A DNA stretch of 64,000 nucleotides, from positions 1-64,000 of the forward strand of contig DASVAW010000019.1 in NCBI GenBank assembly GCA_036376135.1. Reading direction: 5' to 3'. This DNA is from Candidatus Polarisedimenticolaceae bacterium (GTDB lineage Bacteria > Acidobacteriota > Polarisedimenticolia > Polarisedimenticolales > DASRJG01). A program made the position numbers and the translations under genes. Position 1 is the stretch's first letter. Each line of letters begins with the position of its first letter. The notes under the pieces are model-generated. The model searched no databases, had not been told where the DNA came from, and was given only the letters and a program-made list of their open reading frames with translations. Below, in pieces: positions 1 to 64,000 of this stretch.

Positions 1-1024
1 TGGCGCCGACGAGCGCGGACATCGGGATCGTGAGCACCCACGCCCAGATGACCCGCGCCGCGATCCCCCACCGCACCGCCGAAAGCCGCTGGATGGCGCC
101 CACGCCCACGATCGCGCCGCTGATCACGTGCGTCGTGCTCACCGGGATCCCCAGCTGCGCCGTACCGAAAAGCGAGACGGCCGCCGCGGTCTCCGCGCAC
201 GCCCCGCCCCACGGCTTCAGCTTCGTCAGCTTCATCCCCATCGTCTTCACGATCCGCCAGCCGCCCGCCATCGTGCCGAGCGCGATCGCCGCGTGGCAGA
301 TCAGCACGATCCAGAAGGGAAACTCGATCTTCCCCGCCTCGAACGCCGCCTGCTGCGATTTCCACACGCTGGCGTACAGCAGGGCCGCGATGATCCCCAT
401 CGTCTTCTGCGCGTCGTTCGTCCCGTGGCCGAGGCTGTAGGCCGCGGCGGAGATCAGCTGCATGCCGCGGAACCAGCGATCGACCTTCGACGCGGCCTTC
501 CGCTTGAAGGCGTTCATGACCGCGATCGCGAGGATCAGGGCGAGGATGAACCCGATCAGCGGGGCGAGCACGATGAACTGCACCGTGGCGACGAGCTTGC
601 CGACGTGCATCACGCCCGACCACGTCCCGGCGTACGCCATGGCGGCGCCGCCGAACCCGCCGAGCAGCGCGTGGGACGAGGAGGTCGGCAGGCCGAAGTG
701 CCACGTCACGAGGTCCCAGACGATCGCCCCGACGAGACCGCCCAGGATCACGTCGGCGTTCACGAACTCCGGGTGCACCCACTTCGCCACCGTGTTCGCG
801 ACCGCGACGCCGAAGACCCACGCCGCCGCGAAGTTCCACCACGCCGCCCACACGACCGCCGTTCCCGGGCGCAGGACACGCGTCCCCACGATCGTCGCGA
901 TGGAGTTCGCCGCGTCGTGGAAGCCGTTGATGAAGTCGAAGACGAGCGCGGCGATGAGAATCGCCGCGATGTAGGGAAACGACGCCAGCGCGTCGAGCGT
1001 GGCGATCAGGCCGGTGTCGACCAC
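1..1024 (-). CDS. Inorganic phosphate transporter, PiT family (3' end cut by window edge)
   Basis: Integral membrane phosphate permease of the PiT/SLC20 family, importing phosphate by cation symport. Reading the minus strand from a GTG at 1024 gives the family signature FDFINGFHDAANSIA at residues 29-43. The last visible residues, AWVLTIPMSALVGA, resemble the final helix of PiT proteins, so only a few residues should be missing beyond base 1. The start lies one base after the stop of the upstream DUF47 gene, and that pairing (PhoU-like partner followed by PiT) is a common operon. The plus-strand open frames here are antisense shadows. Confidence 0.9.
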   Translation of the reverse strand, partial: MVDTGLIATLDALASFPYIAAILIAALVFDFINGFHDAANSIATIVGTRVLRPGTAVVWAAWWNFAAAWVFGVAVANTVAKWVHPEFVNADVILGGLVGAIVWDLVTWHFGLPTSSSHALLGGFGGAAMAYAGTWSGVMHVGKLVATVQFIVLAPLIGFILALILAIAVMNAFKRKAASKVDRWFRGMQLISAAAYSLGHGTNDAQKTMGIIAALLYASVWKSQQAAFEAGKIEFPFWIVLICHAAIALGTMAGGWRIVKTMGMKLTKLKPWGGACAETAAAVSLFGTAQLGIPVSTTHVISGAIVGVGAIQRLSAVRWGIAARVIWAWVLTIPMSALVGA

Positions 1025-1025
1025 C

Positions 1026-1658
1026 TCAGGCGTACTTGACGAGGACGGTCTCGATGATGTTCGCGACGTCCTCGCATTTGTCGGTCGCGACCTCGAGGTG
1101 CTCGTAGAGGTCCTTCCACTTGATGACCTCGATGGCGTCGCCCTGGTCCCCGTTGAACAGGCCGGACAACGCGTCGCGCATCACCTGGTCGGCGTCGTTC
1201 TCGAGCTGGTTGACCTTCGCGCACTGCCGGACGATCTCCTCGTGCCGCCGAAGGTCCTTGAGAAGGCCGATCGCCGCGCGAACCTCCTCCGACGACCGCA
1301 CGATGATCCGGCTCAACTCGATCGCCTGCCGCGTCGGCTGCAGGATCTTGAACGTCACGAGCCGCTTCGCGACCGCGTCCACGTAGTCGAGGACGTCGTC
1401 GAGGCGGCTGCACAGCTCGTAGAGGTCCTCGCGGTCGAGAGGCGTGATGAAGCTCTTGTTCAGGCGGTCCATGAACCGGTGGACGAGCTCGTCCCCCTGG
1501 TGCTCCACCTCGTGGATGGCCTTGCTGGCGAGGTAGATCTCCTGCTCGTCGCGCTTGGACTCCAGGCACTCCTGGAGGAGCTTCGCCCCCCGCAGGACCG
1601 TCTCGGCCTGGGCGTCGAGCAAATCGAAGAACTGCGGCTCTCGAGGGATCAGCGACAT
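1026..1658 (-). CDS. DUF47 / PhoU-like phosphate transport regulator
   Basis: A 210-residue helical cytoplasmic protein of the DUF47 (PhoU-like, Pit accessory) family. It begins MSLIPREPQFFDLLD and carries the family's repeated acidic/metal-binding helices (EVEHQGDELVHRFMDRLN near residues 55-72, LENDADQVMRDALSG further on). The ATG at 1658 is preferred over an upstream in-frame start because GGAGG lies just before it. It is immediately upstream of the PiT permease and is likely to modulate it or be co-expressed with it. DUF47 partners of PiT are established; the exact mechanism is not visible here. Confidence 0.88.
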   Translation of the reverse strand: MSLIPREPQFFDLLDAQAETVLRGAKLLQECLESKRDEQEIYLASKAIHEVEHQGDELVHRFMDRLNKSFITPLDREDLYELCSRLDDVLDYVDAVAKRLVTFKILQPTRQAIELSRIIVRSSEEVRAAIGLLKDLRRHEEIVRQCAKVNQLENDADQVMRDALSGLFNGDQGDAIEVIKWKDLYEHLEVATDKCEDVANIIETVLVKYA

Positions 1659-1734
1659 GCGACCTCCGGCCGGGCTATCTAGCACCGTCGCGGGATCGCC
1701 GCAATGCTTTCGTCTCAGTTGCGCCTTCCGGGAG

Positions 1735-4635
1735 TCAGGCCAGAAGCGCCAGGAGATCGTCCCGCGTGATCGCCGCCGCCCGCCCCGCCTCGCCGAGCGC
1801 GGCGTCGGCGATCGCGCGCTTGCTCGCCTGGAGGGCGAGGATCCTCTCCTCGACGGTCTCCTCGGACACGATCCGGTACACGAGTACGGGGCGATCCTGC
1901 CCGATGCGGTGGGCCCGGTCCGCGGCCTGGTCCTCGACCGCGGGGTTCCACCAGGGATCCATGAGGAAGACGTGGTCCGCGCGGGTGAGGTTGAGCCCGG
2001 TCCCCCCCGCCTTCAGCGAGACGAGCATCACCGGCGGGCCCGCTTCGTCCTGGAAGCGGCGAACGACCTCGCCGCGATCCACGGTGGAGCCGTCGAGTCG
2101 CAGGAACGGGATCGACGCCTCCCGGAGCCTCGGCTCGATCCGGTCGAGGAACGCCGTCCACTGCGAGAAGACGAGCGCCTTGTGCCCCTCGGCGATCACG
2201 GTGTCGAGGGTCTCGGCGAGCAGCTCCACCTTCGACGAGGTCTCCGCGTGTTGGCCCGGCACGAGCGCCGGATGGCACGCCGCCTGCCGCAGCCGGAGGA
2301 GCGCCTCGAGCGCCGCGAGCACCGAGCCCCCTTCGGACAGCCTGGCGACGACGTCGTCGTAGGTCGCCGCGCGCACGGCGTCGTAGACGCGGCGCTCGTC
2401 GAGGGAGAGCTCGCAATGAAGCACCGCCTCGGTGCGCGGCGGGAGCTCGGGAGCCACCTCGCGCTTGAGCCGGCGGAGCACGAACGGGCGGATCCGCTCG
2501 CGCAGTCGCGACGCCGCCCCGGCGTCCCCCTCCGCGACGGCGCGCGCGTAGCGGTCCTGGAAGTCCCGCCGTCCGCCGAGCAGGCCGCGGTTGGCGAAGT
2601 GCATCTGGCTCCAGAGCTCGTCGAGACGGTTCTCGACCGGCGTACCCGACATGGCGACGCGGAACCCCGCCTCGAGCCGGAACGCCGCCTGCGCCACCTG
2701 GCTCTCGGGGTTCTTGATCGTCTGGGCCTCGTCGAGCACGACGGTGTCCCACGGGCGGCCGGCGAGGGCGCCGTCGTCCAGGCGGAGCAGCGCGTAACTC
2801 GTGACCACGACGTCGGCGTCGGGCTCGATCGCGCGTCTGGGGCCGTGATACAGGCACGCGCGCAGCGCCGGCCGGAACCGGCGGATCTCCTCCATCCAGT
2901 TCGGGAGGACGCTCGTCGGCGCGACGACGAGCGTCCGTCCGCGGATCGCGCACAACGCCTGGACGGTCTTGCCGAGCCCCATGTCGTCGGCCAGCAGCGC
3001 CCCCAGACGGGCCTCGCGCAGGAAGCACAACCAGTCCACGCCGCGCTGCTGGTAGTGACGCAGCGTTCCGTGGAGGTCGGGAGGGAGCGCGGCGCTCGGA
3101 ATCGCGTCGAACCCCGCGGCGAGGGTCTCGAGAGCCCGGAACCCGGGCGGGGGCGGGAGATCGAGGTCCGCCGCCAGCTTCGCGAGATCCCCGAGCGCGG
3201 CGCGCGCCAGGCGCCCCTGCGCGTCCCGCGCCGCGAGCAGGTCGGCGATGCGATCGCCGAACCGCGCCATCCAGTCCGACGGAAGCGGCGCCCATCCGCC
3301 CCCCAGCAGCGGCACGAGCGACTCCCCCGCCCGCCACGCGCGCACGACGGCGTCGGGATCGGCGCGTCGCGCGGCGCCGCCGGCGGAGGGCACCTCGAAG
3401 GAGAGGTCCATCCCGTCCCCCTCGAGTCGCACCCTCGGCACGATCGGGCCGTGGAGGTGGAACGCCTCGAGGCCTCGCGAGGGCGTTCCCGTCCAGGCGT
3501 CGAGCCTGCGCTTGAAGTCGACCGCGGCCGCGCCCGCGAACGTCTGGGCGACCCCCGGCGCCAGTCCCAGCGAATCGGCGAGGGAGCGCACGAGGCGTTC
3601 CTCCCCGCGCGTGTCGCGCAAGGGTACCTCGCCGCCGAGATGGACGAGCCGCCCCGCGTCCACGCGCGCGACCGGGGGATCGCCGTAGACGACGGTCGCG
3701 AGCGCGACGATCCCCTCGCCCTGGCGACTCGCCTGAACGACGGCACGCGGCGGGGTGGCGACGGTCCGCGGCAGGCGCGAGGTCCGGATCGCGACGGGCA
3801 CCCGACCCTCGAAGGAAGGAAGCACGTCGGTCACGAGGACGGCGACGTCGTCCGGGGCGAAGCGCAATCCCCGCGGAAGCTCGTGGAGCTCGCGCCCGGT
3901 CAGCTTCGCCTCCCCCAGGGGTCGCAACAGGGCCCCGGAGCGGACGAGGCCGTTCGTGAAACGCTCGTCGATCTCCGGCGGGTCCTCGAGGACGAGGCGG
4001 AAGCCCTCGCCGTTGTCCTCCACCGCGACGCGCGGGAGCAGGGGATCCCCCGAGGTCCGCACGGCGACTCCGTCGAGGGTCACCGACTCCACGCGACCGA
4101 GGGCGGCGAGGAGCTTTCCGACCGACGGCCGCGGGAGCGCCCCCCGCCGGTGGCCCGCGAGCGCCGTCTCGACGTCGTGGTCGGCCTGCGTCGCGGTGAA
4201 CGCCGGCGCCTCGACGCGCCGCTCGGCGAGCGCGACGAGGGTGGCCTCGAACGGGTGGAAGCCCGCCGAGTTCTCGATCCCGCGCTCGAGCTCGATGCCC
4301 TGCGGGCCGCGACGGAGCCGGTAGGCGACGCGCCCCACCTCGAACTTCGGGGACGGCAGCGCCGCTCCCGACTCGCGCGCGCGCTTGAGGGCGATCACCG
4401 CCGCCGCGGCGTGCTCGCACGCCGTCTTCGCGCCGCACGAGCACTCCCAGTCGCCGTCGCCGGTCCACAGCGTGACGGTGCGCGACAACATGCCGCCTTT
4501 GAGGGCGACACGGACGACCACCCGGTCCCCGTCGTCGGTCTCGCCGAGAACGGCGTCGGCGCGGACGAGCGCGATCCCCGACGACCACACCGCGGGGGTC
4601 GAGGCCTTGCGGACCGCGTCGAAGACCGCCTGCAC
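1735..4635 (-). CDS. SWIM zinc-finger SNF2-family DNA helicase/ATPase
   Basis: A 966-residue DNA-dependent ATPase of the SNF2/Rad54 type. The N-terminus carries a SWIM zinc finger (C65, C67, C73, H75 in [13 protein letters not shown]). A long middle region of weak similarity follows. The SNF2 core has motif I DDMGLGKT (about residue 548), a DEAQ box (about 632), motif [18 protein letters not shown], and a C-terminal helicase lobe with GGTGLNLT and ending motif AHRIGQ (about 910). All core motifs look intact. The start is GTG. A TAGAAT hexamer ends six bases upstream, suggesting a leaderless message. The cellular role (repair or chromatin remodelling-like translocation) is inferred from family only. 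Confidence 0.93.
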
Positions 4636-4641
4636 GCGGCG

Positions 4642-4647
4642 ATTCTA
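4642..4647 (-). promoter_or_regulatory. Candidate -10 element of the SNF2 gene
   Basis: Reads TAGAAT on the minus strand (5 of 6 to TATAAT) and ends six bases before the GTG at 4635. No clear -35 is seen 17 bases upstream. The spacing fits a leaderless transcript like those of other operons in this window. Confidence 0.45.
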
Positions 4648-4651
4648 GGCG

Positions 4652-5443
4652 CTAGGCGTAGACCGAGGGGCCCCCGGATCGCTTCGGGATGTTCCGCCGG
4701 CCGCACAGGCCCCCGCCCTTCCCGCGCACCGAGCCCCACGCCGCCTCCGCGGCACGAAATACCTCCACGAAATCCGCGCCGTCGAGCGCACTCTCGATCC
4801 AGACCGCCCCGATGCTGACGCGAACCGGATCGTCCGAGCCGGGCACCCGCAGCGTGGACAACGAGACCAGGATCCGGTCGACCGCCGGGCCCGGGTCCTC
4901 GCATTCGCCGAGCGTGACGCCGAACTCGTCGCCGCCCAGACGCCCCACGGCGTCCGTGCCGCGCGTGGCGGCCTGGACCGTGCGCGCGACCTGGAGGAGC
5001 AGCTCGTCCCCCTGCAGGCGGCCGATGCGCTCGTTGATCGCGCGGAAACCGTCGACGTCGAGCAGCAGGAACGCGAACGGCTTCCCGATCCGGCCGTCGC
5101 GCTGCACGGTCTCGTCGAATCGGCGAAGGAACGTCCGCCGGTTGAGCACCCCCGTCACCTCGTCGAGGGAGCGCGCCTCCTCGAGGTCCCGCTCGCGCTC
5201 GCGCGCCTGGGCCTCGAGCCGCGCGACCTGGCCGGAGACGGCCTCGAGCCTGCGCTCGCCGTCCGAAGCCTGCCGCGAGAGCGCGAGGTGGAAGGCGAGG
5301 AACCCGGCCCCCATCGCCAGAACGCCGACGGTCACCCCGATCGACCACACATCGGCGCCGCGCGTGAGCGCCGCCGCCGCCGGTACCGCGCCCACGAAGA
5401 AGAACGCCACCGGCCCCGAGGCCCGCCGCCAGTCGGAAGACAT
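4652..5443 (-). CDS. Membrane-anchored GGDEF diguanylate cyclase
   Basis: A 263-residue putative diguanylate cyclase making cyclic di-GMP from two GTP. Two hydrophobic segments (about residues 10-28 and 34-54) anchor it in the inner membrane, followed by a charged, coiled-coil-like linker (about 60-92). The GGDEF domain has an intact active-site motif G170-F174. An RGTD inhibitory site (R161-D164) lies exactly five residues before it, so product feedback is expected. A good GGGAGGGGAG ribosome site precedes the ATG. A PilZ-like possible effector lies at 47369. No dedicated sensory domain is apparent beyond the membrane segments. Confidence 0.9.
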   Translation of the reverse strand: MSSDWRRASGPVAFFFVGAVPAAAALTRGADVWSIGVTVGVLAMGAGFLAFHLALSRQASDGERRLEAVSGQVARLEAQARERERDLEEARSLDEVTGVLNRRTFLRRFDETVQRDGRIGKPFAFLLLDVDGFRAINERIGRLQGDELLLQVARTVQAATRGTDAVGRLGGDEFGVTLGECEDPGPAVDRILVSLSTLRVPGSDDPVRVSIGAVWIESALDGADFVEVFRAAEAAWGSVRGKGGGLCGRRNIPKRSGGPSVYA

Positions 5444-5494
5444 CGCTCCCCTCCCGGAATCGGGCGCTCAACGTCGGTCCCGGAAAGCTCCGCG

Positions 5495-5869
5495 TCAAGA
5501 ACGACGTCGGCGCGGCTCCCATCGGTACCGGTCGAGCGGCAGGGTCCCGTTCGCCCGGAACGCCACCCCCTCCGCCTCGAGCATGGCCCGCTGAAGCCCC
5601 GCCGGGATCCCGGGCATGCGGTCGGTCGAGCACGCCCCACGCGCGTTGACGACCCGCTGCCAGGGGACATCCTTGGGGCAGCCGTGCATCGCCCATCCCA
5701 CCGCCCGCGGCGAGAGGCGGCTTCCGAGCAGGACGGCGATCTGGCCGTAGGTCATGACCCGGCCGCGGGGGATCCGGCGCACGAGCGCCCAGACGGCGGC
5801 GAAGGTCCGTGCCTTCTTCCCTTCGATCTCGCCGTGGACCCGCTCGGCCTTCGGCATCCGGCGTCGCAT
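5495..5869 (-). CDS. Alkyltransferase-like protein (ATL), non-catalytic MGMT homologue
   Basis: A 124-residue protein with the DNA-binding domain of O6-alkylguanine-DNA alkyltransferase. The helix-turn-helix region (AVWALVRRIPRGRVMTYGQI) and the arginine-finger region (RLSPRAVGWAMHGCP) are recognisable. The active-site PCHRV of MGMT is replaced by VPWQRVV, with W70 at the cysteine position. This is the hallmark of ATL proteins, which bind O6-alkylguanine and flag it for nucleotide excision repair without transferring the alkyl group. The start ATG follows a TATAGA hexamer by eight bases with no ribosome site. It is transcribed divergently from the GH13 gene. Confidence 0.9.
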   Translation of the reverse strand: MRRRMPKAERVHGEIEGKKARTFAAVWALVRRIPRGRVMTYGQIAVLLGSRLSPRAVGWAMHGCPKDVPWQRVVNARGACSTDRMPGIPAGLQRAMLEAEGVAFRANGTLPLDRYRWEPRRRRS

Positions 5870-5877
5870 GCCGGCAC

Positions 5878-5885
5878 TCTATAGG
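5878..5885. promoter_or_regulatory. Shared divergent -10 region between ATL and GH13 genes
   Basis: Plus strand reads TATAGG at 5880-5885; minus strand reads TATAGA at 5883-5878. The two overlap by four bases. The minus element ends eight bases before the ATL start (leaderless arrangement). The plus element lies 24 bases before the GH13 ATG, which has its own GGGAGG ribosome site. No convincing -35 is visible on either side. Confidence 0.4.
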
Positions 5886-5909
5886 ATGGTGGGGTCGCGG
5901 GAGGCATCC

Positions 5910-7613
5910 ATGCGCCGACTTCTGCTCGCCGTCGTGTTGCTCCTCTCCCCTCCGACCCTCGCCGCGGACGTGCGCATCGTTTCCGCGATCCCCGAGGCGC
6001 AGGCGGGGACATGGACCGTGGTCGCGTCGGTCCCCAAGAAGCCGGTCTTCCTCGCCGACTCCACGGCGCTCGAGGTCGAATCGACCGAACCGGTCGGCGA
6101 TCTCGCGCGAATCCGCCTCGCGGGGGTGCCGCCTTCGTTCGAGCGCCTCGTCCTCGGCACCGGAGAGGGAGCGAAGTTCAAGCCCCTCGCCGCAATCGCC
6201 GCCTCCGCCACGACGGGGGTCGCGGCGTCGCACGACGACCTGACGATCTACCACGTGATGCTGGAGATGTTCCGCAACGGCGCGCCGGCGAACGACGGCG
6301 AGATCAAAGGATGGAAACACCCGAACTACGCCGGCGGCGACCTCCAGGGGCTGACCGAGAAGCTCGGTTACATTCGCGAGCTCGGCGCCAACGCGATCTG
6401 GATCAGCCCGACCTTCGCCGCACGCACCTCGCACGGTTACGACGTCCTGGACTACGGCCGGATCGCCGACCAGGCGGCAGTCCCCGGGGATCCCGCGGCC
6501 TCCCTCGAGGTGTTTCGGACCCTCGTGCGCAAGGCCCACGAGAACGGCGTGAAGGTGATCCTCGATCTCCCGCTCAACCACGCCAGCCGCGCCTACGACC
6601 TCGAGAAAGGGGATCCGCTGGGGCTGAAGCCGCGCTCGACCGGACCGATGCAACCCGCGGAGAAGACCTGGGAGAGCTGGGGGGGCGGGTACCGGTACTG
6701 GAACTTCGATCACGAGCCCACCCGCCGGTTCCTTCGTGCGGCGGCGCTGCGCTGGCTGAAGGACGAACGGGTGGACGGTCTCCGGCTGGACTACGTGCGC
6801 GGCGTCCCCCACGACTTCTGGGCCGAGCTGCATGCCGAGGTGAGAGCCGCCGCACCGGCGGCGTTCCTGGTCGGCGAATGCTGGGCCGACGAGCAGGGAG
6901 CCGACGGGAACGCACGGGAGATCGCGTCGTACTACGCCCCGGTTCCCGGGAAGGGACCGCAGTTCGGCTCGCTGCTCGACTTCCCGATGCAGGCGACGCT
7001 GACGGACGCCTTCGCGCGCGGCGGATCCGCGCTCGCGCTCGAGGATCGCCTGCAATCCGATCTCGCCCTGTACGGCCCCGGCGCGCGTCCGGTGTGGTTT
7101 CTCGACAACCACGATATGTCGCGTTTCGCGTCCTTCAATTCCGACCCCGAGCGCCTCGAGGCGGCGGTCGCCTTCATGGCCTCGCTCTCGGGTCCGATGG
7201 TCCTGTTCTACGGGACCGAGACGGGCCTCCAGTCGGGCGCCCCCAAGCCCGGCTTCACCGACGCCGGTCGCGTCCCGATGCCCTGGAGCGCCCTCGACGA
7301 GGAGAGGATCTCGCGGGTCCGCCGCGTGCTCGAGGCCCGCGCGGCGCACCCGGCGCTGCGCCGCGGCGCGAGGCTCCCGCTTCACGCCGACCGGCAGGCG
7401 GTCGTCATGGCGAAGACGACCCCCGAGGAGACGTTGCTCGTCGGATCGAACGTCTCGGACGCGCCGACGACGGTCACCTTCGACGCTCCGACGGCGGCGA
7501 CGGCGTTCGCGACGGTGCTCGGGACGACCGTGCCCTCGAGGGAACGGGACGGGAGGCTGCGCTGGACCCTTCCGCCGAAAAGCACGTCGATCGCCTCGAT
7601 TGCGAAACCGTAG
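5910..7613 (+). CDS. Secreted glycoside hydrolase family 13 (alpha-amylase-like)
   Basis: A 567-residue exported alpha-glucan-active enzyme. The ATG at 5910 is chosen because it follows GGGAGG and begins a clear signal peptide (MRRLLLAVVLLLSPPTLAA); the open frame extends further upstream but without such features. After an N-terminal beta-rich region the GH13 barrel shows region I DLPLNH (about residue 219), region II GLRLDYVRG with the nucleophile Asp (about 293), region III GECWAD with the acid/base Glu (about 322) and region IV LDNHDMSRF (about 398). All three catalytic acids are present. Substrate (starch, maltodextrin or pullulan-like) cannot be told from motifs. No transporter for the products is adjacent. 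Confidence 0.92.
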   Translation: MRRLLLAVVLLLSPPTLAADVRIVSAIPEAQAGTWTVVASVPKKPVFLADSTALEVESTEPVGDLARIRLAGVPPSFERLVLGTGEGAKFKPLAAIAASATTGVAASHDDLTIYHVMLEMFRNGAPANDGEIKGWKHPNYAGGDLQGLTEKLGYIRELGANAIWISPTFAARTSHGYDVLDYGRIADQAAVPGDPAASLEVFRTLVRKAHENGVKVILDLPLNHASRAYDLEKGDPLGLKPRSTGPMQPAEKTWESWGGGYRYWNFDHEPTRRFLRAAALRWLKDERVDGLRLDYVRGVPHDFWAELHAEVRAAAPAAFLVGECWADEQGADGNAREIASYYAPVPGKGPQFGSLLDFPMQATLTDAFARGGSALALEDRLQSDLALYGPGARPVWFLDNHDMSRFASFNSDPERLEAAVAFMASLSGPMVLFYGTETGLQSGAPKPGFTDAGRVPMPWSALDEERISRVRRVLEARAAHPALRRGARLPLHADRQAVVMAKTTPEETLLVGSNVSDAPTTVTFDAPTAATAFATVLGTTVPSRERDGRLRWTLPPKSTSIASIAKP

Positions 7614-7628
7614 TCGTCATCGTCGTGC

Positions 7629-7657
7629 TTGACGCAACGGGAACCCCCTCGGATGAT
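7629..7657 (+). promoter_or_regulatory. Sigma70-type promoter of the first glycan operon (leaderless)
   Basis: TTGACG (7629-7634), a 17-base spacer and GATGAT (7652-7657). The predicted transcription start falls at about the GTG start codon at 7666, eight bases after the -10, and there is no ribosome site. Confidence 0.55.
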
Positions 7658-7665
7658 TCCCCCCG

Positions 7666-8550
7666 GTGACTGTCGCCGTCGGAATCCCCGCGTTCAACGA
7701 GGCCGCGACCGTCGCTCGCGCCGCGCGCGCCCTTCTCGGCCAGCGCGGCCCCCACCTGCGCGAGGTCGCCGTCGTCGTCGTCGCGAGCGGGTGCACCGAC
7801 GACACCGTGGGAGAGGCGGAGCGTGCGGTCGCGGACGACCCTCGGGGGCGCGTGCTCGTGCAGGCGCGCCGCGAGGGCAAGGCCTCGGCGATCGCCGCAT
7901 TCCTCGACGCCGTCGCGGGCGCGGACGTGTACGTGATCGCCGGAGCGGACGGCGTCGTCGAGGACGGGGCGCTCGAGGCTCTCGTCTCGCGCTTCGACGA
8001 CCCCTCGGTGGGAATGACGGGGGGTCGGCCGGTTCCGGTCAACGACCCGCGCACCCTGATGGGTCGCGTCGTGCGGTTGCTGTGGGAGATGCACCATCAC
8101 GTGGCGATGCGCTCCGCGAAGCTCGGGGAGCTCGTCGCCTTCCGTCGCGCGTTCGACGCGATGCCCCGGGACACCGCGGTGGACGAAGCCGCGATCGAGG
8201 CGCTGATCCTCGCCCGGGGATTGAGGCTGTCGTACGTCCCCGAGGCGCGGGTACGGATGAAGGGGCCGACGACGGTGCGGGAGTTCCTGCGCCAGCGGCG
8301 GCGGATCCACGCCGGGCATCTGCGCCTGAAACACGCGTCCGGGCACGCGGCGTCCACCATGAGCGTCCGCGCGATCCTGCGCGCCGCCCTCGCCGCAACG
8401 CCGCGCTCGCCCCGCGGGATCGTCGATCTCGCTGCGGCGGCGGTCTTGGAGGCGACCGCGCGCGCGCTCGGCACCTGGGACGCGACCCTCGGCCGCCGCG
8501 ACCACACGGTCTGGGAGCGGATCCCGTCCACCAAGGACCTCGCTCCATGA
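7666..8550 (+). CDS. Family 2 glycosyltransferase
   Basis: A 294-residue soluble GT-A fold enzyme that would transfer a sugar from a nucleotide-sugar donor. It opens with the GT2 start VGIPAFNEAATVARAARALL and has the nucleotide-contact strand VVVVASGCTDDT; the catalytic-type acidic motif appears as AGADG rather than the usual DxD, and DTAVDEA follows later. It starts with GTG and heads the seven-gene operon 7666-14730, overlapping the next gene by ATGA. Donor and acceptor are unknown. The absence of a canonical DxD leaves activity slightly uncertain. Confidence 0.85.
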   Translation: MTVAVGIPAFNEAATVARAARALLGQRGPHLREVAVVVVASGCTDDTVGEAERAVADDPRGRVLVQARREGKASAIAAFLDAVAGADVYVIAGADGVVEDGALEALVSRFDDPSVGMTGGRPVPVNDPRTLMGRVVRLLWEMHHHVAMRSAKLGELVAFRRAFDAMPRDTAVDEAAIEALILARGLRLSYVPEARVRMKGPTTVREFLRQRRRIHAGHLRLKHASGHAASTMSVRAILRAALAATPRSPRGIVDLAAAAVLEATARALGTWDATLGRRDHTVWERIPSTKDLAP

Positions 8551-9635
8551 TCGGCGTGGTGGCGAAGGTCCCCGGGTTCCGTCTGATGCACGCCTTCGGC
8601 TGGCCGCGGATGGAGCCGGTCAACGTGACCGTCTCGACGAACTTCCGCTGCAACTCGCGGTGCCTCACGTGCAACGTGTACGAGCGCCCGGTCGACGAGC
8701 TGTCGGTCGAGGAGTGGGACCGGGTCTTCGTCTCCCTGGGCCGGTCGGCGCGCTGGTTCACCTTCTCCGGCGGAGAGCCGTTCCTGCGCAAGGACCTCCC
8801 CGACCTCGTCGAGGCGGCGTGGCGGCGGTGCCGCCCCTCCGTCGTGAACATCCCGACGAACGGGACCTACCCCGACCGCGTGGTCGCCGGGGCGGAGCGC
8901 CTCACCGCGCTGTTCGGGACGAAGACGCAACTCGTGCTGAACGTCTCCCTCGACGCGATCGGCGAGCGCAATGACGTGATCCGCGGCCTCAAGGGGGACT
9001 ACGAGCTCGCCACGGAGACCTTCCGCCGGCTCAAGGCCCTGGGGCGACCGAATCTCACCGTGGGGATCCACACCGTGGTCTCGCGGCACAACGTCGCGCA
9101 GTTCCCCGCGATCGCGGACGCGCTGATGGCCCTCGGGCCGGACCAGTACATCGCCGAGCCCGCCGAGGAACGGCTGGAGCTGCAGACGCTGGGGACGGGG
9201 ATCACGCCGCGCCCGGACGAGGCGGATCGGGCGCTGGGCCACCTCGAGGGGCGCCTGCTGCGCCGGGAGGACGGCGGCCTTCCGGCGCTCACGCGGGCGA
9301 TCCGGCTCGTCTACTACCGCCTCGCCCGCGCCACGCTGCGCCGGGGCGAGCAGGTCGTGCCCTGTTACGCCGGGATCGCCTCCGTCCATCTCGCGGCCAA
9401 CGGCGACGTCTGGGCCTGCTGCACGCGCGCGCGCGCGCTCGGCAACCTCCGCGCCGAGGGGTACGACTTCCGGAAGATCTGGCGCGGCGAGGAGGCCCGA
9501 CGCGAGCGGCGCTCGATCAAGAATCGCGAGTGCGCGTGCCCGCTCGCCAACGCCGCGTACACGAGCATCCTGATGCACCCGGGGTCGCTGCTGCAGGTGG
9601 GCCGTCACCTCGCGGGAGGCGGAGGGAAGTCGTGA
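8547..9635 (+). CDS. Radical SAM protein with C-terminal SPASM-like cluster region
   Basis: A 362-residue radical S-adenosylmethionine enzyme. The cluster-binding motif CNSRCLTC (CxxxCxxC) lies near residue 30, followed by the SAM-binding FSGGEPFLRKDL. The C-terminus has a second cysteine-rich region (PCYAGIASVHL, DVWACCTRA, ECACPLANA) typical of SPASM/twitch auxiliary-cluster domains. It is translationally coupled on both sides (ATGA upstream, GTGA downstream) to glycosyltransferases. In this context it may modify a sugar, a lipid head group or a surface peptide, but no substrate peptide gene is seen. Confidence 0.88.
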   Translation: MIGVVAKVPGFRLMHAFGWPRMEPVNVTVSTNFRCNSRCLTCNVYERPVDELSVEEWDRVFVSLGRSARWFTFSGGEPFLRKDLPDLVEAAWRRCRPSVVNIPTNGTYPDRVVAGAERLTALFGTKTQLVLNVSLDAIGERNDVIRGLKGDYELATETFRRLKALGRPNLTVGIHTVVSRHNVAQFPAIADALMALGPDQYIAEPAEERLELQTLGTGITPRPDEADRALGHLEGRLLRREDGGLPALTRAIRLVYYRLARATLRRGEQVVPCYAGIASVHLAANGDVWACCTRARALGNLRAEGYDFRKIWRGEEARRERRSIKNRECACPLANAAYTSILMHPGSLLQVGRHLAGGGGKS

Positions 9636-10357
9636 AGGCGATCGTCGTCATCCCGACTTACGACGAGGCCGCGGCGCTGCCGTCGCTCCTCGACAAGGTC
9701 CTCGAGACGGCGCCGGGCGTCGACGTTCTCGTCGTGGACGACGCATCCCCGGACGGAACCGGCGAGATCGCCGACTCGTACGCGGCGAGGACGCCCCGGG
9801 TCCGCGTCCTGCACCGCGCGGGGAAGCTCGGCCTGGGAAGCGCCTACCGGGACGGCTTCCGGGCCGCGCTCGACTCCGGTTACGAGGCGATCTTCGAGAT
9901 GGACGCCGACCACTCGCACAACCCGAAGTATCTTCCCGCGATGCTTCGCCGCCTCGAGGACGGCCTCGACGTCGTGATCGGCAGCCGCTATCGCGACGGC
10001 GTTCGGGTGGAGAACTGGCCGTTCCGCCGCCTGCTCCTCTCCCGATTCGCGAACTTCTACGTGAACTGGACCACCGGCCTTCCGATCGGGCTCGTCTCGG
10101 ACGCGACTTCGGGGTACCGGGGTTATCGCCGCATGGTCCTCGAAGCCCTCGACCTCGCGACCGTCCGCTCGAACGGCTACTCGTTCCAGATCGAGATGGC
10201 GTACCGGGCCTGGCGGCTCGGTTTCCGCGTCGCGGAGATGGGGATCACGTTCGAGGAGCATTACCTGAGCTCGTCGAAGATCTCGCTCGGCATCATCTGG
10301 GAGGCCATCTGGCGCACGCCGCTGCTGCGGCTGACCGCCCCCGGCCGTGACCGATGA
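9632..10357 (+). CDS. Dolichol-phosphate mannosyltransferase-like GT2 (polyprenyl-phosphate sugar synthase)
   Basis: A 241-residue GT2 enzyme closely resembling DPM1: VVIPTYDEAAALPSLLDKVL at the start, VVDDASPDGTGEIAD, FEMDADHSHNPKYLP with the DxD, and GSRYRDGVRVENWPFRR. DPM1-type enzymes transfer mannose or glucose from GDP/UDP-sugar to polyprenyl phosphate at the cytoplasmic membrane face. The resulting lipid-linked monosaccharides are donors for GT-C transferases, of which eleven candidates follow in this window. No C-terminal membrane segments are seen, so it is the short, soluble form. It starts with GTG overlapping the radical SAM stop, preceded by GGAGG-like sequence. Confidence 0.9.
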   Translation: MKAIVVIPTYDEAAALPSLLDKVLETAPGVDVLVVDDASPDGTGEIADSYAARTPRVRVLHRAGKLGLGSAYRDGFRAALDSGYEAIFEMDADHSHNPKYLPAMLRRLEDGLDVVIGSRYRDGVRVENWPFRRLLLSRFANFYVNWTTGLPIGLVSDATSGYRGYRRMVLEALDLATVRSNGYSFQIEMAYRAWRLGFRVAEMGITFEEHYLSSSKISLGIIWEAIWRTPLLRLTAPGRDR

Positions 10358-12030
10358 ACCCGGTCGGAACCGGGGAGCGATCCTCGAGCGCCCGGAGGTG
10401 GGAGCTCACGATTACGATCGCCGTGGCGATCGCGGTGCGCCTGGTCCTGGCGCGGGACGGCGCCTGGCAAAGCTCCGATTCGTTCCACTACTTCGCCCTG
10501 GCCGACGCCATCCACGAGCACGGGGCCTTCGAATCCGGCGGGAGCCAGCACCCGGACCTTTCCCGGTCGCCGCTCTACCCGACGCTCGTCGCCGCCACGC
10601 GGTTCCTCGTCCCGGACACCGCAACCGCCGGCTTCCTCGTCTCGCTGCTCGCGAGCGTCGGCGCGATGTTCGCGATCGCCAGGTTGGCGGGCGATCTCTT
10701 CGGCCCGGGAGCGAAGCGTGCGGGGCTCGTGCTCGGAGCGGTGTCGCCCGTCGGCGTGATGGCCCTTCCTTCCCTTCCCGACCCGTTGCTGGTCGCGCTC
10801 CTGCTCGCGTCCGCATCGTCGATCTGGCGGGCGCGGGACTCCGGCTCGTTCCGGCCGGCCCTCGAAGCGGGCGTCTGGGCCGGGCTGGCGACGCTGACGC
10901 GGGCGGAGGGGATCGCCTACCCCCTCGCCGCCGCCGCGCTCGCCGTCGCTTGCGGCGGCGGCCGGGCGCGGCTCGGCGCGCGGGTGCGCAACGGCGCACT
11001 CATCCTCGCCTGCGGCGCGGCGATGTACGCACCGTGGGCCTGGTACGCCTCCCAGCGGTTGGGACGCACGATGTTCGCGCCGGGGTTCGAATACGTGGCC
11101 GGTCAGCGCGCCCTCGCCGATGCGATCGAGGCACGTTACTGGAACTACCCGGGCCTGGACTGGACGGACGTGGTCCTGTTCGCCCCGACCGCCGACCATG
11201 GCGGTACGCTGTGGACACGCTGGTTCGAGACCGGCCGCGTGCCGGAGCTCGATCCGCGCGTGCTTCCGGCTTCCATGAAGGATGCCTCCGTCCCCGCTGC
11301 GACCACGGGGCGTGGCGGGACATGGCTGCAACCCTCCCGGTGGCTCCGGCGCGCCGGAATCGTTCAGAGCAACCTGCCGAGAGCCCTGCGCGGCTTGTGG
11401 AGCGAGCGGCTCGTCACCGTCTCGACGCTGGTTCTGGGCGTGGTCGCAGCGATCGCGCTCGCGGGTTCCCGCCGCCGGCAGGAGGCGTGGTTCCTCGCCG
11501 GCGTGGGTGTTTGGGCGAGCTTGCCGCTCGCCAGCCACGTGGAGTACCGATTCCTGTTCCCTTGGACCGGGCTCGGCGCCGTCGTGGCCAGCGCCTGCTG
11601 GAGGACCTTCGCGACGCGTCCCTCGATCGGGATCGCCGTCGCGCTGCTCGTGGGGGTGGACACGCTGAGCGCTCCGCGCCCGGCGCACGGGCTACGCGAC
11701 GATCCGCAGGGCCTGGTCCGGCTGGTGCGCGACGCGAACCTGCCCCCGGGCCCCCTCATGGCGACGCGCTCCGGAGTTCCCTACCTCTCCGGCCGCCCCT
11801 ATCGGCCGCTGCCGGTCGGGGGCCCGGAGGTCGTGGCCGACGCGCTCCACGCCACGGGATCGGTCGCCGTCGTGGTCGAAACGGCGGCGGACCTCGACCG
11901 GCGGCCCGACGTCGGCGCGCTCCTCGAGGATCCCCCGCCGCCTCCGTGGCGGATCGCGGGCCGGATTCCCTCCGGCACGCGGGGCGAATACCGTCTGCTC
12001 GTCGTCTCCCACGAGGCGACGATTCCGTGA
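10354..12030 (+). CDS. Multi-spanning GT-C type glycosyltransferase (ArnT/PMT-like)
   Basis: A 558-residue integral membrane protein with many hydrophobic segments and a soluble C-terminal portion after about residue 440. The first periplasmic loop carries an acidic motif, SSDSFHYFALADAI (residues 40-53), and then SRSPLYPTLVA, the layout of GT39/GT83-like GT-C enzymes that use polyprenyl-phosphate sugars. It starts with ATG overlapping the DPM1-like gene by ATGA, an arrangement that supports donor-transferase cooperation. Donor sugar and acceptor are not deducible. Confidence 0.82.
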   Translation: MNPVGTGERSSSARRWELTITIAVAIAVRLVLARDGAWQSSDSFHYFALADAIHEHGAFESGGSQHPDLSRSPLYPTLVAATRFLVPDTATAGFLVSLLASVGAMFAIARLAGDLFGPGAKRAGLVLGAVSPVGVMALPSLPDPLLVALLLASASSIWRARDSGSFRPALEAGVWAGLATLTRAEGIAYPLAAAALAVACGGGRARLGARVRNGALILACGAAMYAPWAWYASQRLGRTMFAPGFEYVAGQRALADAIEARYWNYPGLDWTDVVLFAPTADHGGTLWTRWFETGRVPELDPRVLPASMKDASVPAATTGRGGTWLQPSRWLRRAGIVQSNLPRALRGLWSERLVTVSTLVLGVVAAIALAGSRRRQEAWFLAGVGVWASLPLASHVEYRFLFPWTGLGAVVASACWRTFATRPSIGIAVALLVGVDTLSAPRPAHGLRDDPQGLVRLVRDANLPPGPLMATRSGVPYLSGRPYRPLPVGGPEVVADALHATGSVAVVVETAADLDRRPDVGALLEDPPPPPWRIAGRIPSGTRGEYRLLVVSHEATIP

Positions 12031-12956
12031 GCCGCGTGATCCTGATCGGGGGCAACGGCTTCCTCGGAACCGCCCTAACGTCGCGCCTTCGTGCGGCCGG
12101 GCGCGACTTCGTGGTCGCGTCCCGTTCGGGCACGGTCCCGGTGGACGTGGCGGAGGGGGTTCCGCAGGCGCTCGTCGCCGACGCCGACGCGGTCGTGAAC
12201 CTCGCGTCGATCCTCGGGCGGCCGCGGATCGACGAGGGGACGTACCGCGCGGTGAACGCGGAGGGGGCGCGCCGCGTCGCCGAGGCCTGCGCCGCGGCGG
12301 GGGTGCGCCGCCTCGTCCACGTGAGCACCACCGGGGTGCTCGGACCGACGGGGACGACGCCGCTCGACGAATCGGCGCCGCCTCGCCCCGAAACGCCGTA
12401 CGAGCGCACGAAGCTCGAGGGGGAGCGCGCCGCACGCGCGTTCGCGCGCACGGTCGTTCTCCGCCCCGGCCACGTGTACGGTCCCGGCGACCGCCACATG
12501 CTCCCGTTCTACCGGTCGATCGCGAAGGGGACCTTCCGCACGATCGGGGGCGGCCGCGCGCTGTGGCAGCCGGTGCACGTCGACGACGTCGCGCGCGCGA
12601 TCGAGCTCGCCCTCGACGCGCCGGGAACGGAGGGAGGGATCTTCCACGTCGCGGGCTCCGAACGCCTTTCCCTCGGCGCGTTCGCCGCCCGCATCGCCGC
12701 CGCCCTGGGGACGACGCTTCGAGGCCCGTCGATCCCGACCCCGCTCGCGTGGGGGCTCGGCGGGCTCCTCGAGGCGCTGATGCTCCCTTTCGGCTCCGAC
12801 CCGCCGTTGACCCGCGCGCGGGTCCGCACGATGACGACCCACCGCGTCTACGCGATCGAGCGCGCGCGCGCGTCGCTGGGGTGGGCGCCGCGCATCGGCC
12901 TCGACGACGGGCTCGCGGGCACCGTCGCGTGGTGCCGGGCGGGGGGGTGGGCGTGA
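12027..12956 (+). CDS. NAD-dependent epimerase/dehydratase (extended SDR)
   Basis: A 309-residue Rossmann-fold nucleotide-sugar epimerase/dehydratase-like protein. The N-terminal GGNGFLG dinucleotide motif, VNLASILGRP strand, HVSTTGVLGP and the YERTK catalytic pair (YxxxK) are all present. GHVYGPGD and WQPVHVDDVARAIELA match the substrate-binding part of extended SDRs. The sugar substrate is unknown. It starts with GTG overlapping the membrane transferase by GTGA and ends in another GTGA overlap. Confidence 0.88.
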   Translation: MSRVILIGGNGFLGTALTSRLRAAGRDFVVASRSGTVPVDVAEGVPQALVADADAVVNLASILGRPRIDEGTYRAVNAEGARRVAEACAAAGVRRLVHVSTTGVLGPTGTTPLDESAPPRPETPYERTKLEGERAARAFARTVVLRPGHVYGPGDRHMLPFYRSIAKGTFRTIGGGRALWQPVHVDDVARAIELALDAPGTEGGIFHVAGSERLSLGAFAARIAAALGTTLRGPSIPTPLAWGLGGLLEALMLPFGSDPPLTRARVRTMTTHRVYAIERARASLGWAPRIGLDDGLAGTVAWCRAGGWA

Positions 12957-13807
12957 GCGCGCTCCCCCGCGCGAGCGTCGTCGTCCCGGTGAAGGACGGC
13001 GGCGAAGGAATCGAGCGGCTCGTCCGCTCGTTGCAGGCGCTCGACTACCCGCGCGACCGGATCGAGATCCTCGTCGTCGACAACCGCTCGACCGATCGCA
13101 CCGCCGAGCGGGTCGCGGCCCTCGGCGCGGCGGTCGTGCGTGCGGACGACGTGGCGAGCAGCTATCACGCCCGCAATGTCGGCTGGCGCGCCGCTTCGGG
13201 GGAGTGGATCGCCTTCACCGACGCCGACTGCGTGGCCCCCGCGGGGTGGCTTCGCGGCCTTCTCGCGCCGCCGATCCCCCCCGCCGCCGGAGCGATCCTC
13301 GGCGAGGTCGTCGCCCTCGAGCTCGAGACCGCCGTGCAGCGGCTGACCGAGCGGTTCGGGATCATGAAGCACGCGGTCACGATGCCGCACAAGCGGCTCG
13401 CGTGCTTCTCGACCGCGAACGTCGCCATCCGACGCGACGTCCTCGAACGGCTCGGCGGCTTTCGCGAGGACGTCCGCTACTTCGGCGACATGGAGCTGTC
13501 CTGGCGGATGCAGCTCGAGCTCGGGGTCGAGCTCGTCTTCCGCCCCGAGGCGGAGATCCTCCACCGCCATCGGCGCACCTGGGCGGAGCTGTGGCGTCAC
13601 GGCGTCCAGCACGGCCGAGGGGTCGCTTTCATGAAACGGGCCTATCCCGACCGCTACGCCATCGAGGCGCGGGAACAGGCCGGCCGCGTTGGCGGCATCG
13701 TCCGAGCGCTCGCCAGGGACGGGGCGGCGGGCGCCATGTTCCAGGTCGTCTGGCTGGCCGGCATGACCGCGGGATACCTCCGCGGCCCGGCGTGGAGTCG
13801 TGAATGA
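12953..13807 (+). CDS. Family 2 glycosyltransferase
   Basis: A 284-residue GT2 enzyme. SVVVPVKDGGEGIERLVRSL starts the GT-A fold, VVDNRSTDRTAERV follows, AFTDADCVAPAGWL carries the DxD, and FGDMELSWRMQLELG contains the acidic catalytic-base motif. The last 30 residues are mildly hydrophobic and may contact the membrane. GTG start in a GTGA overlap; ATGA overlap with the FGE-like gene. Likely adds a sugar to a lipid-linked intermediate. Confidence 0.88.
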   Translation: MSALPRASVVVPVKDGGEGIERLVRSLQALDYPRDRIEILVVDNRSTDRTAERVAALGAAVVRADDVASSYHARNVGWRAASGEWIAFTDADCVAPAGWLRGLLAPPIPPAAGAILGEVVALELETAVQRLTERFGIMKHAVTMPHKRLACFSTANVAIRRDVLERLGGFREDVRYFGDMELSWRMQLELGVELVFRPEAEILHRHRRTWAELWRHGVQHGRGVAFMKRAYPDRYAIEAREQAGRVGGIVRALARDGAAGAMFQVVWLAGMTAGYLRGPAWSRE

Positions 13808-14730
13808 AGCGTGTCTTGTTGCTGCTCGTCGGCATTCCCCTGGGCCTCGTGATCGTGGTCGCCGCAGTGCTGTGGTCCAAGCAGAACCCGATCGCCGTGA
13901 CGATTCTCTACCCCGCGATCGAGCCGATCCTCCCGGAGATGGTGGAGATCCCGGCCGGTCCGTTCCTGCGCGGCAATCCGACGGGGACCGACTTCGAGAA
14001 GCCCGTGCGCACGATCCACGTCTCGGCGTTCCGGATCGGCAAACACGAGGTCACCAACGAGGAATGGAAACGCTTCGCGGACTCGACCGGTCGGATCTAC
14101 CCCGTGGAGCCGCTGCACAACGAAGTGCAGAACTACTTCCTGAACTACCCGAAGAGCCCGGTCGTCGAGATCTCGTGGGAGGACGCCGCGGCCTACTGCG
14201 TGTGGCTCTCGATGAAGACCGGGAGGGACTTCCACCTCCCCACCGAGGCGCAGTGGGAGAAGGCGGCGCGTGGCGGACTCGACGGGATGGAGTTCTTCTG
14301 GGGGAACGACCGGCGCGAGGGGATGGCCCAGCACGACGTCTCCTGGGACATCGGCCCGAAGGACGTCGGCTCGTTTCCGCCCAACGGATACGGGATGTAC
14401 GACGTCGCCGGCAACGTCAACGAGATGGTGAACGACTGGTACCGGGAGGACTACTTCGCGAGCTGTCCGGACCGCGACCCCGTGGGCCCGTCCGGTCTCT
14501 CCGCCTACCTGTCGCTGGTGAGCCCCTCCGGCACGCGTGCGCGACTCAAGGGCCGCTGCAAAGTGATCAAGGGCGGCTCGTACCGCGCGCCGTGGAGCTG
14601 GCGGGAGCGCAACCCGGACAACATGATCGAGACGCCGGTCCAGGTCGGCGCGCGCGAGTATGTGTACCAGGAGCCCTACACCCACTTCGACCTGGGCTTC
14701 CGCGTCGCGGAAGGCGGCGTGTGGAAGTAG
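13804..14730 (+). CDS. Formylglycine-generating-enzyme-like (SUMF1 fold) membrane-anchored protein lacking catalytic cysteines
   Basis: A 308-residue protein with one N-terminal hydrophobic helix (about residues 4-23) and an FGE-sulfatase domain facing the periplasm. Family motifs seen are MVEIPAGPFLRGNP, RIGKHEVTNEEWKRFA, PVVEISWEDAAAYCVWL, LPTEAQWEKAARGG, GYGMYDVAGNVNEMVNDWY, VIKGGSYRAPW and LGFRVAEGG. In true FGE two copper-binding cysteines follow the GGSY motif; here none do (GGSYRAPWSWRER). It is therefore probably a non-FGE member, comparable to GldJ/PvdO-like or other binding or modified-catalysis relatives. Last gene of the 7666-14730 operon. Confidence 0.85.
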   Translation: MKRVLLLLVGIPLGLVIVVAAVLWSKQNPIAVTILYPAIEPILPEMVEIPAGPFLRGNPTGTDFEKPVRTIHVSAFRIGKHEVTNEEWKRFADSTGRIYPVEPLHNEVQNYFLNYPKSPVVEISWEDAAAYCVWLSMKTGRDFHLPTEAQWEKAARGGLDGMEFFWGNDRREGMAQHDVSWDIGPKDVGSFPPNGYGMYDVAGNVNEMVNDWYREDYFASCPDRDPVGPSGLSAYLSLVSPSGTRARLKGRCKVIKGGSYRAPWSWRERNPDNMIETPVQVGAREYVYQEPYTHFDLGFRVAEGGVWK

Positions 14731-14751
14731 GGCTCCCGGCCCGGCTCGGGA

Positions 14752-15378
14752 TCAGAAGTTGAACCCGACGCCCGCGTACGGACCTTTGACCTTGAGGTCG
14801 ACGTCGCCGGCGAGCGGAAGCTCGAACGTGCGCGTCTTGTCGGTATACCCGGCGTAGATGTAGAAGAACGGCAGGGGCTTGATGCCGATCCCCGCGTCGA
14901 AGTCGGTCCCGGTGTCCCCCTTGAAGGTGCCGACGCCGGTGTCGATGTCTCCGAGAGCCGGGAGGTAGGCCGCGCGCGCGTAGAAGTAGACGATCTTCAC
15001 GCTGACCCGCCCCTCGGCGAACACGCGCGCGCTCGTCGAGGAATCGTCGGCGATCCCGAGCTGCTCGACTCCCGCGCCGAGCGCGAAGAAGTTGTTCCGC
15101 GAAGCCGAGATGAACTTGTACTTCACGCTCACGTTCGTGAAGTCGATTCCTTCCCCGCCGTCCGGGTCCGCCTTGTAATACGACGCGCCGACGACCCAGT
15201 GGTCGCCGAACCCGAGATCGACGAACCCGCCCGGCGCCTCGGAGTCGACCGCCTCGGTGTCGTCCTCGGTCTCGGAGACCCAGTAGACGACGCCGAGGTC
15301 GATGTCCACCGGACCCAGCGCCAGTGCGGGCGTACCCGCGGCGGCGACGATCGCCGCCGCCATCAGGAGCTTCTTCAT
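14752..15378 (-). CDS. Putative outer-membrane beta-barrel protein
   Basis: A 208-residue exported protein I cannot assign to a named family. It has a signal peptide (MKKLLMAAAIVAAAGTPALA). The rest alternates polar and hydrophobic residues in short strands (WVVGASYYKAD, VSVKYKFISA, VYFYARAAYLP, FFYIYAGYTD). It ends in Phe (GPYAGVGFNF), the usual C-terminal signature of outer-membrane barrels, here probably eight strands. GGGAG precedes the ATG. It sits between a convergent glycan operon and an upstream GT4 gene, so it may be unrelated to, or a surface partner of, glycan assembly. Confidence 0.72.
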   Translation of the reverse strand: MKKLLMAAAIVAAAGTPALALGPVDIDLGVVYWVSETEDDTEAVDSEAPGGFVDLGFGDHWVVGASYYKADPDGGEGIDFTNVSVKYKFISASRNNFFALGAGVEQLGIADDSSTSARVFAEGRVSVKIVYFYARAAYLPALGDIDTGVGTFKGDTGTDFDAGIGIKPLPFFYIYAGYTDKTRTFELPLAGDVDLKVKGPYAGVGFNF

Positions 15379-15447
15379 GATTCCGCTCTCCCTCGACGCC
15401 CGAAGTCTTGGTCTCGGAGGGGGACCGAGCCGCCCGGGCGGAGATCA

Positions 15448-15476
15448 CGGATAATGCCCCGCAGGCGAAGCGTCAA
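15448..15476 (-). promoter_or_regulatory. Possible promoter of the beta-barrel gene
   Basis: On the minus strand TTGACG (15476-15471) is followed after 17 bases by TATCCG, or after 16 by TTATCC. The -35 is good (5 of 6) and the -10 is weak. It overlaps the 3' end of the GT4 gene. Confidence 0.3.
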
Positions 15477-16651
15477 CTCGACAATTCCGCCACCTGCTTC
15501 GCGAGGTCGAACTCCCGCTCCACCCGGGCCCGCGCCGCCCGGGAGCGTCGGAGTCGTTCCTCGTGCGGCGCCGCGGCGAACGCCGCGATCGCCTCGGCGA
15601 CCCCGTCGGCGTCGGCGGCGCGGGCGAGCCAGCCCGTCGAACCGTCCACGAGCTCGGGAATCCCCGAGACGGGGGTCGCGATCAGGGGAACGCCGAGCGC
15701 GGCCGCCTCCACGAGGACGACCGGCAGTCCGTCCCGATCTCCGTCCTTGGCGACGATCGAGGCGAGAACCACGGCGTCGGCGGCGCGCATGCGCGCCAGG
15801 ACCTCGGTCGGAGGAAGGGCGCCGACGAAGCCGACGCGTCCGCGCAGCGCCGGCCGGTCGGCCGCTCGCCGCAGGTCGTCGAGGAGCGGTCCCTCGCCGA
15901 CGAAGTCGACTCCCGCCTCGCCCGCCGTCCCGGCCAGCCGCTCGAGCGCCTCGAGGAGCACCGCATGCCCTTTCTTCGGGACCAGCCGTGCCACGCAAAG
16001 CAGGCGTGCGGGGCGCGACGGGACCGTCGCGGCACGGAATGCGAACTGCGCGAGGTCGAGCCCGCAGCGCAGCACCCGCACGCGACCCGCCTCGATCCCC
16101 AGCCGGCGCGCGCGCAACAGCAGCCAGGCCTCGTTCGCCGTGGACACGGTGTAGACGCGCTCGGCGGCGGCGAGGTTCGGCCCCAGCAGGAAGGGGTCCT
16201 GGTAGAGGTCGTACGCGTGCGCGGTCACGCGGTACGGGAGCCCCGTCAACGCGGCGGTATAGCGGCAAAGCGCCGCCGCGTCGTTGGCGAAGTGGGCGTG
16301 GAGCCTGGCCGTGTCGCCGGGGAGCAGGGCCGCGGCACGTCGGGCGTAGAACCCGAGCCGGAGGGCGCGCGCCCACTTCCGGGGCCGGAGACCCAGGGAC
16401 AGGAGGTCGGAGGCGAGCGCCCGGGCCCACGCCCCGGCGTTCGGGACGCGGGTGGAGGGGACGCTTCCGCGGTGCGCCAGCACCTCGCCGTCGAGGACCC
16501 CGCTCGCCGGATGTTGCGCGGGGAACGCCGACAGGACCGTAACGGGCACCCGCGCGGCGACCAGACCTTCCACCTCGCGCACGACGAACGTCTCCGAAAG
16601 CTCGGGATAGGTTCTCAGGACGTAAGCGACGCGACGATTCTCGTGATTCAC
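15473..16651 (-). CDS. Family 4 glycosyltransferase
   Basis: A 392-residue GT-B enzyme of the GT4 (WecG/WbaZ-like retaining) family. N-terminal acceptor lobe: AYVLRTYPELSETFVVREV. C-terminal nucleotide lobe: RLLCVARLVPKKGHAVLLEA, VDFVGEGPLLDDLR, GFVGALPPTEVLARMRAAD and the EX7E-type motif DGLPVVLVEAAALGVP. The start is ambiguous. A TTG at 16675 also opens the frame, but GTG at 16651 gives the normal N-terminus and lies eight bases after a TAAGCT hexamer. Transcribed divergently from the B12-radical SAM operon. Confidence 0.88.
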   Translation of the reverse strand: MNHENRRVAYVLRTYPELSETFVVREVEGLVAARVPVTVLSAFPAQHPASGVLDGEVLAHRGSVPSTRVPNAGAWARALASDLLSLGLRPRKWARALRLGFYARRAAALLPGDTARLHAHFANDAAALCRYTAALTGLPYRVTAHAYDLYQDPFLLGPNLAAAERVYTVSTANEAWLLLRARRLGIEAGRVRVLRCGLDLAQFAFRAATVPSRPARLLCVARLVPKKGHAVLLEALERLAGTAGEAGVDFVGEGPLLDDLRRAADRPALRGRVGFVGALPPTEVLARMRAADAVVLASIVAKDGDRDGLPVVLVEAAALGVPLIATPVSGIPELVDGSTGWLARAADADGVAEAIAAFAAAPHEERLRRSRAARARVEREFDLAKQVAELSS

Positions 16652-16659
16652 GGGTACGC

Positions 16660-16665
16660 AGCTTA
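16660..16665 (-). promoter_or_regulatory. Candidate -10 element of the GT4 gene
   Basis: Reads TAAGCT (TANNNT class) on the minus strand and ends eight bases before the GTG at 16651. No -35 match. The same hexamer precedes the GTG at 61311 by six bases. Confidence 0.3.
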
Positions 16666-16679
16666 CCCCATGCAAAAGG

Positions 16680-16708
16680 TTGACACGACGGAGCTTACCG
16701 GGAATATT
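16680..16708 (+). promoter_or_regulatory. Strong sigma70-type promoter of the second glycan operon (leaderless)
   Basis: Perfect TTGACA (16680-16685), a 17-base spacer and AATATT (16703-16708, 4 of 6). The -10 ends eight bases before the ATG at 16717 and no ribosome site is present, so the message should begin at or within a base or two of the start codon. Confidence 0.7.
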
Positions 16709-16716
16709 GTTCCGCC

Positions 16717-18144
16717 ATGAACCCCTCGGTCCGGAAGGTCCTTCTCCTCAACCCCCCCGGGGACCGGCTCTACATCCGGGACCAGTTCTGCTCGCACGTG
16801 TCGAAGGGCACGTATTACTGGCAACCGCTCGACCTGCTGATGATCTCCGCGCGGCTCCACGCCGCGGGGTACGAGCTCGCGGTCGTCGACGCGATCGCCG
16901 AGCGGCTCGCCGCGGAAGAGGCGCTGCGCCGCGTGGAGGCGTTCGCCCCCGACGCCATCGTGTTCCTGACGGGGAGCGACTCCTTCCTCGACGACATCCG
17001 CTTCGTGGAGGAAGCGAAGCGACGCGGCGTGCGGCTCGCGGTCGCGATCGGCGACGTCGTCCGCGAGAAGGGCGAGCGGCTGCTCGTGCAGCACCCCGCG
17101 ATGGACGCGTGCATGACGGACTTCGTCACGCACGGGCTCGAAGCGTTCCTGCAGGGGCGAGCCGACGAGGCGGCGAACATGATCGTGCGCGACGCGGACG
17201 GCACGGTGCGCAAGATCGCGGGCGCCAAGGTGCCTCGGACCTTCACGATCCCCACGCCGCCCTACGCGCTGTTCCCCCTCGACCGCTACCGGATGCCGTA
17301 CAACCGGTACCACCCGTACGCGACGATCATCACCTCGACCTGGTGCCCCTACGGTTGCAGCTACTGTCCGTTCTCGCGCACGCCCTATCGGATGCGCGAG
17401 CCGGAGGACGTGCTCCGCAACCTCGAGGACGTCCGCGCGATGGGGATCCGGCAACTCCACATCGCCGACTGGACCTTCGCGGTCAACAAGGCGCAGGCCA
17501 AGACGATCGTCCAGGGGATGATCGCGCGGGAGTTCGGATTCACGTGGTCGTGCCTGAGCCGCGTCGACCTCATGGACCGCGAGCTCATGGACCTGATGAA
17601 ACGCGCGGGATGCGACCTGATCGAGTTCGGCGTCGAGTCGGGGAACCAGCCGATGCTCGATCGCTACGACAAGGGGACGACCGTCGAGGAGATCCGGCGC
17701 GCGTTCGGGTGGGCCCGCGAGCTCGACATCCCGACCCTCGCCACGTTCGTCCTGGGCCTCCCGGGCGAGACCCGCGAGACGTTGCAGCAGACCCTCGACC
17801 TCGCTCTGGAGATCGAGCCGACGTTCTGCTCGTTCAACGCGGCGAGTCCGCGCATGGGGACCGAGCTCCGCCACGACATGCTCGAGCAGGGGCTGATCCA
17901 GGACTCCGACGACGCGGTGCTCGACTCGTCGCGGTCGCTCCCGGTCTTCTCCACGGAGACGCTGTCCGCGGAGGAGGTCCAGCGCTTCCGCCAGCGGGCG
18001 ATCCGCTCGTTCTACCTGCGCCCCTCGTACCTCGCGCGCCGCGTCAAGCGGCTCGGGTCGTGGGTCGAGCTGCAGAACCATCTCGGCAACGGCGTCTCGC
18101 TGATCTGGCAGACGCTGCAGTCCGCGAGGGCACGTCGGACCTGA
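16717..18144 (+). CDS. B12-binding-type radical SAM protein
   Basis: A 475-residue enzyme of the cobalamin-binding radical SAM class (BchE/hopanoid-methylase-like architecture). N-terminal Rossmann-like part: VLLLNPPGDRLY and LMISARLHAAGYELAVVDA; the usual DxHxxG corrinoid motif is not evident, so cobalamin binding is unsure. The radical SAM domain has CPYGCSYC (CxxxCxxC) near residue 210, then IADWTFAVNK and LIEFGVESGNQPML. The C-terminal helical region resembles that of family members. It is the first gene of an eight-gene glycosyltransferase operon. Possible roles include methylating or rearranging a sugar or lipid; the substrate is not visible. Confidence 0.86.
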   Translation: MNPSVRKVLLLNPPGDRLYIRDQFCSHVSKGTYYWQPLDLLMISARLHAAGYELAVVDAIAERLAAEEALRRVEAFAPDAIVFLTGSDSFLDDIRFVEEAKRRGVRLAVAIGDVVREKGERLLVQHPAMDACMTDFVTHGLEAFLQGRADEAANMIVRDADGTVRKIAGAKVPRTFTIPTPPYALFPLDRYRMPYNRYHPYATIITSTWCPYGCSYCPFSRTPYRMREPEDVLRNLEDVRAMGIRQLHIADWTFAVNKAQAKTIVQGMIAREFGFTWSCLSRVDLMDRELMDLMKRAGCDLIEFGVESGNQPMLDRYDKGTTVEEIRRAFGWARELDIPTLATFVLGLPGETRETLQQTLDLALEIEPTFCSFNAASPRMGTELRHDMLEQGLIQDSDDAVLDSSRSLPVFSTETLSAEEVQRFRQRAIRSFYLRPSYLARRVKRLGSWVELQNHLGNGVSLIWQTLQSARARRT

Positions 18145-19382
18145 GCGAGACACGTCACGTCAACCGCTCCGTCCCGGCGCTCGCCGCCATGGCGGCACTG
18201 GCTGCACTGGCGCTGCTCGTCGTCCGGTCGTGGCGGATCGACTATCCGTATTCGATCGACTTCCAGACCTACTGGCTCGCGGGACATCGCCTCGCCGCCG
18301 GGGAGGCGGATCGCCTGTTCGACGCCGGCGGCGGACCGGCCTCGGGGATCCCGCTCGAGCTCGCCGCGCACGAGTTCAAGAACCTCCCGATCGTCGCCGT
18401 CCCGTTCGCCCCGCTCGCGTCGCTCCCCTACCTCGAGGCGAAGCGGGTCTTCTGGTGGATCGGCCTCGCCGCCCTCGTCGCGGGAGGGACGCTCTCGGGG
18501 CTCGGCGGGCTCTCCCCCCGGTTCGGGAGCCCCGCCACCCGGGTGAGCGTCGGGATCGCGGTGACGGCGCTGCTGTCCCCGGCCCACTCCGCGCTCCGCC
18601 ACGGGCAGACGACCCCGCTCGTGATGCTGGCGCTGGCCGCCTGGCTGTACGGGCGCGATCGCCGCCCCGCGTGGGCGGGGGGGGCCCTGGGCCTCGCGTG
18701 CCTCGTGAAGTTCCCGCCCCTGGCACTGCTGGCCCTCGACGCGGTGCGCGCCCGGCTGAAGGCGACCGCGGCCGCGGTCGCGACGATCCTGGTCGCGGTC
18801 ACCCTGTCGGTCGTCGCATTCGGCGTCCCGCTGCACCGCGCCTACCTCGCCCACATCGGAGGGAACGCGGGCACGGTGATGACCGGGCACAACAACCAGT
18901 CGATCGTCGCGATCCTCGCCCGACTGGTCGTCCCGGTCCCCGTGCTGGACTGGACCCCGCGTCCACTCCCCGACGGGATCGGCGCGGGGGCGGTGATCGT
19001 GACGCTGCTCCTGTTCGCGCTCGCCGCGCGGACGATCCTCCAGGCCGGTCGCACCCCGCCGGACGAGCTCCTCGAGGTCCCGCTGGTCGCCTCGCTGGGC
19101 ATCGTCGCCCTCCCCGTCGCGTGGGACCACTACGTGCTCCTCGCGGGGCCGGCGATCCTGGCGCTGCTCGGCGGCCTCCACGCGAAGGGGCTGCTCCTTC
19201 GGCCGCGATTCCGGCTCGCCTTCGCGGCGACCTTCGTCGTGCTGGCCCTCCCCACACCCACCGCGTGGCTCGACGGCTCGGAGCCGGCCGGCTTCCTGCG
19301 GGCGCTCGCCCTCTCCGGGGACGGGCTCGCCCTCCTCGGGGTCTTCGGCACGGCGATCGTCGCCTCGCGGGTGCGCCGGTGA
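18141..19382 (+). CDS. GT87-like (DUF2029) membrane mannosyltransferase family protein
   Basis: Multi-spanning GT-C protein of the GT87/DUF2029 type. The family pattern is clear: SIDFQTYWLAGHRLAAGE, FKNLPIVAVPFAPLASLPY, ALRHGQTTPLVMLALAAWL and GLACLVKFPPLALLALDA. Such enzymes use polyprenyl-phosphate mannose in actinobacteria. The start is unusual. The only canonical start nearby is ATG 18189, which would cut the first transmembrane helix (VPALAAMAALAALALLVV). A CTG at 18141 forms a four-base CTGA overlap with the preceding stop and restores the helix, so I place the start there. GAGGG lies 10 bases upstream of the CTG. Confidence 0.8.
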   Translation: MSETRHVNRSVPALAAMAALAALALLVVRSWRIDYPYSIDFQTYWLAGHRLAAGEADRLFDAGGGPASGIPLELAAHEFKNLPIVAVPFAPLASLPYLEAKRVFWWIGLAALVAGGTLSGLGGLSPRFGSPATRVSVGIAVTALLSPAHSALRHGQTTPLVMLALAAWLYGRDRRPAWAGGALGLACLVKFPPLALLALDAVRARLKATAAAVATILVAVTLSVVAFGVPLHRAYLAHIGGNAGTVMTGHNNQSIVAILARLVVPVPVLDWTPRPLPDGIGAGAVIVTLLLFALAARTILQAGRTPPDELLEVPLVASLGIVALPVAWDHYVLLAGPAILALLGGLHAKGLLLRPRFRLAFAATFVVLALPTPTAWLDGSEPAGFLRALALSGDGLALLGVFGTAIVASRVRR

Positions 19383-21013
19383 GGTGGGCGCTCGCGCTCA
19401 ACGCGACGATCGTCCTTTGCTCGGTCGCGGCACCGGTCGAGGGCGTACCGGGCCCGCTGCGGATGCTCGCCGCGGGACTGCTCGTGCTCGTCCTCCCCGG
19501 ACTCGGCTGGCTGGGCGCCTTCCGCCGCATCGTCCTCGACCCGACGCGGCTGGCCCTCGCGACCGTCGGGATCTCCGCGGCGAGCAGCGTGCTCGGCTTC
19601 GTCCTGCTCGTCGGCACCGCCCGGCCGCCCTCGCCGGGCGGGCTCCTGCTCTGGACGCTGCTCGTGGCCAACGCGGGACTGTGGTCGGTGCGGGGCCCCG
19701 GCCGCTTCGACGACCGCGCGCGATGGCGCGACCTCGCGATCGTCGCCGGGGCGGCCTTCTCGATCTTCTCGCTCGCGGCGCTCCACCTGGTGCCGCCCCT
19801 CGAGGACCACGACATGGAGGTCCGAGGGACGGCGTGGGGTCTCGCGACCGAGCTGAAGCCCTACTTCCAGACGAACCGCGAGGTCTACCTCCCGCTCGCC
19901 CATCCGGTCCTCCTCCACGGCTTCGTGGCGCAGTCGCTCGCGTGGACCGGCGAGATCGAGACGACTCGCGGGTCGTACGAGGCGGCCAAGCGCGCGGAAG
20001 CGGCCCGAGGGTCCGGCGCCCCGTTCGACGGGATGGCCGCGTGGCGCGCGGACTACGAAGCGATGGTGCGGCGTCCCGCGCTCGCCGGGACGCGCGCCCC
20101 GGGCGTCCTCCTCGCCGCGCTCGCCGCGGCGCTCCTGTTCGACCTCGTGGCGCGGCTGGGCGCGTCCGTCCCCGCCGCGTGGGGGGCGGTCGCCTGCTGG
20201 CTGACCTTCCCCGAGACGATCGTCCGCTCCTCGTACGCCGGCTACTTCGCCCCGGCGGTCTTCGCGATGGCCGTCGCCGCGGGGTCGTTCGGCCCGCGGG
20301 ACGAAGACGACGCGCGCCGGCCGATCCGCCAGTACGGCCCGGCTGCGGCCGCGGGGTTCCTGTGCGCGTGGCTCGACCACAAGACGATCGTCTTCGCGGG
20401 CGCGGTGACCGCGTGGTTCGCGTGGCGCTTCGTCGCGACGCGCAGGCTCGACCTTCGCGCCGCGGGGTTGTTCGCCGGGTTCTCGGCGGGAACGCTCGCC
20501 TGGTGGGCGTACGGCCTCTCCGTCGACGTGCACGCGTTCGTGCAGGACCACCTGCGGATGCACTTCGCGCACCGGCTGCTCCTCGACGATCTGCGCCTGT
20601 TTCCAGGCGGCCAGCGGTACTCCCCCTCGATGCTCGAGTTGTGGGGCCAGTTCTCGTCGCACACCGGGTGGCTGTTCCTCCCGGTCGCGATCGTCGCGGC
20701 GTTCCTGTGGCTGCGCCCGCGCGGAGACGACGGGGACGCGCGTCGCACCGTGCTCGCCGTCTGGGCGCTCGGCCACCTCATCGCCTTCACGCTCACCGAC
20801 TGGCGGCAGACCAAGCACCTCATGAACGGCCTGCTGCCGCTGGTTGCGGCCGCCTTCGTCGCGATCTCCGAAACGCGGCACGTCGCCGTCCGCCGCGCGG
20901 CGGTCGGCGCGCTCGTGCTCGCGTTCCTCTGGAACGTGGCCACGGACGTGCGCCTTTTCCGCGACTTCGGCTCGCTCGTCATCCTCGGGGCGAGCGACGT
21001 GGATGGCTGGTGA
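19379..21013 (+). CDS. Multi-spanning membrane protein, probable GT-C glycosyltransferase
   Basis: A 544-residue membrane protein with about ten hydrophobic segments. After three or four helices comes the acidic loop LEDHDMEVRGTAW (residues 141-153), the placement of the GT-C catalytic acid. A long soluble loop (about 170-225) precedes further helices. No named family is recognised with certainty. GTG start in a GTGA overlap with the GT87-like gene and GTGA overlap with the next GT2, so it is made together with them. It could also be a polymerase- or ligase-like protein. Confidence 0.7.
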   Translation: MRWALALNATIVLCSVAAPVEGVPGPLRMLAAGLLVLVLPGLGWLGAFRRIVLDPTRLALATVGISAASSVLGFVLLVGTARPPSPGGLLLWTLLVANAGLWSVRGPGRFDDRARWRDLAIVAGAAFSIFSLAALHLVPPLEDHDMEVRGTAWGLATELKPYFQTNREVYLPLAHPVLLHGFVAQSLAWTGEIETTRGSYEAAKRAEAARGSGAPFDGMAAWRADYEAMVRRPALAGTRAPGVLLAALAAALLFDLVARLGASVPAAWGAVACWLTFPETIVRSSYAGYFAPAVFAMAVAAGSFGPRDEDDARRPIRQYGPAAAAGFLCAWLDHKTIVFAGAVTAWFAWRFVATRRLDLRAAGLFAGFSAGTLAWWAYGLSVDVHAFVQDHLRMHFAHRLLLDDLRLFPGGQRYSPSMLELWGQFSSHTGWLFLPVAIVAAFLWLRPRGDDGDARRTVLAVWALGHLIAFTLTDWRQTKHLMNGLLPLVAAAFVAISETRHVAVRRAAVGALVLAFLWNVATDVRLFRDFGSLVILGASDVDGW

Positions 21014-21921
21014 ACGGCGCCCCGCGGTTCTCCGTCCTCGTCCCGACGCGGGGCCGCCCCGACCTCGCCGCGGCGTGCGTGGCCTCGGTCCTCGCGCAGG
21101 ACCACCCGTCGTTCGAGCTCGTGCTCTCCGACCAGTCCGACGACGACCGGACCTTCGCGGCGGCGACCGCGGCGGCGGCGGGGAACCCCCGCCTGACGAT
21201 CGTCCGGGCTCCCGGACGCGGGCGGAGCCGCGCGCTCAACGCCGGCCTTCCCGCCTGTCGCGGCGCGTGGATCGTGATGACCGACGACGACTGCGAGCCG
21301 GAGCCGGGATGGCTCCTCGCCCTCGACCGCGAGGCCGCGCGGGCCCCCGAGCGCGCGGCCATCGTCGGCCGGGTGGTTCCGGGTCCGGTCGAGCCGGGGA
21401 AAGCGGATCCGCCGGCGACCCTCGACGAGCCCGAACCCCGCGACTGGCGAGGCCGCGTCGACCGGGACCTCGTTTACCCGAACTTCGCGATCCCGCGCGC
21501 GGCCTTCGCCGAGCTCGGCCGGTTCGACGTCCGCCTCGGCGTCGGGACTCCCATCCCGGGGGGCGAGGACAACGACTTCGGCTATCGCCTGCTCCGCTCG
21601 GGGTACGCGCTCCTCTACCGCCCAGGCCCCACCGTCGTCCATCGTGCCTGGCGCAGCCACGAGGAGCGTCTCGCCCTCAAGCGGGCCTACGGGGTCGGCC
21701 AGGGGGGCTTCTACGCGAAGCACCTCGCCCGCGGCGATGCTTTCGTGGCATGGCGGCTCGCCCGCGATCTCTTCCGGAACGCCCGGGCGGCCGGCGGCGC
21801 GGCGATCCGGGGAAACCGGACGGGCGCGCGCGGGCATCTCGCGTATCTTTCGGGGTTGGGGACGGGTCTCTGGCGCATGGGGATCCTGCTCGCCCGCAGG
21901 GCGCCGGCGGAGGACCGTTGA
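21010..21921 (+). CDS. Family 2 glycosyltransferase (DDDC/GGED type)
   Basis: A 303-residue GT2 enzyme. SVLVPTRGRPDLAAACVASV opens the fold, LVLSDQSDDDRTF follows, VMTDDDCEPEPGWLLAL carries the DxD-type motif and IPGGEDNDFGYRLLRSGY the catalytic-base motif. The C-terminal 80 residues are basic and helical. Both ends overlap their neighbours by four bases (GTGA, TTGA). The next gene encodes a second enzyme with the same TDDDC/GGED style motifs, suggesting an old tandem duplication. Confidence 0.88.
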   Translation: MNGAPRFSVLVPTRGRPDLAAACVASVLAQDHPSFELVLSDQSDDDRTFAAATAAAAGNPRLTIVRAPGRGRSRALNAGLPACRGAWIVMTDDDCEPEPGWLLALDREAARAPERAAIVGRVVPGPVEPGKADPPATLDEPEPRDWRGRVDRDLVYPNFAIPRAAFAELGRFDVRLGVGTPIPGGEDNDFGYRLLRSGYALLYRPGPTVVHRAWRSHEERLALKRAYGVGQGGFYAKHLARGDAFVAWRLARDLFRNARAAGGAAIRGNRTGARGHLAYLSGLGTGLWRMGILLARRAPAEDR

Positions 21922-23078
21922 GGGGACCGGGAGGAGCGGTCGCGGAGATCGACCTGGCGGCGGACGATCCGCTTCCCGAAGTCCTCGTGTACGCGCCCCT
22001 CGCCTACGTGCTCGTCCGCGACGCGGGCCGGCCGGTCGCGCGCCTGGTCCTCGAAGGGGACACGCCGCGCGACCGCGCGACCCTGTTCGCCCGGGCGCGC
22101 GAGGTCGCGAGCGTGCTTCCCGCGCCGCACGCCGGCGGGGTCGTCGTCGAGCCGGGGGCCGTCAGCGTGATCGTCGCGACGCGCGATCGGCCGCACGACC
22201 TCGAGGCGTGCCTCCTCGCGCTCTCGCAGCTCGCGCCCGGCCCCGGCGAGGTCGTCGTCGCCGACTCGGCCTCGGCCGCCCCGGCCCTCGTCGCGATGAC
22301 GGCGCGCAAGTACGGCGCCCGCTACGTGCGCTGCCGCCGTCCGGGGCTGTCGATCGCCCGGAACACGGGAGCCCGCGCGGCGCGCAGCGCGATCCTCGCG
22401 TTCCTCGACGACGACTGCCGCGTCGAGGCGGGCTGGCTGCGCGCGTTGTGCGAGGGGTTCGGGGCCGACGGCGGCGACGTCGTCACCGGCCAGCTCCTTC
22501 CCTCCGAGCTGGAGACCGAGGCGCAGCAGCTGTTCCTCCACTACAGCCACATGGACCGTCGCGGCTTCGTGCCCCGCCGGTTCACGCGCGACAGCCGCGA
22601 GTCGAAGCACTGGCCGATCGACGCGTGGCGGATGGGCAGCGGCGGGAACCTCGCGGTCCGGTCCGACGCGTACTGGCAGCTCGGCGGGTTCCGCGCCGAC
22701 CTCGGGCTCGGGACCCCCGCCCTCGGCGGCGAGGATCTGTTCTTCCTCTGGTCGGTCGTGGTCGACGGCGGCACCGTCGTGTACCGCCCCGACGCCCTCG
22801 CCTGGCACCGGCATCACCGGGACGCGGCGGCGCTCGAGCGCGTGATGTTCGGGTACGGCTGCGGCCACTCGGCGTTCATCGCCGCCGCGCGCTCCGCAGG
22901 CGCGGCGAGAGGTCGCGTGGCGCTCTACCGCGCCTCGTTCTGGTACGACCGCTTCAAGCGGCTCGGGCGCTCGCTCGCCCGTCGCTGGCCCGTGCCCGCC
23001 CACCTCGTCCTTCGCGAGATGGCGGGGTCCCTCGCGGGACGCCACCGCTTCCGGCGCGCGCATCGCGAGGTCGCATGA
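21918..23078 (+). CDS. Family 2 glycosyltransferase with extra N-terminal domain
   Basis: A 386-residue protein read from a TTG start that forms a TTGA overlap with the upstream gene. About 85 residues (EIDLAADDPLPEVLVYAPLA, then VLVRDAGRPVARLVLEG) precede the GT2 domain. The latter has SVIVATRDRPHDLEACLLAL, VVADSASAAPAL, LAFLDDDCRVEAGWLRAL and ALGGEDLFFLWSVVVDGG. The N-terminal part resembles the leader domain of some mycofactocin- and polysaccharide-type GT2 enzymes, but I cannot name it. Likely acts on a lipid-linked glycan. Confidence 0.85.
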   Translation: MRGPGGAVAEIDLAADDPLPEVLVYAPLAYVLVRDAGRPVARLVLEGDTPRDRATLFARAREVASVLPAPHAGGVVVEPGAVSVIVATRDRPHDLEACLLALSQLAPGPGEVVVADSASAAPALVAMTARKYGARYVRCRRPGLSIARNTGARAARSAILAFLDDDCRVEAGWLRALCEGFGADGGDVVTGQLLPSELETEAQQLFLHYSHMDRRGFVPRRFTRDSRESKHWPIDAWRMGSGGNLAVRSDAYWQLGGFRADLGLGTPALGGEDLFFLWSVVVDGGTVVYRPDALAWHRHHRDAAALERVMFGYGCGHSAFIAAARSAGAARGRVALYRASFWYDRFKRLGRSLARRWPVPAHLVLREMAGSLAGRHRFRRAHREVA

Positions 23079-23854
23079 GCGGCATCCCGGTGCTGATGTA
23101 CCACTGGGTCAACGACGATCTGGGGAACCACCTCCGCCTGTACGGCGTCGCCCCGGGGGCCTTCGCATCGCAGATGCGCTCGCTCTCGTCGCGCGGTCGC
23201 CGCGCGGGGACGCTCGACGATCTGCTCGCGCACGTCCGCGGGTCGACGCCCGCCCCCGACGGGACGATCGTCCTGACCTTCGACGACGGCTACCGCGACA
23301 ACGTCGAGAACGCCGGCCCGGTCCTCGAGGCGCTCGGCTGGACGGCGACGATCTTCGTCGTCACCGACCGGGCGGGAGGGGTCAACGCCTGGGACGCGCG
23401 CTACGGCGACACGCCGAGACCGATCCTCTCCTGGGACGAGATGCGCGCGCTCGACGGGAAGGTCTTCCGATTCGAGCCGCACTCGCGCACGCACCGCCCG
23501 CTCCCGACCCTCGACGACGCGCAGGCGGCGGACGAGATCGGGGGATCCAAGCGCCGCCTCGAAGACGAGCTCGGCAGGGCTTCGCGGGTCTTCTCGTACC
23601 CGCACGGCGAGTTCAGCCGGCGCGTCGAGGGGTACGTGCGCGCGGCGGGGTTCGAGGCGGCGGTCACCGACCTCCAGGGCCTCAACACCGCCGGGACCGA
23701 CCCGCTGCGCCTGAAGCGCACGATGATCACCTCGCGCGATGTCGCCGCGACCTACTTCATCAAGTCGTCGACCGGGTACGGCGTCGCGGGGATGTGGGAC
23801 GAAGGCCTCCGCCGGCTCGCCGGCCGTCCCCCGCGCTGGGAGCGGGCGCGGTGA
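23075..23854 (+). CDS. Polysaccharide deacetylase family protein (NodB fold, CE4)
   Basis: A 259-residue metal-dependent carbohydrate deacetylase-like protein. Motif 1 TFDDGYRDNVENAG (D70, D71) and motif 2 HSRTHRPLP (HxxxH) supply the metal triad. FSYPHGEFS is motif 3-like. The opening IPVLMYHWVNDD is typical of the family. No signal peptide is present, so it may act in the cytoplasm on lipid-linked N-acetylated sugars. Coupled by ATGA and GTGA overlaps within the 16717-26288 operon. Confidence 0.88.
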   Translation: MSGIPVLMYHWVNDDLGNHLRLYGVAPGAFASQMRSLSSRGRRAGTLDDLLAHVRGSTPAPDGTIVLTFDDGYRDNVENAGPVLEALGWTATIFVVTDRAGGVNAWDARYGDTPRPILSWDEMRALDGKVFRFEPHSRTHRPLPTLDDAQAADEIGGSKRRLEDELGRASRVFSYPHGEFSRRVEGYVRAAGFEAAVTDLQGLNTAGTDPLRLKRTMITSRDVAATYFIKSSTGYGVAGMWDEGLRRLAGRPPRWERAR

Positions 23855-25317
23855 CGCAGGCCCCGTCCCGCGCCGAACAACTCGCCGCCTGGGCCTCGCT
23901 CGCCGTCCTCGCCGCCTTCTACGTGAAAACGCTCGGGGTGCCTTCGTTCTGGCTCGACGAGGCGTGGGAGGCGAACTACTACGCGGGATACGAGCCGGAG
24001 CCCTGGTACAACCGCCCGATGGCGCTGATGGCGGCGCAGCGGGCGATCGCGACGATCGCCGGGCCTTCGGAGCTGGCGCTTCGCGCGCTCCCGTGCCTGG
24101 CGGCGCTCGCCGCGGTCGCGCTCCTGTGGAGGCTCGCGCGGCGACGCCTGGGAGCGACCGAGGCCTGGATCGGCGCGGCGGCGCTGGCCCTGGCTCCTCC
24201 ATTCGTGCTGCTCGCGCATCAGCTGAAGCACTACCCCTTCGACGCCCTCGCGACGGTGGCGTTGTGGACGGCGCTCGACGCCTGGCGCCAGCGGCGCAGC
24301 GCCTGGAGCGCGGCCGCCTTCGCGGCGACGGGATGCGTCGCGTTCGGCTTCTCGTTCACCGCGCCCTTCGCGATCGCGGGATGCGCCGTCGCGGCGCTCG
24401 CGGCCTCGCGCGCGGATCGGAGGGGCCTCGGCACCTTCGCGACGGCGTGCGCCGCGACGGCGGCGGTCTTCGCGGCGGTCTACCTCGCGTTCCACGCCGC
24501 CGACGCCTCGAATCCCAACACCGTGGACTGGTTCGAGGGGGCCTACCCTCCGTCGGGGGGGATCGTCGCGTGGGTGCGCTGGGCCCTGGCGCAGACCGTG
24601 GAGATCGCCAAGCTCCACACCGGCGCCCCGTCGGGACTCGCGCTGGCCGCCGTCGCGGGCGCGGGGCTTCTCGCCGCGCGCGCGGACGGCCGCTGGATCT
24701 TCGTCGCGGCCGGCGGCGCCCTCGCGGCGGCCCTCGCGGCGGGCACGTTGCGGATGTACCCGTACGGCGCGGCGCGGACGACCCTCTGGATCGCCCCTGC
24801 GATCGCCCTCACCGTCGGCTGCGCCTTCGGGACCTTCGTCGGCGACGGGCGCGCTCGCGCGGCCCGGGCGCTCGTCGCGGCGGCCTTCGCCTATCTGGCC
24901 TTCTACCCGGCGCTCCGCGACCTGGGCCCGTACCTCTCGACGGGATGGAAGAAGGAACACCTTCGGCCGTTCGTCGAGACGATCGCGCGCGAGCGTCGCG
25001 CCGGCGAGGCGATCTACGTCTACGAGGACGCCCTGTCCGCGTTCCGCTTCTACTGGCGCCGGCTCGGGCGCGAGGGCGTCGATCCCGATCTCGCGATCGC
25101 GCCGCGCAGCCGTCTCGACCTCGCGCGGCACCGCGTCGCCGTCGACGCCCTCGCGGAGCGCTACGATCGCGTCTGGGGGGTGTACACGCACGTGAGCCGC
25201 GAGGAGATGGACGCGATTCGCGCGGCGCTCGCGGCGCGATACGAGCGGGTCCGCGGGGGCGAGGACGGAGACGCACGCTGGGACCTGTGGGTCCGGCGCG
25301 CCGGCGCGGCTCCGTGA
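23851..25317 (+). CDS. Multi-spanning GT-C type glycosyltransferase
   Basis: A 488-residue membrane protein with the GT39/GT83-like pattern: SFWLDEAWEANYYAGYEPEP (residues 32-51) holds the DE catalytic motif in the first loop, then PMALMAAQRAIATIAG. About ten hydrophobic helices follow, with a C-terminal soluble region containing IYVYEDALSAFRFYWRRLG. GTG start in a GTGA overlap. Probably uses a polyprenyl-phosphate sugar on the periplasmic face. Confidence 0.8.
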   Translation: MTQAPSRAEQLAAWASLAVLAAFYVKTLGVPSFWLDEAWEANYYAGYEPEPWYNRPMALMAAQRAIATIAGPSELALRALPCLAALAAVALLWRLARRRLGATEAWIGAAALALAPPFVLLAHQLKHYPFDALATVALWTALDAWRQRRSAWSAAAFAATGCVAFGFSFTAPFAIAGCAVAALAASRADRRGLGTFATACAATAAVFAAVYLAFHAADASNPNTVDWFEGAYPPSGGIVAWVRWALAQTVEIAKLHTGAPSGLALAAVAGAGLLAARADGRWIFVAAGGALAAALAAGTLRMYPYGAARTTLWIAPAIALTVGCAFGTFVGDGRARAARALVAAAFAYLAFYPALRDLGPYLSTGWKKEHLRPFVETIARERRAGEAIYVYEDALSAFRFYWRRLGREGVDPDLAIAPRSRLDLARHRVAVDALAERYDRVWGVYTHVSREEMDAIRAALAARYERVRGGEDGDARWDLWVRRAGAAP

Positions 25318-26288
25318 GCGCGCGGATCGCGGTCGTCGTGCCGACCTTCCAGCGCCGCGCCCTCGTGACGCGCGCGGTCGCGGCCCTCGCCGCGCAGCGG
25401 CCCGCCGGCATCGCGTCGCAGCTCGAGGTCGTGGTCGTCTGCGACGGGAGCACCGACGGGACCGCGCAGGCGCTTCGGGCCTCGGCACCGTCGAACCTCG
25501 CGTTGCGCGTGATCGAGCAGGCCAACGCGGGCCAGGCCGCCGCGCGCAACGCCGGCGCCGCCGCGACGTCCGCTCCGGGCCTCCTCTTCCTGGACGACGA
25601 CATGATCGCGGCGGCGGACCTCGTCGCCGTCCACCTCGAGGCGGCGGCGGCGAACCCCTCGGCGGCGCGTTCGGGCTCGATCGCCGTGGACCCGGGGTCG
25701 CCGCGTTCGTTCGTCACCGAGGGACTGCGCCGGTGGGGAGAAAGGCGCGACGCGCGCCTCGCCGGGGCGCCCGAGCTCCCGTGGGACGAGGCGCTGACCG
25801 GCCATCTCTACGTCCCCCGGGAGGCGTTCGAGGCCGCCGGGGGCTTCGAGGCGTCGTTCACCGCGAGCGGCGGTTTCGGCGGCGAGGACCTCGAGTTCGG
25901 TTGGCGCCTGGCCCGGTCCGGCGTTCCCCTCGCCTTCGAGCCCCGCGCGGTGACCTACCAGGTCTACGCGAAGACCTTCCGCGAGCTCGCACGCGACATC
26001 CGGCGCGCGGCGGCGGGGGACGTGCGGCTCGCCGCGCGCCATCCGGAAGCGGCGGTGCGCCTCTTGCTCGGATCGCCGGGAACGCTCCCGCCATGGGAGC
26101 GCCGCGCGCTGGCCCTCAGCCGGCGGCACCCGGCGCTGGCGGGCGTGCTGTTCGCGCCGCTGCTCGCGGTGCTCGACGCGGCGTCACGGGCGGGGCGCTG
26201 CGGGAACCGCTGGGAACACGCCCACGCGGTCGCCCGGGCGCACCTCTACGGGCTCGGGCTCGTCGACGCCGCGAAGGCGACGCGGTAG
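25314..26288 (+). CDS. Family 2 glycosyltransferase
   Basis: A 324-residue GT2 enzyme: IAVVVPTFQRRALVTRAVAA, VVVVCDGSTDGTAQALRA, ARNAGAAATSAPGLLFLDDD, then GGFGGEDLEFGWRLARSGVP as the catalytic-base region. Closely similar in style to the enzymes at 21010 and 21918. The last gene of the 16717 operon; its 3' end overlaps the convergent gene at 26246 by 43 bases. Confidence 0.88.
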   Translation: MSARIAVVVPTFQRRALVTRAVAALAAQRPAGIASQLEVVVVCDGSTDGTAQALRASAPSNLALRVIEQANAGQAAARNAGAAATSAPGLLFLDDDMIAAADLVAVHLEAAAANPSAARSGSIAVDPGSPRSFVTEGLRRWGERRDARLAGAPELPWDEALTGHLYVPREAFEAAGGFEASFTASGGFGGEDLEFGWRLARSGVPLAFEPRAVTYQVYAKTFRELARDIRRAAAGDVRLAARHPEAAVRLLLGSPGTLPPWERRALALSRRHPALAGVLFAPLLAVLDAASRAGRCGNRWEHAHAVARAHLYGLGLVDAAKATR

Positions 26289-27904
26289 AGGACGGCGAGC
26301 CCGTCGGACTCGCCGAACCGCGCGACCTCCTCGAGCCACGGCACCGAGGCGGGGTCGAACGCGCCGAGCGCCCGTTCGTGGGAGGTCCACAGGACGTAGT
26401 CGAGCCCCCAGCGCGCAACCAGGTCCCTGCGCCAGGCGTCGTCGGTGTCCGCGCCGAAGAACCGCGCGACGTCGCGGCTCTTGGCCTCGCTGTCGATCGT
26501 GAGGGAGTAGTGTCCGACGAAGGTGTGCACCCCTGCGAGCCCCGGGACCAGCATCCCGAGCGCGTGGGAGGCCAGCACCGCGTCGTCGGGACCGGTCCTG
26601 CGGTCGAGCTCGCTCAGGAGGTCCCGATCCGGGACGGCGATCCAGGTCGGATGGCCGAAGCGTCGCACCTGCCTCCATTCGATGTCGCGGAGGTAATACG
26701 GCGTCGCCGCGTGCAGCGGCACCATCACGAGGACCAGGAGCGCGGCGGCGACCCGGGCGCGGCCCGCCATCCTGCTCGCAAGCCAGGGGACGACCCAGGT
26801 CGCGAGAACGAACGCCGCCAGCACCGCGATCGGGAGCTGGATTCCCCCGAGGAGCCGGCGCTGGAACCGGAACGGAAGGTGCGCGGCGAAGAGCGAGCCG
26901 ACGAGCCACGCCGCCGCGACGCGCTGGGCGGGCGTCATCCTCCGGACCCCGAACAGCGCGCCTACGGCGAGCAGGCCCGACGCCCCCAGGGCGAGCGCGA
27001 GCTTCGACAGCTCGGGGGTCGTCATGACCGCCTGTTCGTCCATCGCGCGGAAGGCCGGATTGCGCGAGAACAACCACGCGTTCCAGAGGATCGCCGGAGC
27101 GACGATCGCCATCGGGATCGCCGACATCCTCAGATCGCGCCACGGGGCGCGGCGTTCGACCGCCGCGGCCAGGAGCGGGTAGAGCCCGAACACCGCGGCG
27201 CACGTCACGACCTCGTACGGGTGGAAGAACACGAGCCCGAGCAGCGTCGCGCCCGAAGCGGCGGCGAACCGCGTGGCGGCGGCCCCGCTCCGCCAGGCGA
27301 CGACCATGAACCCCACCGCGAGGACCTGAAGCGCGAACGCCGCGTCGAAGTGAGGGATCGTCATCGTGCTGAAGAAGGTGCTGATCTCCGGGGTCCACCA
27401 TCCCGGGCTCGAGACCGGCTCCCAGCCCCGGTTGCGGACGAACCAGTTGTAGGGGCCCTCCCATCCGCCCGAGACCGCGGCCATCGCGAAACACGCGAGC
27501 CGGGCGCCGCGGCGCTCGAAACACAGCCCGGCGAACCACCAGAGCGCGGCGAGCAATGCCGCGGCGGCGGCCACGCGCGCGGCGGCGTACACGGCCGGGA
27601 TCGACGCGCCCGTCACCCCGGCGATCCAACCCAGCGGACCGTAGAAGACGTTGACGTAGAGCTTCCGGTGCTCCTCCACCGTGAATCGGTCGGCGAAGGC
27701 GTACTCCCCTTCCTGCCCCTGGCGCATCCAGCCGTAGTACGACAACGCGTCCTCGGCGGACGTGGGCAGGACCCCCGTGTACACCTTCCCGGCGGCATAC
27801 CCCCGCGACTGGGCGTAGACGGCCCAGGCATGCGGCACCTGCGTGGCGACGATGAACGCCGCTCCGAACGCGACCGCGAGCCACGTCGCCGTGCGCTTGA
27901 TCAC
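26246..27904 (-). CDS. Multi-spanning membrane protein, probable GT-C glycosyltransferase
   Basis: A 552-residue membrane protein with about ten hydrophobic helices. The first loop has SAEDALSYYGWMRQGQEG (acidic pair E51-D52) and FYGPLGWIAG, consistent with the GT-C arrangement, though the family is not certain. The C-terminal soluble part has DDAVLASHALGMLVPGLAGV. GTG start in a GTGA overlap with the methyltransferase. Last gene of the minus operon 31947-26246, tail-to-tail with the GT2 gene ending at 26288. Confidence 0.7.
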   Translation of the reverse strand: MIKRTATWLAVAFGAAFIVATQVPHAWAVYAQSRGYAAGKVYTGVLPTSAEDALSYYGWMRQGQEGEYAFADRFTVEEHRKLYVNVFYGPLGWIAGVTGASIPAVYAAARVAAAAALLAALWWFAGLCFERRGARLACFAMAAVSGGWEGPYNWFVRNRGWEPVSSPGWWTPEISTFFSTMTIPHFDAAFALQVLAVGFMVVAWRSGAAATRFAAASGATLLGLVFFHPYEVVTCAAVFGLYPLLAAAVERRAPWRDLRMSAIPMAIVAPAILWNAWLFSRNPAFRAMDEQAVMTTPELSKLALALGASGLLAVGALFGVRRMTPAQRVAAAWLVGSLFAAHLPFRFQRRLLGGIQLPIAVLAAFVLATWVVPWLASRMAGRARVAAALLVLVMVPLHAATPYYLRDIEWRQVRRFGHPTWIAVPDRDLLSELDRRTGPDDAVLASHALGMLVPGLAGVHTFVGHYSLTIDSEAKSRDVARFFGADTDDAWRRDLVARWGLDYVLWTSHERALGAFDPASVPWLEEVARFGESDGLAVLYRVAFAASTSPSP

Positions 27905-28740
27905 GAGTCCGTTCTTTTCGCCGCGACGAGGATCATCGGACCGAAGTCCCGGTAGGGCGGGATGCCCGCCCGTCCCAGCCGCTCGAAGATTCCGCGAATC
28001 ACGCGCTGCCCGGGCGTCCCTTTCCACTCCCGCCACGAATGCCACTCGTACCCCGAGGTCGAGGCGATCACCCGCAGCCCCGACGCCGTGAGGAACGCCC
28101 TCAGCGAACGGATCTCCGGCTCGCAGAGCGCGTCGAGGTCCCCCTGGTACACGCCGTGATCGAGGACCTTGGGGTGCACACGCTCCCAGCCCAGCGCGGA
28201 ACGGGCGCTCGACGCGCGGTGCGCGCCGAGCCAGCGACGGAGAAACCGGGCCGCCCCGCCTCCCGCCCGATTCGGGCTGGCCCCCAGCGGTCCCCCGTAC
28301 TGCGGCGACAGGACCGCGAGGACCCCGTCGCGGGCCAGGACGCGGATCATCTCGGCCAGCGCGACCTCGGGCCGTGAAAGGTGCTCGATCACGGAGATCG
28401 CGACCACGCCGTCGAACGACGCCGAAGCGAACGGCAACCGCTCGCCTTCGGCGACCACGACGCGCCCCGGCGCGATCGGGTCCGCCAGGCGCGCCGCCAA
28501 GGGGGACAGATCGCACCCGAAGGTCGTCCGGCCCCGTCCCGCGAGCGCCTCGAGGTTGCTTCCCTCGCCGCACCCCACCTCGAGCAGCCGACCGGCCGCG
28601 GGGAGGTAACCGTCGAGCAGCCGGTACTCGGCACCGGCCGACGCGGCCTGGCGCACCGTCTCGCGCGCCCGGGCGTAGTAGTCGACGTCCCGCGACCAGA
28701 GCTCGCGCAGCAACCGGTCGACCACCGGGTCGCGATTCAC
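27901..28740 (-). CDS. Class I SAM-dependent methyltransferase
   Basis: A 279-residue Methyltransf_11-type enzyme. Motif I LLEVGCGEGSNLEALAG, motif II-like TTFGCDLSPLAARLADP, then VVAEGERLPFASASFDGVVA and VIEHLSRPEVALAEMIRVL. The C-terminal half has HPKVLDHGVYQGDLDALCEP. Probably methylates a sugar of the surface glycan or a quinone-like acceptor; the context favours the glycan. GTG start in a GTGA overlap with the flippase. Confidence 0.85.
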   Translation of the reverse strand: MNRDPVVDRLLRELWSRDVDYYARARETVRQAASAGAEYRLLDGYLPAAGRLLEVGCGEGSNLEALAGRGRTTFGCDLSPLAARLADPIAPGRVVVAEGERLPFASASFDGVVAISVIEHLSRPEVALAEMIRVLARDGVLAVLSPQYGGPLGASPNRAGGGAARFLRRWLGAHRASSARSALGWERVHPKVLDHGVYQGDLDALCEPEIRSLRAFLTASGLRVIASTSGYEWHSWREWKGTPGQRVIRGIFERLGRAGIPPYRDFGPMILVAAKRTDS

Positions 28741-30311
28741 GGTTCGGTCCTCGTGGGATCGAGGCTCACGAACACCCGGCGCGCGTGGATTCGCAGGAAC
28801 TCGCGCTCCTCCCCGTCGAATCCGAGACGCCAGAACAACCCCGCGTAGATCGCGACCCCTCCCCCGGCCCAGGCCGCGAGCGCGGCCAGACCGCCCGGGG
28901 CGACCGCGTCCCGCGTCCACCACAAGGCGACGGCAACGGGGAGCCCCGAGAGCACGCCCGGGAGCAGCGCGCGGCGGAGGAGGTCCGCAGCGCCCAGGCC
29001 GCACGCCCTCGCGGCGGCCGGGATCTGGACGATCGCCTGGCCGAAGAACGCCCCCACGAGGGCGCCCCACGCCAGCCCCTCCGCGCCCAGCCGCGCGGTC
29101 AGGGGGACGCCCAGCGCCAGCGTGATCACCGCCTGCGCCGTCCCGCAGCCGGCCAGCAGCCGCGTCCGCCCCACGCCCAGCAGTACCGATTCGGCGGGGA
29201 GGCTCGTCGCGATCACGAGGAACACGGCCGCGAAGACCTGGAGCACGCCGACGGCGTCGGGGGCCCGGCCGCCGAGCCAGTTCGCCTGGATCGGGCCGGC
29301 GCCCAGCGAGAGCAGCAACGCCATCGGCAGCGCGACCGTCCACGCGAACTTCGTTCCCTTCACGAGCGATTCGCGCAGGGACACGTCGCGGCGGCTCGCG
29401 TCGAGCTCGCTCGCGAGCGGAAACAGGACCGCCGCGAGCGGACCGATCGCCTCGGCGGGCATCGTGGCCAGGCGACGACCCGCCCAGAACGCGCCGACGG
29501 CGGGGAGCCCCGCGAAGATCGCGAGCAGCGGCTCGAACAGCCGCGTCGTCGCCACCTCGACCACGTGGCGCAAACCGTTCCAGACGCCGAAATCCACCAG
29601 TCGGATGATCTCGGCGGGAACGAAGGCGATGCGAGGGACGACGTCGGGATACGCCCGCGCCAACGCGCGCCAGCGCATCGCGTGGAGGACCAGGCGCGCA
29701 AGCAGCTCCGCGCAGGCGACGCCGACGACGCCGTACCCGGACTGGAGGGCGAGGACGATCAGCACGAGCCGGACCAGCGCGTGCACGACCCGGAGCAGGT
29801 TCAGCAGGTCGAAGCGGAGCAATCCCTCGAGAAGCGATCCCGACAGGCCAAGGGGGTAGGACACGGCCGCCGAGGCGGAGAGCAGCACGATCGCCGCCCG
29901 CAACTCCGGCCAGGCGCCCCGGTCGTCCACGAGGATCGGGACCGCGACGGTCGCGAGGATGCACCCCCCCGCGAACGCGAGGAGCCCGATCACCCCGTAC
30001 ATCCCCAGGGCGGTCGAGGCGAGGCGCCGGATCGCGGGACGGTCCCCGCGGGCCTGGAAGGCCGCCGAGAACTTGAGGACCGCCTCGCGGATGCCGAAGT
30101 CGAGCAGTTGGAGCCAGTCCGCCAGGGTGACGCCGAGCGTCCAGATGCCGAAGGCCACGGGCCCGAGCCGGCGCAGGAGGAACGGGGTCAGCAGGACGAA
30201 CGCTGCTCCCTCGGCGATCGTGCCGAGGTAGGACATGACGAGGATGCGCCCGCTGGTCGCGCCGCGGCGGTACCCCTGCGATGCGGGAGCCGGGTCCTTC
30301 GGGCCGTTCAT
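28737..30311 (-). CDS. Polysaccharide flippase (Wzx/MATE-like MVF/PST superfamily)
   Basis: A 524-residue protein with about 12-14 hydrophobic helices and the polysaccharide-transport layout: GRILVMSYLGTIAEGAAFVL, ADWLQLLDFGIREAVLKFSA, VDFGVWNGLRHVVEVATTRL. It would move lipid-linked oligosaccharide from the cytoplasmic to the periplasmic face. The ATG overlaps the upstream GT2 stop (ATGA) and its own stop overlaps the methyltransferase (GTGA). It is the only flippase seen in the glycan region. Confidence 0.85.
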   Translation of the reverse strand: MNGPKDPAPASQGYRRGATSGRILVMSYLGTIAEGAAFVLLTPFLLRRLGPVAFGIWTLGVTLADWLQLLDFGIREAVLKFSAAFQARGDRPAIRRLASTALGMYGVIGLLAFAGGCILATVAVPILVDDRGAWPELRAAIVLLSASAAVSYPLGLSGSLLEGLLRFDLLNLLRVVHALVRLVLIVLALQSGYGVVGVACAELLARLVLHAMRWRALARAYPDVVPRIAFVPAEIIRLVDFGVWNGLRHVVEVATTRLFEPLLAIFAGLPAVGAFWAGRRLATMPAEAIGPLAAVLFPLASELDASRRDVSLRESLVKGTKFAWTVALPMALLLSLGAGPIQANWLGGRAPDAVGVLQVFAAVFLVIATSLPAESVLLGVGRTRLLAGCGTAQAVITLALGVPLTARLGAEGLAWGALVGAFFGQAIVQIPAAARACGLGAADLLRRALLPGVLSGLPVAVALWWTRDAVAPGGLAALAAWAGGGVAIYAGLFWRLGFDGEEREFLRIHARRVFVSLDPTRTEP

Positions 30312-31222
30312 GCGCGGGATCCTTCCCACGCGGCGATCAGGCGTCGTGCGTCGCGCCGCCCGGTGAACAACGCGCGCGCCACCCGCACCCGCCGCCACGA
30401 GCGCGCGAGCCCGTCGGCGGGGGCGTGACGCACGAGGGTCGACAGGCAGCGGCGGAGCGCGTCGCTCCAGAAACGCTCCGGCACGCGGTCGCCGAACGAC
30501 TTCCGGCGCTCCACCCACGCCCCGAGGCCCCACGCGTAGTCGATCTCGTTGCGATCGTGGGCGTGGGCGTCCCGAGGAGGGTGGTGGGAGACGATCGCCG
30601 CCGGGACGAAGACCACCGCGCCGCCGGAGAGGAGGATGCGGTGGAACGCGTCGGCGTCCTCTCCTCCCTTCAGGGGACCTCCGGCCCCGAGCATCGGGTC
30701 GAACCCCCCGGCCCGGCGCAGGTCCTCGACCCGGAACGCCATGTTCAGCCCGCCTCCGATACGCGAAGGCTCGGTAGGGCCGGAGAAGACGATCTCATCC
30801 TCCCCGCCCCAGTCGGTCACCCACGACGGCACGCCGTCCGGGAGCGGCATCGAAGGGTCGGGGCGCATGGGCCCCGTCGCCGCTCCGGCCGACGGGTGGC
30901 GCTCGAACGCGTCGCCGAACGCCCCGGCCCAGGCGGGGCGCACGAGGCAGTCGTCGTCGGTGAAGGCGACGATGGGCGTCGTCACGCGCTCGAGCACGGC
31001 CTGGCGCGAGGCCCCGAGACCGCGCCGTGCGGGCGCGAACCACTCCGCCCCCGCAGCCCCGGATCGCTCCCGACCGACCGCGGCGAGGGCGTCGTCGCTC
31101 TGGTCCGCCACGACGATCGCCCGCGGCGCGGGATCGAGCGCCCGCAGGCTCGCGAGGCATCGCGCCAGGTCGTCCGGGCGATTGCGCGTGCAAACGGCGA
31201 CCGTCACCTGCGCGGCGTTCAC
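30308..31222 (-). CDS. Family 2 glycosyltransferase
   Basis: A 304-residue GT2 enzyme: VTVAVCTRNRPDDLARCLAS, IVVADQSDDALAAV, PIVAFTDDDCLVRPAW with the DDDC-type motif, and GPLKGGEDADAFHRILLSGG as the base motif. Another member of the same subtype as 21010 and 21918. GTG start overlapping the upstream methyltransferase. Confidence 0.88.
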   Translation of the reverse strand: MNAAQVTVAVCTRNRPDDLARCLASLRALDPAPRAIVVADQSDDALAAVGRERSGAAGAEWFAPARRGLGASRQAVLERVTTPIVAFTDDDCLVRPAWAGAFGDAFERHPSAGAATGPMRPDPSMPLPDGVPSWVTDWGGEDEIVFSGPTEPSRIGGGLNMAFRVEDLRRAGGFDPMLGAGGPLKGGEDADAFHRILLSGGAVVFVPAAIVSHHPPRDAHAHDRNEIDYAWGLGAWVERRKSFGDRVPERFWSDALRRCLSTLVRHAPADGLARSWRRVRVARALFTGRRDARRLIAAWEGSRA

Positions 31223-31947
31223 GAGGCGCGTTCCGCGACGACCAGCCAGTTCATCGGGAGGCGAGCGTCGAGGTATCCGAGGAACGCCGCGAGGGGGCCG
31301 CGCTCGGCCAGACGCTCCAGCACGCGTCCCGCGACATTGGCGGCGACGAACAACGCGACGGCGATCCAGCCCACCGGCGCGGCGGCGACGCCCAGTCGGC
31401 GCCTCGCGGCGATCGCCGCCTCGCGCACGACGGTGTTGAACGCCGCGAACGGGAGGGCCAGCAGCCCGCCCTGGCGGACGATCTCCCGGATCGTGAGGCC
31501 CGGGAACAGCGGCGGAAGCTGGGGCCGCCCGAATCGGTGCTCGACGCGGGCGGAATCGTAGGGCCACGCCGCCGGAGCCGAGACGAGGACGGCGCCGCCT
31601 GGGCGGACGACCCGTGCGATCTCGCGCGCGAACGCCGCCGGATCGTCGACGAGGCCGAGGAGCTGGGTGGACACCACGACGTCGAACACCCCGTCCGGAA
31701 AAGGGAGCGCCTCCGCGCGCGCCACCACGTCCGGGGTGGCCTCCGGGTCGAAATCGACCCGGAGGTAGTCGCGCGTCACGAAGTGCATACGATACGGGGT
31801 TCCGCCGCTGCCGACATCGAGGACTCGATCGATTCTGCCCAGCGCGGCCGCGCGAGCGGCGAGGTCGCGGGCGAGGGGGCGGAGGTGCAGGTAGTCGTGT
31901 TGCCAGATTCGCGGCCGGCCCCGCGCGTCGAACGTCTCGGTCGGCAT
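31219..31947 (-). CDS. Class I SAM-dependent methyltransferase
   Basis: A 242-residue methyltransferase. Motif I VLDVGSGGTPYRMHF, then LRVDFDPEATPDVVARAEAL, FPDGVFDVVVSTQLLGLVDD and GGAVLVSAPAAWPYDSARVE. A hydrophobic stretch near the C-terminus (GWIAVALFVAANVAGRVL) may associate with the membrane. The ATG at 31947 is preferred over the upstream one at 32085, which lies inside the divergent gene. A TATACT hexamer ends nine bases before it. First gene of the five-gene minus operon. Confidence 0.84.
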   Translation of the reverse strand: MPTETFDARGRPRIWQHDYLHLRPLARDLAARAAALGRIDRVLDVGSGGTPYRMHFVTRDYLRVDFDPEATPDVVARAEALPFPDGVFDVVVSTQLLGLVDDPAAFAREIARVVRPGGAVLVSAPAAWPYDSARVEHRFGRPQLPPLFPGLTIREIVRQGGLLALPFAAFNTVVREAAIAARRRLGVAAAPVGWIAVALFVAANVAGRVLERLAERGPLAAFLGYLDARLPMNWLVVAERAS

Positions 31948-31956
31948 CGCGGGTGA

Positions 31957-31964
31957 AGTATAGT
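31957..31964. promoter_or_regulatory. Bidirectional -10 element between two glycan operons
   Basis: The 8-base core AGTATAGT gives TATAGT on the plus strand (31959-31964, ending eight bases before the ATG at 31973) and TATACT on the minus strand (31962-31957, ending nine bases before the ATG at 31947). Only 25 bases separate the two start codons and no ribosome site fits either. No -35 matches were found. Confidence 0.55.
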
Positions 31965-31972
31965 CGCCGCCG

Positions 31973-33601
31973 ATGAGTGTGCCGTCCGTCGCGCGTGGCC
32001 CCGCCGGGATCGTGCTGCTCGGTCTTGCCTTCGTGCTCCTGGCCCTGGCGACGCGCCTTCCGTTCCGCGACACCACCCTGTTCATCTCCGATTCAGGGCG
32101 CTACGCGATGGCGCTCGAGCGCTACGACATCACGGTCGGCCGCCCGCACCCCCCCGGGAACCCCCTCTACGTCGGCATGGCGAAGGGGATCGACGCCGTC
32201 GTGAAGGACCCGCCCGCCTCCCTCGCGCTCCTGTCGGCGCTGCTCAGCGGAGTCGCCTTCCTGTTCGCCTATCTTCTCGGACGCGACGTCGGCGGGGAGC
32301 CCGCCGGCTGGCTGGCGGCGGGGATCCTCGCCGTCAGCCCGCTCTTCTGGTTCTTCGGGGGGATCGCGATGCCCTCGACCGGCGAGGCGGCGCTGTCGCT
32401 GATCGTGGCGTGGGTGGCGCGACGCGCGAGGGAGCCGCACTCCCCCGCGGCGTTCTGGGCGCTCACGATCCTCCTCGGACTCGCCTTCGGATACCGTTCC
32501 ACCTTCGCGGTGCTGGTCGCGCCGCTCTGGCTGTACGCGGGATGGCGGCACCCGAGAGGGCGCCTTGTCGGCGGCGCGGCGGTGCTCGCGGCCTCGTGGC
32601 TGGGCTGGACGGCGATCGTGGCGGGGCTGTCCGGAGGCCTTGCGGCCTATCGGGAGACGACCGCCTCGTTCTTCACCGACGTCGTCGTCGGCACGAAGAT
32701 CCTCGGCGGAGGCTGGGGGAAGATCCCGCACCAGGCTGCGGCGATGGGGGCGAGCGCGGTCCTGGGCCTGGGACTGTTCCTTCTGCCGTTCCTCGTGGGC
32801 CTGGTCGGCACGATCGCCGGGAGGCCGCCGTTTCCCGGGGCCGGCCCCTTCCTCGCGACGTGGGCGCTCCCGACGCTGGTCTTCCACGCCGTTTACGATT
32901 GGGCGCCGCGATTCGGGGTACTCCTCCTCGCCCCGTCGGCGATTCTCGCGGCGACCGCCGCGGTCCCGCTCGCGCGCCGATGGCTCGAGGGACGGCGCCC
33001 GCTCGACCCCACCGCGCCGGTCGGTCCCGTCGCGCGGGCGTTCGTCGTGGCCGGGCTCGCCTTGAACCTCGCGTTGTTCCTGCTCCCCGTTCGATTCGGG
33101 GAGTGGCGCCTCCCCGATCCGTACCCGAGCGGCACGCGCCTTCTGGAGCGCAACGTCGACCTCGCCCGCCGCGACGCGGTTCTGAAGTCGACGGTGCCGG
33201 ACCCCGCCTCGACGGTCGTCCTGGCGTACGACGACGCCTTCCACGTCGCGTGGTTCCTGCCCGAGTACCGCGTGGTCGGCCTCTTCCCGCTGTTCAAGGA
33301 CGCCGCGGACGCGTGGGTTCCGAGCTTCCGCGACCGGACGCTGTCGTACGAGCCGGGCTCGCGGGCGGTGCCGGTCGGCGACCCCCTGCGCCTTCCCGAC
33401 GAGGTGCGCCGCGTGGTCCTCTACGACCCCGAGTACGTCGCCTTCTGGCCGGTCGATGCCCTGCCGCTGCGCGAAGTCCTCTACGACCCCGCGTCGGGCC
33501 GGAAACTGTGGACCGCCGAGCTTCCGGGGCCGGGGTGCCTCGACTTCGCGTTCCGCGAGCTCCGGTTCCTTCCCGCCGGGACCGCGGGGTGCGCGCCGTG
33601 A
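31973..33601 (+). CDS. DUF2723/TMEM260-like membrane protein (putative O-mannosyltransferase family)
   Basis: A 542-residue multi-spanning protein. The first loop reads LFISDSGRYAMALERY (D40) followed by GRPHPPGNPLYVGMAKGI (residues 56-73). The HPPGxPLY pattern is characteristic of DUF2723, the family of eukaryotic TMEM260, reported as a protein O-mannosyltransferase. About ten helices and a C-terminal soluble domain (VPDPASTVVLAYDDAFHVAW) follow. First gene of the four-gene operon to 37597. The GT-C role is inferred; the donor is unknown. Confidence 0.75.
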   Translation: MSVPSVARGPAGIVLLGLAFVLLALATRLPFRDTTLFISDSGRYAMALERYDITVGRPHPPGNPLYVGMAKGIDAVVKDPPASLALLSALLSGVAFLFAYLLGRDVGGEPAGWLAAGILAVSPLFWFFGGIAMPSTGEAALSLIVAWVARRAREPHSPAAFWALTILLGLAFGYRSTFAVLVAPLWLYAGWRHPRGRLVGGAAVLAASWLGWTAIVAGLSGGLAAYRETTASFFTDVVVGTKILGGGWGKIPHQAAAMGASAVLGLGLFLLPFLVGLVGTIAGRPPFPGAGPFLATWALPTLVFHAVYDWAPRFGVLLLAPSAILAATAAVPLARRWLEGRRPLDPTAPVGPVARAFVVAGLALNLALFLLPVRFGEWRLPDPYPSGTRLLERNVDLARRDAVLKSTVPDPASTVVLAYDDAFHVAWFLPEYRVVGLFPLFKDAADAWVPSFRDRTLSYEPGSRAVPVGDPLRLPDEVRRVVLYDPEYVAFWPVDALPLREVLYDPASGRKLWTAELPGPGCLDFAFRELRFLPAGTAGCAP

Positions 33602-34665
33602 CGGCTCCTCGGCTCCCCCTCGGGCCCGAGCCGCGCCGCGTCCTCGTCACGGGGAGCGCGGGGTATTTCGGCGGAGTCCTCGCGACGTGGCTCGCCGACC
33701 GAAGGATCAAGGTCGTGGGCCTCGATCGTCTCCTTCCCCCGGAGCCCGATCCCCGGATCGTCACGGTCCGCGCGGATCTTCGGGACGCCGACGCCGTCCT
33801 CGACGCGTTCGCGAAGGAGGGGCCGTTCGACGCGGTTTTCCACTGCGCGGCGCTCATGGGGCACGAGAAACCGGACCCCGAGGATCTCTGGGACTCGAAC
33901 GTGGAGGGGACCCGCAACGTCGCCCTCGCCGCGATCGCGCACGGCGTCCGCAAGCTCGTCTACACCTCGACGATCTGCGTTTTCGGGCGCGAATATCCGC
34001 ACCTCGTGACGGAGGACGAGCCGGTCTGCCCCATCGAGCCCTACGGGAAGTCGAAGCTCGAAGGGGAGCGGGTGCTCCAGTCGCTGGCCGACCGCCTCGA
34101 TGCCGACGCCATCCGGTGCCCGACGATCGTCTCGGCGGGACGCCTCGGCCTGCTTTCGATCCTCTTCGAGTTCGTGGAGGAGGGTCGCCGCGTCTACCTC
34201 GTGGGCGACGGCTCCAACCGTTACGGTTTCGTGTACGCCCCCGATCTCTGCGAGGCGTGCCTGCTGGCGTCGCGGGCGCCCGGATCCCACGTTTACCACG
34301 TGGGAAGCGATCGGGTGAAGACGCTGCGCGAGGTCTACCAGGCGGTGATCGACGAGGCCGGGTCGCGGTCGCGCCTGTTCAGCCTCCCCGAGGGCCCCGC
34401 GATCGGAACGTTGAAGCTGCTCTTCAAGCTCGGCCTCTCCCCGCTCGGCCCCTACCACGCGAGGCTGATCAACGGCACCTTCGTCTTCGACACGACGCGC
34501 CTGCGGTCCCAACTCGGCTGGAAGCCGACCCTGGCCAACGACGAGATGCTGCGGGAGGCGTACCGCCATTACGCCGAACACAGGCCGGGAAGGGCCGAGG
34601 GGCTCGCGGCCCACCGCCAGACGGCGAAGATGGGCGTCCTGAGACTCGTGAAGTGGCTGTCCTGA
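33598..34665 (+). CDS. NAD-dependent epimerase/dehydratase (extended SDR)
   Basis: A 355-residue sugar-nucleotide SDR. VLVTGSAGYFGGVLATWLAD has the GxxGxxG motif, VFHCAALMGHEKPDPE and NVEGTRNVALAAI follow, KLVYTSTICVFG supplies Ser/Thr and YGKSK the YxxxK pair. GSNRYGFVYAPDLCEACLLA matches the substrate region. Likely a nucleotide-sugar 4-epimerase or dehydratase. GTG start in a GTGA overlap; ends in an overlap with the next membrane protein. Confidence 0.87.
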   Translation: MTAPRLPLGPEPRRVLVTGSAGYFGGVLATWLADRRIKVVGLDRLLPPEPDPRIVTVRADLRDADAVLDAFAKEGPFDAVFHCAALMGHEKPDPEDLWDSNVEGTRNVALAAIAHGVRKLVYTSTICVFGREYPHLVTEDEPVCPIEPYGKSKLEGERVLQSLADRLDADAIRCPTIVSAGRLGLLSILFEFVEEGRRVYLVGDGSNRYGFVYAPDLCEACLLASRAPGSHVYHVGSDRVKTLREVYQAVIDEAGSRSRLFSLPEGPAIGTLKLLFKLGLSPLGPYHARLINGTFVFDTTRLRSQLGWKPTLANDEMLREAYRHYAEHRPGRAEGLAAHRQTAKMGVLRLVKWLS

Positions 34666-36128
34666 GGCTCGCCTTCGCCACGCTGCTCGCCCTGTCGCTC
34701 GCCGCCTTCGCCGCGATCGCCGGGCGTACCCTCCTCTACCCGCACGAGGTCGTCGTCTCCGAAGGGGCGGTCCGCCTCGCGACGGAGACCTGGGCGCACG
34801 GCCGGGACCTGTGGGCGCCCGACCGCCTCACGGACGCCCCGTTCGCGATCGCGCACTACACCCCGCTCTACTACCTGTTCACGCGCGCCGTCCAGACGGT
34901 GACCGGCGAGGGGTTCCTCGCGGGGCGGCTCGTCTCCGTCCTCTTCACGGTCCTCACGGCCTGCGCGGCGGGCTGGATCGCGCGCCGCGAGACCGGACGG
35001 ACCTGGGCCGGGTTCATCGCGGGCTCGGTCTGGTTGTCCTTCTACGCGGTCGCGTTCTGGGGGACCGCCCACCGGGTGGACGCGCCGGGGATCTTCTTCG
35101 AGGCGGTGGGCATCGGCACGTATCTCGCCGCGCGGCGGGCGGGACGGGACGGGTACGGCGCGATCCCGTGGTTCGTCGCGGCCTGGTGCGTCAAGCAGGT
35201 GATGTTCGTCGGTCTCGTCGCGGTGCTCCTGGACGTCGCGCTCGACCGCAACCGCGGCCCCCTTCGCGCCGCGCGGTACGCGGCCCTGGCGTGGGGCCCG
35301 ATCCTCGCGCTGTTCGGCCTGTGGACCTGGTGGAGCGACGGCGGATTCTGGAGCGCGACGGTCCTGGGGACGGTCAGCAAGGACGCGGACACCCCGTGGG
35401 TCGTCGTCTCCAACGCCGAGCGTTTCTTCGGCTCGCCGTGGAGCCTCGCCACGTTCCTCGCGGGAATCGCGGCGGCGGTGTTCTTCCCGCGCAGGAACTT
35501 CCTGGGCGTCTACCTTCTCACCGGAATCGTCCTGGCCATCGTCACCGACGCGAACTTCCCCCGCTTCTTCCCGCCGGCGCTCGCCGCGGCGATCCTCGTC
35601 GCGATCCTGCTCGTGGACCTCGAGGCGCACCCGAAGGCGAACGAGTTCGCGCTGGCCTCGCTCTCCCTCGTGTTGTTCGCCCACCTGGGCTGGGAGATGC
35701 GCCCGCTCTTCCGCGAGCGCGCGTTGAACCTCACCCCGTCCAACACGCGCCTCGACGCCGCGGCGTGGCTTCGCGCGAAGGTGCCGGAGGGGCGACCGGT
35801 CCTCGCCCAGGACGTCGGCATGTTGCTTTCGGCCGAACGCCCGGTCACCGTCGCCGACCCGCTCGTCTACTCGATCCTCGTCGGCAACGGCGCGTGGGAT
35901 CCCGAGGTCCTCGCCAAGGGGATTCGCGAGGGGGCCTACGGCGCCGTCGTGCTGAACCGTCCCCTCGAGGAGCTCAACGACCGCGAGTGGACGACCCTCT
36001 GGATCTCGGGCCCCGCGCGGCGCGCGCTCGCCGAGCGCTACCGCCTCCTCGACACGTTCACGATCGGCCAGTCGTGGGTCTTCCTCGAGCCGACCCGTTA
36101 CCTCTACGTTCCGAAGGAGGCCCCGTGA
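34653..36128 (+). CDS. Multi-spanning GT-C type membrane glycosyltransferase
   Basis: A 491-residue membrane protein with about ten helices. First loop: YPHEVVVSEGAVRLATETW with E37 as the acidic position, then FAIAHYTPLYYLFTRAVQ, a common GT-C second motif. A short C-terminal soluble part has LDAAAWLRAKVPEGRPVLAQ. Two starts are possible: GTG at 34653 (13-base overlap with the epimerase) or CTG at 34662, which would form a four-base CTGA overlap. I give the canonical GTG. Confidence 0.76.
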   Translation: MAVLRLAFATLLALSLAAFAAIAGRTLLYPHEVVVSEGAVRLATETWAHGRDLWAPDRLTDAPFAIAHYTPLYYLFTRAVQTVTGEGFLAGRLVSVLFTVLTACAAGWIARRETGRTWAGFIAGSVWLSFYAVAFWGTAHRVDAPGIFFEAVGIGTYLAARRAGRDGYGAIPWFVAAWCVKQVMFVGLVAVLLDVALDRNRGPLRAARYAALAWGPILALFGLWTWWSDGGFWSATVLGTVSKDADTPWVVVSNAERFFGSPWSLATFLAGIAAAVFFPRRNFLGVYLLTGIVLAIVTDANFPRFFPPALAAAILVAILLVDLEAHPKANEFALASLSLVLFAHLGWEMRPLFRERALNLTPSNTRLDAAAWLRAKVPEGRPVLAQDVGMLLSAERPVTVADPLVYSILVGNGAWDPEVLAKGIREGAYGAVVLNRPLEELNDREWTTLWISGPARRALAERYRLLDTFTIGQSWVFLEPTRYLYVPKEAP

Positions 36129-37597
36129 CCGCCCCCCGCGTCGTCGTGCTCGGCGCCGGCCCGGCCGGGCTCACCGCCGCCTACGCCCTCGCCAAGCGGG
36201 GAATCGCGGTGACGGTGCTCGAGGCCGACCCCGAGTACGTGGGCGGGATCTCGCGAACGATCCGGTACAAGGGGTTCTACTTCGACATCGGCGGGCACCG
36301 GTTCTTCTCGAAGTCGAAGGCGGTCGAGGACCTCTGGACCGAGATCCTCGGCGACGACTTCCTCGAGCGTCCCCGCTCGTCGCGGATCTACTACGGCGGG
36401 AAGTTCTTCTCCTACCCCCTCAAGGCGGGGGAGGCCCTCTCGAATCTCGGTGTCCTCGAAGCGGTCCGATGCGTCGCCTCGTACGGGCTCGCGCGCCTGA
36501 TGCCGCACCCGTCGCCGAAGAGCTTCGAGGATTGGGTCGTCAACCAGTTCGGCCGGCGCCTGTTCGAGATCTTCTTCAAGACGTACACCGAGAAGGTCTG
36601 GGGGATGCCCTGCAGCGAGATCTCGGCCGACTGGGCCGCGCAGCGGATCAAGGGCCTGTCGCTGTGGACCGCGGTGCAGAACGCGTTGTTCCCGCGCCGC
36701 GAGCCGAAGGACCGCACCGCGGTGATCAAGACGCTCATCGACTCGTTCCGCTATCCGCGCCTGGGCCCCGGGATGATGTGGGAAGCCGCCGCCACGAAGG
36801 TAAAGGCGATGGGGGGCGCCGTGCTCCTCGGCCGGCACGCGACGTCCCTCGCGTGGGATGCGGCGTCCGCGACGTGGACGGTGGCTTGCGGCGAGGAGCG
36901 GTTCCGCGGCACGCACGTGATCTCGTCCGCTCCGATCCGGGAGCTTTTCGCCGGACTGACGCCCGCGCCCGGGCCGCTGGCCGCGAAGGCCGCGGCGGCG
37001 CTGCGTTACCGCGACTTCATCACGGTCGCCCTCATCCTGAAGGAACGCGACGCCTTCGACGACAACTGGATCTACATCCACGACCCCGGGGTGAAGGTCG
37101 GCAGGGTGCAGAACTTCAAGTCCTGGTCCCCTCAGATGGTCCCCGACCCCTCCCTCGCCTGCTACGGCCTCGAGTACTTCTGCTTCGAGGGGGACGGGAC
37201 CTGGACCTCCGCCGACGCCGACCTGATCGCGCTCGCGACGCGGGAGCTGATCCAGCTCGGCCTCGCGCAGCCGGGGGACGTGGTGGACGGCTGCGTCGTC
37301 CGCCAGCGGAAGGCCTACCCGGTGTACGACGACGCCTACGCCGCGAACGTGGCGACGGTCCGCGAGGCGATCGCGCGGGACTACCCGAACCTCCACCTCG
37401 TCGGCCGCAACGGGATGCACAAGTACAACAACCAGGACCACGCGATGATGACGGCGCTGCTCACCGTCGAGAACATCGTCGCGGGACGCGAGACCTGGGA
37501 CGTCTGGCGCGTGAACCAGGACGCCGAGTACCACGAGGAAGGCGAGGCGGGAGGCGAGACGGGGCTCCGTTCGGTCCCCGGGCGCGTCAAGGCCTGA
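36125..37597 (+). CDS. FAD-dependent oxidoreductase, UDP-galactopyranose-mutase/amine-oxidase-like
   Basis: A 490-residue flavoprotein. VVVLGAGPAGLTAAYALAKR is the Rossmann FAD motif; VTVLEADPEYVGGISRTIRY, YFDIGGHRFFSKSKAVEDLW and YYGGKFFSYPLKAGEALSNL are the NAD(P)-binding amine-oxidase pattern resembling UDP-galactopyranose mutases and protoporphyrinogen-oxidase-like proteins. The C-terminus has YPVYDDAYAANVATVREAIA and LVGRNGMHKYNNQDHAM. In a glycan operon a mutase-like role (pyranose/furanose) is plausible, but a desaturase/oxidase role is not excluded. GTG start in a GTGA overlap; tail overlaps the convergent gene by 11 bases. Confidence 0.82.
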   Translation: MTAPRVVVLGAGPAGLTAAYALAKRGIAVTVLEADPEYVGGISRTIRYKGFYFDIGGHRFFSKSKAVEDLWTEILGDDFLERPRSSRIYYGGKFFSYPLKAGEALSNLGVLEAVRCVASYGLARLMPHPSPKSFEDWVVNQFGRRLFEIFFKTYTEKVWGMPCSEISADWAAQRIKGLSLWTAVQNALFPRREPKDRTAVIKTLIDSFRYPRLGPGMMWEAAATKVKAMGGAVLLGRHATSLAWDAASATWTVACGEERFRGTHVISSAPIRELFAGLTPAPGPLAAKAAAALRYRDFITVALILKERDAFDDNWIYIHDPGVKVGRVQNFKSWSPQMVPDPSLACYGLEYFCFEGDGTWTSADADLIALATRELIQLGLAQPGDVVDGCVVRQRKAYPVYDDAYAANVATVREAIARDYPNLHLVGRNGMHKYNNQDHAMMTALLTVENIVAGRETWDVWRVNQDAEYHEEGEAGGETGLRSVPGRVKA

Positions 37598-39254
37598 TCT
37601 TCATCACCGCCCAGTTCTCGGTCGCCCCCGGGACCTCGCGGACGGCGATCCCCGGCCTGCGCGAGAGCTTCCACATCACCTCGCCGAACCCGCCCGGCTC
37701 CCGCGGAGGCTCCTCCGGCCGGGACGGGTCCCATCCTTCGAGCCAGTCGCGGTCCATCAGCACGTGGTCGATCGGGGAATCGGCGATCCACCGGTCCACC
37801 TCCCCGTCGCGGATCGCCGCGTAGAGCGTGGCGTTGTTGATGAGGCCGTCGAGGTTCACCACCTTCCGGCCGGAGAACCAGCCGAGCTTCCCCGCGTCGC
37901 GGGCGCCGAGCACGGCGTCGGCGGGAAGGGTGCGGCGGATCCAGCCGTACACGAACCGGTCCGCGACCGCCCCGTCCCCCGCCCCCACCGCGTCGCCCGC
38001 GCGGATCGACTCACCCGCGAGGTGCGCGACCAGCGCCGCGAGCACGAAGGCCCCCACGGTCACCCTCGCCGGGCGCAGGCGGACGACCGCGTCGAACGCA
38101 GGCCCCGCGGCGGCGGCGAGCGCCGCAGCGAGGGCGAGCGCCTCGGGCATGAAGTAGTAGAGGCGATACCGCGCCTCCCCCGGCGTCCACAACCAGGCAC
38201 CGTAGGCGGCGAGGTGGATCGCCCCGCCGACCAGCAGCCAGCCTACGGCGTCCCCGACGCGCGGGCGGAACCGGCGGCGCGCCGAAAGAGCCGCGGGGAC
38301 GGCCACAGCGCCGACGAGGAGGATCGCGACCGCCGCACGCCGCCCCTTCAGCCCGGACTCGAGGGACGCGGCGCCGCGCACCGCGCCCGCGCCGAGCTCG
38401 CGCGGGATGTCGAGGACCGCGTGGCGCGCGCGGCGCTTCACCCAGGCGGCCGAAGCGGCGCCGCCGAGCTGCGTCCGCTCCTTCGCCGCCTCGAGCGCGA
38501 CGATCCTCCCGCTGACCGGCACGGGGCTTCCGAAAGCGGCCGCGTTCCAGGCGAGCACCGGCCCCGCGACGACCGTCGCCGCGGCCGCCATCACCACGAC
38601 CGGCATCACGCGCCGCGTCAGCGCGAACAGCAGGACCGCCGAGCCGACGGCGAACGCCCCGCCGTCGAGCCGGGCGAGCACGACCGCTCCGAGGAGCAGC
38701 CCGAACAGCGCCAGAGCGGATTTCGGGGGGAACCGCCCGGGGACGTCGCGCTCGGCGAGCATCCGTTCCCAGGCCCCCGCCCCGAGCGCGAGCCCCAGCG
38801 CGTAGAGCGGGGTCTCGAGCCCGTTGGGCCGCGCGAGCCCGATCGCGATCCAGGGGTGGAGCGCGAAGATCGCGGCGCCGAGCATAGCCCCCGAAGGCCC
38901 CGTGCGCGGGCGCAGCGCCCACGCCAGCGCGAGCGGCACCGCCGCCGCGATCAGGAACCACAACGCCGCGAAGGCGCGGACCGCGCGCCCGGGGTCGTCC
39001 CAAAGCCCCGCGAGGGGGACGATCAGGCCGCACCAGAGCGGATGGTAGCCGTTGGTCGCATGGAGCCCGTCGAAGGTGCTCCCCGACCCGGCGGCGAGGT
39101 TCCGCGCGACCCCGAAGTAGTAGTAGGCGTCGTCGTAGAAGAGGAACGCGAGGCGCTCCTCGGGGCCGAGCAGGTGCCAGACGCCCAGCGCGAGGATCGT
39201 CCCCACGATCCCCGCCAGCCCCAACCCGAAGGCCCACCCGGAACGTTCGTGCAT
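37587..39254 (-). CDS. Multi-spanning GT-C type membrane glycosyltransferase
   Basis: A 555-residue membrane protein. After the first helix the loop AFLFYDDAYYYFGVARNLAA holds the DD motif (D41-D42), then GLHATNGYHPLWCGLIVP, the layout of actinobacterial arabinofuranosyltransferase-like GT-C proteins. About ten helices and a C-terminal soluble part (FVYGWIRRTLPADAVLGARD) follow. Single-gene unit, divergent from the sulfatase-like gene with start codons 27 bases apart. Confidence 0.8.
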   Translation of the reverse strand: MHERSGWAFGLGLAGIVGTILALGVWHLLGPEERLAFLFYDDAYYYFGVARNLAAGSGSTFDGLHATNGYHPLWCGLIVPLAGLWDDPGRAVRAFAALWFLIAAAVPLALAWALRPRTGPSGAMLGAAIFALHPWIAIGLARPNGLETPLYALGLALGAGAWERMLAERDVPGRFPPKSALALFGLLLGAVVLARLDGGAFAVGSAVLLFALTRRVMPVVVMAAAATVVAGPVLAWNAAAFGSPVPVSGRIVALEAAKERTQLGGAASAAWVKRRARHAVLDIPRELGAGAVRGAASLESGLKGRRAAVAILLVGAVAVPAALSARRRFRPRVGDAVGWLLVGGAIHLAAYGAWLWTPGEARYRLYYFMPEALALAAALAAAAGPAFDAVVRLRPARVTVGAFVLAALVAHLAGESIRAGDAVGAGDGAVADRFVYGWIRRTLPADAVLGARDAGKLGWFSGRKVVNLDGLINNATLYAAIRDGEVDRWIADSPIDHVLMDRDWLEGWDPSRPEEPPREPGGFGEVMWKLSRRPGIAVREVPGATENWAVMKIRP

Positions 39255-39263
39255 CGCCGGCGA

Positions 39264-39273
39264 ATGTTACGCT
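39264..39273. promoter_or_regulatory. Overlapping divergent -10 elements
   Basis: Minus strand TAACAT (39269-39264) ends nine bases before the ATG at 39254. Plus strand TACGCT (39268-39273) ends eight bases before the ATG at 39282. The two overlap by two bases. Both are only TANNNT-level matches without a -35, but the spacing repeats that at other divergent starts here. Confidence 0.35.
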
Positions 39274-39281
39274 CCGCGGCC

Positions 39282-41312
39282 ATGGACAGACTCGCCTGGT
39301 TCGCGTGCGGTGCCGCGCCGTTCCTTCTGGCGTCGCTCGTGGGGCTGCTGCGCACGCTCCAGAGCGCGGGGTCCGCGCGCCCCTGGATCGCCCGTTTCGC
39401 CGGAGGGGTCGCGATGCTCGAGATCGCGATCGGCGCCCTCGTCGGGGCGGCGTTCGTCACGTGGCTCGCCCCGCGCGACCGACGCCTGGCGGCGGCGGCG
39501 CTCTCGGCGGGGGTCGCGGCGGCGCTGGGCGCGTTGATCCTGCTCGCGGACGGATTGCCTCCCCTCCCCGAGGCCTCGGCAACGACGGCGATCGGCGTCG
39601 CGCTGGCGGTCGGACTCGCGGTCGGGTTCGCGCGGACGCTCCCGGGCGGAGCGCCCGACCCCGCCCGCGCGACCCTGCTCCCGGCCGGGATCGTCCTCGC
39701 CGCGGCGGGATCCCGCTTCGTGATGCGTGCGCTCGACGTTCCGCCCGGCTCGGCGGGAGGACTCGCGGTCGTCACCGGCGTCGTCGCGCTCGCGGCGGCT
39801 GCGGCGCTGGCGGCCGGGCGCCCGGCGGTCCTCGGGCGCCCCGCGGTCGTCTGCGTCCTGGCGATCCCCGCGGTCGCCGCGGGAGCGGCGATCACGCTCG
39901 GACGCCCCATGGACGCCGCGCTTCCGCGGATCGCTTCGTCGACTTTGCCGGACGTGCTCGTCGTCGTGCTCGACACGCTGCGCGCCGACCACGTTCCCGC
40001 CGCGGCGGGCTCCCCCTTCCCCACGCCCCACCTGGCGCGCCTCGCGAAGGACGGCGCGCGGTTCACCTCGATGACTTCGACGTCGTGCTGGACCCTCCCC
40101 GCGCACGCGTCGCTGTTCACCGGCCTCAACCCGCTCGCGCACGGCGCGGGGTGGGAACGCGGAGGGCTGAAGGACGGGCCCCCGACCCTCGCCGAGCGGC
40201 TGCGCGACGCGGGATGGCGGACGGCGGGGTTCTCGGCGAACCCTTGGGTGTCGCGGGAGCTCGGTCTCGACCGGGGGTTCGAGACCTTCGTCGAGGCGGA
40301 CGCGTCGCGTGCCCCCCGCCCCCCGTGGCCGGTCCGGTTCTTCCCGTCCCTGTTCGCGCGCGCGGAGGGGGCGCTGCTCTTCGAGGACAAACGCGGCCGC
40401 CAGCTCACGAGCGAGCTCCTGCGCTGGCTGGCACGGGGGGACGGACGCCCGGCGTTCGCGTTCTTGAACCTGCTCGAGCCTCACCTCCCCTACGACCCGC
40501 CGACCCGTTACCGCGCGGCCCTCGCCGGGGACGGGTGGACCGCCCGGGAGCTCGAAGCGATCCCTCAGGATCGTCTCGAGGATCTCCTTCCCGATCGCCG
40601 TCGCCCCCCGCGGGAGATCGAAGGACTGCGACGGCTCTACGCCGCGGAGGTCGCCTACGCGGACGCGCTGCTCGGCCGGATCATCGTCGCCCTCGAGCGC
40701 TCCGGGCGGCTCGACCGGACGCTGATCGTGATCGTTTCCGATCACGGCGAGAACCTCGGCGACCACCCGCCCCTCGATCACCAACTCGGGTTGTGGGACT
40801 CCCTCGTGCGTGTTCCCGCGATCCTGCGGCTTCCCGCGGCGATCGCGGAGGGGACGGTGCGCCGGGACTCCGCGAGCCTCGAGGACGTCCCCGGGTGGGT
40901 CGAACGCTTCGCCGGCCTCCCGCAGACGTTTCCCGGCGAGCCGTGGGATCGGAGCGAGCGCACGTACACCCTCGCGGTGTACGACCGCCCGTTGCCGATC
41001 CTCGAGCAGATCCGCGCGAGCCTGAAGATCGACCCCGCTCCGTGGGACCGCCGGCTGTACATGCTGAGGGACTCCGACCGGAAGTGGATCTTCGCCGGCG
41101 ACGGCCGGCACCAGGCGTTCGACCTCGCCGCCGATCCCGGCGAAGCGCGCAACCTCGCCGAGGGCGGCGGCCCTCCCGCCGCGTTCCGCGCGCTCGAGGA
41201 CGCGCTCGCGCGCCTGCTCGCGAGTTACGGATCGCCCGCGGCCCCCGCGCAGGCACCTCCGCTCGACGACGAGACGCTCCGACGCCTGCGCAGCCTGGGG
41301 TACCTCCCGTAA
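39282..41312 (+). CDS. Membrane-anchored alkaline-phosphatase/sulfatase-superfamily protein with Thr nucleophile position
   Basis: A 676-residue protein: six or so hydrophobic helices over the first 215 residues, then an alkaline-phosphatase-superfamily domain. Metal motifs: DVLVVVLDTLRADHV at the start and IVIVSDHGENLGDH later. The site corresponding to the sulfatase CxPxR...TG motif reads TLPAHASLFTG (T271), so the nucleophile is Thr and the Arg is His. That favours phosphoglycerol- or phosphoethanolamine-transferase-like chemistry, or an unmodified hydrolase, over a formylglycine sulfatase. An alternative ATG lies at 39264, but 39282 fits the upstream -10-like hexamer. Confidence 0.82.
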   Translation: MDRLAWFACGAAPFLLASLVGLLRTLQSAGSARPWIARFAGGVAMLEIAIGALVGAAFVTWLAPRDRRLAAAALSAGVAAALGALILLADGLPPLPEASATTAIGVALAVGLAVGFARTLPGGAPDPARATLLPAGIVLAAAGSRFVMRALDVPPGSAGGLAVVTGVVALAAAAALAAGRPAVLGRPAVVCVLAIPAVAAGAAITLGRPMDAALPRIASSTLPDVLVVVLDTLRADHVPAAAGSPFPTPHLARLAKDGARFTSMTSTSCWTLPAHASLFTGLNPLAHGAGWERGGLKDGPPTLAERLRDAGWRTAGFSANPWVSRELGLDRGFETFVEADASRAPRPPWPVRFFPSLFARAEGALLFEDKRGRQLTSELLRWLARGDGRPAFAFLNLLEPHLPYDPPTRYRAALAGDGWTARELEAIPQDRLEDLLPDRRRPPREIEGLRRLYAAEVAYADALLGRIIVALERSGRLDRTLIVIVSDHGENLGDHPPLDHQLGLWDSLVRVPAILRLPAAIAEGTVRRDSASLEDVPGWVERFAGLPQTFPGEPWDRSERTYTLAVYDRPLPILEQIRASLKIDPAPWDRRLYMLRDSDRKWIFAGDGRHQAFDLAADPGEARNLAEGGGPPAAFRALEDALARLLASYGSPAAPAQAPPLDDETLRRLRSLGYLP

Positions 41313-41325
41313 GGCGGGGCGGTCC

Positions 41326-42864
41326 CTACCGACGTTCCCAGACGATCATCCGGTCGCCGGTCCCGGCCTCGTACGCGATCGCGTACCCCGCGTCGAGGAA
41401 GGCCCGCAGGCGCGGGAACCGGTCGACGGCGTACGCGCCGTCGCCGAAGAGGTGGTCCTGAGAGGCGTCGACGATGAACCTCGGGCGCTCCTGCTCGAGA
41501 TCCGCGAGGAGGAGGTCCCAAGACCCCGGGACGATCCATGGGGTCGTGTCCTCGTGCGGGGCGACGCGCTCCCACGGGACGAGCCCGGTGAGGAACGTGC
41601 ACGTCACGAAGCGCGTGGCCGGGACCAGCCCGGAGTAGACGTAGAGGTGGGGCCGCTTGCCCCAGACGAACAGGCGATCTCCCCCGCGCGATCGGTCGCG
41701 CAGCCAGCCCGCCGTTTCGGCGGCAAGGCCGTCGCGACCGGGCCAGTAGACCGCCATCGTCAGGGCCTTGCTCCCCGACGCGCGCACGCGCGCGTTCGTC
41801 CGCTCGAACCCTCGGCCCCACGGGAGCCCCCAGGCCTGCGCGAGCAGCAGGGCCCCGACCGTGCCCGCCACGAGCTTCCGTCCCCTGCCGGGGACGCGGG
41901 AGACCATCCAACCCGCGAGCGCCGCCCAGAACGGCAGCGCCAGCGCGAAGTAGTGCGAGAAGAACCGCAGCCCCGGAAACATCGCGAGCGTGGCGGCCAG
42001 CGCGAGCGCGGCGACGATCGCCGGCGCCGGCTCCCGGCGGAATCGGGCCACCGCGAGGGCGATCCCCGCCCCGCCGGGGATCGACGCCGCGAGCACGGGG
42101 CGAAGGAAGTTCTCCCAGGCGGCGAGCGGGCTGCGGAGCATCCGCTCCGCGGTGACGTGCGTGGCGGCGACGTACACGTCGCGGTTGTAGTCCCAGACGC
42201 AGAAGCGGAACGCCTCCCACGCCCCCGCGCCGGCGTAAAGGGCGGCGACGGCGGCGACGGGCGCGGCGAAGCCGAGGGTCAGCCCCATCGCGCGGCGCGG
42301 TCGTCCCGCCAGGAGGTCGCAGGCCGCGAGCACGGCCCAGACCACCCCGGCGTTCTGCCGGCACAGCAGCGCCGCCGAGGCGAGGAGACCCGCGACGATC
42401 GCCCCCGCGGCTCCTCCCTCGCGCGTGCGAAGCCAGACGATCGTGGCCGCGGTCGCCGCGACGGCTGCGGGGAGCTCGGTGTTCGGGGTTCCGCCCACCG
42501 ACGGGAGGCAGGTGACGAAGACGAGCCCCGCGGCCACGGACGGCCACGTCCCGGCGCCGAGCTCGCGGGCGAGCGCACGGACGGCGAACGCCCCCGCCAT
42601 CGCGAGGGCGAGCCACGTGAGGAAGACGGCGAGGATCGGATACGGCCCGAACGTCGCCTCGAGGGCCTGGAACCCCGCCATGGCCAGCGGCCCCTTCTCG
42701 ATCCACGCGGCGACGTAGGGAAGCGCTCCCTCGGCGTGCGCGCGCGCCGCCGCGGACATGTAGAGGAGAACGTCGACGTCTCTGGCCTGCTCGGGGATCG
42801 TGGGGATGGCGACGGTCAGGACGGCGGCGGCGAGAAGAAGATCCGGTTTCCGTCGTTCGAGCAC
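41326..42864 (-). CDS. Multi-spanning GT-C type membrane glycosyltransferase
   Basis: A 512-residue membrane protein read from a GTG. The first loop IPEQARDVDVLLYMSAAARA (D29, D31) and PYVAAWIEKGPLAMAGF match the GT39/GT83-like start. GGTPNTELPAAVAATAATIV and a C-terminal soluble part (DRLFVWGKRPHLYVYSGLVP) follow. A TAGGGT hexamer ends seven bases before the start. Single-gene unit, convergent with the sulfatase-like gene (13-base gap) and divergent from the SGNH gene. Confidence 0.78.
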   Translation of the reverse strand: MLERRKPDLLLAAAVLTVAIPTIPEQARDVDVLLYMSAAARAHAEGALPYVAAWIEKGPLAMAGFQALEATFGPYPILAVFLTWLALAMAGAFAVRALARELGAGTWPSVAAGLVFVTCLPSVGGTPNTELPAAVAATAATIVWLRTREGGAAGAIVAGLLASAALLCRQNAGVVWAVLAACDLLAGRPRRAMGLTLGFAAPVAAVAALYAGAGAWEAFRFCVWDYNRDVYVAATHVTAERMLRSPLAAWENFLRPVLAASIPGGAGIALAVARFRREPAPAIVAALALAATLAMFPGLRFFSHYFALALPFWAALAGWMVSRVPGRGRKLVAGTVGALLLAQAWGLPWGRGFERTNARVRASGSKALTMAVYWPGRDGLAAETAGWLRDRSRGGDRLFVWGKRPHLYVYSGLVPATRFVTCTFLTGLVPWERVAPHEDTTPWIVPGSWDLLLADLEQERPRFIVDASQDHLFGDGAYAVDRFPRLRAFLDAGYAIAYEAGTGDRMIVWERR

Positions 42865-42871
42865 GACGCGA

Positions 42872-42893
42872 ACCCTATCACGATCGGTAGACT
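42872..42893. promoter_or_regulatory. Pair of divergent -10-like elements
   Basis: Minus strand TAGGGT (42877-42872) ends seven bases before the GTG at 42864. Plus strand TAGACT (42888-42893) ends six bases before the GTG at 42900. No ribosome sites precede either start; -35 matches are poor. Confidence 0.35.
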
Positions 42894-42899
42894 GGCACG

Positions 42900-43904
42900 G
42901 TGCAGCGAGTCGCCCACGTCGCCGTCAGCACCGCCGTCGCGTTCGGCGTGCTCGTGCTCCTCGAAGGGGCGCTCCGTCTCGCCGGCTTCGAACGCGAGAT
43001 CACCCCGGTTTCGCTCCGCTTCGGGTACCCCGACCCGCGCGAGATCGGGTCGGTGTTCACGCCGGATCCCGAGTTGTTCTGGCGGCTGCGCCCCGGGTCC
43101 GAGTTCGACGCGGAGGCGTCGGTGGCGATCAACCCCCTGGGGTATCGCGGTCCGGTGCCGCTCGATCCCCGACCCGCCGGACGCACGCGCATCGCGGTCC
43201 TCGGAGACTCCGTCGCGTTCGGCGGCGCCGTCGCGTGGCCGGAGATCCTCGCCGATCGGACCGGCGCCGAGGTCCTCAACTTCGGCGTGCCCGGATACAC
43301 CGTGGTCCAGGGGAGCCGGCAGTGGGCGCGCGACGTCGCCCCGCTCCGCCCCGATGTCGTGGTCGTCGCGTACGGCTGGAACGACCACTGGGTGGCGAAG
43401 GGCGGCCTTCCGGACTCGGCGCGGACGGTCCCCTCCCGCGGCCGAGCGGCGTTCGAGTTGGGACTGTCGCGGCTTCGCCTCGCGCAGGCCGCACACGCGA
43501 TTCTCGGAACGGCGGCGTCCGCCGAACCCGGCCCCGCCCCCCCGGGCGCGACGCGCCGCGTGCCGCCGTCGGACTACCGCGAGACGCTCGATCGGCTCCT
43601 CGCCGCCGCCTCCGGGTCCGGAGCCCGCGTGCTCGTGCTCGCGCTCCCTTCGGGGCTGCGGGAATCGGACTTCCCCTCCTACCTGCTCGATCTCGGCTTC
43701 ACCCCCTCGGCGAGGGACGCGATCGAGGACCACGCGCGCTGGGCCGCGCTCGCCCGCGACGCCGCCGAGAAGCACGGTGCGGCGTTCCTCGACCCGTCCG
43801 ACCGGTTCGCCTCGGCGGGGCTGTTCTCGCGCGACGGCATCCATCCCAGCGCGGAGGGTCATCACGTGCTCGCCGAGGCGGTCGAGGGAGCGCTCCCCCG
43901 ATGA
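42900..43904 (+). CDS. SGNH/GDSL-family hydrolase, membrane-anchored
   Basis: A 334-residue protein with one N-terminal hydrophobic helix (about residues 7-27). The SGNH fold has block I IAVLGDSVAFGG, a Gly block (LNFGVPGYTVVQGS), the Asn block VVAYGWNDHW and the catalytic pair DGIHPSAEGH. Such enzymes add or remove O-acyl groups; in surface-glycan loci they commonly act as esterases or acetyltransferase partners. It begins with GTG and heads a three-gene operon with two membrane transferases. Confidence 0.87.
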   Translation: MQRVAHVAVSTAVAFGVLVLLEGALRLAGFEREITPVSLRFGYPDPREIGSVFTPDPELFWRLRPGSEFDAEASVAINPLGYRGPVPLDPRPAGRTRIAVLGDSVAFGGAVAWPEILADRTGAEVLNFGVPGYTVVQGSRQWARDVAPLRPDVVVVAYGWNDHWVAKGGLPDSARTVPSRGRAAFELGLSRLRLAQAAHAILGTAASAEPGPAPPGATRRVPPSDYRETLDRLLAAASGSGARVLVLALPSGLRESDFPSYLLDLGFTPSARDAIEDHARWAALARDAAEKHGAAFLDPSDRFASAGLFSRDGIHPSAEGHHVLAEAVEGALPR

Positions 43905-45394
43905 GCCGCGCGATCCGGGCCGTCCTGCTGACGGGAGCCGCCCTGGTGTTCGTTCTCGCCTGCGCGGGTTTCCGCGACAGCGTGATCGACGACGCGTTCA
44001 TCGTCTTTCGCTACGCCGATCACCTGCTCGCGGGGCACGGCCCGGTCTTCAACCCCGGCGAGCGCGTCGAGGGGTTCACGAGCCCGCTGTGGCTGCTCCT
44101 GCTCGCCGCCGGGCGCGCCGCGGGATTCGACTACCTGTCGCTCGTCCCCGCGTTCGGCGTCGCGTTCGGGCTCGCGGCGATCGCCGCCACCCACGCGCTC
44201 GCGCGACGCGTGGCGCCGGGCTGGCCCGCGCTGCTCGCGCCGGCGCTCCTCGCCCTGCACCCGGGCTTCGCGATGTGGTCCGTGCACGGCCTCGAGACCT
44301 CGCTGTTCCTGGCGCTGCTCGCGGCGGGATTGTCCGCCTGGGTCGGCGGGAGCCCGCGCGCGGCGGGGGGGTGGCTGGGCGCGGCGTTCTGGACGCGCCC
44401 CGAGGCGGCGATGGTCGTCGTCGTGCTCGCCGCGCTGGCCTTCGCGCGGCGCGAGCGCCGCCGCTCGTGGGAAGTTCTTTCCGTCTTCGCGGCGTGCGCG
44501 GTGCCGCTGCTCGCGGCGCGCCTGCTGTACTACGGTGCCCTGTTCCCGAACACCTTCCATGCGAAGACCGGCGGGGGTTTCGGACGCATCCTGTTCGGCC
44601 TCGGCTCCGCACGGCTGTTCGTGGAGACCCACCTGCCGCTCGTGTTCGCCGCGGGGGCCGCGGCGCTGGCGAGCGCGCGCCGCCGCTCCGCCGACCCGGC
44701 CGCCTTCGATCTCGCCGTCCTCGGCGCGGTGTGGAGCGCGTGGATCGTCTGGATCGGCGGGGACGCCTTCCCGGGGTACCGCTTCTGGCTTCCGGTCCTC
44801 CCGATCGCGAGCGCGGTCGCGGCGTGGGGGATCGCGCGCGCGTCGACCGCGCGGTGGCGGGGGCTCGTGCTCGCCGCGGGGTCGGTGGTCGGGATCGGGC
44901 TCGTCGCCTACGACGCGCGCCCGGACGTCCTGCTCGAATACGAGACCGGCAAGGACTTCACCGCGAAGATGCGCACGGTCGGTCGATGGATGAAGGCCAA
45001 CGTCCCGCCGGGAACGGTGATCGCGGTGAACTACGTCGGCGCCCTTCCGTGGGAGTCGGGGCTCCCGACGATCGACATGCTCGGCCTCACCGACGCCGCC
45101 GTCGGGCGCTCTCCGATCGCGGGGCGCTTCCGCTTCCCCGGTCACGCCAAGGGGAACGGCGCGTCGATTCTCGAGCGGCGGCCCGGCCTGATCCTGATGG
45201 GCGGGGTCTACCTCGCCCCCGACCCTCCCGGCGGCGCGATCGGCACCGAGCTCGACTCCGAGGACCAGATCGCCGCCGATCCACGTCTCGCCGCGGAGTA
45301 CGTCCTGGAGGCGACGCGGATCGCGGCGCCGGGGGGGCGCCTCTGGTTCGCCTTCTACAAGCGGAGGGACCTGGCGTGGTCGCCCCCGGAGTGA
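43901..45394 (+). CDS. Arabinofuranosyltransferase-like GT-C membrane protein
   Basis: A 497-residue membrane protein with about nine helices and a C-terminal soluble domain. The first loop SVIDDAFIVFRYADHLLAGH (D30-D31) followed by GPVFNPGERVEGFTSPLWLL closely resembles AftB-type arabinofuranosyltransferases and related bacterial proteins. GALFPNTFHAKTGG and PTIDMLGLTDAAVGR are typical of that group. The ATG overlaps the SGNH stop (ATGA). The use of a decaprenyl-phosphate-type furanose donor is inferred. Confidence 0.8.
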   Translation: MSRAIRAVLLTGAALVFVLACAGFRDSVIDDAFIVFRYADHLLAGHGPVFNPGERVEGFTSPLWLLLLAAGRAAGFDYLSLVPAFGVAFGLAAIAATHALARRVAPGWPALLAPALLALHPGFAMWSVHGLETSLFLALLAAGLSAWVGGSPRAAGGWLGAAFWTRPEAAMVVVVLAALAFARRERRRSWEVLSVFAACAVPLLAARLLYYGALFPNTFHAKTGGGFGRILFGLGSARLFVETHLPLVFAAGAAALASARRRSADPAAFDLAVLGAVWSAWIVWIGGDAFPGYRFWLPVLPIASAVAAWGIARASTARWRGLVLAAGSVVGIGLVAYDARPDVLLEYETGKDFTAKMRTVGRWMKANVPPGTVIAVNYVGALPWESGLPTIDMLGLTDAAVGRSPIAGRFRFPGHAKGNGASILERRPGLILMGGVYLAPDPPGGAIGTELDSEDQIAADPRLAAEYVLEATRIAAPGGRLWFAFYKRRDLAWSPPE

Positions 45395-47235
45395 CGACCC
45401 CGCGGTGGATCCCGTGGGCGTTCGCCGCGGCGGCGGTCGTGTTGTGCTGGCCGCTCGCGCTCCCTTGGGTCTACGACACCCACGACGGCCACTACGCCCT
45501 CTACAACGCCGCGCAGTTCGACCTGGCGCTGCGCGACGGGCAGTTCCCCGTGCGCTGGCTCCCCGACCTCTTCGGCGGCCGCGGGATCCCCCACTTCGTC
45601 TTCTACCACCCGCTCGTCTTCTACCTGATCGCGGCGGTCCACGCGCTCGGGCCGGGGTTCGTGGTCGCGACGAAGGCCGTCTCGATCGCGGCGGCGGCGG
45701 CGGCGGGGCCGACGATGTACGCGTGGCTGCGCGAGAGCCTTCCACCTCCGGCGGCCGCCGTCGGCGGGCTCGCGTGGGCCCTGGCCCCGATGCACGCCGT
45801 CGAGATCCACGTGAAGGGTGATCCCCCGGCGGGGCTCGCGTGGGCCCTCGTGCCGCTCGTCCTCCTCGCCGCCGGGCGCGCCGCGCGCCGCACGCGTGGC
45901 GGCGCCCCCTGCCTCGCCCTCGCCTCGGCGGCGCTCGTCCTCGCCCATTCGGTGACGGCCTTTCTCGTCGCGCCTTGGGTCGCCGCGTGGGCGTTCGCCT
46001 CGCGCGACCGCGAGGCCGCGGGGCGCTGCGCGGTGCACGTCGCCGCGGGAGGGCTCGTCGGTGCGGCGCTCTCGGCGTGGCACTGGCTCCCCGCGCTGGC
46101 CGAGAAGAAATTCGTCCACGTCGAGAGCGCGAAGGGGATCCTCTTCTTCGATTTCCGCGATCACTTCCTTGCGGCCTGGCAGTGGCTCTCGCCGCTGTGG
46201 GGGTACCACGGCTCGTTCGCGGGCACGCGGGACGACATGGCGTTCCAGATCGGACCGGTCCACGCGGCCGCCCTGGTCGGCGCCGTGCTCTTCTGGCGAC
46301 GCCTTCCTCCGGGGCGGACGCGGCGCCTCGCGGGGTTCGGCGTCGCGACGGCGGGGATCTCCCTCATCCTCACGCTGCAGATCGCCCGCCCGGTGTGGGA
46401 GGCGGTCGCGCCGATGAAGTTCGTGCAGTTCCCGTGGCGCCTGCTCGCCCCGGCGGCCCTGGGCCTCGCCGCGCTCGTCGCGGTGGGGAGCGCCTCCGCT
46501 CCGGCCGCACGCGTCGTGGCCGCGGCGACCGCCGCGCCCGCCGCGATCACGACCGCGTTCGCCCTCGTCGAGGGAAACCGCTGGTACGCCCTCGTCGCCG
46601 CCGGATACGCGCTCGCCGGAGCGACGGTCGGCCTGTCGTGGCGGCGGCGGCGGGGCGACGCCGCCCCCGCCGTCGCGGCGATGCTCCTCGTCGCCGCCCT
46701 CCCGTGGACGGCGGTCCCGTTCCACCATCGTTTCCGGCACGAGCCGGCGATCGTCCCGATCGCCGAGCCGGACCTCGCCCCCGAGCGCGTGCGCCTCGGG
46801 ATCCGGCGCACCGCGGCGCGCGACGACTACCTGCCGCGGACCGTCGAGGCGATCCCGCCGCGCGACCCCGGGCAGGAGTACCTGCCCCCGCCGGAGGTGC
46901 AGTCGCCTCCCGAGCTCGAGGTCCTCGACGGCGGCGCCGCGCCCCGCGTCCTCGAGCGACGCAGCGCGTCGTGGCGGATCGCCCCGAACGGGGCGGGACG
47001 GGTCGCGCTCGCGCTCCACGAGTTCCCGGGCTGGACGGCGCGATGCGCGGATCGCGAACTCGTCATCGCGACGGACGCCGAAGGTCGGATCGTCCTCGAC
47101 CTCACCCCCTGTGAGGGATCGCCGGTCCTCGTTCGGTTCGGACGCACCCCCGTCCGGGGCGCCGCGGAGGCGGCGAGCGTCGCGGCCGTCCTCGCCTTCG
47201 CCGCGTGGGTGCTGGCGCTTCGCCGACTCCCCTGA
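45391..47235 (+). CDS. Large multi-spanning membrane protein (YfhO/6-pyruvoyl-tetrahydropterin-synthase-related type), probable GT-C
   Basis: A 614-residue protein with about a dozen helices. WVYDTHDGHYALYNAAQFDL (residues 26-45) and GGRGIPHFVFYHPLVFYLIA match the membrane proteins often labelled 6-pyruvoyl-tetrahydropterin-synthase-related, which belong near the YfhO/GT-C group. A soluble stretch (about 455-585) precedes one final helix. GTG start in a GTGA overlap; last gene of the glycan region. The long plus-strand frame extending upstream to 41452 is not coding there. Confidence 0.76.
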   Translation: MTTPRWIPWAFAAAAVVLCWPLALPWVYDTHDGHYALYNAAQFDLALRDGQFPVRWLPDLFGGRGIPHFVFYHPLVFYLIAAVHALGPGFVVATKAVSIAAAAAAGPTMYAWLRESLPPPAAAVGGLAWALAPMHAVEIHVKGDPPAGLAWALVPLVLLAAGRAARRTRGGAPCLALASAALVLAHSVTAFLVAPWVAAWAFASRDREAAGRCAVHVAAGGLVGAALSAWHWLPALAEKKFVHVESAKGILFFDFRDHFLAAWQWLSPLWGYHGSFAGTRDDMAFQIGPVHAAALVGAVLFWRRLPPGRTRRLAGFGVATAGISLILTLQIARPVWEAVAPMKFVQFPWRLLAPAALGLAALVAVGSASAPAARVVAAATAAPAAITTAFALVEGNRWYALVAAGYALAGATVGLSWRRRRGDAAPAVAAMLLVAALPWTAVPFHHRFRHEPAIVPIAEPDLAPERVRLGIRRTAARDDYLPRTVEAIPPRDPGQEYLPPPEVQSPPELEVLDGGAAPRVLERRSASWRIAPNGAGRVALALHEFPGWTARCADRELVIATDAEGRIVLDLTPCEGSPVLVRFGRTPVRGAAEAASVAAVLAFAAWVLALRRLP

Positions 47236-47282
47236 CGGAACCGGAATCCACCCTGCGAATTCGTGTCCCCCGAGCCCTTCGG

Positions 47283-47301
47283 TTCCCGGAATTTCCCGGA
47301 A
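47283..47301. repeat. Tandem 10-base repeat upstream of the PilZ gene
   Basis: TTCCCGGAA occurs at 47283-47291 and 47293-47301, exactly ten bases apart, one helical turn. It lies within the 133-base gap 47236-47368, about 70 bases before the PilZ start. It could be a pair of regulator half-sites; nothing else notable is seen in the gap. Confidence 0.5.
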
Positions 47302-47368
47302 CTCGTTTCCGTACTGCTGGCATCGCCGTTGCCAACTCACGCGTCGGGGATCCGACGGGAGCGGCAAC

Positions 47369-48052
47369 ATGCGACAGAACGACCGCGAAGCTCCGGCCAC
47401 GGGCCCCGAGCGGCACGGGTGGCGCGTCCACGTGGAGACCCCGCGGGGCGTCGAAGCGATCGGCGTTCTCGTCGCGCCGTCGGGAGATCTCTGGCGTTCG
47501 CGGATCCTCACCTACCCGAACGTGCTGTGGGCGGAACCGGGCGGCGGGACGACGATCAAGTTCCTCGCCGAGTCCCCGCAGCAGGCCGAGCGCCGGGCGA
47601 TCGAGTACATCGAGGCCCACGTTCGCCGGATGGGATGGCTCCGGCGCGACGGGCTCGAGCCGGTCGAGTCGGCGACCTCGCACGAGCCCGCCCGCGCCCC
47701 GGCGGGCACGGTGCGGCGGCGCGGCGCCCGGGCGTTGCGTCATCCCCACGCGCGCCAACACTCGCCCCGCAAGATGAAGTGCCTGCCGGTCCGCTTCGGC
47801 GCCGCGCGACCCTCGACGCTCGCCCAGACGGTCAACGTCTCGAGCGAGGGGATGTGCGTCGCCACGCCGAGCCCCCTCGATCCGGGCGAGCCCGTCCGGA
47901 TGCACTTCGACATCCTCGGGCACACGGTCACCTTGCACGGCTACGTCGTCTGGCGGCGGGCCCGTCACGAGTTCGGGCGGCCGATGGGGATGGGGCTGCG
48001 CCTGGTGGAGGCTCCGGAGATCTACACGAACTTCGTGGCGTCGCTTCCCTGA
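47369..48052 (+). CDS. PilZ-domain protein with N-terminal uncharacterised domain
   Basis: A 227-residue protein. Residues about 15-90 form an alpha/beta region I do not recognise (VHVETPRGVEAIGVLVAPSG, EYIEAHVRRMGWLR). A basic linker follows, then a PilZ domain (about 125-225) with NVSSEGMCVATP, which fits the (D/N)xSxxG motif. The usual RxxxR is not exact (SPRKMKCLPVRF), so c-di-GMP binding is plausible but unproven. GGGAG precedes the ATG. A GGDEF protein is encoded at 4652. Confidence 0.8.
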   Translation: MRQNDREAPATGPERHGWRVHVETPRGVEAIGVLVAPSGDLWRSRILTYPNVLWAEPGGGTTIKFLAESPQQAERRAIEYIEAHVRRMGWLRRDGLEPVESATSHEPARAPAGTVRRRGARALRHPHARQHSPRKMKCLPVRFGAARPSTLAQTVNVSSEGMCVATPSPLDPGEPVRMHFDILGHTVTLHGYVVWRRARHEFGRPMGMGLRLVEAPEIYTNFVASLP

Positions 48053-48108
48053 CTTCGGCGAAACTCTGGCGGCCGCGGACCGTACGGGCCGCGTTCCCGG
48101 AGGTTCGC

Positions 48109-51100
48109 ATGCGCCGCTTCACGCTCGCCTTGCTCCCGCTCGCGCTCGTCGTTCCGGCCCTCGCCGCCGAGGAGGCCGCCGACGAGAAACCCTGGAAGGT
48201 CGATGCTCCGCACGGCCCGACCCGGCCCCTGAGCTTCACGACCGACGAGGGGACCTGGCTGCACCTGGACCTGTCCCCCGACGGCTCCACGATCGTCTTC
48301 TCGCTCCTCGGCGACCTCTACGTGATGCCCGCCGGCGGAGGCGAGGCCAGGAGGATCACGAGCGGCGCGGCGATGGACGTTCAGCCCCGCTTCGCTCCCG
48401 ACGGGAAGCGGATCGCGTTCGCGAGCGACCGCGGAGGGCTCGAGAACCTCTGGATCGCCGACGCCGACGGCGGGAACGCGCGCCAGGTCTCGACCGAGAA
48501 GGGGTCCACCGTCTCCGCGCCGGCGTGGACCCCGGACGGCCAGTGGCTCGTCGGGCGCAAGCGCCTGACCGACGCCTCCTCCATCGGGGCCGTCGAGCTG
48601 TGGATGTGGCACCTGCGCGGCGGCGAAGGATTGCAGGTCACCAAGAAGGAGGAGCAGCCCGACGCCGCCGATCCCGCCTTCTCGCGCGACGGCCGCTACC
48701 TCTACTTCTCGGCGCGCGACGCCCGGTACCGGTACGACCGCAACGTCAACGAGGGAATCTGGCAGGTCAAGCGGTACGACCGGACCACGGGGCAGGTGAT
48801 CCCCCTCACCGGAGAGTTCGGCGGCTCCGCGGCGCCGACCCCCTCCCCCGACGGCGCGTCGCTCGCCTTCGTCCGGCGCGTGAGGGCGAAGACCCGGCTC
48901 GAGGTCCTCGACCTCGCCACCGGCCGGACGCGTGTCGTCGCGGACGACGTGCAGCGCGACAACCAGGAAGGGTTCGCCTTCCACGGCGTCTTCCCCGGGT
49001 TCGCCTGGACCCCGGATTCGAAGGGGATCGTCGCGACCGCCGAGGGCAAGGTCTGGCGCTGGGACGCGGCGACGGGCACCCGGGCCGCGGTCCCCTTCAC
49101 CGCGAAGGTCGATCAGCGGATCGCCGAGACCGTGCGCCAACCCCGTCGAATCGGCGAGGGGGACGTCCGCGTCCGGATCGTCCGCTGGCCCGTCGAATCC
49201 CCCGACGGCAAGCGCCTCGTCTTCTCCGCCGCCGGGCACCTCTACGGGATGGACCTTCCGGGCGGCAAGCCCGAGCGCCTCACGCAGAGCGCGGACCTCG
49301 AGTACGCCCCCGCCTTCTCGCGAGACGGCTCGACCCTCGCCTTCGTGACCTGGAACGACGGCGACGGCGGGAACGTGTGGACCATGCCCGCGCGGGGCGG
49401 GGCCGCGAAGAAGGTGACCGGCCGGCCCGGCCACTACGCCAACCCGTCGTTCTCCCCCGACGGCACGCGGATCGTCTACCTCGCCTCGAGCGGTGCGACC
49501 TTCCGCGGCGACGACCTGGGCAACGAGCTCTGGCACGAGGTGCGCGTCGTCCCGGCTTCCGGGGGCGAGTCCCGATACGTGACGGGGGCGAAGAACCGGG
49601 GCCCGAACCGGCGCATGCCGCGACCGATGTACGACGCGAAGGGAGAGCGGATCCTGTTCGTCGACGACGAGTCGCCGGCGAAGCCCGGAGATCCGCCGCG
49701 CGCGGCCCTCGTCTCGGTGAAGGAGGACGGCACCGACCGGCGCGCGCACCTGCGATTCGCCCTGGGCGAGGAGGCGGTCGTCTCCCCCGACGGCCGCTTC
49801 GTCGTCTACAACGAGCTCCACGACGCCTTCGTCGCCGCGATGCCCGCGCTCGACGCGCAGACGATCGACCTCGCGGCCTCGGGAGCACCGGTTCCGGTCG
49901 CGCGCCTCACCGACGCGGGGGGCGAGTGGGTGAACTGGGCCGACGGCGGAAAGACCGTCACGTGGATCTACGGGCCGGTCTACAAGCGCGTCGCGCTCGA
50001 CAAGGCGCTGCCGGAGCCGAAACCTCCGGCCGAGGACGACGCGAAGCAAGACGACGCGAAGAAGGACGAGTCGAAGAAGGACGAGAAGTCGAAGCTCCCC
50101 GAGGCCACGGCGATCGAGATCACGCTCACCCTCCCCCGCGCGAAGCCATCGGGGACGGTCGCCTACACCGGCGCGCGCGTCGTGACGATGAAGGGGGACG
50201 AGGTCCTCGAACGCGGCACGATCGTCGTGAAGGACGACCGCATCGTCGCGGTCGGAGCCGCCGCGCCCCCCGCCGGCGCCAGGGTCGTCGACCTCACCGG
50301 CGCCACGATCATCCCCGGATTGATCGACGAACACGCGCACCTGCACTACTCGACGCTCGACGTGTTCCCGGAGAGGCCCTGGAAATACGCCGCGAACCTC
50401 GCCTACGGCATCACGACGACGCACGACCCTTCGGCCTCGACGCAGGAGGTCTTCGCCCAGGCCGAGATGGTCGAAGCGGGGCGGATGACCGGGCCTCGGA
50501 TCTTCTCCACGGGGTTCATCCTCTACGGCGCGAATCTCCCCGGGAAGGCGGTGATCGACAAGAAGGAGGACGCGGCCAAGCACCTCGAGCGCCTGAAGGC
50601 CCTCGGCGCGTTCTCGGTGAAGTCGTACATGCAGCCCAGGCGCGACGTGCGGCAGTGGATCCTCGACGCCGCCCGCAAGCTCGACATGCTCGTGGTTCCC
50701 GAAGGGGGCGGAGACCTCGAGACCAACGTCGGGATGATCCTCGACGGCCACACGACGATCGAGCACGCCCTGCCGATCGCCCCGCTGTACAAGGACGTCA
50801 CCACCCTCTTCGCGAAGTCGGGAACCGCCTACACGCCGACCCTGCTCGTCGCGTACGGAGGAATCTCCGGCGACAAGTGGTTCCACCAGCACTACGACCT
50901 GTGGAAGGACGAGCGCCTGCAGAAGTTCGTCCCGCAGTCGATCGTGGACTCCGTCGGCCGCATCCGCGGCGTGATGGCGACCGACCCGGCCGACTGGCAC
51001 CACCTGGACGTCGCCGCCTCGGCGAAGAAGGTGGTCGACGCCGGAGGGCGCGTGTGCCTGGGCGGCCACGGCCAGATGCAGGGACTCGGCCCCCACTGGG

Positions 51101-51345
51101 AACTGTGGGCGTTCGTCCAGGGGGGGATGACCCCGCTCGAGGCGCTGCGGGTGGGGACGCTCCACCCGGCGCAGACCCTCGGCCTCGACCGCGACCTCGG
51201 GTCGATCGAAGCGGGGAAACTCGCCGACTTCGTCGTCCTCGACAAGAACCCGCTCGAGCGGATCGAGAACACGGAAACGGTCCGACTCGTGGTCAAGAAC
51301 GGGCGGGCGTACACTCCCGACGAGTTGGCGCTGCCCAAGCGCTGA
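48109..51345 (+). CDS. Exported TolB/PD40 beta-propeller fused to amidohydrolase
   Basis: A 1078-residue exported protein with signal peptide (MRRFTLALLPLALVVPALAA). Residues about 40-630 hold repeated PD40/TolB propeller blades (DVQPRFAPDGKRIAFASDRG, YAPAFSRDGSTLAFVTWNDG). A Lys/Asp-rich low-complexity linker (about bases 50010-50096) joins them to an amidohydrolase domain: GLIDEHAHLHYS (HxH), FSVKSYMQP (candidate carboxylated Lys) and HTTIEHALP. The usual final Asp is replaced in CLGGHGQMQGLGPHWELW, as I recall for this fusion family. Substrate unknown; peptidase or dipeptidase-like roles are possible. A good GGAGG precedes the ATG. Confidence 0.9.
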   Translation: MRRFTLALLPLALVVPALAAEEAADEKPWKVDAPHGPTRPLSFTTDEGTWLHLDLSPDGSTIVFSLLGDLYVMPAGGGEARRITSGAAMDVQPRFAPDGKRIAFASDRGGLENLWIADADGGNARQVSTEKGSTVSAPAWTPDGQWLVGRKRLTDASSIGAVELWMWHLRGGEGLQVTKKEEQPDAADPAFSRDGRYLYFSARDARYRYDRNVNEGIWQVKRYDRTTGQVIPLTGEFGGSAAPTPSPDGASLAFVRRVRAKTRLEVLDLATGRTRVVADDVQRDNQEGFAFHGVFPGFAWTPDSKGIVATAEGKVWRWDAATGTRAAVPFTAKVDQRIAETVRQPRRIGEGDVRVRIVRWPVESPDGKRLVFSAAGHLYGMDLPGGKPERLTQSADLEYAPAFSRDGSTLAFVTWNDGDGGNVWTMPARGGAAKKVTGRPGHYANPSFSPDGTRIVYLASSGATFRGDDLGNELWHEVRVVPASGGESRYVTGAKNRGPNRRMPRPMYDAKGERILFVDDESPAKPGDPPRAALVSVKEDGTDRRAHLRFALGEEAVVSPDGRFVVYNELHDAFVAAMPALDAQTIDLAASGAPVPVARLTDAGGEWVNWADGGKTVTWIYGPVYKRVALDKALPEPKPPAEDDAKQDDAKKDESKKDEKSKLPEATAIEITLTLPRAKPSGTVAYTGARVVTMKGDEVLERGTIVVKDDRIVAVGAAAPPAGARVVDLTGATIIPGLIDEHAHLHYSTLDVFPERPWKYAANLAYGITTTHDPSASTQEVFAQAEMVEAGRMTGPRIFSTGFILYGANLPGKAVIDKKEDAAKHLERLKALGAFSVKSYMQPRRDVRQWILDAARKLDMLVVPEGGGDLETNVGMILDGHTTIEHALPIAPLYKDVTTLFAKSGTAYTPTLLVAYGGISGDKWFHQHYDLWKDERLQKFVPQSIVDSVGRIRGVMATDPADWHHLDVAASAKKVVDAGGRVCLGGHGQMQGLGPHWELWAFVQGGMTPLEALRVGTLHPAQTLGLDRDLGSIEAGKLADFVVLDKNPLERIENTETVRLVVKNGRAYTPDELALPKR

Positions 51346-51356
51346 GGGAGGTACCC

Positions 51357-51725
51357 ATGGCCGACGTTCAGGTCAGGCGGCTCGACGAGCTTCCCAGCTA
51401 CGAGAACCAGGGAGGGTTCATCTTCGTCGGGAAGGGTCTCGGGATCTCGTCGTTCGGGATCAACGTGCTCCGGATGCCCCCGAACTGGGCCGACTATCCC
51501 GAGCACGACGAGACCTCGACGGGACAGGAGGAGGTCTACGTCGTGACCGCGGGGAGCGCCACGCTCACCGCCGGGGGCTCGTCGTGGCCGCTGACGCCGG
51601 GCTCGATCGCGCGCGTCGGGCCCGCCGAGACACGCAAGATCGTCCCCGGTCCCGAGGGGGCCACGATCGTCGCGCTCGGCGGGATTCCCGGGAAACCCTA
51701 CGTGCTGCCGGACTGGATCAAGTGA
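51357..51725 (+). CDS. Small cupin-domain protein
   Basis: A 122-residue single-domain cupin. YPEHDETSTGQEEVYVVTAG supplies the first motif with His and Glu ligands; LTPGSIARVGPAETRKIVPG is the second, in which the metal His is not obvious. GGGAGG lies just upstream of the ATG, 11 bases after the amidohydrolase stop. It overlaps the GNAT gene by GTGA. Function unknown; small cupins serve as isomerases, binding proteins or regulators. Confidence 0.83.
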   Translation: MADVQVRRLDELPSYENQGGFIFVGKGLGISSFGINVLRMPPNWADYPEHDETSTGQEEVYVVTAGSATLTAGGSSWPLTPGSIARVGPAETRKIVPGPEGATIVALGGIPGKPYVLPDWIK

Positions 51726-52177
51726 GCGTCGAGCTTCGAGACGCAGTCCCCGCCGACGGCCCCGTCATCCTCGACCTCGTCAACCGGGTGCTCTCGGAGT
51801 ACGACCTCACGACCGACCCTGCGGGGACCGACGCGGACGTCCTCGACCTCGAACGCGCGTACGCGGGAGGGGTCTTCAAGGTGCTCGTGGACGACGGGGC
51901 GATCGTCGGGTCCTACGGCATCTTCCGCGTCTCGGCCGACACCTGCGAGCTCCGGAAGATGTACCTGCTCTCGGAATACCGCGGTCTCGGTCTCGGCAGG
52001 AGGATGCTCGAGGACGCGTTCGCGTCGGCCCGGGCGCTGGGCTTCTCGACGATGATCCTCGAGACCCATCACCGGCTCGCGGAAGCGATCGCGATGTACA
52101 AGCAGAACGGGTTCGAGGAGTACGAGCCCGAGCACCTCTCGACGCGGTGCAACCGCGGGATGCGGCGGGGGCTCTAG
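51722..52177 (+). CDS. GNAT-family N-acetyltransferase
   Basis: A 151-residue acetyl-CoA-dependent transferase. The acetyl-CoA motif is LRKMYLLSEYRGLGLGRRML (Q/RxxGxG/A type), followed by the MILETHHRLAEAIAMYKQNG region typical of the C-terminal half. GTG start in a GTGA overlap with the cupin gene. Substrate not predictable. Its stop overlaps the convergent NYN gene by four bases. Confidence 0.87.
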   Translation: MSVELRDAVPADGPVILDLVNRVLSEYDLTTDPAGTDADVLDLERAYAGGVFKVLVDDGAIVGSYGIFRVSADTCELRKMYLLSEYRGLGLGRRMLEDAFASARALGFSTMILETHHRLAEAIAMYKQNGFEEYEPEHLSTRCNRGMRRGL

Positions 52178-52803
52178 CCGATCACGCGATCGGCGTGGGC
52201 CTTGAGTTCCGGCTTCACGTGCGTCGTCGCCAGCGTGTCCAGGTACACCCGTAGGCCCTCGCGCCACGCGAGCCGCATCGCCGGAACGAGGTCGGAGTCC
52301 GCAGAAACGACGACCACGGATCCGACGAGGCGTTTCAATGCCAGCGACGCCATGTCGAGCCCGATTCGCATGTCCACGCCCTTCTGTTGGATCTTCGGCT
52401 GGAGGTCGACGGCTTCTATCCTGGGGGAGCCACCCGAGAGGATCTCTCGGAATCGTCGCTTCGTGATTTCCCAGCCGAACTGCGCCAGCACCCCGCGCCG
52501 TACGGCCACGTCCGGAGAGAACTCGAGCTGGGAGATGAGCCTGGCGTTTCGTCGGAACGTCTCGTTGGCCGAGAGGTCGGTCCAATCCCCGCTCATGGGG
52601 TTCCGAGTTCTTCCCCCCACCGGATCCGCGGTGTAATAGAACGCGCGGTAGAGCTGTTCGCCCGAGAGGTCCGAAACCGATGCGATCCGATCGATCTCGG
52701 CGCGGACCTCCTCGAACGTCGGAAATCGACTCGCGCGCCTCGCGAGCGTCTTCTTGACGAACTCACCGTCCAGCAGGATGGCGTATCGGTTCACTCCGGA
52801 CAT
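52174..52803 (-). CDS. NYN-domain (LabA/DUF88-like) PIN-fold protein
   Basis: A 209-residue protein of the NYN group, putative RNases related to LabA/DUF88. The acidic positions of the fold are visible: YAILLDGEFVKK near the start, QQKGVDMRIGLDMASLAL and VVVVSADSDLVPAMRLA. A middle insertion (TADPVGGRTRNPMSGDWTDL) is family-like. Two 60-base lines here count about 62-63 % G+C, against about 72-75 % for neighbouring genes, a sign of different origin. The ATG at 52803 has a leader of about 95 bases from a clear promoter. Confidence 0.85.
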   Translation of the reverse strand: MSGVNRYAILLDGEFVKKTLARRASRFPTFEEVRAEIDRIASVSDLSGEQLYRAFYYTADPVGGRTRNPMSGDWTDLSANETFRRNARLISQLEFSPDVAVRRGVLAQFGWEITKRRFREILSGGSPRIEAVDLQPKIQQKGVDMRIGLDMASLALKRLVGSVVVVSADSDLVPAMRLAWREGLRVYLDTLATTHVKPELKAHADRVIG

Positions 52804-52905
52804 GACGGCTCCGCGGAGGAGGCGGAGGTGCCCCGCGGAACGTGTGAGTTCCTGTCGGAACCCAACTTGGATGAGGACGTTTCCTTGGGGCGGGTTTGCG
52901 CGCGG

Positions 52906-52934
52906 AGTATCGCCCCCGCTCCTCCCGCAGTCAA
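52906..52934 (-). promoter_or_regulatory. Sigma70-type promoter of the NYN gene
   Basis: Minus strand TTGACT (52934-52929), a 17-base spacer and GATACT (52911-52906). The predicted start is at about 52899, giving a leader of about 95 bases before the ATG at 52803. The leader contains short inverted CCGCGG copies near the gene. It lies immediately downstream of the hydrogenase operon; the 156-base gap 52804-52959 holds nothing else I can name. Confidence 0.55.
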
Positions 52935-52959
52935 GGGCCGTGCGGCAGCGAAGCGTTAC

Positions 52960-53394
52960 CTATCCGCAACCCTCGATCATCTCCAGCACCCGCTCCACCG
53001 CCCCGTGCAGCGCCTCGGACGTCCCGTCGGACAACGTCTCTGCGAACCCGAAGTCGCGCCCGGGGATCTCGAGGAGGACCACCCGCTCCGGGCGGCGCCC
53101 GTACAGCGCCTCGCAGAGCGCGAGCAGGGCGCCGGGCGAGCCGACGTGCGTCGACGTCGAGGTCGGATCCGCGACGACGTCGGAGAGCGTCAGCTCGCGT
53201 GCGCTCGCCGACGCGTCCACGAATACGGCGACGTCGGCCTCGGCCATGCGCTCGGCGATCTCGGGAACGAGCTGCTGCACCGCGATCACGTCGGCGAGGG
53301 GCCGCAGGCGCGCGACCCGCTCGGCGACGCGGATGCCCGCCGCGTCGTCCCCGCGGGTTACGTTCCCGATCCCGACGACGAGCGCGGGCCTCAG
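52960..53394 (-). CDS. hoxW: Hydrogenase maturation protease (HoxW/HyaD family)
   Basis: A 144-residue nickel-dependent endopeptidase that removes the C-terminal tail of the hydrogenase large subunit. [17 protein letters not shown] carries the first acidic ligand, FVDAS the second and [12 protein letters not shown] the His. No ATG, GTG or TTG lies at a sensible position. The family's normal N-terminus is reached only from a CTG at 53394, which makes a four-base CTGA overlap with the hoxH stop. Upstream the frame is open but is hoxH sequence. The protease-large-subunit pairing is standard. Confidence 0.85.
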
Positions 53395-54818
53395 CGGGAG
53401 CGCTCCGCCAGGACCTCGCCGCCGGGTCCCACGAGTCGCACCTGCATCGGCATGGTTCCGATCGCGTGGGTGGAGCAGGACAGGCACGGGTCGAAGCATC
53501 GGATCCCCGCTTCGAGGCGGTTGAGCAGCCCCTCGGTGAGCTGGACGCCGTTGAGGTGCGTTCGCGCGAGCTGGCGGACCGCGCGGTTCATCGCGAGGTT
53601 GTTCTGCGCGGTCGCGATGAGCATGTTGACCTTCAGCAACACGCCGTCGTCGTCCACCTTGTAGTGGTGGAACAACACGCCGCGGGGCGCCTCCGAGCAG
53701 CCCACTCCCTCGTTCCGGTTGATCGAGGCCTTGGCGCGATAGTGGTCGCCGAGGATCGCGGGGTCGTGCAGGAGCATCTCGATCGTCTCGACGGCGAAGA
53801 GGATCTCGATCAGCCGCGCGTAGTGGTAGTGGAAGGAGTTGTTGACCGCCCCCGACTCGCCGGCGAGCTCGCGGAACGTCATCCGCTCCTTCTCGGCCTC
53901 GGGGGTGGGGATGTAGTCGCAGACGTTCAGGCGCGACAGCGGCCCGACGCGGTAGACCCCCTTCGGGTAGCCGAGGGGCTTGTAGTACGGGAACTTGAGG
54001 TACGACCAGGACTCGGCGATCTCGCCGAACCAGGTCTGGTAGTCGCGCGGCTCGATCCTGTCGGCGACGGTGTTCCCGTCGGCGTCCCGGACGCGCAGGT
54101 GCCCGCCGTAGTACTCGAGCGCCCCGTCCTCGGCGACGAGCCCCACGTGCAGCGTCAGGAAGTTCCCGAAGGAGGGGATCTCCTGCGCGTGCCGCTTCAT
54201 GAGGCCCTTGAGCGTGTCGATCGCGATCCGGGTCGTCGTCTTGACCTCGGGGATCCAGCCGAGGAGCTTGTCGCGGCGGCCCACGTCGAACGGCTCGCGC
54301 ACGCCGCCGGCGACCGCCCACGGCGTGTGGATGCGGCGGCCGCCGAGCACCTCGATCACCTCCTGCCCGAACTTGCGGAGTCGGATCCCCCGACGCGCGA
54401 AGTCGGGGTTCTCCGCGATCAGGCCGAAGACGTTCCGCTTCGCCGGATCGGAGTCGAACCCGAGGATCAGGTCCGGGGAGGAGAGGTGGAAGAAGCTCAG
54501 CGCGTGGCTCTGCACCCACTGCCCGAGGGTCATGATGCGCCGCAGTTTCTCCGCGGTCTCGGGGATCCCGACGGCGAGGATGTCGTCCCCCGCCTTGGCC
54601 GAGGTGATGAGGTGGCTCGCCGGGCAGATGCCGCAGATGCGCGAGGTGATCCCCGGCATCTCCCACATCAGCCGCCCCTCGCAGAACTTCTCGAAGCCGC
54701 GGAACTCGTTGACGTGGAAGCGCGCGTCCTCGACGTTCCCTTGGTCGTCGAGGTGGATCGTGATCTTCGAGTGCCCCTCGATTCGGGTCACCGGGTCGAT
54801 CGTGACGATCTTCGACAT
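53391..54818 (-). CDS. hoxH: [NiFe] hydrogenase large subunit (HoxH-like)
   Basis: A 475-residue catalytic subunit. The nickel ligands lie in [10 protein letters not shown] (C62, C65) and DPCLSCSTH (C445, C448). Twenty-four residues follow H451 and would be cut off by the maturation protease after nickel insertion. [16 protein letters not shown] and [12 protein letters not shown]-like sequence ([13 protein letters not shown]) match cytoplasmic group 3 enzymes. With HoxEFUY it would form an NAD(P)-linked bidirectional hydrogenase, probably group 3d. ATG at 54818; CTGA overlap with the protease. Confidence 0.93.
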
Positions 54819-54838
54819 GCTCGGGGCTCCTGGGGTTC

Positions 54839-55390
54839 CTAGCCGTAGCGCTGGTAGACGTGGGGGAGGTTCGGGACCTTCCCCTCGATCAGGGAGCAGA
54901 CCGCCATCCAGATCTCGTCCGCGGAGGGCGGGCAGCCGTGCAGGAACGCGTCCACGCGGATGAACTCGTGAAGCGGGCGTGCCTGCGGGAGGAGCTTGGC
55001 GATCGTGGTGAACTCGGAAGGGATCGTGGGGTCGCCGTCGGCGAGCTCGGCGTACGCCCGGTGCAGGATCTCGTCGGGGCTGTAGCGGTTGCGCATCGCG
55101 GTGACGTTTCCGGTCGTGGCGCAATCGCCGAAGGAGACGACGAAACGCGAGTGGCGGCGGATGATCCGCGCGAGGTGTTCGTTCTCCACGTTGGTGACCG
55201 CCCCCTCCACGAGGGCGACGTCGACGTTCGCGGGGAACTCCTTCACGTCGGCGATGGGGGAGTAGACGAGCTCGATCCGGGCGGCGAGCTCGATGAGGCG
55301 CTCGTCCATGTCGAGGAACGACATGTGGCAGCCCGAGCAGCCTCCCAGCCAGACGGTCGCGACCCTGGGCTTGGCGGGGGACTCGGCCAT
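54839..55390 (-). CDS. hoxY: [NiFe] hydrogenase small subunit (HoxY-like)
   Basis: A 183-residue electron-transfer subunit of the NuoB/20 kDa type. The proximal [4Fe-4S] ligands appear in [23 protein letters not shown] and [13 protein letters not shown]. It bridges the HoxH active site to the diaphorase part. The ATG shares its A with the hoxU stop (TGATG) and GGAGGAG precedes it. It is short, as for cytoplasmic group 3 enzymes, with no Tat signal. Confidence 0.92.
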
Positions 55391-56124
55391 CACTCCTCCT
55401 CGAGGAAGTCGCTGACCCACTCCTTGCGCTGGCGGGCCGTGACGATGTACTTGAGGAAATCGGTGCGTTTCTCCATCTCGGAGATCGTGGCGCCTTTCTC
55501 GAACAGCGCCCCGGTCGGGCAGACGGCGACGCACTTGCCGCAGGAGGTGCAGCTCTGGGACTCGCCCCAGGGCTGGTCGAGGTCCGCGATGATCTCGCAG
55601 TGAATCCCGCGGGCGGCGATGTCCCAGGTGTGCGCCCCCTCCACCTCGTGGCAGACCCGCACGCATCGCGTGCACAACACGCAGCGGTTGTGGTCCATCA
55701 CGAACAGCTCGTGGGTGGCGTCGAGGTCCTTGGCCGGGTAGAGGTAGGGAACCCGCACCGACTGCAGTCCCACCTTGTAGGCGAGGTCCTGCAGCTCGCA
55801 GTGGTTGTTCGAGACGCACACCGCGCAGTGATGGTTCCCCTCGGAGGCGAGGAACTCGATGATCGTGCGACGGTAGCGGCGGAGCCTCTCCGTGTCCGTC
55901 CGCACGACCATCCCTTCGACGGGCCGGGTGGTGCACGCGGGGAGGAGCTTCGCCGAGCCCTCGACCTCGACGAGACAGAGCCGGCAGGCCCCCACGTCGG
56001 TCAGGCCGTCGAGCTGGCAGAGGGTCGGGATCTCGATGCCGTGCTCGCGGGCGATCGAGAGCAGCGTCTCGTCGTCCTTGCCGCTGACGGCCTCGCCGTT
56101 CATGGTCAGCGTGACGATCGCCAT
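55390..56124 (-). CDS. hoxU: Hydrogenase/NADH-dehydrogenase iron-sulfur subunit (HoxU-like)
   Basis: A 244-residue NuoG-N-terminal-like subunit. A plant-type [2Fe-2S] site (C36, C47, C50, C64), the H-C-C-C site (H99, C100, C103, C109) and two ferredoxin-type [4Fe-4S] sites (C148, C151, C154, C158; C192, C195, C198, C202) are all complete. It carries electrons between HoxF and HoxYH. The ATG lies three bases after the hoxF stop. Confidence 0.93.
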
Positions 56125-56126
56125 GG

Positions 56127-57767
56127 CTACTTCGCCTCCCCGGCGACCCCGCCCGCGAACGTCTCGGCGGGCCGGAGCTTCTTCTCGTATTCGTCGCGGA
56201 AGAAGCGGAGGGTGGACAGCACCGGATTCGGCGCGGACTGGCCGAGCCCGCACAGGCTCGTCTCCTTGACCATGACGCACAGCTCCTCGAGGAGCGCGAC
56301 GTCGTCGGGGGTGGCCTCTCCCCTCGAGACCCTGTCGAGCAGGCCGTGGATGTGCTTCGTGCCGATGCGGCACGGCACGCACTTGCCGCACGACTCCTCC
56401 ATGGAGAACTCCATGAAGAACTTCGCGACGTCGACCATGTTCGACTCGGAGTCCATCACGATCAGGCCGCCCGATCCCATGATCGAGCCGACGGCGGCGA
56501 GGGACTCGTAGTCCACCGGCAGGTCGAGGTGCTCGGCCGGGATGCATCCCCCCGAAGGACCGCCGGTCTGCGCCGCCTTGAACTCGGCCCCCTCCGGCGG
56601 ACCGCCCCCGATGTCGTAGACGATCCTGCGGAGCGGGATTCCCATCGGGACCTCGATCAGCCCCGTGTTGCGGATCTTCCCGGCGAGGGCGAAGACCTTC
56701 GTCCCCGCGCTCTTGGCGGTCCCGATCGACGCGAACCACGCGCCGCCCCGCGCGAGGATCGGCGCGATGTTGGCGAACGTCTCGACGTTGTTGATGACGG
56801 TGGGCATCCCGAACAGGCCCTTCTCGGAGGGGTACGGCGGGCGGGGCTTCGGCCGGCCGCGCCGCCCCTCGATCGAGCGGAGCAGCGCCGTCTCCTCGCC
56901 GCAGACGAACGCACCGGCGCCCATCCGGAGGTCGATGCGGAAGCTGAATCCGGAATCGAGGATCCGGTTCCCCAGCACGCCCGCCCGCTCCGCCTGCTTG
57001 ATCGCGAGCTTGAGCCGCTCGATCGCGAGCGGGTACTCCGCGCGCACGTAGATGTACCCCTGGTTCGCCCCCACCGCGTACCCGGCGATCGCCATCCCCT
57101 CGAGGACGCGGTGCGGATCGCCTTCGAGGACGCTGCGGTCCATGAACGCTCCCGGGTCCCCCTCGTCGGCGTTGCAGACGACGTATTTCTGTTCGGAGGT
57201 CGCCTTGCGGACGATCGACCACTTGAGCCCCGTCGGATAGCCGGCCCCCCCCCGGCCGCGCAGGCCGCTCTTGCGGATCTCCTCGATGACCTCGGGGGGC
57301 GAAAGCTCCGTGATCGCCTTCGCGAGGGCCTCGTAGCCGCCGACCGCGACGTACTCCTCGATCCGCATCGCGTCGATCCGCCCGCAGTCCTCGAGCACGA
57401 TCTTCGTCTGCTCGGCGAAGAACGGCGCGTCCGTGTCGAGCGCCATCGCCTCGACGGGATTCCCGCCCTTCAGGTGCTCGTCGACGATCCTCTCGGCCGC
57501 GGCGGCGTCCACCGACGCGTACAGCGTCTCGTCGGGGGCGACCTTCACGAGCGGCCCCTTGCCGCACAGGCCCATGCACCCCGTCCCGACGACCTCGCAG
57601 GACTCGTCGAGCCCCTGGTCGCGGATCGCCTTCTTGAACGCGTCGCGGGTGGCGTTCCCGCCGCAGGAGACGCACCCGGCGGCCGAGCAGTAGAGCACGC
57701 GCTTGCCGAAGCCGGCCTGGCGCGCGCGCTCCTTTTCCGCCAGCTCGCGGAGCTCCTCGACGGTCAT
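56127..57767 (-). CDS. hoxF: NAD(H)- and FMN-binding diaphorase subunit (HoxF-like)
   Basis: A 546-residue NuoF-type subunit. An N-terminal thioredoxin-like [2Fe-2S] domain (about residues 25-105; [25 protein letters not shown]) precedes the FMN/NADH domain with [30 protein letters not shown] and [12 protein letters not shown]. The C-terminal [4Fe-4S] site is [12 protein letters not shown] plus a later Cys in SLCGLG. It oxidises or reduces NAD(H) for the hydrogenase. ATGA overlap with hoxE. Confidence 0.93.
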
Positions 57768-58279
57768 TTGGCCACCTCCTCCGTCGCCTGCATGAAGGCC
57801 CCGACGCGCCTGACGGCTTCGTCGACGGTCAGCTTCGCCGCCACGTCGTCGTCCATCACCGCGACGGGGGCCAGACCGCACGAGCCGATGCAGCGGGCCT
57901 GCACCAGGGACACCTTCCCGTCGGGGGTCGTCTGGCCGAACTTGCAGCCGCAGCGGTGCTCGAGCGCCGCCTGGATCTGCGCCGCCCCTTTCACGTAGCA
58001 GGCGGTCCCCGTGCACAGGACCACCGTGTGCTCGCCCGCGGGCTTGAGGCGGAAGTAGTTGTAGAAGGTCGCGACGCCGTACACCTGGCTCAGCGGCCGC
58101 TTGAGGGCGTGCCCGATGTACACGAGGATGTCGTCCTCGAGATACCCGAAGATCCCCTGCGCCGCGTGCAGGACCTCGATCAGCGCGTTGCCGGAGGCGT
58201 GGTGGACGTTGATCGCGCGATCGAGGAGCTTGAAGCGATTGTCGCCGCTGGGGTGGGTCGCCTTCGTGGTGGTGGCCAT
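57764..58279 (-). CDS. hoxE: NuoE-like [2Fe-2S] subunit (HoxE-like)
   Basis: A 171-residue thioredoxin-like [2Fe-2S] protein. Cluster ligands appear in [11 protein letters not shown] and [12 protein letters not shown]; the helical N-terminus ([20 protein letters not shown]) is family-typical. It heads the hoxEFUYH-protease operon. A TATCTT hexamer ends six bases before the ATG. It is divergent from the tyrA-like gene, with a 118-base gap. Confidence 0.92.
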
Positions 58280-58285
58280 GGCGGC

Positions 58286-58291
58286 AAGATA
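58286..58291 (-). promoter_or_regulatory. Candidate -10 element of the hox operon
   Basis: Minus strand TATCTT (4 of 6) ends six bases before the hoxE ATG, the leaderless spacing seen elsewhere in the window. No good -35 at 17 bases. Confidence 0.35.
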
Positions 58292-58310
58292 GTGAAAGGA
58301 GGGGGCCCTT

Positions 58311-58320
58311 TCCGTACGGA
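58311..58320. promoter_or_regulatory. Ten-base perfect palindrome in the hoxE-tyrA divergent gap
   Basis: TCCGTACGGA is a perfect 10-base palindrome about 20 bases upstream of the hox -10 candidate, a position fit for an operator. A possible plus-strand promoter for the tyrA-like gene (ATGACC at 58322, 18 bases, TATCGT at 58346) lies next to it. Function not demonstrated. Confidence 0.3.
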
Positions 58321-58397
58321 CATGACCTAAGTTCAGCGGCGGAGGTATCGTTCAGCTTCCGTTGACGCTTCCATTACGCTCTTCGCTGGAAACGACC

Positions 58398-59468
58398 ATG
58401 AACGCCGCACCGCGCACCACCGCGATCCTCGGTTTCGGCCGGTTCGGCCGCGCCCTGGGCGAGCTGGTCCTCGACTCCGGCGGCACGGTCCGCGCCTTCG
58501 ACCCGCACGCCGAGGTGCCGCCCTCGATCCGCGCCGCCTCGGTCGCCGGGCTCGTCGCGGGCGCGTCGGAGATCGTTCTCGCGGTTCCCGTCGACGCGAT
58601 CGCCTCCGCGGCGCGCGAGCTCCGCCCGCACCTGAACCCCGCACATCTGGTCGTCGACGTCGCCAGCGTCAAACACGGCCCCGTGCGCGACCTCACCGAA
58701 ATCTTCGGCGCCGGGATCCCGTGGGTGGCGACACACCCGCTTTTCGGCCCGAGCTCGATCGCGCTGGGGGAGCGCCCCCTCGTCACCGTCGTCTGCCCGA
58801 ACGCCCTCCACCCGGACGCCGCCTCCCGCGCCCGGACCTTCTTCACGCGGCTGGGCTGCGAGGTGATCGAGCAGGAGGCGGCGGAGCACGACCGGGTGAT
58901 GGCGGCGACCCATGCGCTCGCCTTCTTCATCGCGAAGGGGCTGATCGACATCCGCGCGGGTGAGGACGCCGCCTTCGTTCCTCCGTCGTTCCGCGCGATG
59001 GCGCGCACGATCGAGTCGGTCCGCTCCGACGCGAGCCACCTCTTCGCGACGATCCAGACCGAGAACCCCTACGCCGCCCAGGCGCGCGCGCGCCTGCTCG
59101 CCGCCCTCGAGTCGATCGACCGCGACCTCGCGGCCTCCCCGAGCGCCCCCAACTCGCACGCGTCGCGCCTGGAGATCCCCCCGCTCCCCGAGCGCGCTCC
59201 GGACCTGCGCGAGACGCGCGATCTCATCGACGACCTCGACCGCGACCTCGTGCAGCTGCTCGCCCGACGCGCGCAGCTCGCCCGACGCGCCGGCCGCGCG
59301 AAGGCCAGCCAGGGGAAACCCGTCGTCGACCCCGACCGCGAGCGCCAGGTCTTCGAGGCCCGCCGCCTTTGGGCCGAAGGGGAAGGCCTCGACGCCGACG
59401 GCGTCGCGGAGATCTTCGAGAGCATCGTGCGTTTCTCGCGCGCGACGCAGAAAGAGCCCGAGCGATGA
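58398..59468 (+). CDS. tyrA: Prephenate dehydrogenase fused to C-terminal chorismate mutase
   Basis: A 356-residue bifunctional enzyme: chorismate to prephenate, then prephenate to 4-hydroxyphenylpyruvate. The N-terminal dehydrogenase has the NAD motif ILGFGRFGRALGELV (G12-G17), VDVASVKHGPV and WVATHPLFGPSSI. From about residue 270 an AroQ chorismate mutase follows (LRETRDLIDDLDRDLVQLLA, RRAQLARRAGRAKASQGKP). The order is the reverse of E. coli TyrA. There is no ACT domain. ATG 58398 is preferred over an upstream TTG at 58362. ATGA overlap with the DAHP synthase gene. Confidence 0.88.
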   Translation: MNAAPRTTAILGFGRFGRALGELVLDSGGTVRAFDPHAEVPPSIRAASVAGLVAGASEIVLAVPVDAIASAARELRPHLNPAHLVVDVASVKHGPVRDLTEIFGAGIPWVATHPLFGPSSIALGERPLVTVVCPNALHPDAASRARTFFTRLGCEVIEQEAAEHDRVMAATHALAFFIAKGLIDIRAGEDAAFVPPSFRAMARTIESVRSDASHLFATIQTENPYAAQARARLLAALESIDRDLAASPSAPNSHASRLEIPPLPERAPDLRETRDLIDDLDRDLVQLLARRAQLARRAGRAKASQGKPVVDPDRERQVFEARRLWAEGEGLDADGVAEIFESIVRFSRATQKEPER

Positions 59469-60580
59469 TCATCGTCCTGCAGCCCGACCTCGCCGACCCG
59501 AACGACGTCGTCTCCCGGATCGAGGAGATCGTCCGTCGCTACCCGAAGATCGCGATCCGCCCCTACCAGTTCGCCGGGGACGCGCACCGATTCACCGAGA
59601 TCCACGTGATCGGCGAGACGCGCACCGTCCCGACCGAGCCGTTCGAGGACGTCCCGGGGGTGCTCCGGGTCGTGCGCGTCGCCACGCGCTACCGCCTGAT
59701 CGGCCGCCACGACGCCACGACCCCGACGGCGGAGTTCACCTACAACGGCGTCACCTTCGGCGACCGCGAGGTCCTCGTCTTCGCCGGCCTTTGCGCCGTG
59801 GACACCCCGGCGAACGTGGACGCGACGATGGCGGCGCTGAAGGCGCATGGCCTCACGACCACGCGGATGGGCGCCTACAAGCCGCGCACGAGCCCGTACG
59901 ACTTCCAGGGTCTGGGGAAGGAATGCCTCCCGTGGGTGTTCGAGTCTGCCGGGAAACACGGGATCCGGGTGATCGCGATGGAGGCGACGAACGAGCGCCA
60001 CATCGAGGAGATCGCCGAGGCGCTCGCCAGGGCCGGAAATCCCACGGGCGTGATGCTCCAGGTCGGCACCCGCAACGCCCAGAACTTCGAGCTCCTCCGC
60101 GCGATCGGCCGCCAGCGCACCTTCCCCGTCCTCGTGAAGCGCGGGATGGGGATCACCCTCGAGGAATCGCTCAACGCCTGCGAATACGTGGCGCACGAGG
60201 GGAACCCGAACATCGTCTTCTGCCTTCGCGGCGTGAAGACGCACCTGGGGGATCCCCACCGCAACCTCGTGGACTTCGCGCACATCCCGGTCGTGCGCCG
60301 CCAGACGCGCCTTCCGGTGTGCATCGACCCGTCGCACAGCGTCGGTCGCCGCGCGACGGCGCCGGACGGCCTCTCCGACATCTTCCACGTCATCGGCCAG
60401 GGGGTGATCTCCGGCGCGACGATGATCCTCGTGGACTTCCATCCCCGGCCCGCCGAGGCGCTGTGCGACGGAGGTCAGGCAATGACGCTCGAGGAGCTGC
60501 CGAGGTTGATGGAGTACGTGGAGGTGGTGAGGAAGGCGTATCGGGAGGCGGTGGACGGGCGGCCGGGCGAGCCCGGGTAG
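59465..60580 (+). CDS. aroF: 3-deoxy-7-phosphoheptulonate (DAHP) synthase, type I-beta
   Basis: A 371-residue enzyme condensing phosphoenolpyruvate and erythrose 4-phosphate, the first shikimate step. An N-terminal ferredoxin-like regulatory domain (about residues 1-90) precedes the barrel, with GAYKPRTSPYDFQGLG, VLVKRGMGITLEESLNACEY, CLRGVKTHL and LPVCIDPSHSVGRR. The fused N-terminal domain indicates feedback control by an aromatic amino acid. Coupling to the tyrA-like fusion suggests a tyrosine-oriented unit. Confidence 0.92.
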   Translation: MIIVLQPDLADPNDVVSRIEEIVRRYPKIAIRPYQFAGDAHRFTEIHVIGETRTVPTEPFEDVPGVLRVVRVATRYRLIGRHDATTPTAEFTYNGVTFGDREVLVFAGLCAVDTPANVDATMAALKAHGLTTTRMGAYKPRTSPYDFQGLGKECLPWVFESAGKHGIRVIAMEATNERHIEEIAEALARAGNPTGVMLQVGTRNAQNFELLRAIGRQRTFPVLVKRGMGITLEESLNACEYVAHEGNPNIVFCLRGVKTHLGDPHRNLVDFAHIPVVRRQTRLPVCIDPSHSVGRRATAPDGLSDIFHVIGQGVISGATMILVDFHPRPAEALCDGGQAMTLEELPRLMEYVEVVRKAYREAVDGRPGEPG

Positions 60581-60650
60581 CATTTCCGCACCGAAACCCC
60601 GACGCGTCCCGGCCGCTCCGGCATCGAACTCCGCGGACCCGGAGTGACCG

Positions 60651-61301
60651 ATGCCCGACCTCGCCCCCCTCACCGAGACGATTCTCGAGACCCGCCGTCG
60701 CGTCTCCCCGGGACGCAGCGTCCTCGTCGCCCTGACCGGCATCGATGGATCGGGGAAGGGGTACGTCACCAGCCGGCTCGCCCGCCTGCTCGAGGAACAG
60801 GGGGTCCGTGTCGCCACCATCGGCATCGACGGCTGGCTGAACCTCCCCCACGTTCGTTTCGACCTCGCGAACCCCGCGGAGCACTTCTACCGGAACGCGA
60901 TCCGATTCGACGCGATGTTCCGTGATCTCGTCCTTCCCCTGCGCGACCGGCGCTCCCTGCGCGTCGAGGCCGACTTCGCCGAGGAGACCGCGACGGAGTT
61001 CCGGAAACACCTCCACGCCTTCGACAACGTCGACGTGGTCCTCCTCGAGGGGATCTTCCTCCTGAAGCGCGAGCTGCGCCGGCACTACGACCTTTCCGTC
61101 TGGATCGACTGCACCTTCGAGACCGCGCTCGAGCGCGCGGTGGCGCGGAGGCAGGAGAGGTTGCCGCCGGAAGCGACGGTCGAGGCCTATCGAACGATCT
61201 ACTTCCCTGCGCAGCAATGCCACCTTCTCAACGACGCGCCCGTGGCCGCGGCGACGTGCATCCTCGAAAACGACGCGCGTCTGGCCTTCATTCGGGGGTA
61301 A
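60651..61301 (+). CDS. Uridine-kinase-like P-loop nucleoside/sugar kinase
   Basis: A 216-residue P-loop kinase of the uridine kinase/phosphoribulokinase family. LVALTGIDGSGKGYVTSRLA is the Walker A (about residues 30-37), IGIDGWLNLPHVRFD the lid-proximal acidic region and VVLLEGIFLLKRELRRHYDL the Walker B-like strand. Substrate may be uridine or another small hydroxylated compound; pattern alone does not settle it. GGAG precedes the ATG. Confidence 0.82.
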   Translation: MPDLAPLTETILETRRRVSPGRSVLVALTGIDGSGKGYVTSRLARLLEEQGVRVATIGIDGWLNLPHVRFDLANPAEHFYRNAIRFDAMFRDLVLPLRDRRSLRVEADFAEETATEFRKHLHAFDNVDVVLLEGIFLLKRELRRHYDLSVWIDCTFETALERAVARRQERLPPEATVEAYRTIYFPAQQCHLLNDAPVAAATCILENDARLAFIRG

Positions 61302-61304
61302 GCT
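61299..61304 (+). promoter_or_regulatory. Candidate -10 element of the 61311 gene
   Basis: TAAGCT overlaps the stop codon of the kinase gene and ends six bases before the GTG at 61311; no ribosome site is seen. Confidence 0.25.
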
Positions 61305-61310
61305 CCCCGC

Positions 61311-62024
61311 GTGACCGCCGAGTCCAGGCCCCGTTCGGCGTCCGAGCGCAGGATCTATCTCGTCGCCGCGATCGCGACGGTGACGCTGATCCTGATCGGA
61401 TTCGCCCGCACCTACTACCTCAAGGGTCTGTACGACGCCCCCTCGCTCACGCCCCTCGTTCACCTGCACGGCTTCGTGATGAGCGTCTGGTTCGGGCTGT
61501 TCCTCGTGCAGGTCTTCCTCGTCTCGAAGCGGCGCGTGGATCTCCACCGCAGGCTCGGGATGTTCGGCGCGGTCTGGGCCCCGGTCGTCTTCGTCGTGGC
61601 CGTGGCGACGGCGATCACCGCCGCGAGGCTCGGTCACGCGCCCCCCGGCCCGCCGCCGCTGGTCTTCCTGGCGATTCCCCTCGGCGATATGGTGTATTTC
61701 GCCGGGATCGTCCCCCTCGCGTTTCACTACCGGAAGCAGCCTGCGATCCACAAGCGGCTGATGCTGCTGGCCTTCGTCGGGCAGCTCCCTGCGGCGATCG
61801 CGCGCATCCCGCTCGACGCGATCGCGAACGCGGGGCCCCTGGCCTACTTCGGAATCACGGCCCTGCTCGCCTGCGGGTTCGTCGTGGCGGACACGATCCG
61901 TCACCGGCGCCTGCACCCGGCGTTCGGCTGGGGCCTCCTGTTCCTCGTGACGACGCAGGTCGGACGCCTCGCCGTCTCCGGGACCGACGCCTGGATGCGC
62001 TTCGCGACGTGGGTGACGCAGTAG
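61311..62024 (+). CDS. Small multi-spanning membrane protein (DUF2306-like), function unknown
   Basis: A 237-residue protein with about six or seven hydrophobic helices and conserved-looking His residues: LTPLVHLHGFVMSVWFGLFL, RRVDLHRRLGMFGAVWAP and AIHKRLMLLAFVGQLPAAIA. The pattern resembles bacterial DUF2306/YozB-like membrane proteins, and the His pairs could bind haem or metal. GTG start. It precedes the monooxygenase gene by 21 bases. I cannot assign a function. Confidence 0.75.
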   Translation: MTAESRPRSASERRIYLVAAIATVTLILIGFARTYYLKGLYDAPSLTPLVHLHGFVMSVWFGLFLVQVFLVSKRRVDLHRRLGMFGAVWAPVVFVVAVATAITAARLGHAPPGPPPLVFLAIPLGDMVYFAGIVPLAFHYRKQPAIHKRLMLLAFVGQLPAAIARIPLDAIANAGPLAYFGITALLACGFVVADTIRHRRLHPAFGWGLLFLVTTQVGRLAVSGTDAWMRFATWVTQ

Positions 62025-62045
62025 GATTCGCCGCGGAGGACCGCC

Positions 62046-62360
62046 GTGAACCACGCCCTCACCACCGTCATCATCCGCTACCGCACGCTCCCCGACCGTC
62101 ACGAGGAGGCGATCCGCGAGCTGAGTGCGCTCGTCGCCACGGTCGTCGCGAAGGAGTCCGACTGCAAGGGGATCCGGATCCTGCAGGACGCCTCCGACCC
62201 GACGATGCTCCTGCTCGACGAGTTGTGGACGAGCCGGGAGGCCTACCTCGGCCCGCACCTGCAGACGCCGCACCTGCTCGCGTTCAAGGCGAAGGCGGCG
62301 CAGTGGTTCGCCGGCCCCCCCGAAATCTCCTTCTGGACCCTGCGCGCGGAACCGGCCTAG
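62046..62360 (+). CDS. Antibiotic biosynthesis monooxygenase (ABM) domain protein
   Basis: A 104-residue single-domain ABM protein (ferredoxin-like fold): [60 protein letters not shown]. Family members include quinol monooxygenases such as YgiN and haem-degrading relatives. GTG start with GGAGG just upstream. Substrate not predictable. Confidence 0.85.
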
Positions 62361-62382
62361 GATCCGCCGGGAGGAGGCGTCC

Positions 62383-63069
62383 ATGAAAGCGTACGGCGCG
62401 GAGTTCTTCGGAACGTTCTGGCTGGTTCTCGGCGGATGCGGCAGCGCGGTGATCGCGGGGGCGTTCCCCGACGTGGGAATCGGACTGCTGGGAGTCTCCT
62501 TCGCCTTCGGGCTGACCGTCCTGACGATGGCCTACGCGATCGGGCACGTCTCGGGGTGCCACCTCAACCCCGCGGTCTCGATCGGCCTCGCCGCCGCGGG
62601 ACGATTCCCCACCGCGAAACTGGTCCCGTACATCCTCGCGCAGGTCGCCGGGGCGATCGTCGCGGGAGGCGTGCTCTACCTCATCGCCTCGGGGCAAGCC
62701 GGCTTCGACGTCGCCAACGGCTTCGCCGCGAACGGGTACGCCGAGCACTCGATCGGCAAGTATTCGCTCGTCGCGGGCCTCGTCTGCGAAATCGTCATGA
62801 CGATGATGTTCCTGCTGATCATCCTCGGCGCGACCGACAAGCGCGCGCCTCAGGGGTTCGCCCCGATCGCGATCGGCCTCGGCCTGACCCTCATCCACCT
62901 CATCAGCATCCCGGTCACGCAGACCTCCGTGAACCCCGCCCGCAGCACCGGCGTGGCGCTGTTCGTCGGCGGGTGGGCGATCCAGCAGCTCTGGCTGTTC
63001 TGGGTGGCGCCGATCGCGGGGGCGATCCTCGGCGCGACCGTCTACAAGTCCATCGGCTCGGAGAAGTAG
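62383..63069 (+). CDS. aqpZ: Aquaporin Z-type water channel
   Basis: A 228-residue major-intrinsic-protein channel with six helices and both NPA boxes: [19 protein letters not shown] (N62) and [10 protein letters not shown] (about N185). The selectivity-filter Arg follows the second NPA. The helix-5 His ([13 protein letters not shown]) fits a water-selective channel. GGGAGGAGG lies just before the ATG. Confidence 0.94.
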
Positions 63070-63077
63070 CCTCGCGC

Positions 63078-63557
63078 ATCGTCCCGATCGCACCGGAGCA
63101 CATCGACGGCTTTCGGGCCGCCGTGGACGCGGTTGCGCGCGAGCGGAAGTTCCTCGCGCTCCTCGAGGCGGCGCCGCCGGAGGTGACGCGGGAGTTCGTC
63201 CTCCAGAACATCCGGCTCGGCAACCCGCAGTTCGTCGCGGTGATCGACGACGAAGTCGTCGGCTGGTGCGACGTCCGGATCGGCGCCTGGGAGGTCTTCC
63301 GGCACAGCGGCACGCTCGGGATGGGGGTCGTCGCCGGGCACCGCGGGCGGGGCATCGGAGCGGCGCTCCTGCACGCGACCCTCGAAGCCGCGAGGTCGCG
63401 TGGTCTCACGCGAATCGAGCTGACGGTGCGGACTGACAACCTCCCCGCGATCCGGCTGTACGAGAACTTCGGGTTCGTCCACGAGGGGACGTTTCGCCGG
63501 CACATGGTCGTGGACGGTGAGCCCGTGGACAGCCACGCGATGGCGTTGCTGCTGTAG
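63078..63557 (+). CDS. GNAT-family N-acetyltransferase with no canonical start codon at its N-terminus
   Basis: An acetyltransferase domain of about 160 residues: RIVPIAPEHIDGFRAAVDAV, FVAVIDDEVVGWCDVRIG, LGMGVVAGHRGRGIGAALLH (acetyl-CoA motif) and VRTDNLPAIRLYENFGFVHE. The frame continues upstream into aqpZ sequence without an ATG, GTG or TTG near the domain start. The first canonical start, GTG 63123, would delete strand beta-1. I place the left end at an ATC at 63078, eight bases after the aqpZ stop, with GGAGAAG about 11 bases upstream; this start is a guess. Confidence 0.78.
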   Translation: MVPIAPEHIDGFRAAVDAVARERKFLALLEAAPPEVTREFVLQNIRLGNPQFVAVIDDEVVGWCDVRIGAWEVFRHSGTLGMGVVAGHRGRGIGAALLHATLEAARSRGLTRIELTVRTDNLPAIRLYENFGFVHEGTFRRHMVVDGEPVDSHAMALLL

Positions 63558-63581
63558 CGGGCGGAGTCCGCGTGCACGCCC

Positions 63582-63610
63582 TCGACAGCGAGGGAGAACG
63601 AGCCTAGAGT
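63582..63610 (+). promoter_or_regulatory. Sigma70-type promoter of the PAS gene
   Basis: TCGACA (63582-63587), a 17-base spacer and TAGAGT (63605-63610). The predicted start at about 63617 leaves a 15-base leader containing GGGGG before the ATG at 63632. Confidence 0.5.
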
Positions 63611-63631
63611 TCGCAGCAGTTGGGGGCAAAG

Positions 63632-64000
63632 ATGAACGTTCCCCCCGCCGGCTCGGCGTCCGCCACGCTGCTCTCCCGCCTGCTCGAGCGGCTCGAGCGA
63701 GCCGAAGCCTACGCCCAGATGGGAAGCTGGTCCTACGACGTCACCACCGGCCAGGGGTGGTGGTCCTCCCAGATGTTCCGGTTCTTCGGGCTCCCCCCCG
63801 ACCCGCGCGCCCCGCAATTCGAGGTTTACCTCGACCGGATCCACCCCGACGACCGCGCCCACGTGCGCGACGCCTTGTTCGCGATGGCGGCGGGGAAGGA
63901 ACCGGAGGTCCACACCTACCGGACGGACCCCCGTTACGGCCCGGTCCGCTACCTCCAGCCCACCTACCGGGTCCTCCACGAAGCGGACGGCAGGATGCGC
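63632..64000 (+). CDS. PAS-domain signalling protein (3' end cut by window edge)
   Basis: The first 123 residues of a cytoplasmic PAS protein. After a short helix (LLSRLLERLERAEAYAQ) the PAS_3-type fold reads MGSWSYDVTTGQGWWSSQMF, YLDRIHPDDRAHVRDAL and VRYLQPTYRVLHEADGR. Such sensors usually continue into histidine kinase, GGDEF or further PAS domains; the output domain is beyond the window. Confidence 0.82.
   Translation, partial: MNVPPAGSASATLLSRLLERLERAEAYAQMGSWSYDVTTGQGWWSSQMFRFFGLPPDPRAPQFEVYLDRIHPDDRAHVRDALFAMAAGKEPEVHTYRTDPRYGPVRYLQPTYRVLHEADGRMR

Follow-up and report, generated by a model that had tools for sequence, protein, structure and literature searches.

A probable CTG start codon in the stop/start overlap before a GT87 gene, and an apparent recurrence of CTGA starts in its genome

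Judged from sequence, the translation of a GT87-family gene very probably begins at CTG 18141, which overlaps the stop codon of the preceding radical SAM gene. Beyond this gene, CTG appears to be a minor start codon in stop/start overlaps that recurs in the source genome and in at least two relatives, including at miaA and rsfS. This wider CTGA pattern is more interesting than the single GT87 gene. CTG starts (rare) and NTGA overlaps are already known, and what is new is the recurrence and conservation of CTG in stop/start overlaps. A literature search, which covered few subscription journals and many sources only in part, returned no report of CTGA being used repeatedly, or kept between genomes, as a start in overlaps. 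The window, by which we mean the whole stretch of DNA analysed, comprises positions 1-64000 of contig C19. The genome has 4.38 Mb in 179 contigs and is 97.6% complete, and the G+C content is about 72%. The features are listed in Table 1.

The sequence was read directly at the junction and has CTGA at bases 18141-18144, where a C precedes the TGA of the radical SAM ORF. ATG 18189 and the GT87 ORF, which ends at 19382, lie in the frame of CTG 18141. The TG of this CTG is common with the upstream TGA, which makes a four-base NTGA overlap where N is C and not A, G or T. GT87 glycosyltransferases (PF09594) transfer a sugar from a polyprenyl-phosphate sugar, an activity predicted here by the family match. 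An earlier note on this DNA had stated that no canonical start lies near the upstream stop, and this was borne out: within 200 nt of CTG 18141 the only in-frame canonical codons are GTG 18060 (-81) and ATG 18189 (+48), and between 18063 and 18188 the GT87 frame contains no ATG, GTG or TTG. GTG 18060, which would require an overlap of 85 bases, is a canonical alternative absent from that note. The note had also counted 23 other NTGA junctions in the window; the pattern is present, and the number given by the ORF caller is 24 (8 ATGA, 15 GTGA, 1 TTGA). Besides these 24 in-phase junctions, the 42 tandem pairs of the window include 5 in-phase CTGA junctions. On the + strand, long gene runs linked by ATGA, GTGA or TTGA overlaps extend over 7672-25317, and the part from 8550 to 25317 has 11 canonical NTGA junctions and one CTGA.

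Table 1. Coordinates of the GT87 junction and of other candidate CTG-start genes (plain numbers are window positions; the prefixes L131 and L105 denote other stretches of the genome)
Feature	Position	Strand	Evidence
Radical SAM gene (Radical_SAM, B12-binding-like)	16717..18144	+	Pfam Radical_SAM E 1.5e-27; B12-binding match slightly below cut-off; G020 orthologue 72% identical
GTG, closest upstream in-frame canonical codon (rival start)	18060..18062	+	anti-SD -3.2
GAGGG, Shine-Dalgarno-like site, 10 bases before CTG	18126..18130	+	anti-SD duplex -6.4 kcal/mol over 18 bases upstream of start
CTG, proposed GT87 start codon	18141..18143	+	in frame with GT87; homologous place is ATG in G020
TGA, radical SAM stop, overlaps CTG as CTGA	18142..18144	+	sequence
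GT87-family membrane glycosyltransferase gene (predicted)	18141..19382	+	PF09594 8e-20, 72 bits vs gathering cut-off 25
ATG, first downstream in-frame canonical codon (rival start), inside first hydrophobic stretch	18189..18191	+	anti-SD -1.7; residue 17 of predicted helix 2-30
Membrane protein, CTG 34662 or GTG 34653	34662..36128	+	PMT_2-like match slightly below cut-off; only GTG at -9 within 200 nt
Hydrogenase maturation protease, candidate CTG 53394-53392 in CTGA overlap	52960..53394	-	TIGR00072 1.8e-20, 73 bits, cut-off 47; residue 5 = profile position 1
MiaA	L131:3168	-	TIGR00174, 243 bits, cut-off 149; protein residue 6 = profile position 2
RsfS	L105:8679	+	TIGR00090, 109 bits, cut-off 57; residue 6 = profile position 3
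HpnA-like epimerase			TIGR03466, below equivalog cut-off; residue 4 = profile position 3

Pairing to the ribosome was computed with the anti-Shine-Dalgarno octamer, which was assumed to be canonical; a motif search of the sampled stretches found no 16S rRNA. CTG 18141 has a Shine-Dalgarno-like site typical of the NTGA starts of the genome (-6.4 kcal/mol), and ATG 18189 (-1.7 kcal/mol) and GTG 18060 (-3.2 kcal/mol) are without one. The mean pairing is -6.43 kcal/mol at ATGA junctions (n=107) and -5.80 at GTGA junctions (n=139). At random intragenic sites it is -3.81 (n=554) and at out-of-phase CTGA sites -3.62 (n=122), and 13% of the latter attain -6.4 kcal/mol. Compared with the remaining 58 in-phase CTGA sites, pairing is better at the five strongest CTG candidates (p=0.01), namely GT87, miaA, rsfS, the protease and the epimerase.

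A start of GT87 at ATG 18189, 45 bases past the stop, would mean that the CTGA arose by chance or is what remains of an ATGA since lost, and we consider this unlikely. ATG is generally a far stronger start than CTG according to PMC5622118, and some other in-phase CTGA junctions of this genome clearly use a later ATG. The coding signal of the 15 codons from CTG to ATG 18189 is also weak, with a score of +0.69 in the GT87 frame and of -8.1 and -9.4 in the other two. Among real first-15-codon stretches (n=279), +0.69 ranks at the 20th percentile; 4 of 61 true spacers attain it. With a likelihood ratio of about 1.5 the score is nearly uninformative, and it was set aside as stand-alone evidence because it is too weak. 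The poor pairing upstream speaks against ATG 18189, as does the predicted structure. The earlier claim that this ATG would truncate the first membrane helix, which the CTG would restore, agrees with an AlphaFold2 model (5-sequence alignment; mean pLDDT 62, pTM 0.66): its first helix, of low local confidence, spans residues 2-30, so that Met17 (ATG 18189) would lie in mid-helix. A start at the ATG leaves 12 hydrophobic residues before an Arg, whereas the orthologue in genome G020 has a full helix there.

G020 belongs to another family of the class. Its GT87 protein is 57% identical over residues 12-79 and adjoins a radical SAM gene that ends in the same last residues (SARARRT-stop). The junction in G020 is ATGA, and thus its GT87 ATG occupies exactly the homologous position of CTG 18141. 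The N-terminus reads MKRGAGPLLLALAAALFACSLLAVRSWQID in G020 and LSETRHVNRSVPALAAMAALAALALLVVRSWRID when translated from CTG 18141. The two were aligned back from the shared RSW, and Met-18189 then faces an Ala within the helix of G020, so this Met is not conserved. The alignment of homologous N-termini that had been suggested earlier has the G020 start upstream of the position of Met-18189. The two junctions are alike in gene order, in the upstream last residues and in the placing of the start in the overlap; they differ in that G020 has ATGA and not CTGA and an N-terminus that is four residues shorter, with its start 12 residues before the one opposite Met-18189. Over its first 11 residues, the protein read from CTG 18141 has no clear similarity to that of G020, the sole close orthologue, whose contig stops 75 codons into the GT87 gene.

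The same orthologue bears on GTG 18060, which is canonical and in frame, as the start of GT87. G020 has no canonical codon within 200 nt upstream of its ATGA, the pairing at GTG 18060 is weak, and 27 hydrophilic residues would be put ahead of the helix; a start there is extremely improbable. CTG 18141 is the start that we prefer. Among 41 genomes of the class (the source included), the GT87 orthologues besides its own were the close one in G020 and a distant one in G016. Radical SAM homologues numbered 14 in 396 genomes of the phylum, its own included, and of the other 13 only that of G020 is adjoined by GT87. A further contig search for syntenic GT87 orthologues gave one distant homologue. 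In G172 (L013:2869), the gene after a distantly related radical SAM homologue (36% identity) is a different membrane-protein-like ORF, joined to it by an ATGA overlap.

CTGA junctions were surveyed in a sample of 1,443,672 bases (101 stretches including the window), in which an ORF caller based on coding statistics found 1172 genes and 738 tandem pairs. Since C is the commonest base before TGA (122 of 207 out-of-phase tandem junctions), CTGA alone is weak evidence and in-phase CTGA often arises by chance. A phase test, which asked whether CTGA is in phase in more than one third of cases, gave 5 of 6 in the window but 63 of 185 in the larger sample. It was dropped as evidence because the latter is no excess and many of these junctions are CTGATG or have other canonical starts. 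The 63 in-phase CTGA junctions comprise 14 CTGATG, 37 with another canonical start within -60..+45 and 12 without, among them the GT87 junction; at least 6 of the 12 seem to begin later, at ATG or GTG.

A coding-gap test was then scored as positive when no canonical start lay within -60..+45 and the stretch to the next canonical start was clearly coding (LLR>4). Excluded were 18 of the 738 pairs, in-phase TGA pairs with the frame closed at the junction. Positives amounted to 4 of the 63 in-phase CTGA junctions and to 0 of 657 others (Fisher p=5.4e-5), the latter made up of 122 out-of-phase CTGA junctions, 279 in-phase and 85 out-of-phase junctions with another base before TGA, and 171 junctions at TAG or TAA. 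The contrast was stable over the windows and thresholds tried. GT87 itself fails the test. A gene-wise scan of 1073 of the 1172 genes (99 whose frame is open to the stretch edge were dropped) found 10 genes without a canonical start near the coding signal. Seven of them lie outside CTGA overlaps (L033, L035, L048, L071, L101, L104, L118) and may represent gene fragments, frameshifts, a coding signal that sets in late or non-canonical starts of another kind. At L071:7833 and L035:10048, both on the + strand and outside CTGA overlaps, the frame lacks a canonical start from the preceding in-frame stop until over 100 bases of coding signal have passed; assembly errors, frameshifts or a different non-canonical start are possible at these two loci.

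The four positives of the coding-gap test are miaA, rsfS, the hydrogenase maturation protease and the HpnA-like epimerase. With numbering from the CTG, the first residue matched by the family profile is residue 4, 5 or 6. Downstream of the CTG, miaA, the protease and the epimerase reach their next canonical start after 81 to 114 bases, and rsfS has none within 200 bases; for the protease, which lies in the window, the nearest canonical starts are at -93 and +105. Starting at the next canonical codon would presumably cost miaA its P-loop, the protease its catalytic GIGN motif and the epimerase its Rossmann motif. Coding statistics and family profiles thus predict that no fewer than four other genes of the genome require a CTG start at CTGA. 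Two further plausible cases, L109 and L113, have signal-peptide-like N-termini. The junction at 34662 is ambiguous because of the GTG nine bases upstream. The upstream genes of the epimerase homologues are not syntenic, and these homologues therefore back the position of the N-terminus only.

Two of the four genes were found at CTGA in relatives as well. In G005 (same order, another family, single contig; L175:12684, - strand), rsfS is at CTGA behind the same upstream gene as in the source genome. This gene, which we take to be nadD, ends RYIRERKLYREETSR in G005 and RYIRERKLYRLEAAR in the source genome. No canonical start can serve rsfS of G005, because its frame is open only from -105 and the first canonical start comes at +102. 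A conserved non-canonical start of rsfS in two families is therefore possible. In G001 (same family, another genus), miaA is also at CTGA (L143:19877, - strand). From -123 to +200 the sole canonical codon of its frame is a GTG at -120, and upstream the frame stays open, over 41 aa, up to the stretch edge. In a third genome of the class, G021, miaA is perhaps at CTGA too, as a CTGA-to-P-loop match (C278:8931, - strand) coincides with the place of miaA. This search is noisy, with matches in 205 of 396 genomes, because the P-loop pattern is common to many proteins, and the G021 match is the only one used. A membrane-protein ORF of G001 at CTGA (L153:11186, - strand) has no canonical start from the preceding stop (-150) to +123.

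The coding-gap test was positive at 1 of 21 in-phase CTGA junctions and 1 of 170 others (L149) in a 385 kb sample of G001, and at 1 of 12 and 0 of 149, respectively, in a 400 kb sample of G005. In unrelated high-GC controls, Azospirillum gave 0 of 10 in-phase CTGA positives and Streptomyces 1 of 13, a borderline case (L193) in which the following ATG seems to be the true start. Lineage specificity is unproven by these controls because the counts (10 and 13) are too small.

The recurrence of CTGA also bears on a further possibility, that the base called at 18141 is wrong through a sequencing or consensus error and that the true junction reads ATGA or GTGA. The genome is a draft of 179 contigs and the G020 orthologue has an A at this base. 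An error is nevertheless very unlikely, as four further genes (miaA, rsfS, the protease and the epimerase) show the CTGA pattern too, and it is found in other genomes, at miaA in G001 and at rsfS in the single-contig G005. The points against CTG 18141 as the start are that CUG is a poor start elsewhere, that C before TGA is common by chance, that at least 6 of the 12 junctions without a near canonical start seem to begin later, that the coding score is nearly uninformative, that GT87 fails the coding-gap test and that there is a single close orthologue, with no clear similarity over the first 11 residues.

In the mechanism that we propose, ribosomes would finish the radical SAM gene at UGA 18142-18144, and GAGGG 18126-18130 would help the terminating ribosomes to re-initiate on the overlapping CUG with fMet-tRNA. 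From the geometry of the overlap, a two-base shift of the ribosome at the UGA should suffice to bring the CUG into the P site. The route would be the same as at the ATGA, GTGA and TTGA four-base overlaps that dominate the genome. The bases and their phase, the homologous ATGA in G020, the Shine-Dalgarno-like site and the profile-matched N-termini of the other genes are seen directly in the sequences, and we infer the decoding of CUG by fMet-tRNA, this re-initiation route and a protein with 16 residues before Met-18189. An altered initiator tRNA was considered as a cause and is unsupported, its anticodon stem being GGG/CCC. IF3 is present (L099, G000:C146), and its C-domain reads GRDLRRPENG; the corresponding residues in two of the best solved matches are GREVAHPELG and GREMAHQQIG. 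This variant is a lead for altered start-codon selection. Unusual starts have reportedly been seen by N-terminomics in Deinococcus deserti.

A wider reading, which we offer tentatively and with rather less than even confidence, is that throughout the class CUG is a regular fourth NUG start, used only at CUGA overlaps, to which a terminating ribosome brings initiation. Selection would retain it at certain genes: at rsfS in two families of an order, and at miaA in two genera and perhaps in a third family. Its role there might be to attenuate translation-related genes. Termination-reinitiation, perhaps with the unusual IF3, would relax the proofreading of the start codon. If CUG is tolerated only at overlaps, the junctions would be natural tests of whether re-initiating ribosomes escape the proofreading obeyed by de novo initiation, and a CTG kept at rsfS in two families would suggest selection for weak initiation there. 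CTG is not normally among the starts that gene finders consider, so such genes would be annotated too short; the annotated miaA, protease and epimerase would lack their P-loop, catalytic motif and Rossmann motif, respectively.

CUG is a weak start in the literature. AUG to CUG changes affected 2 of 61,358 ancestral AUG starts (PMC5622118). In mycobacteria, CTG shows no enrichment among starts, even where a Shine-Dalgarno site is present (PMC4633059). N-terminomics of 688 annotated starts in E. coli gave 628 ATG, 50 GTG and 10 TTG (PMC13245402). Four-base overlaps are more frequent in prokaryotes than those of any other length, and coupling requires genes that overlap or lie very close together (PMC10666635). 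The GT87 case resembles the ATGA and GTGA overlaps treated there, which involve termination-reinitiation in unidirectional pairs, in its TG-sharing geometry, tandem genes and likely coupling. It differs in that its probable start is CTG, whereas the passages of that paper name ATGA and GTGA only, and its text has 0 occurrences of CTGA. Compared with CUG as a noncanonical bacterial start (PMC11497404; PMC5622118), the GT87 start would likewise have a mismatch at the first codon position. In PMC11497404, swapping an anticodon-stem pair of the initiator tRNA led to less discrimination against CUG, whereas here CUG would act at several genes, within overlaps and with a canonical anticodon stem of the initiator tRNA.
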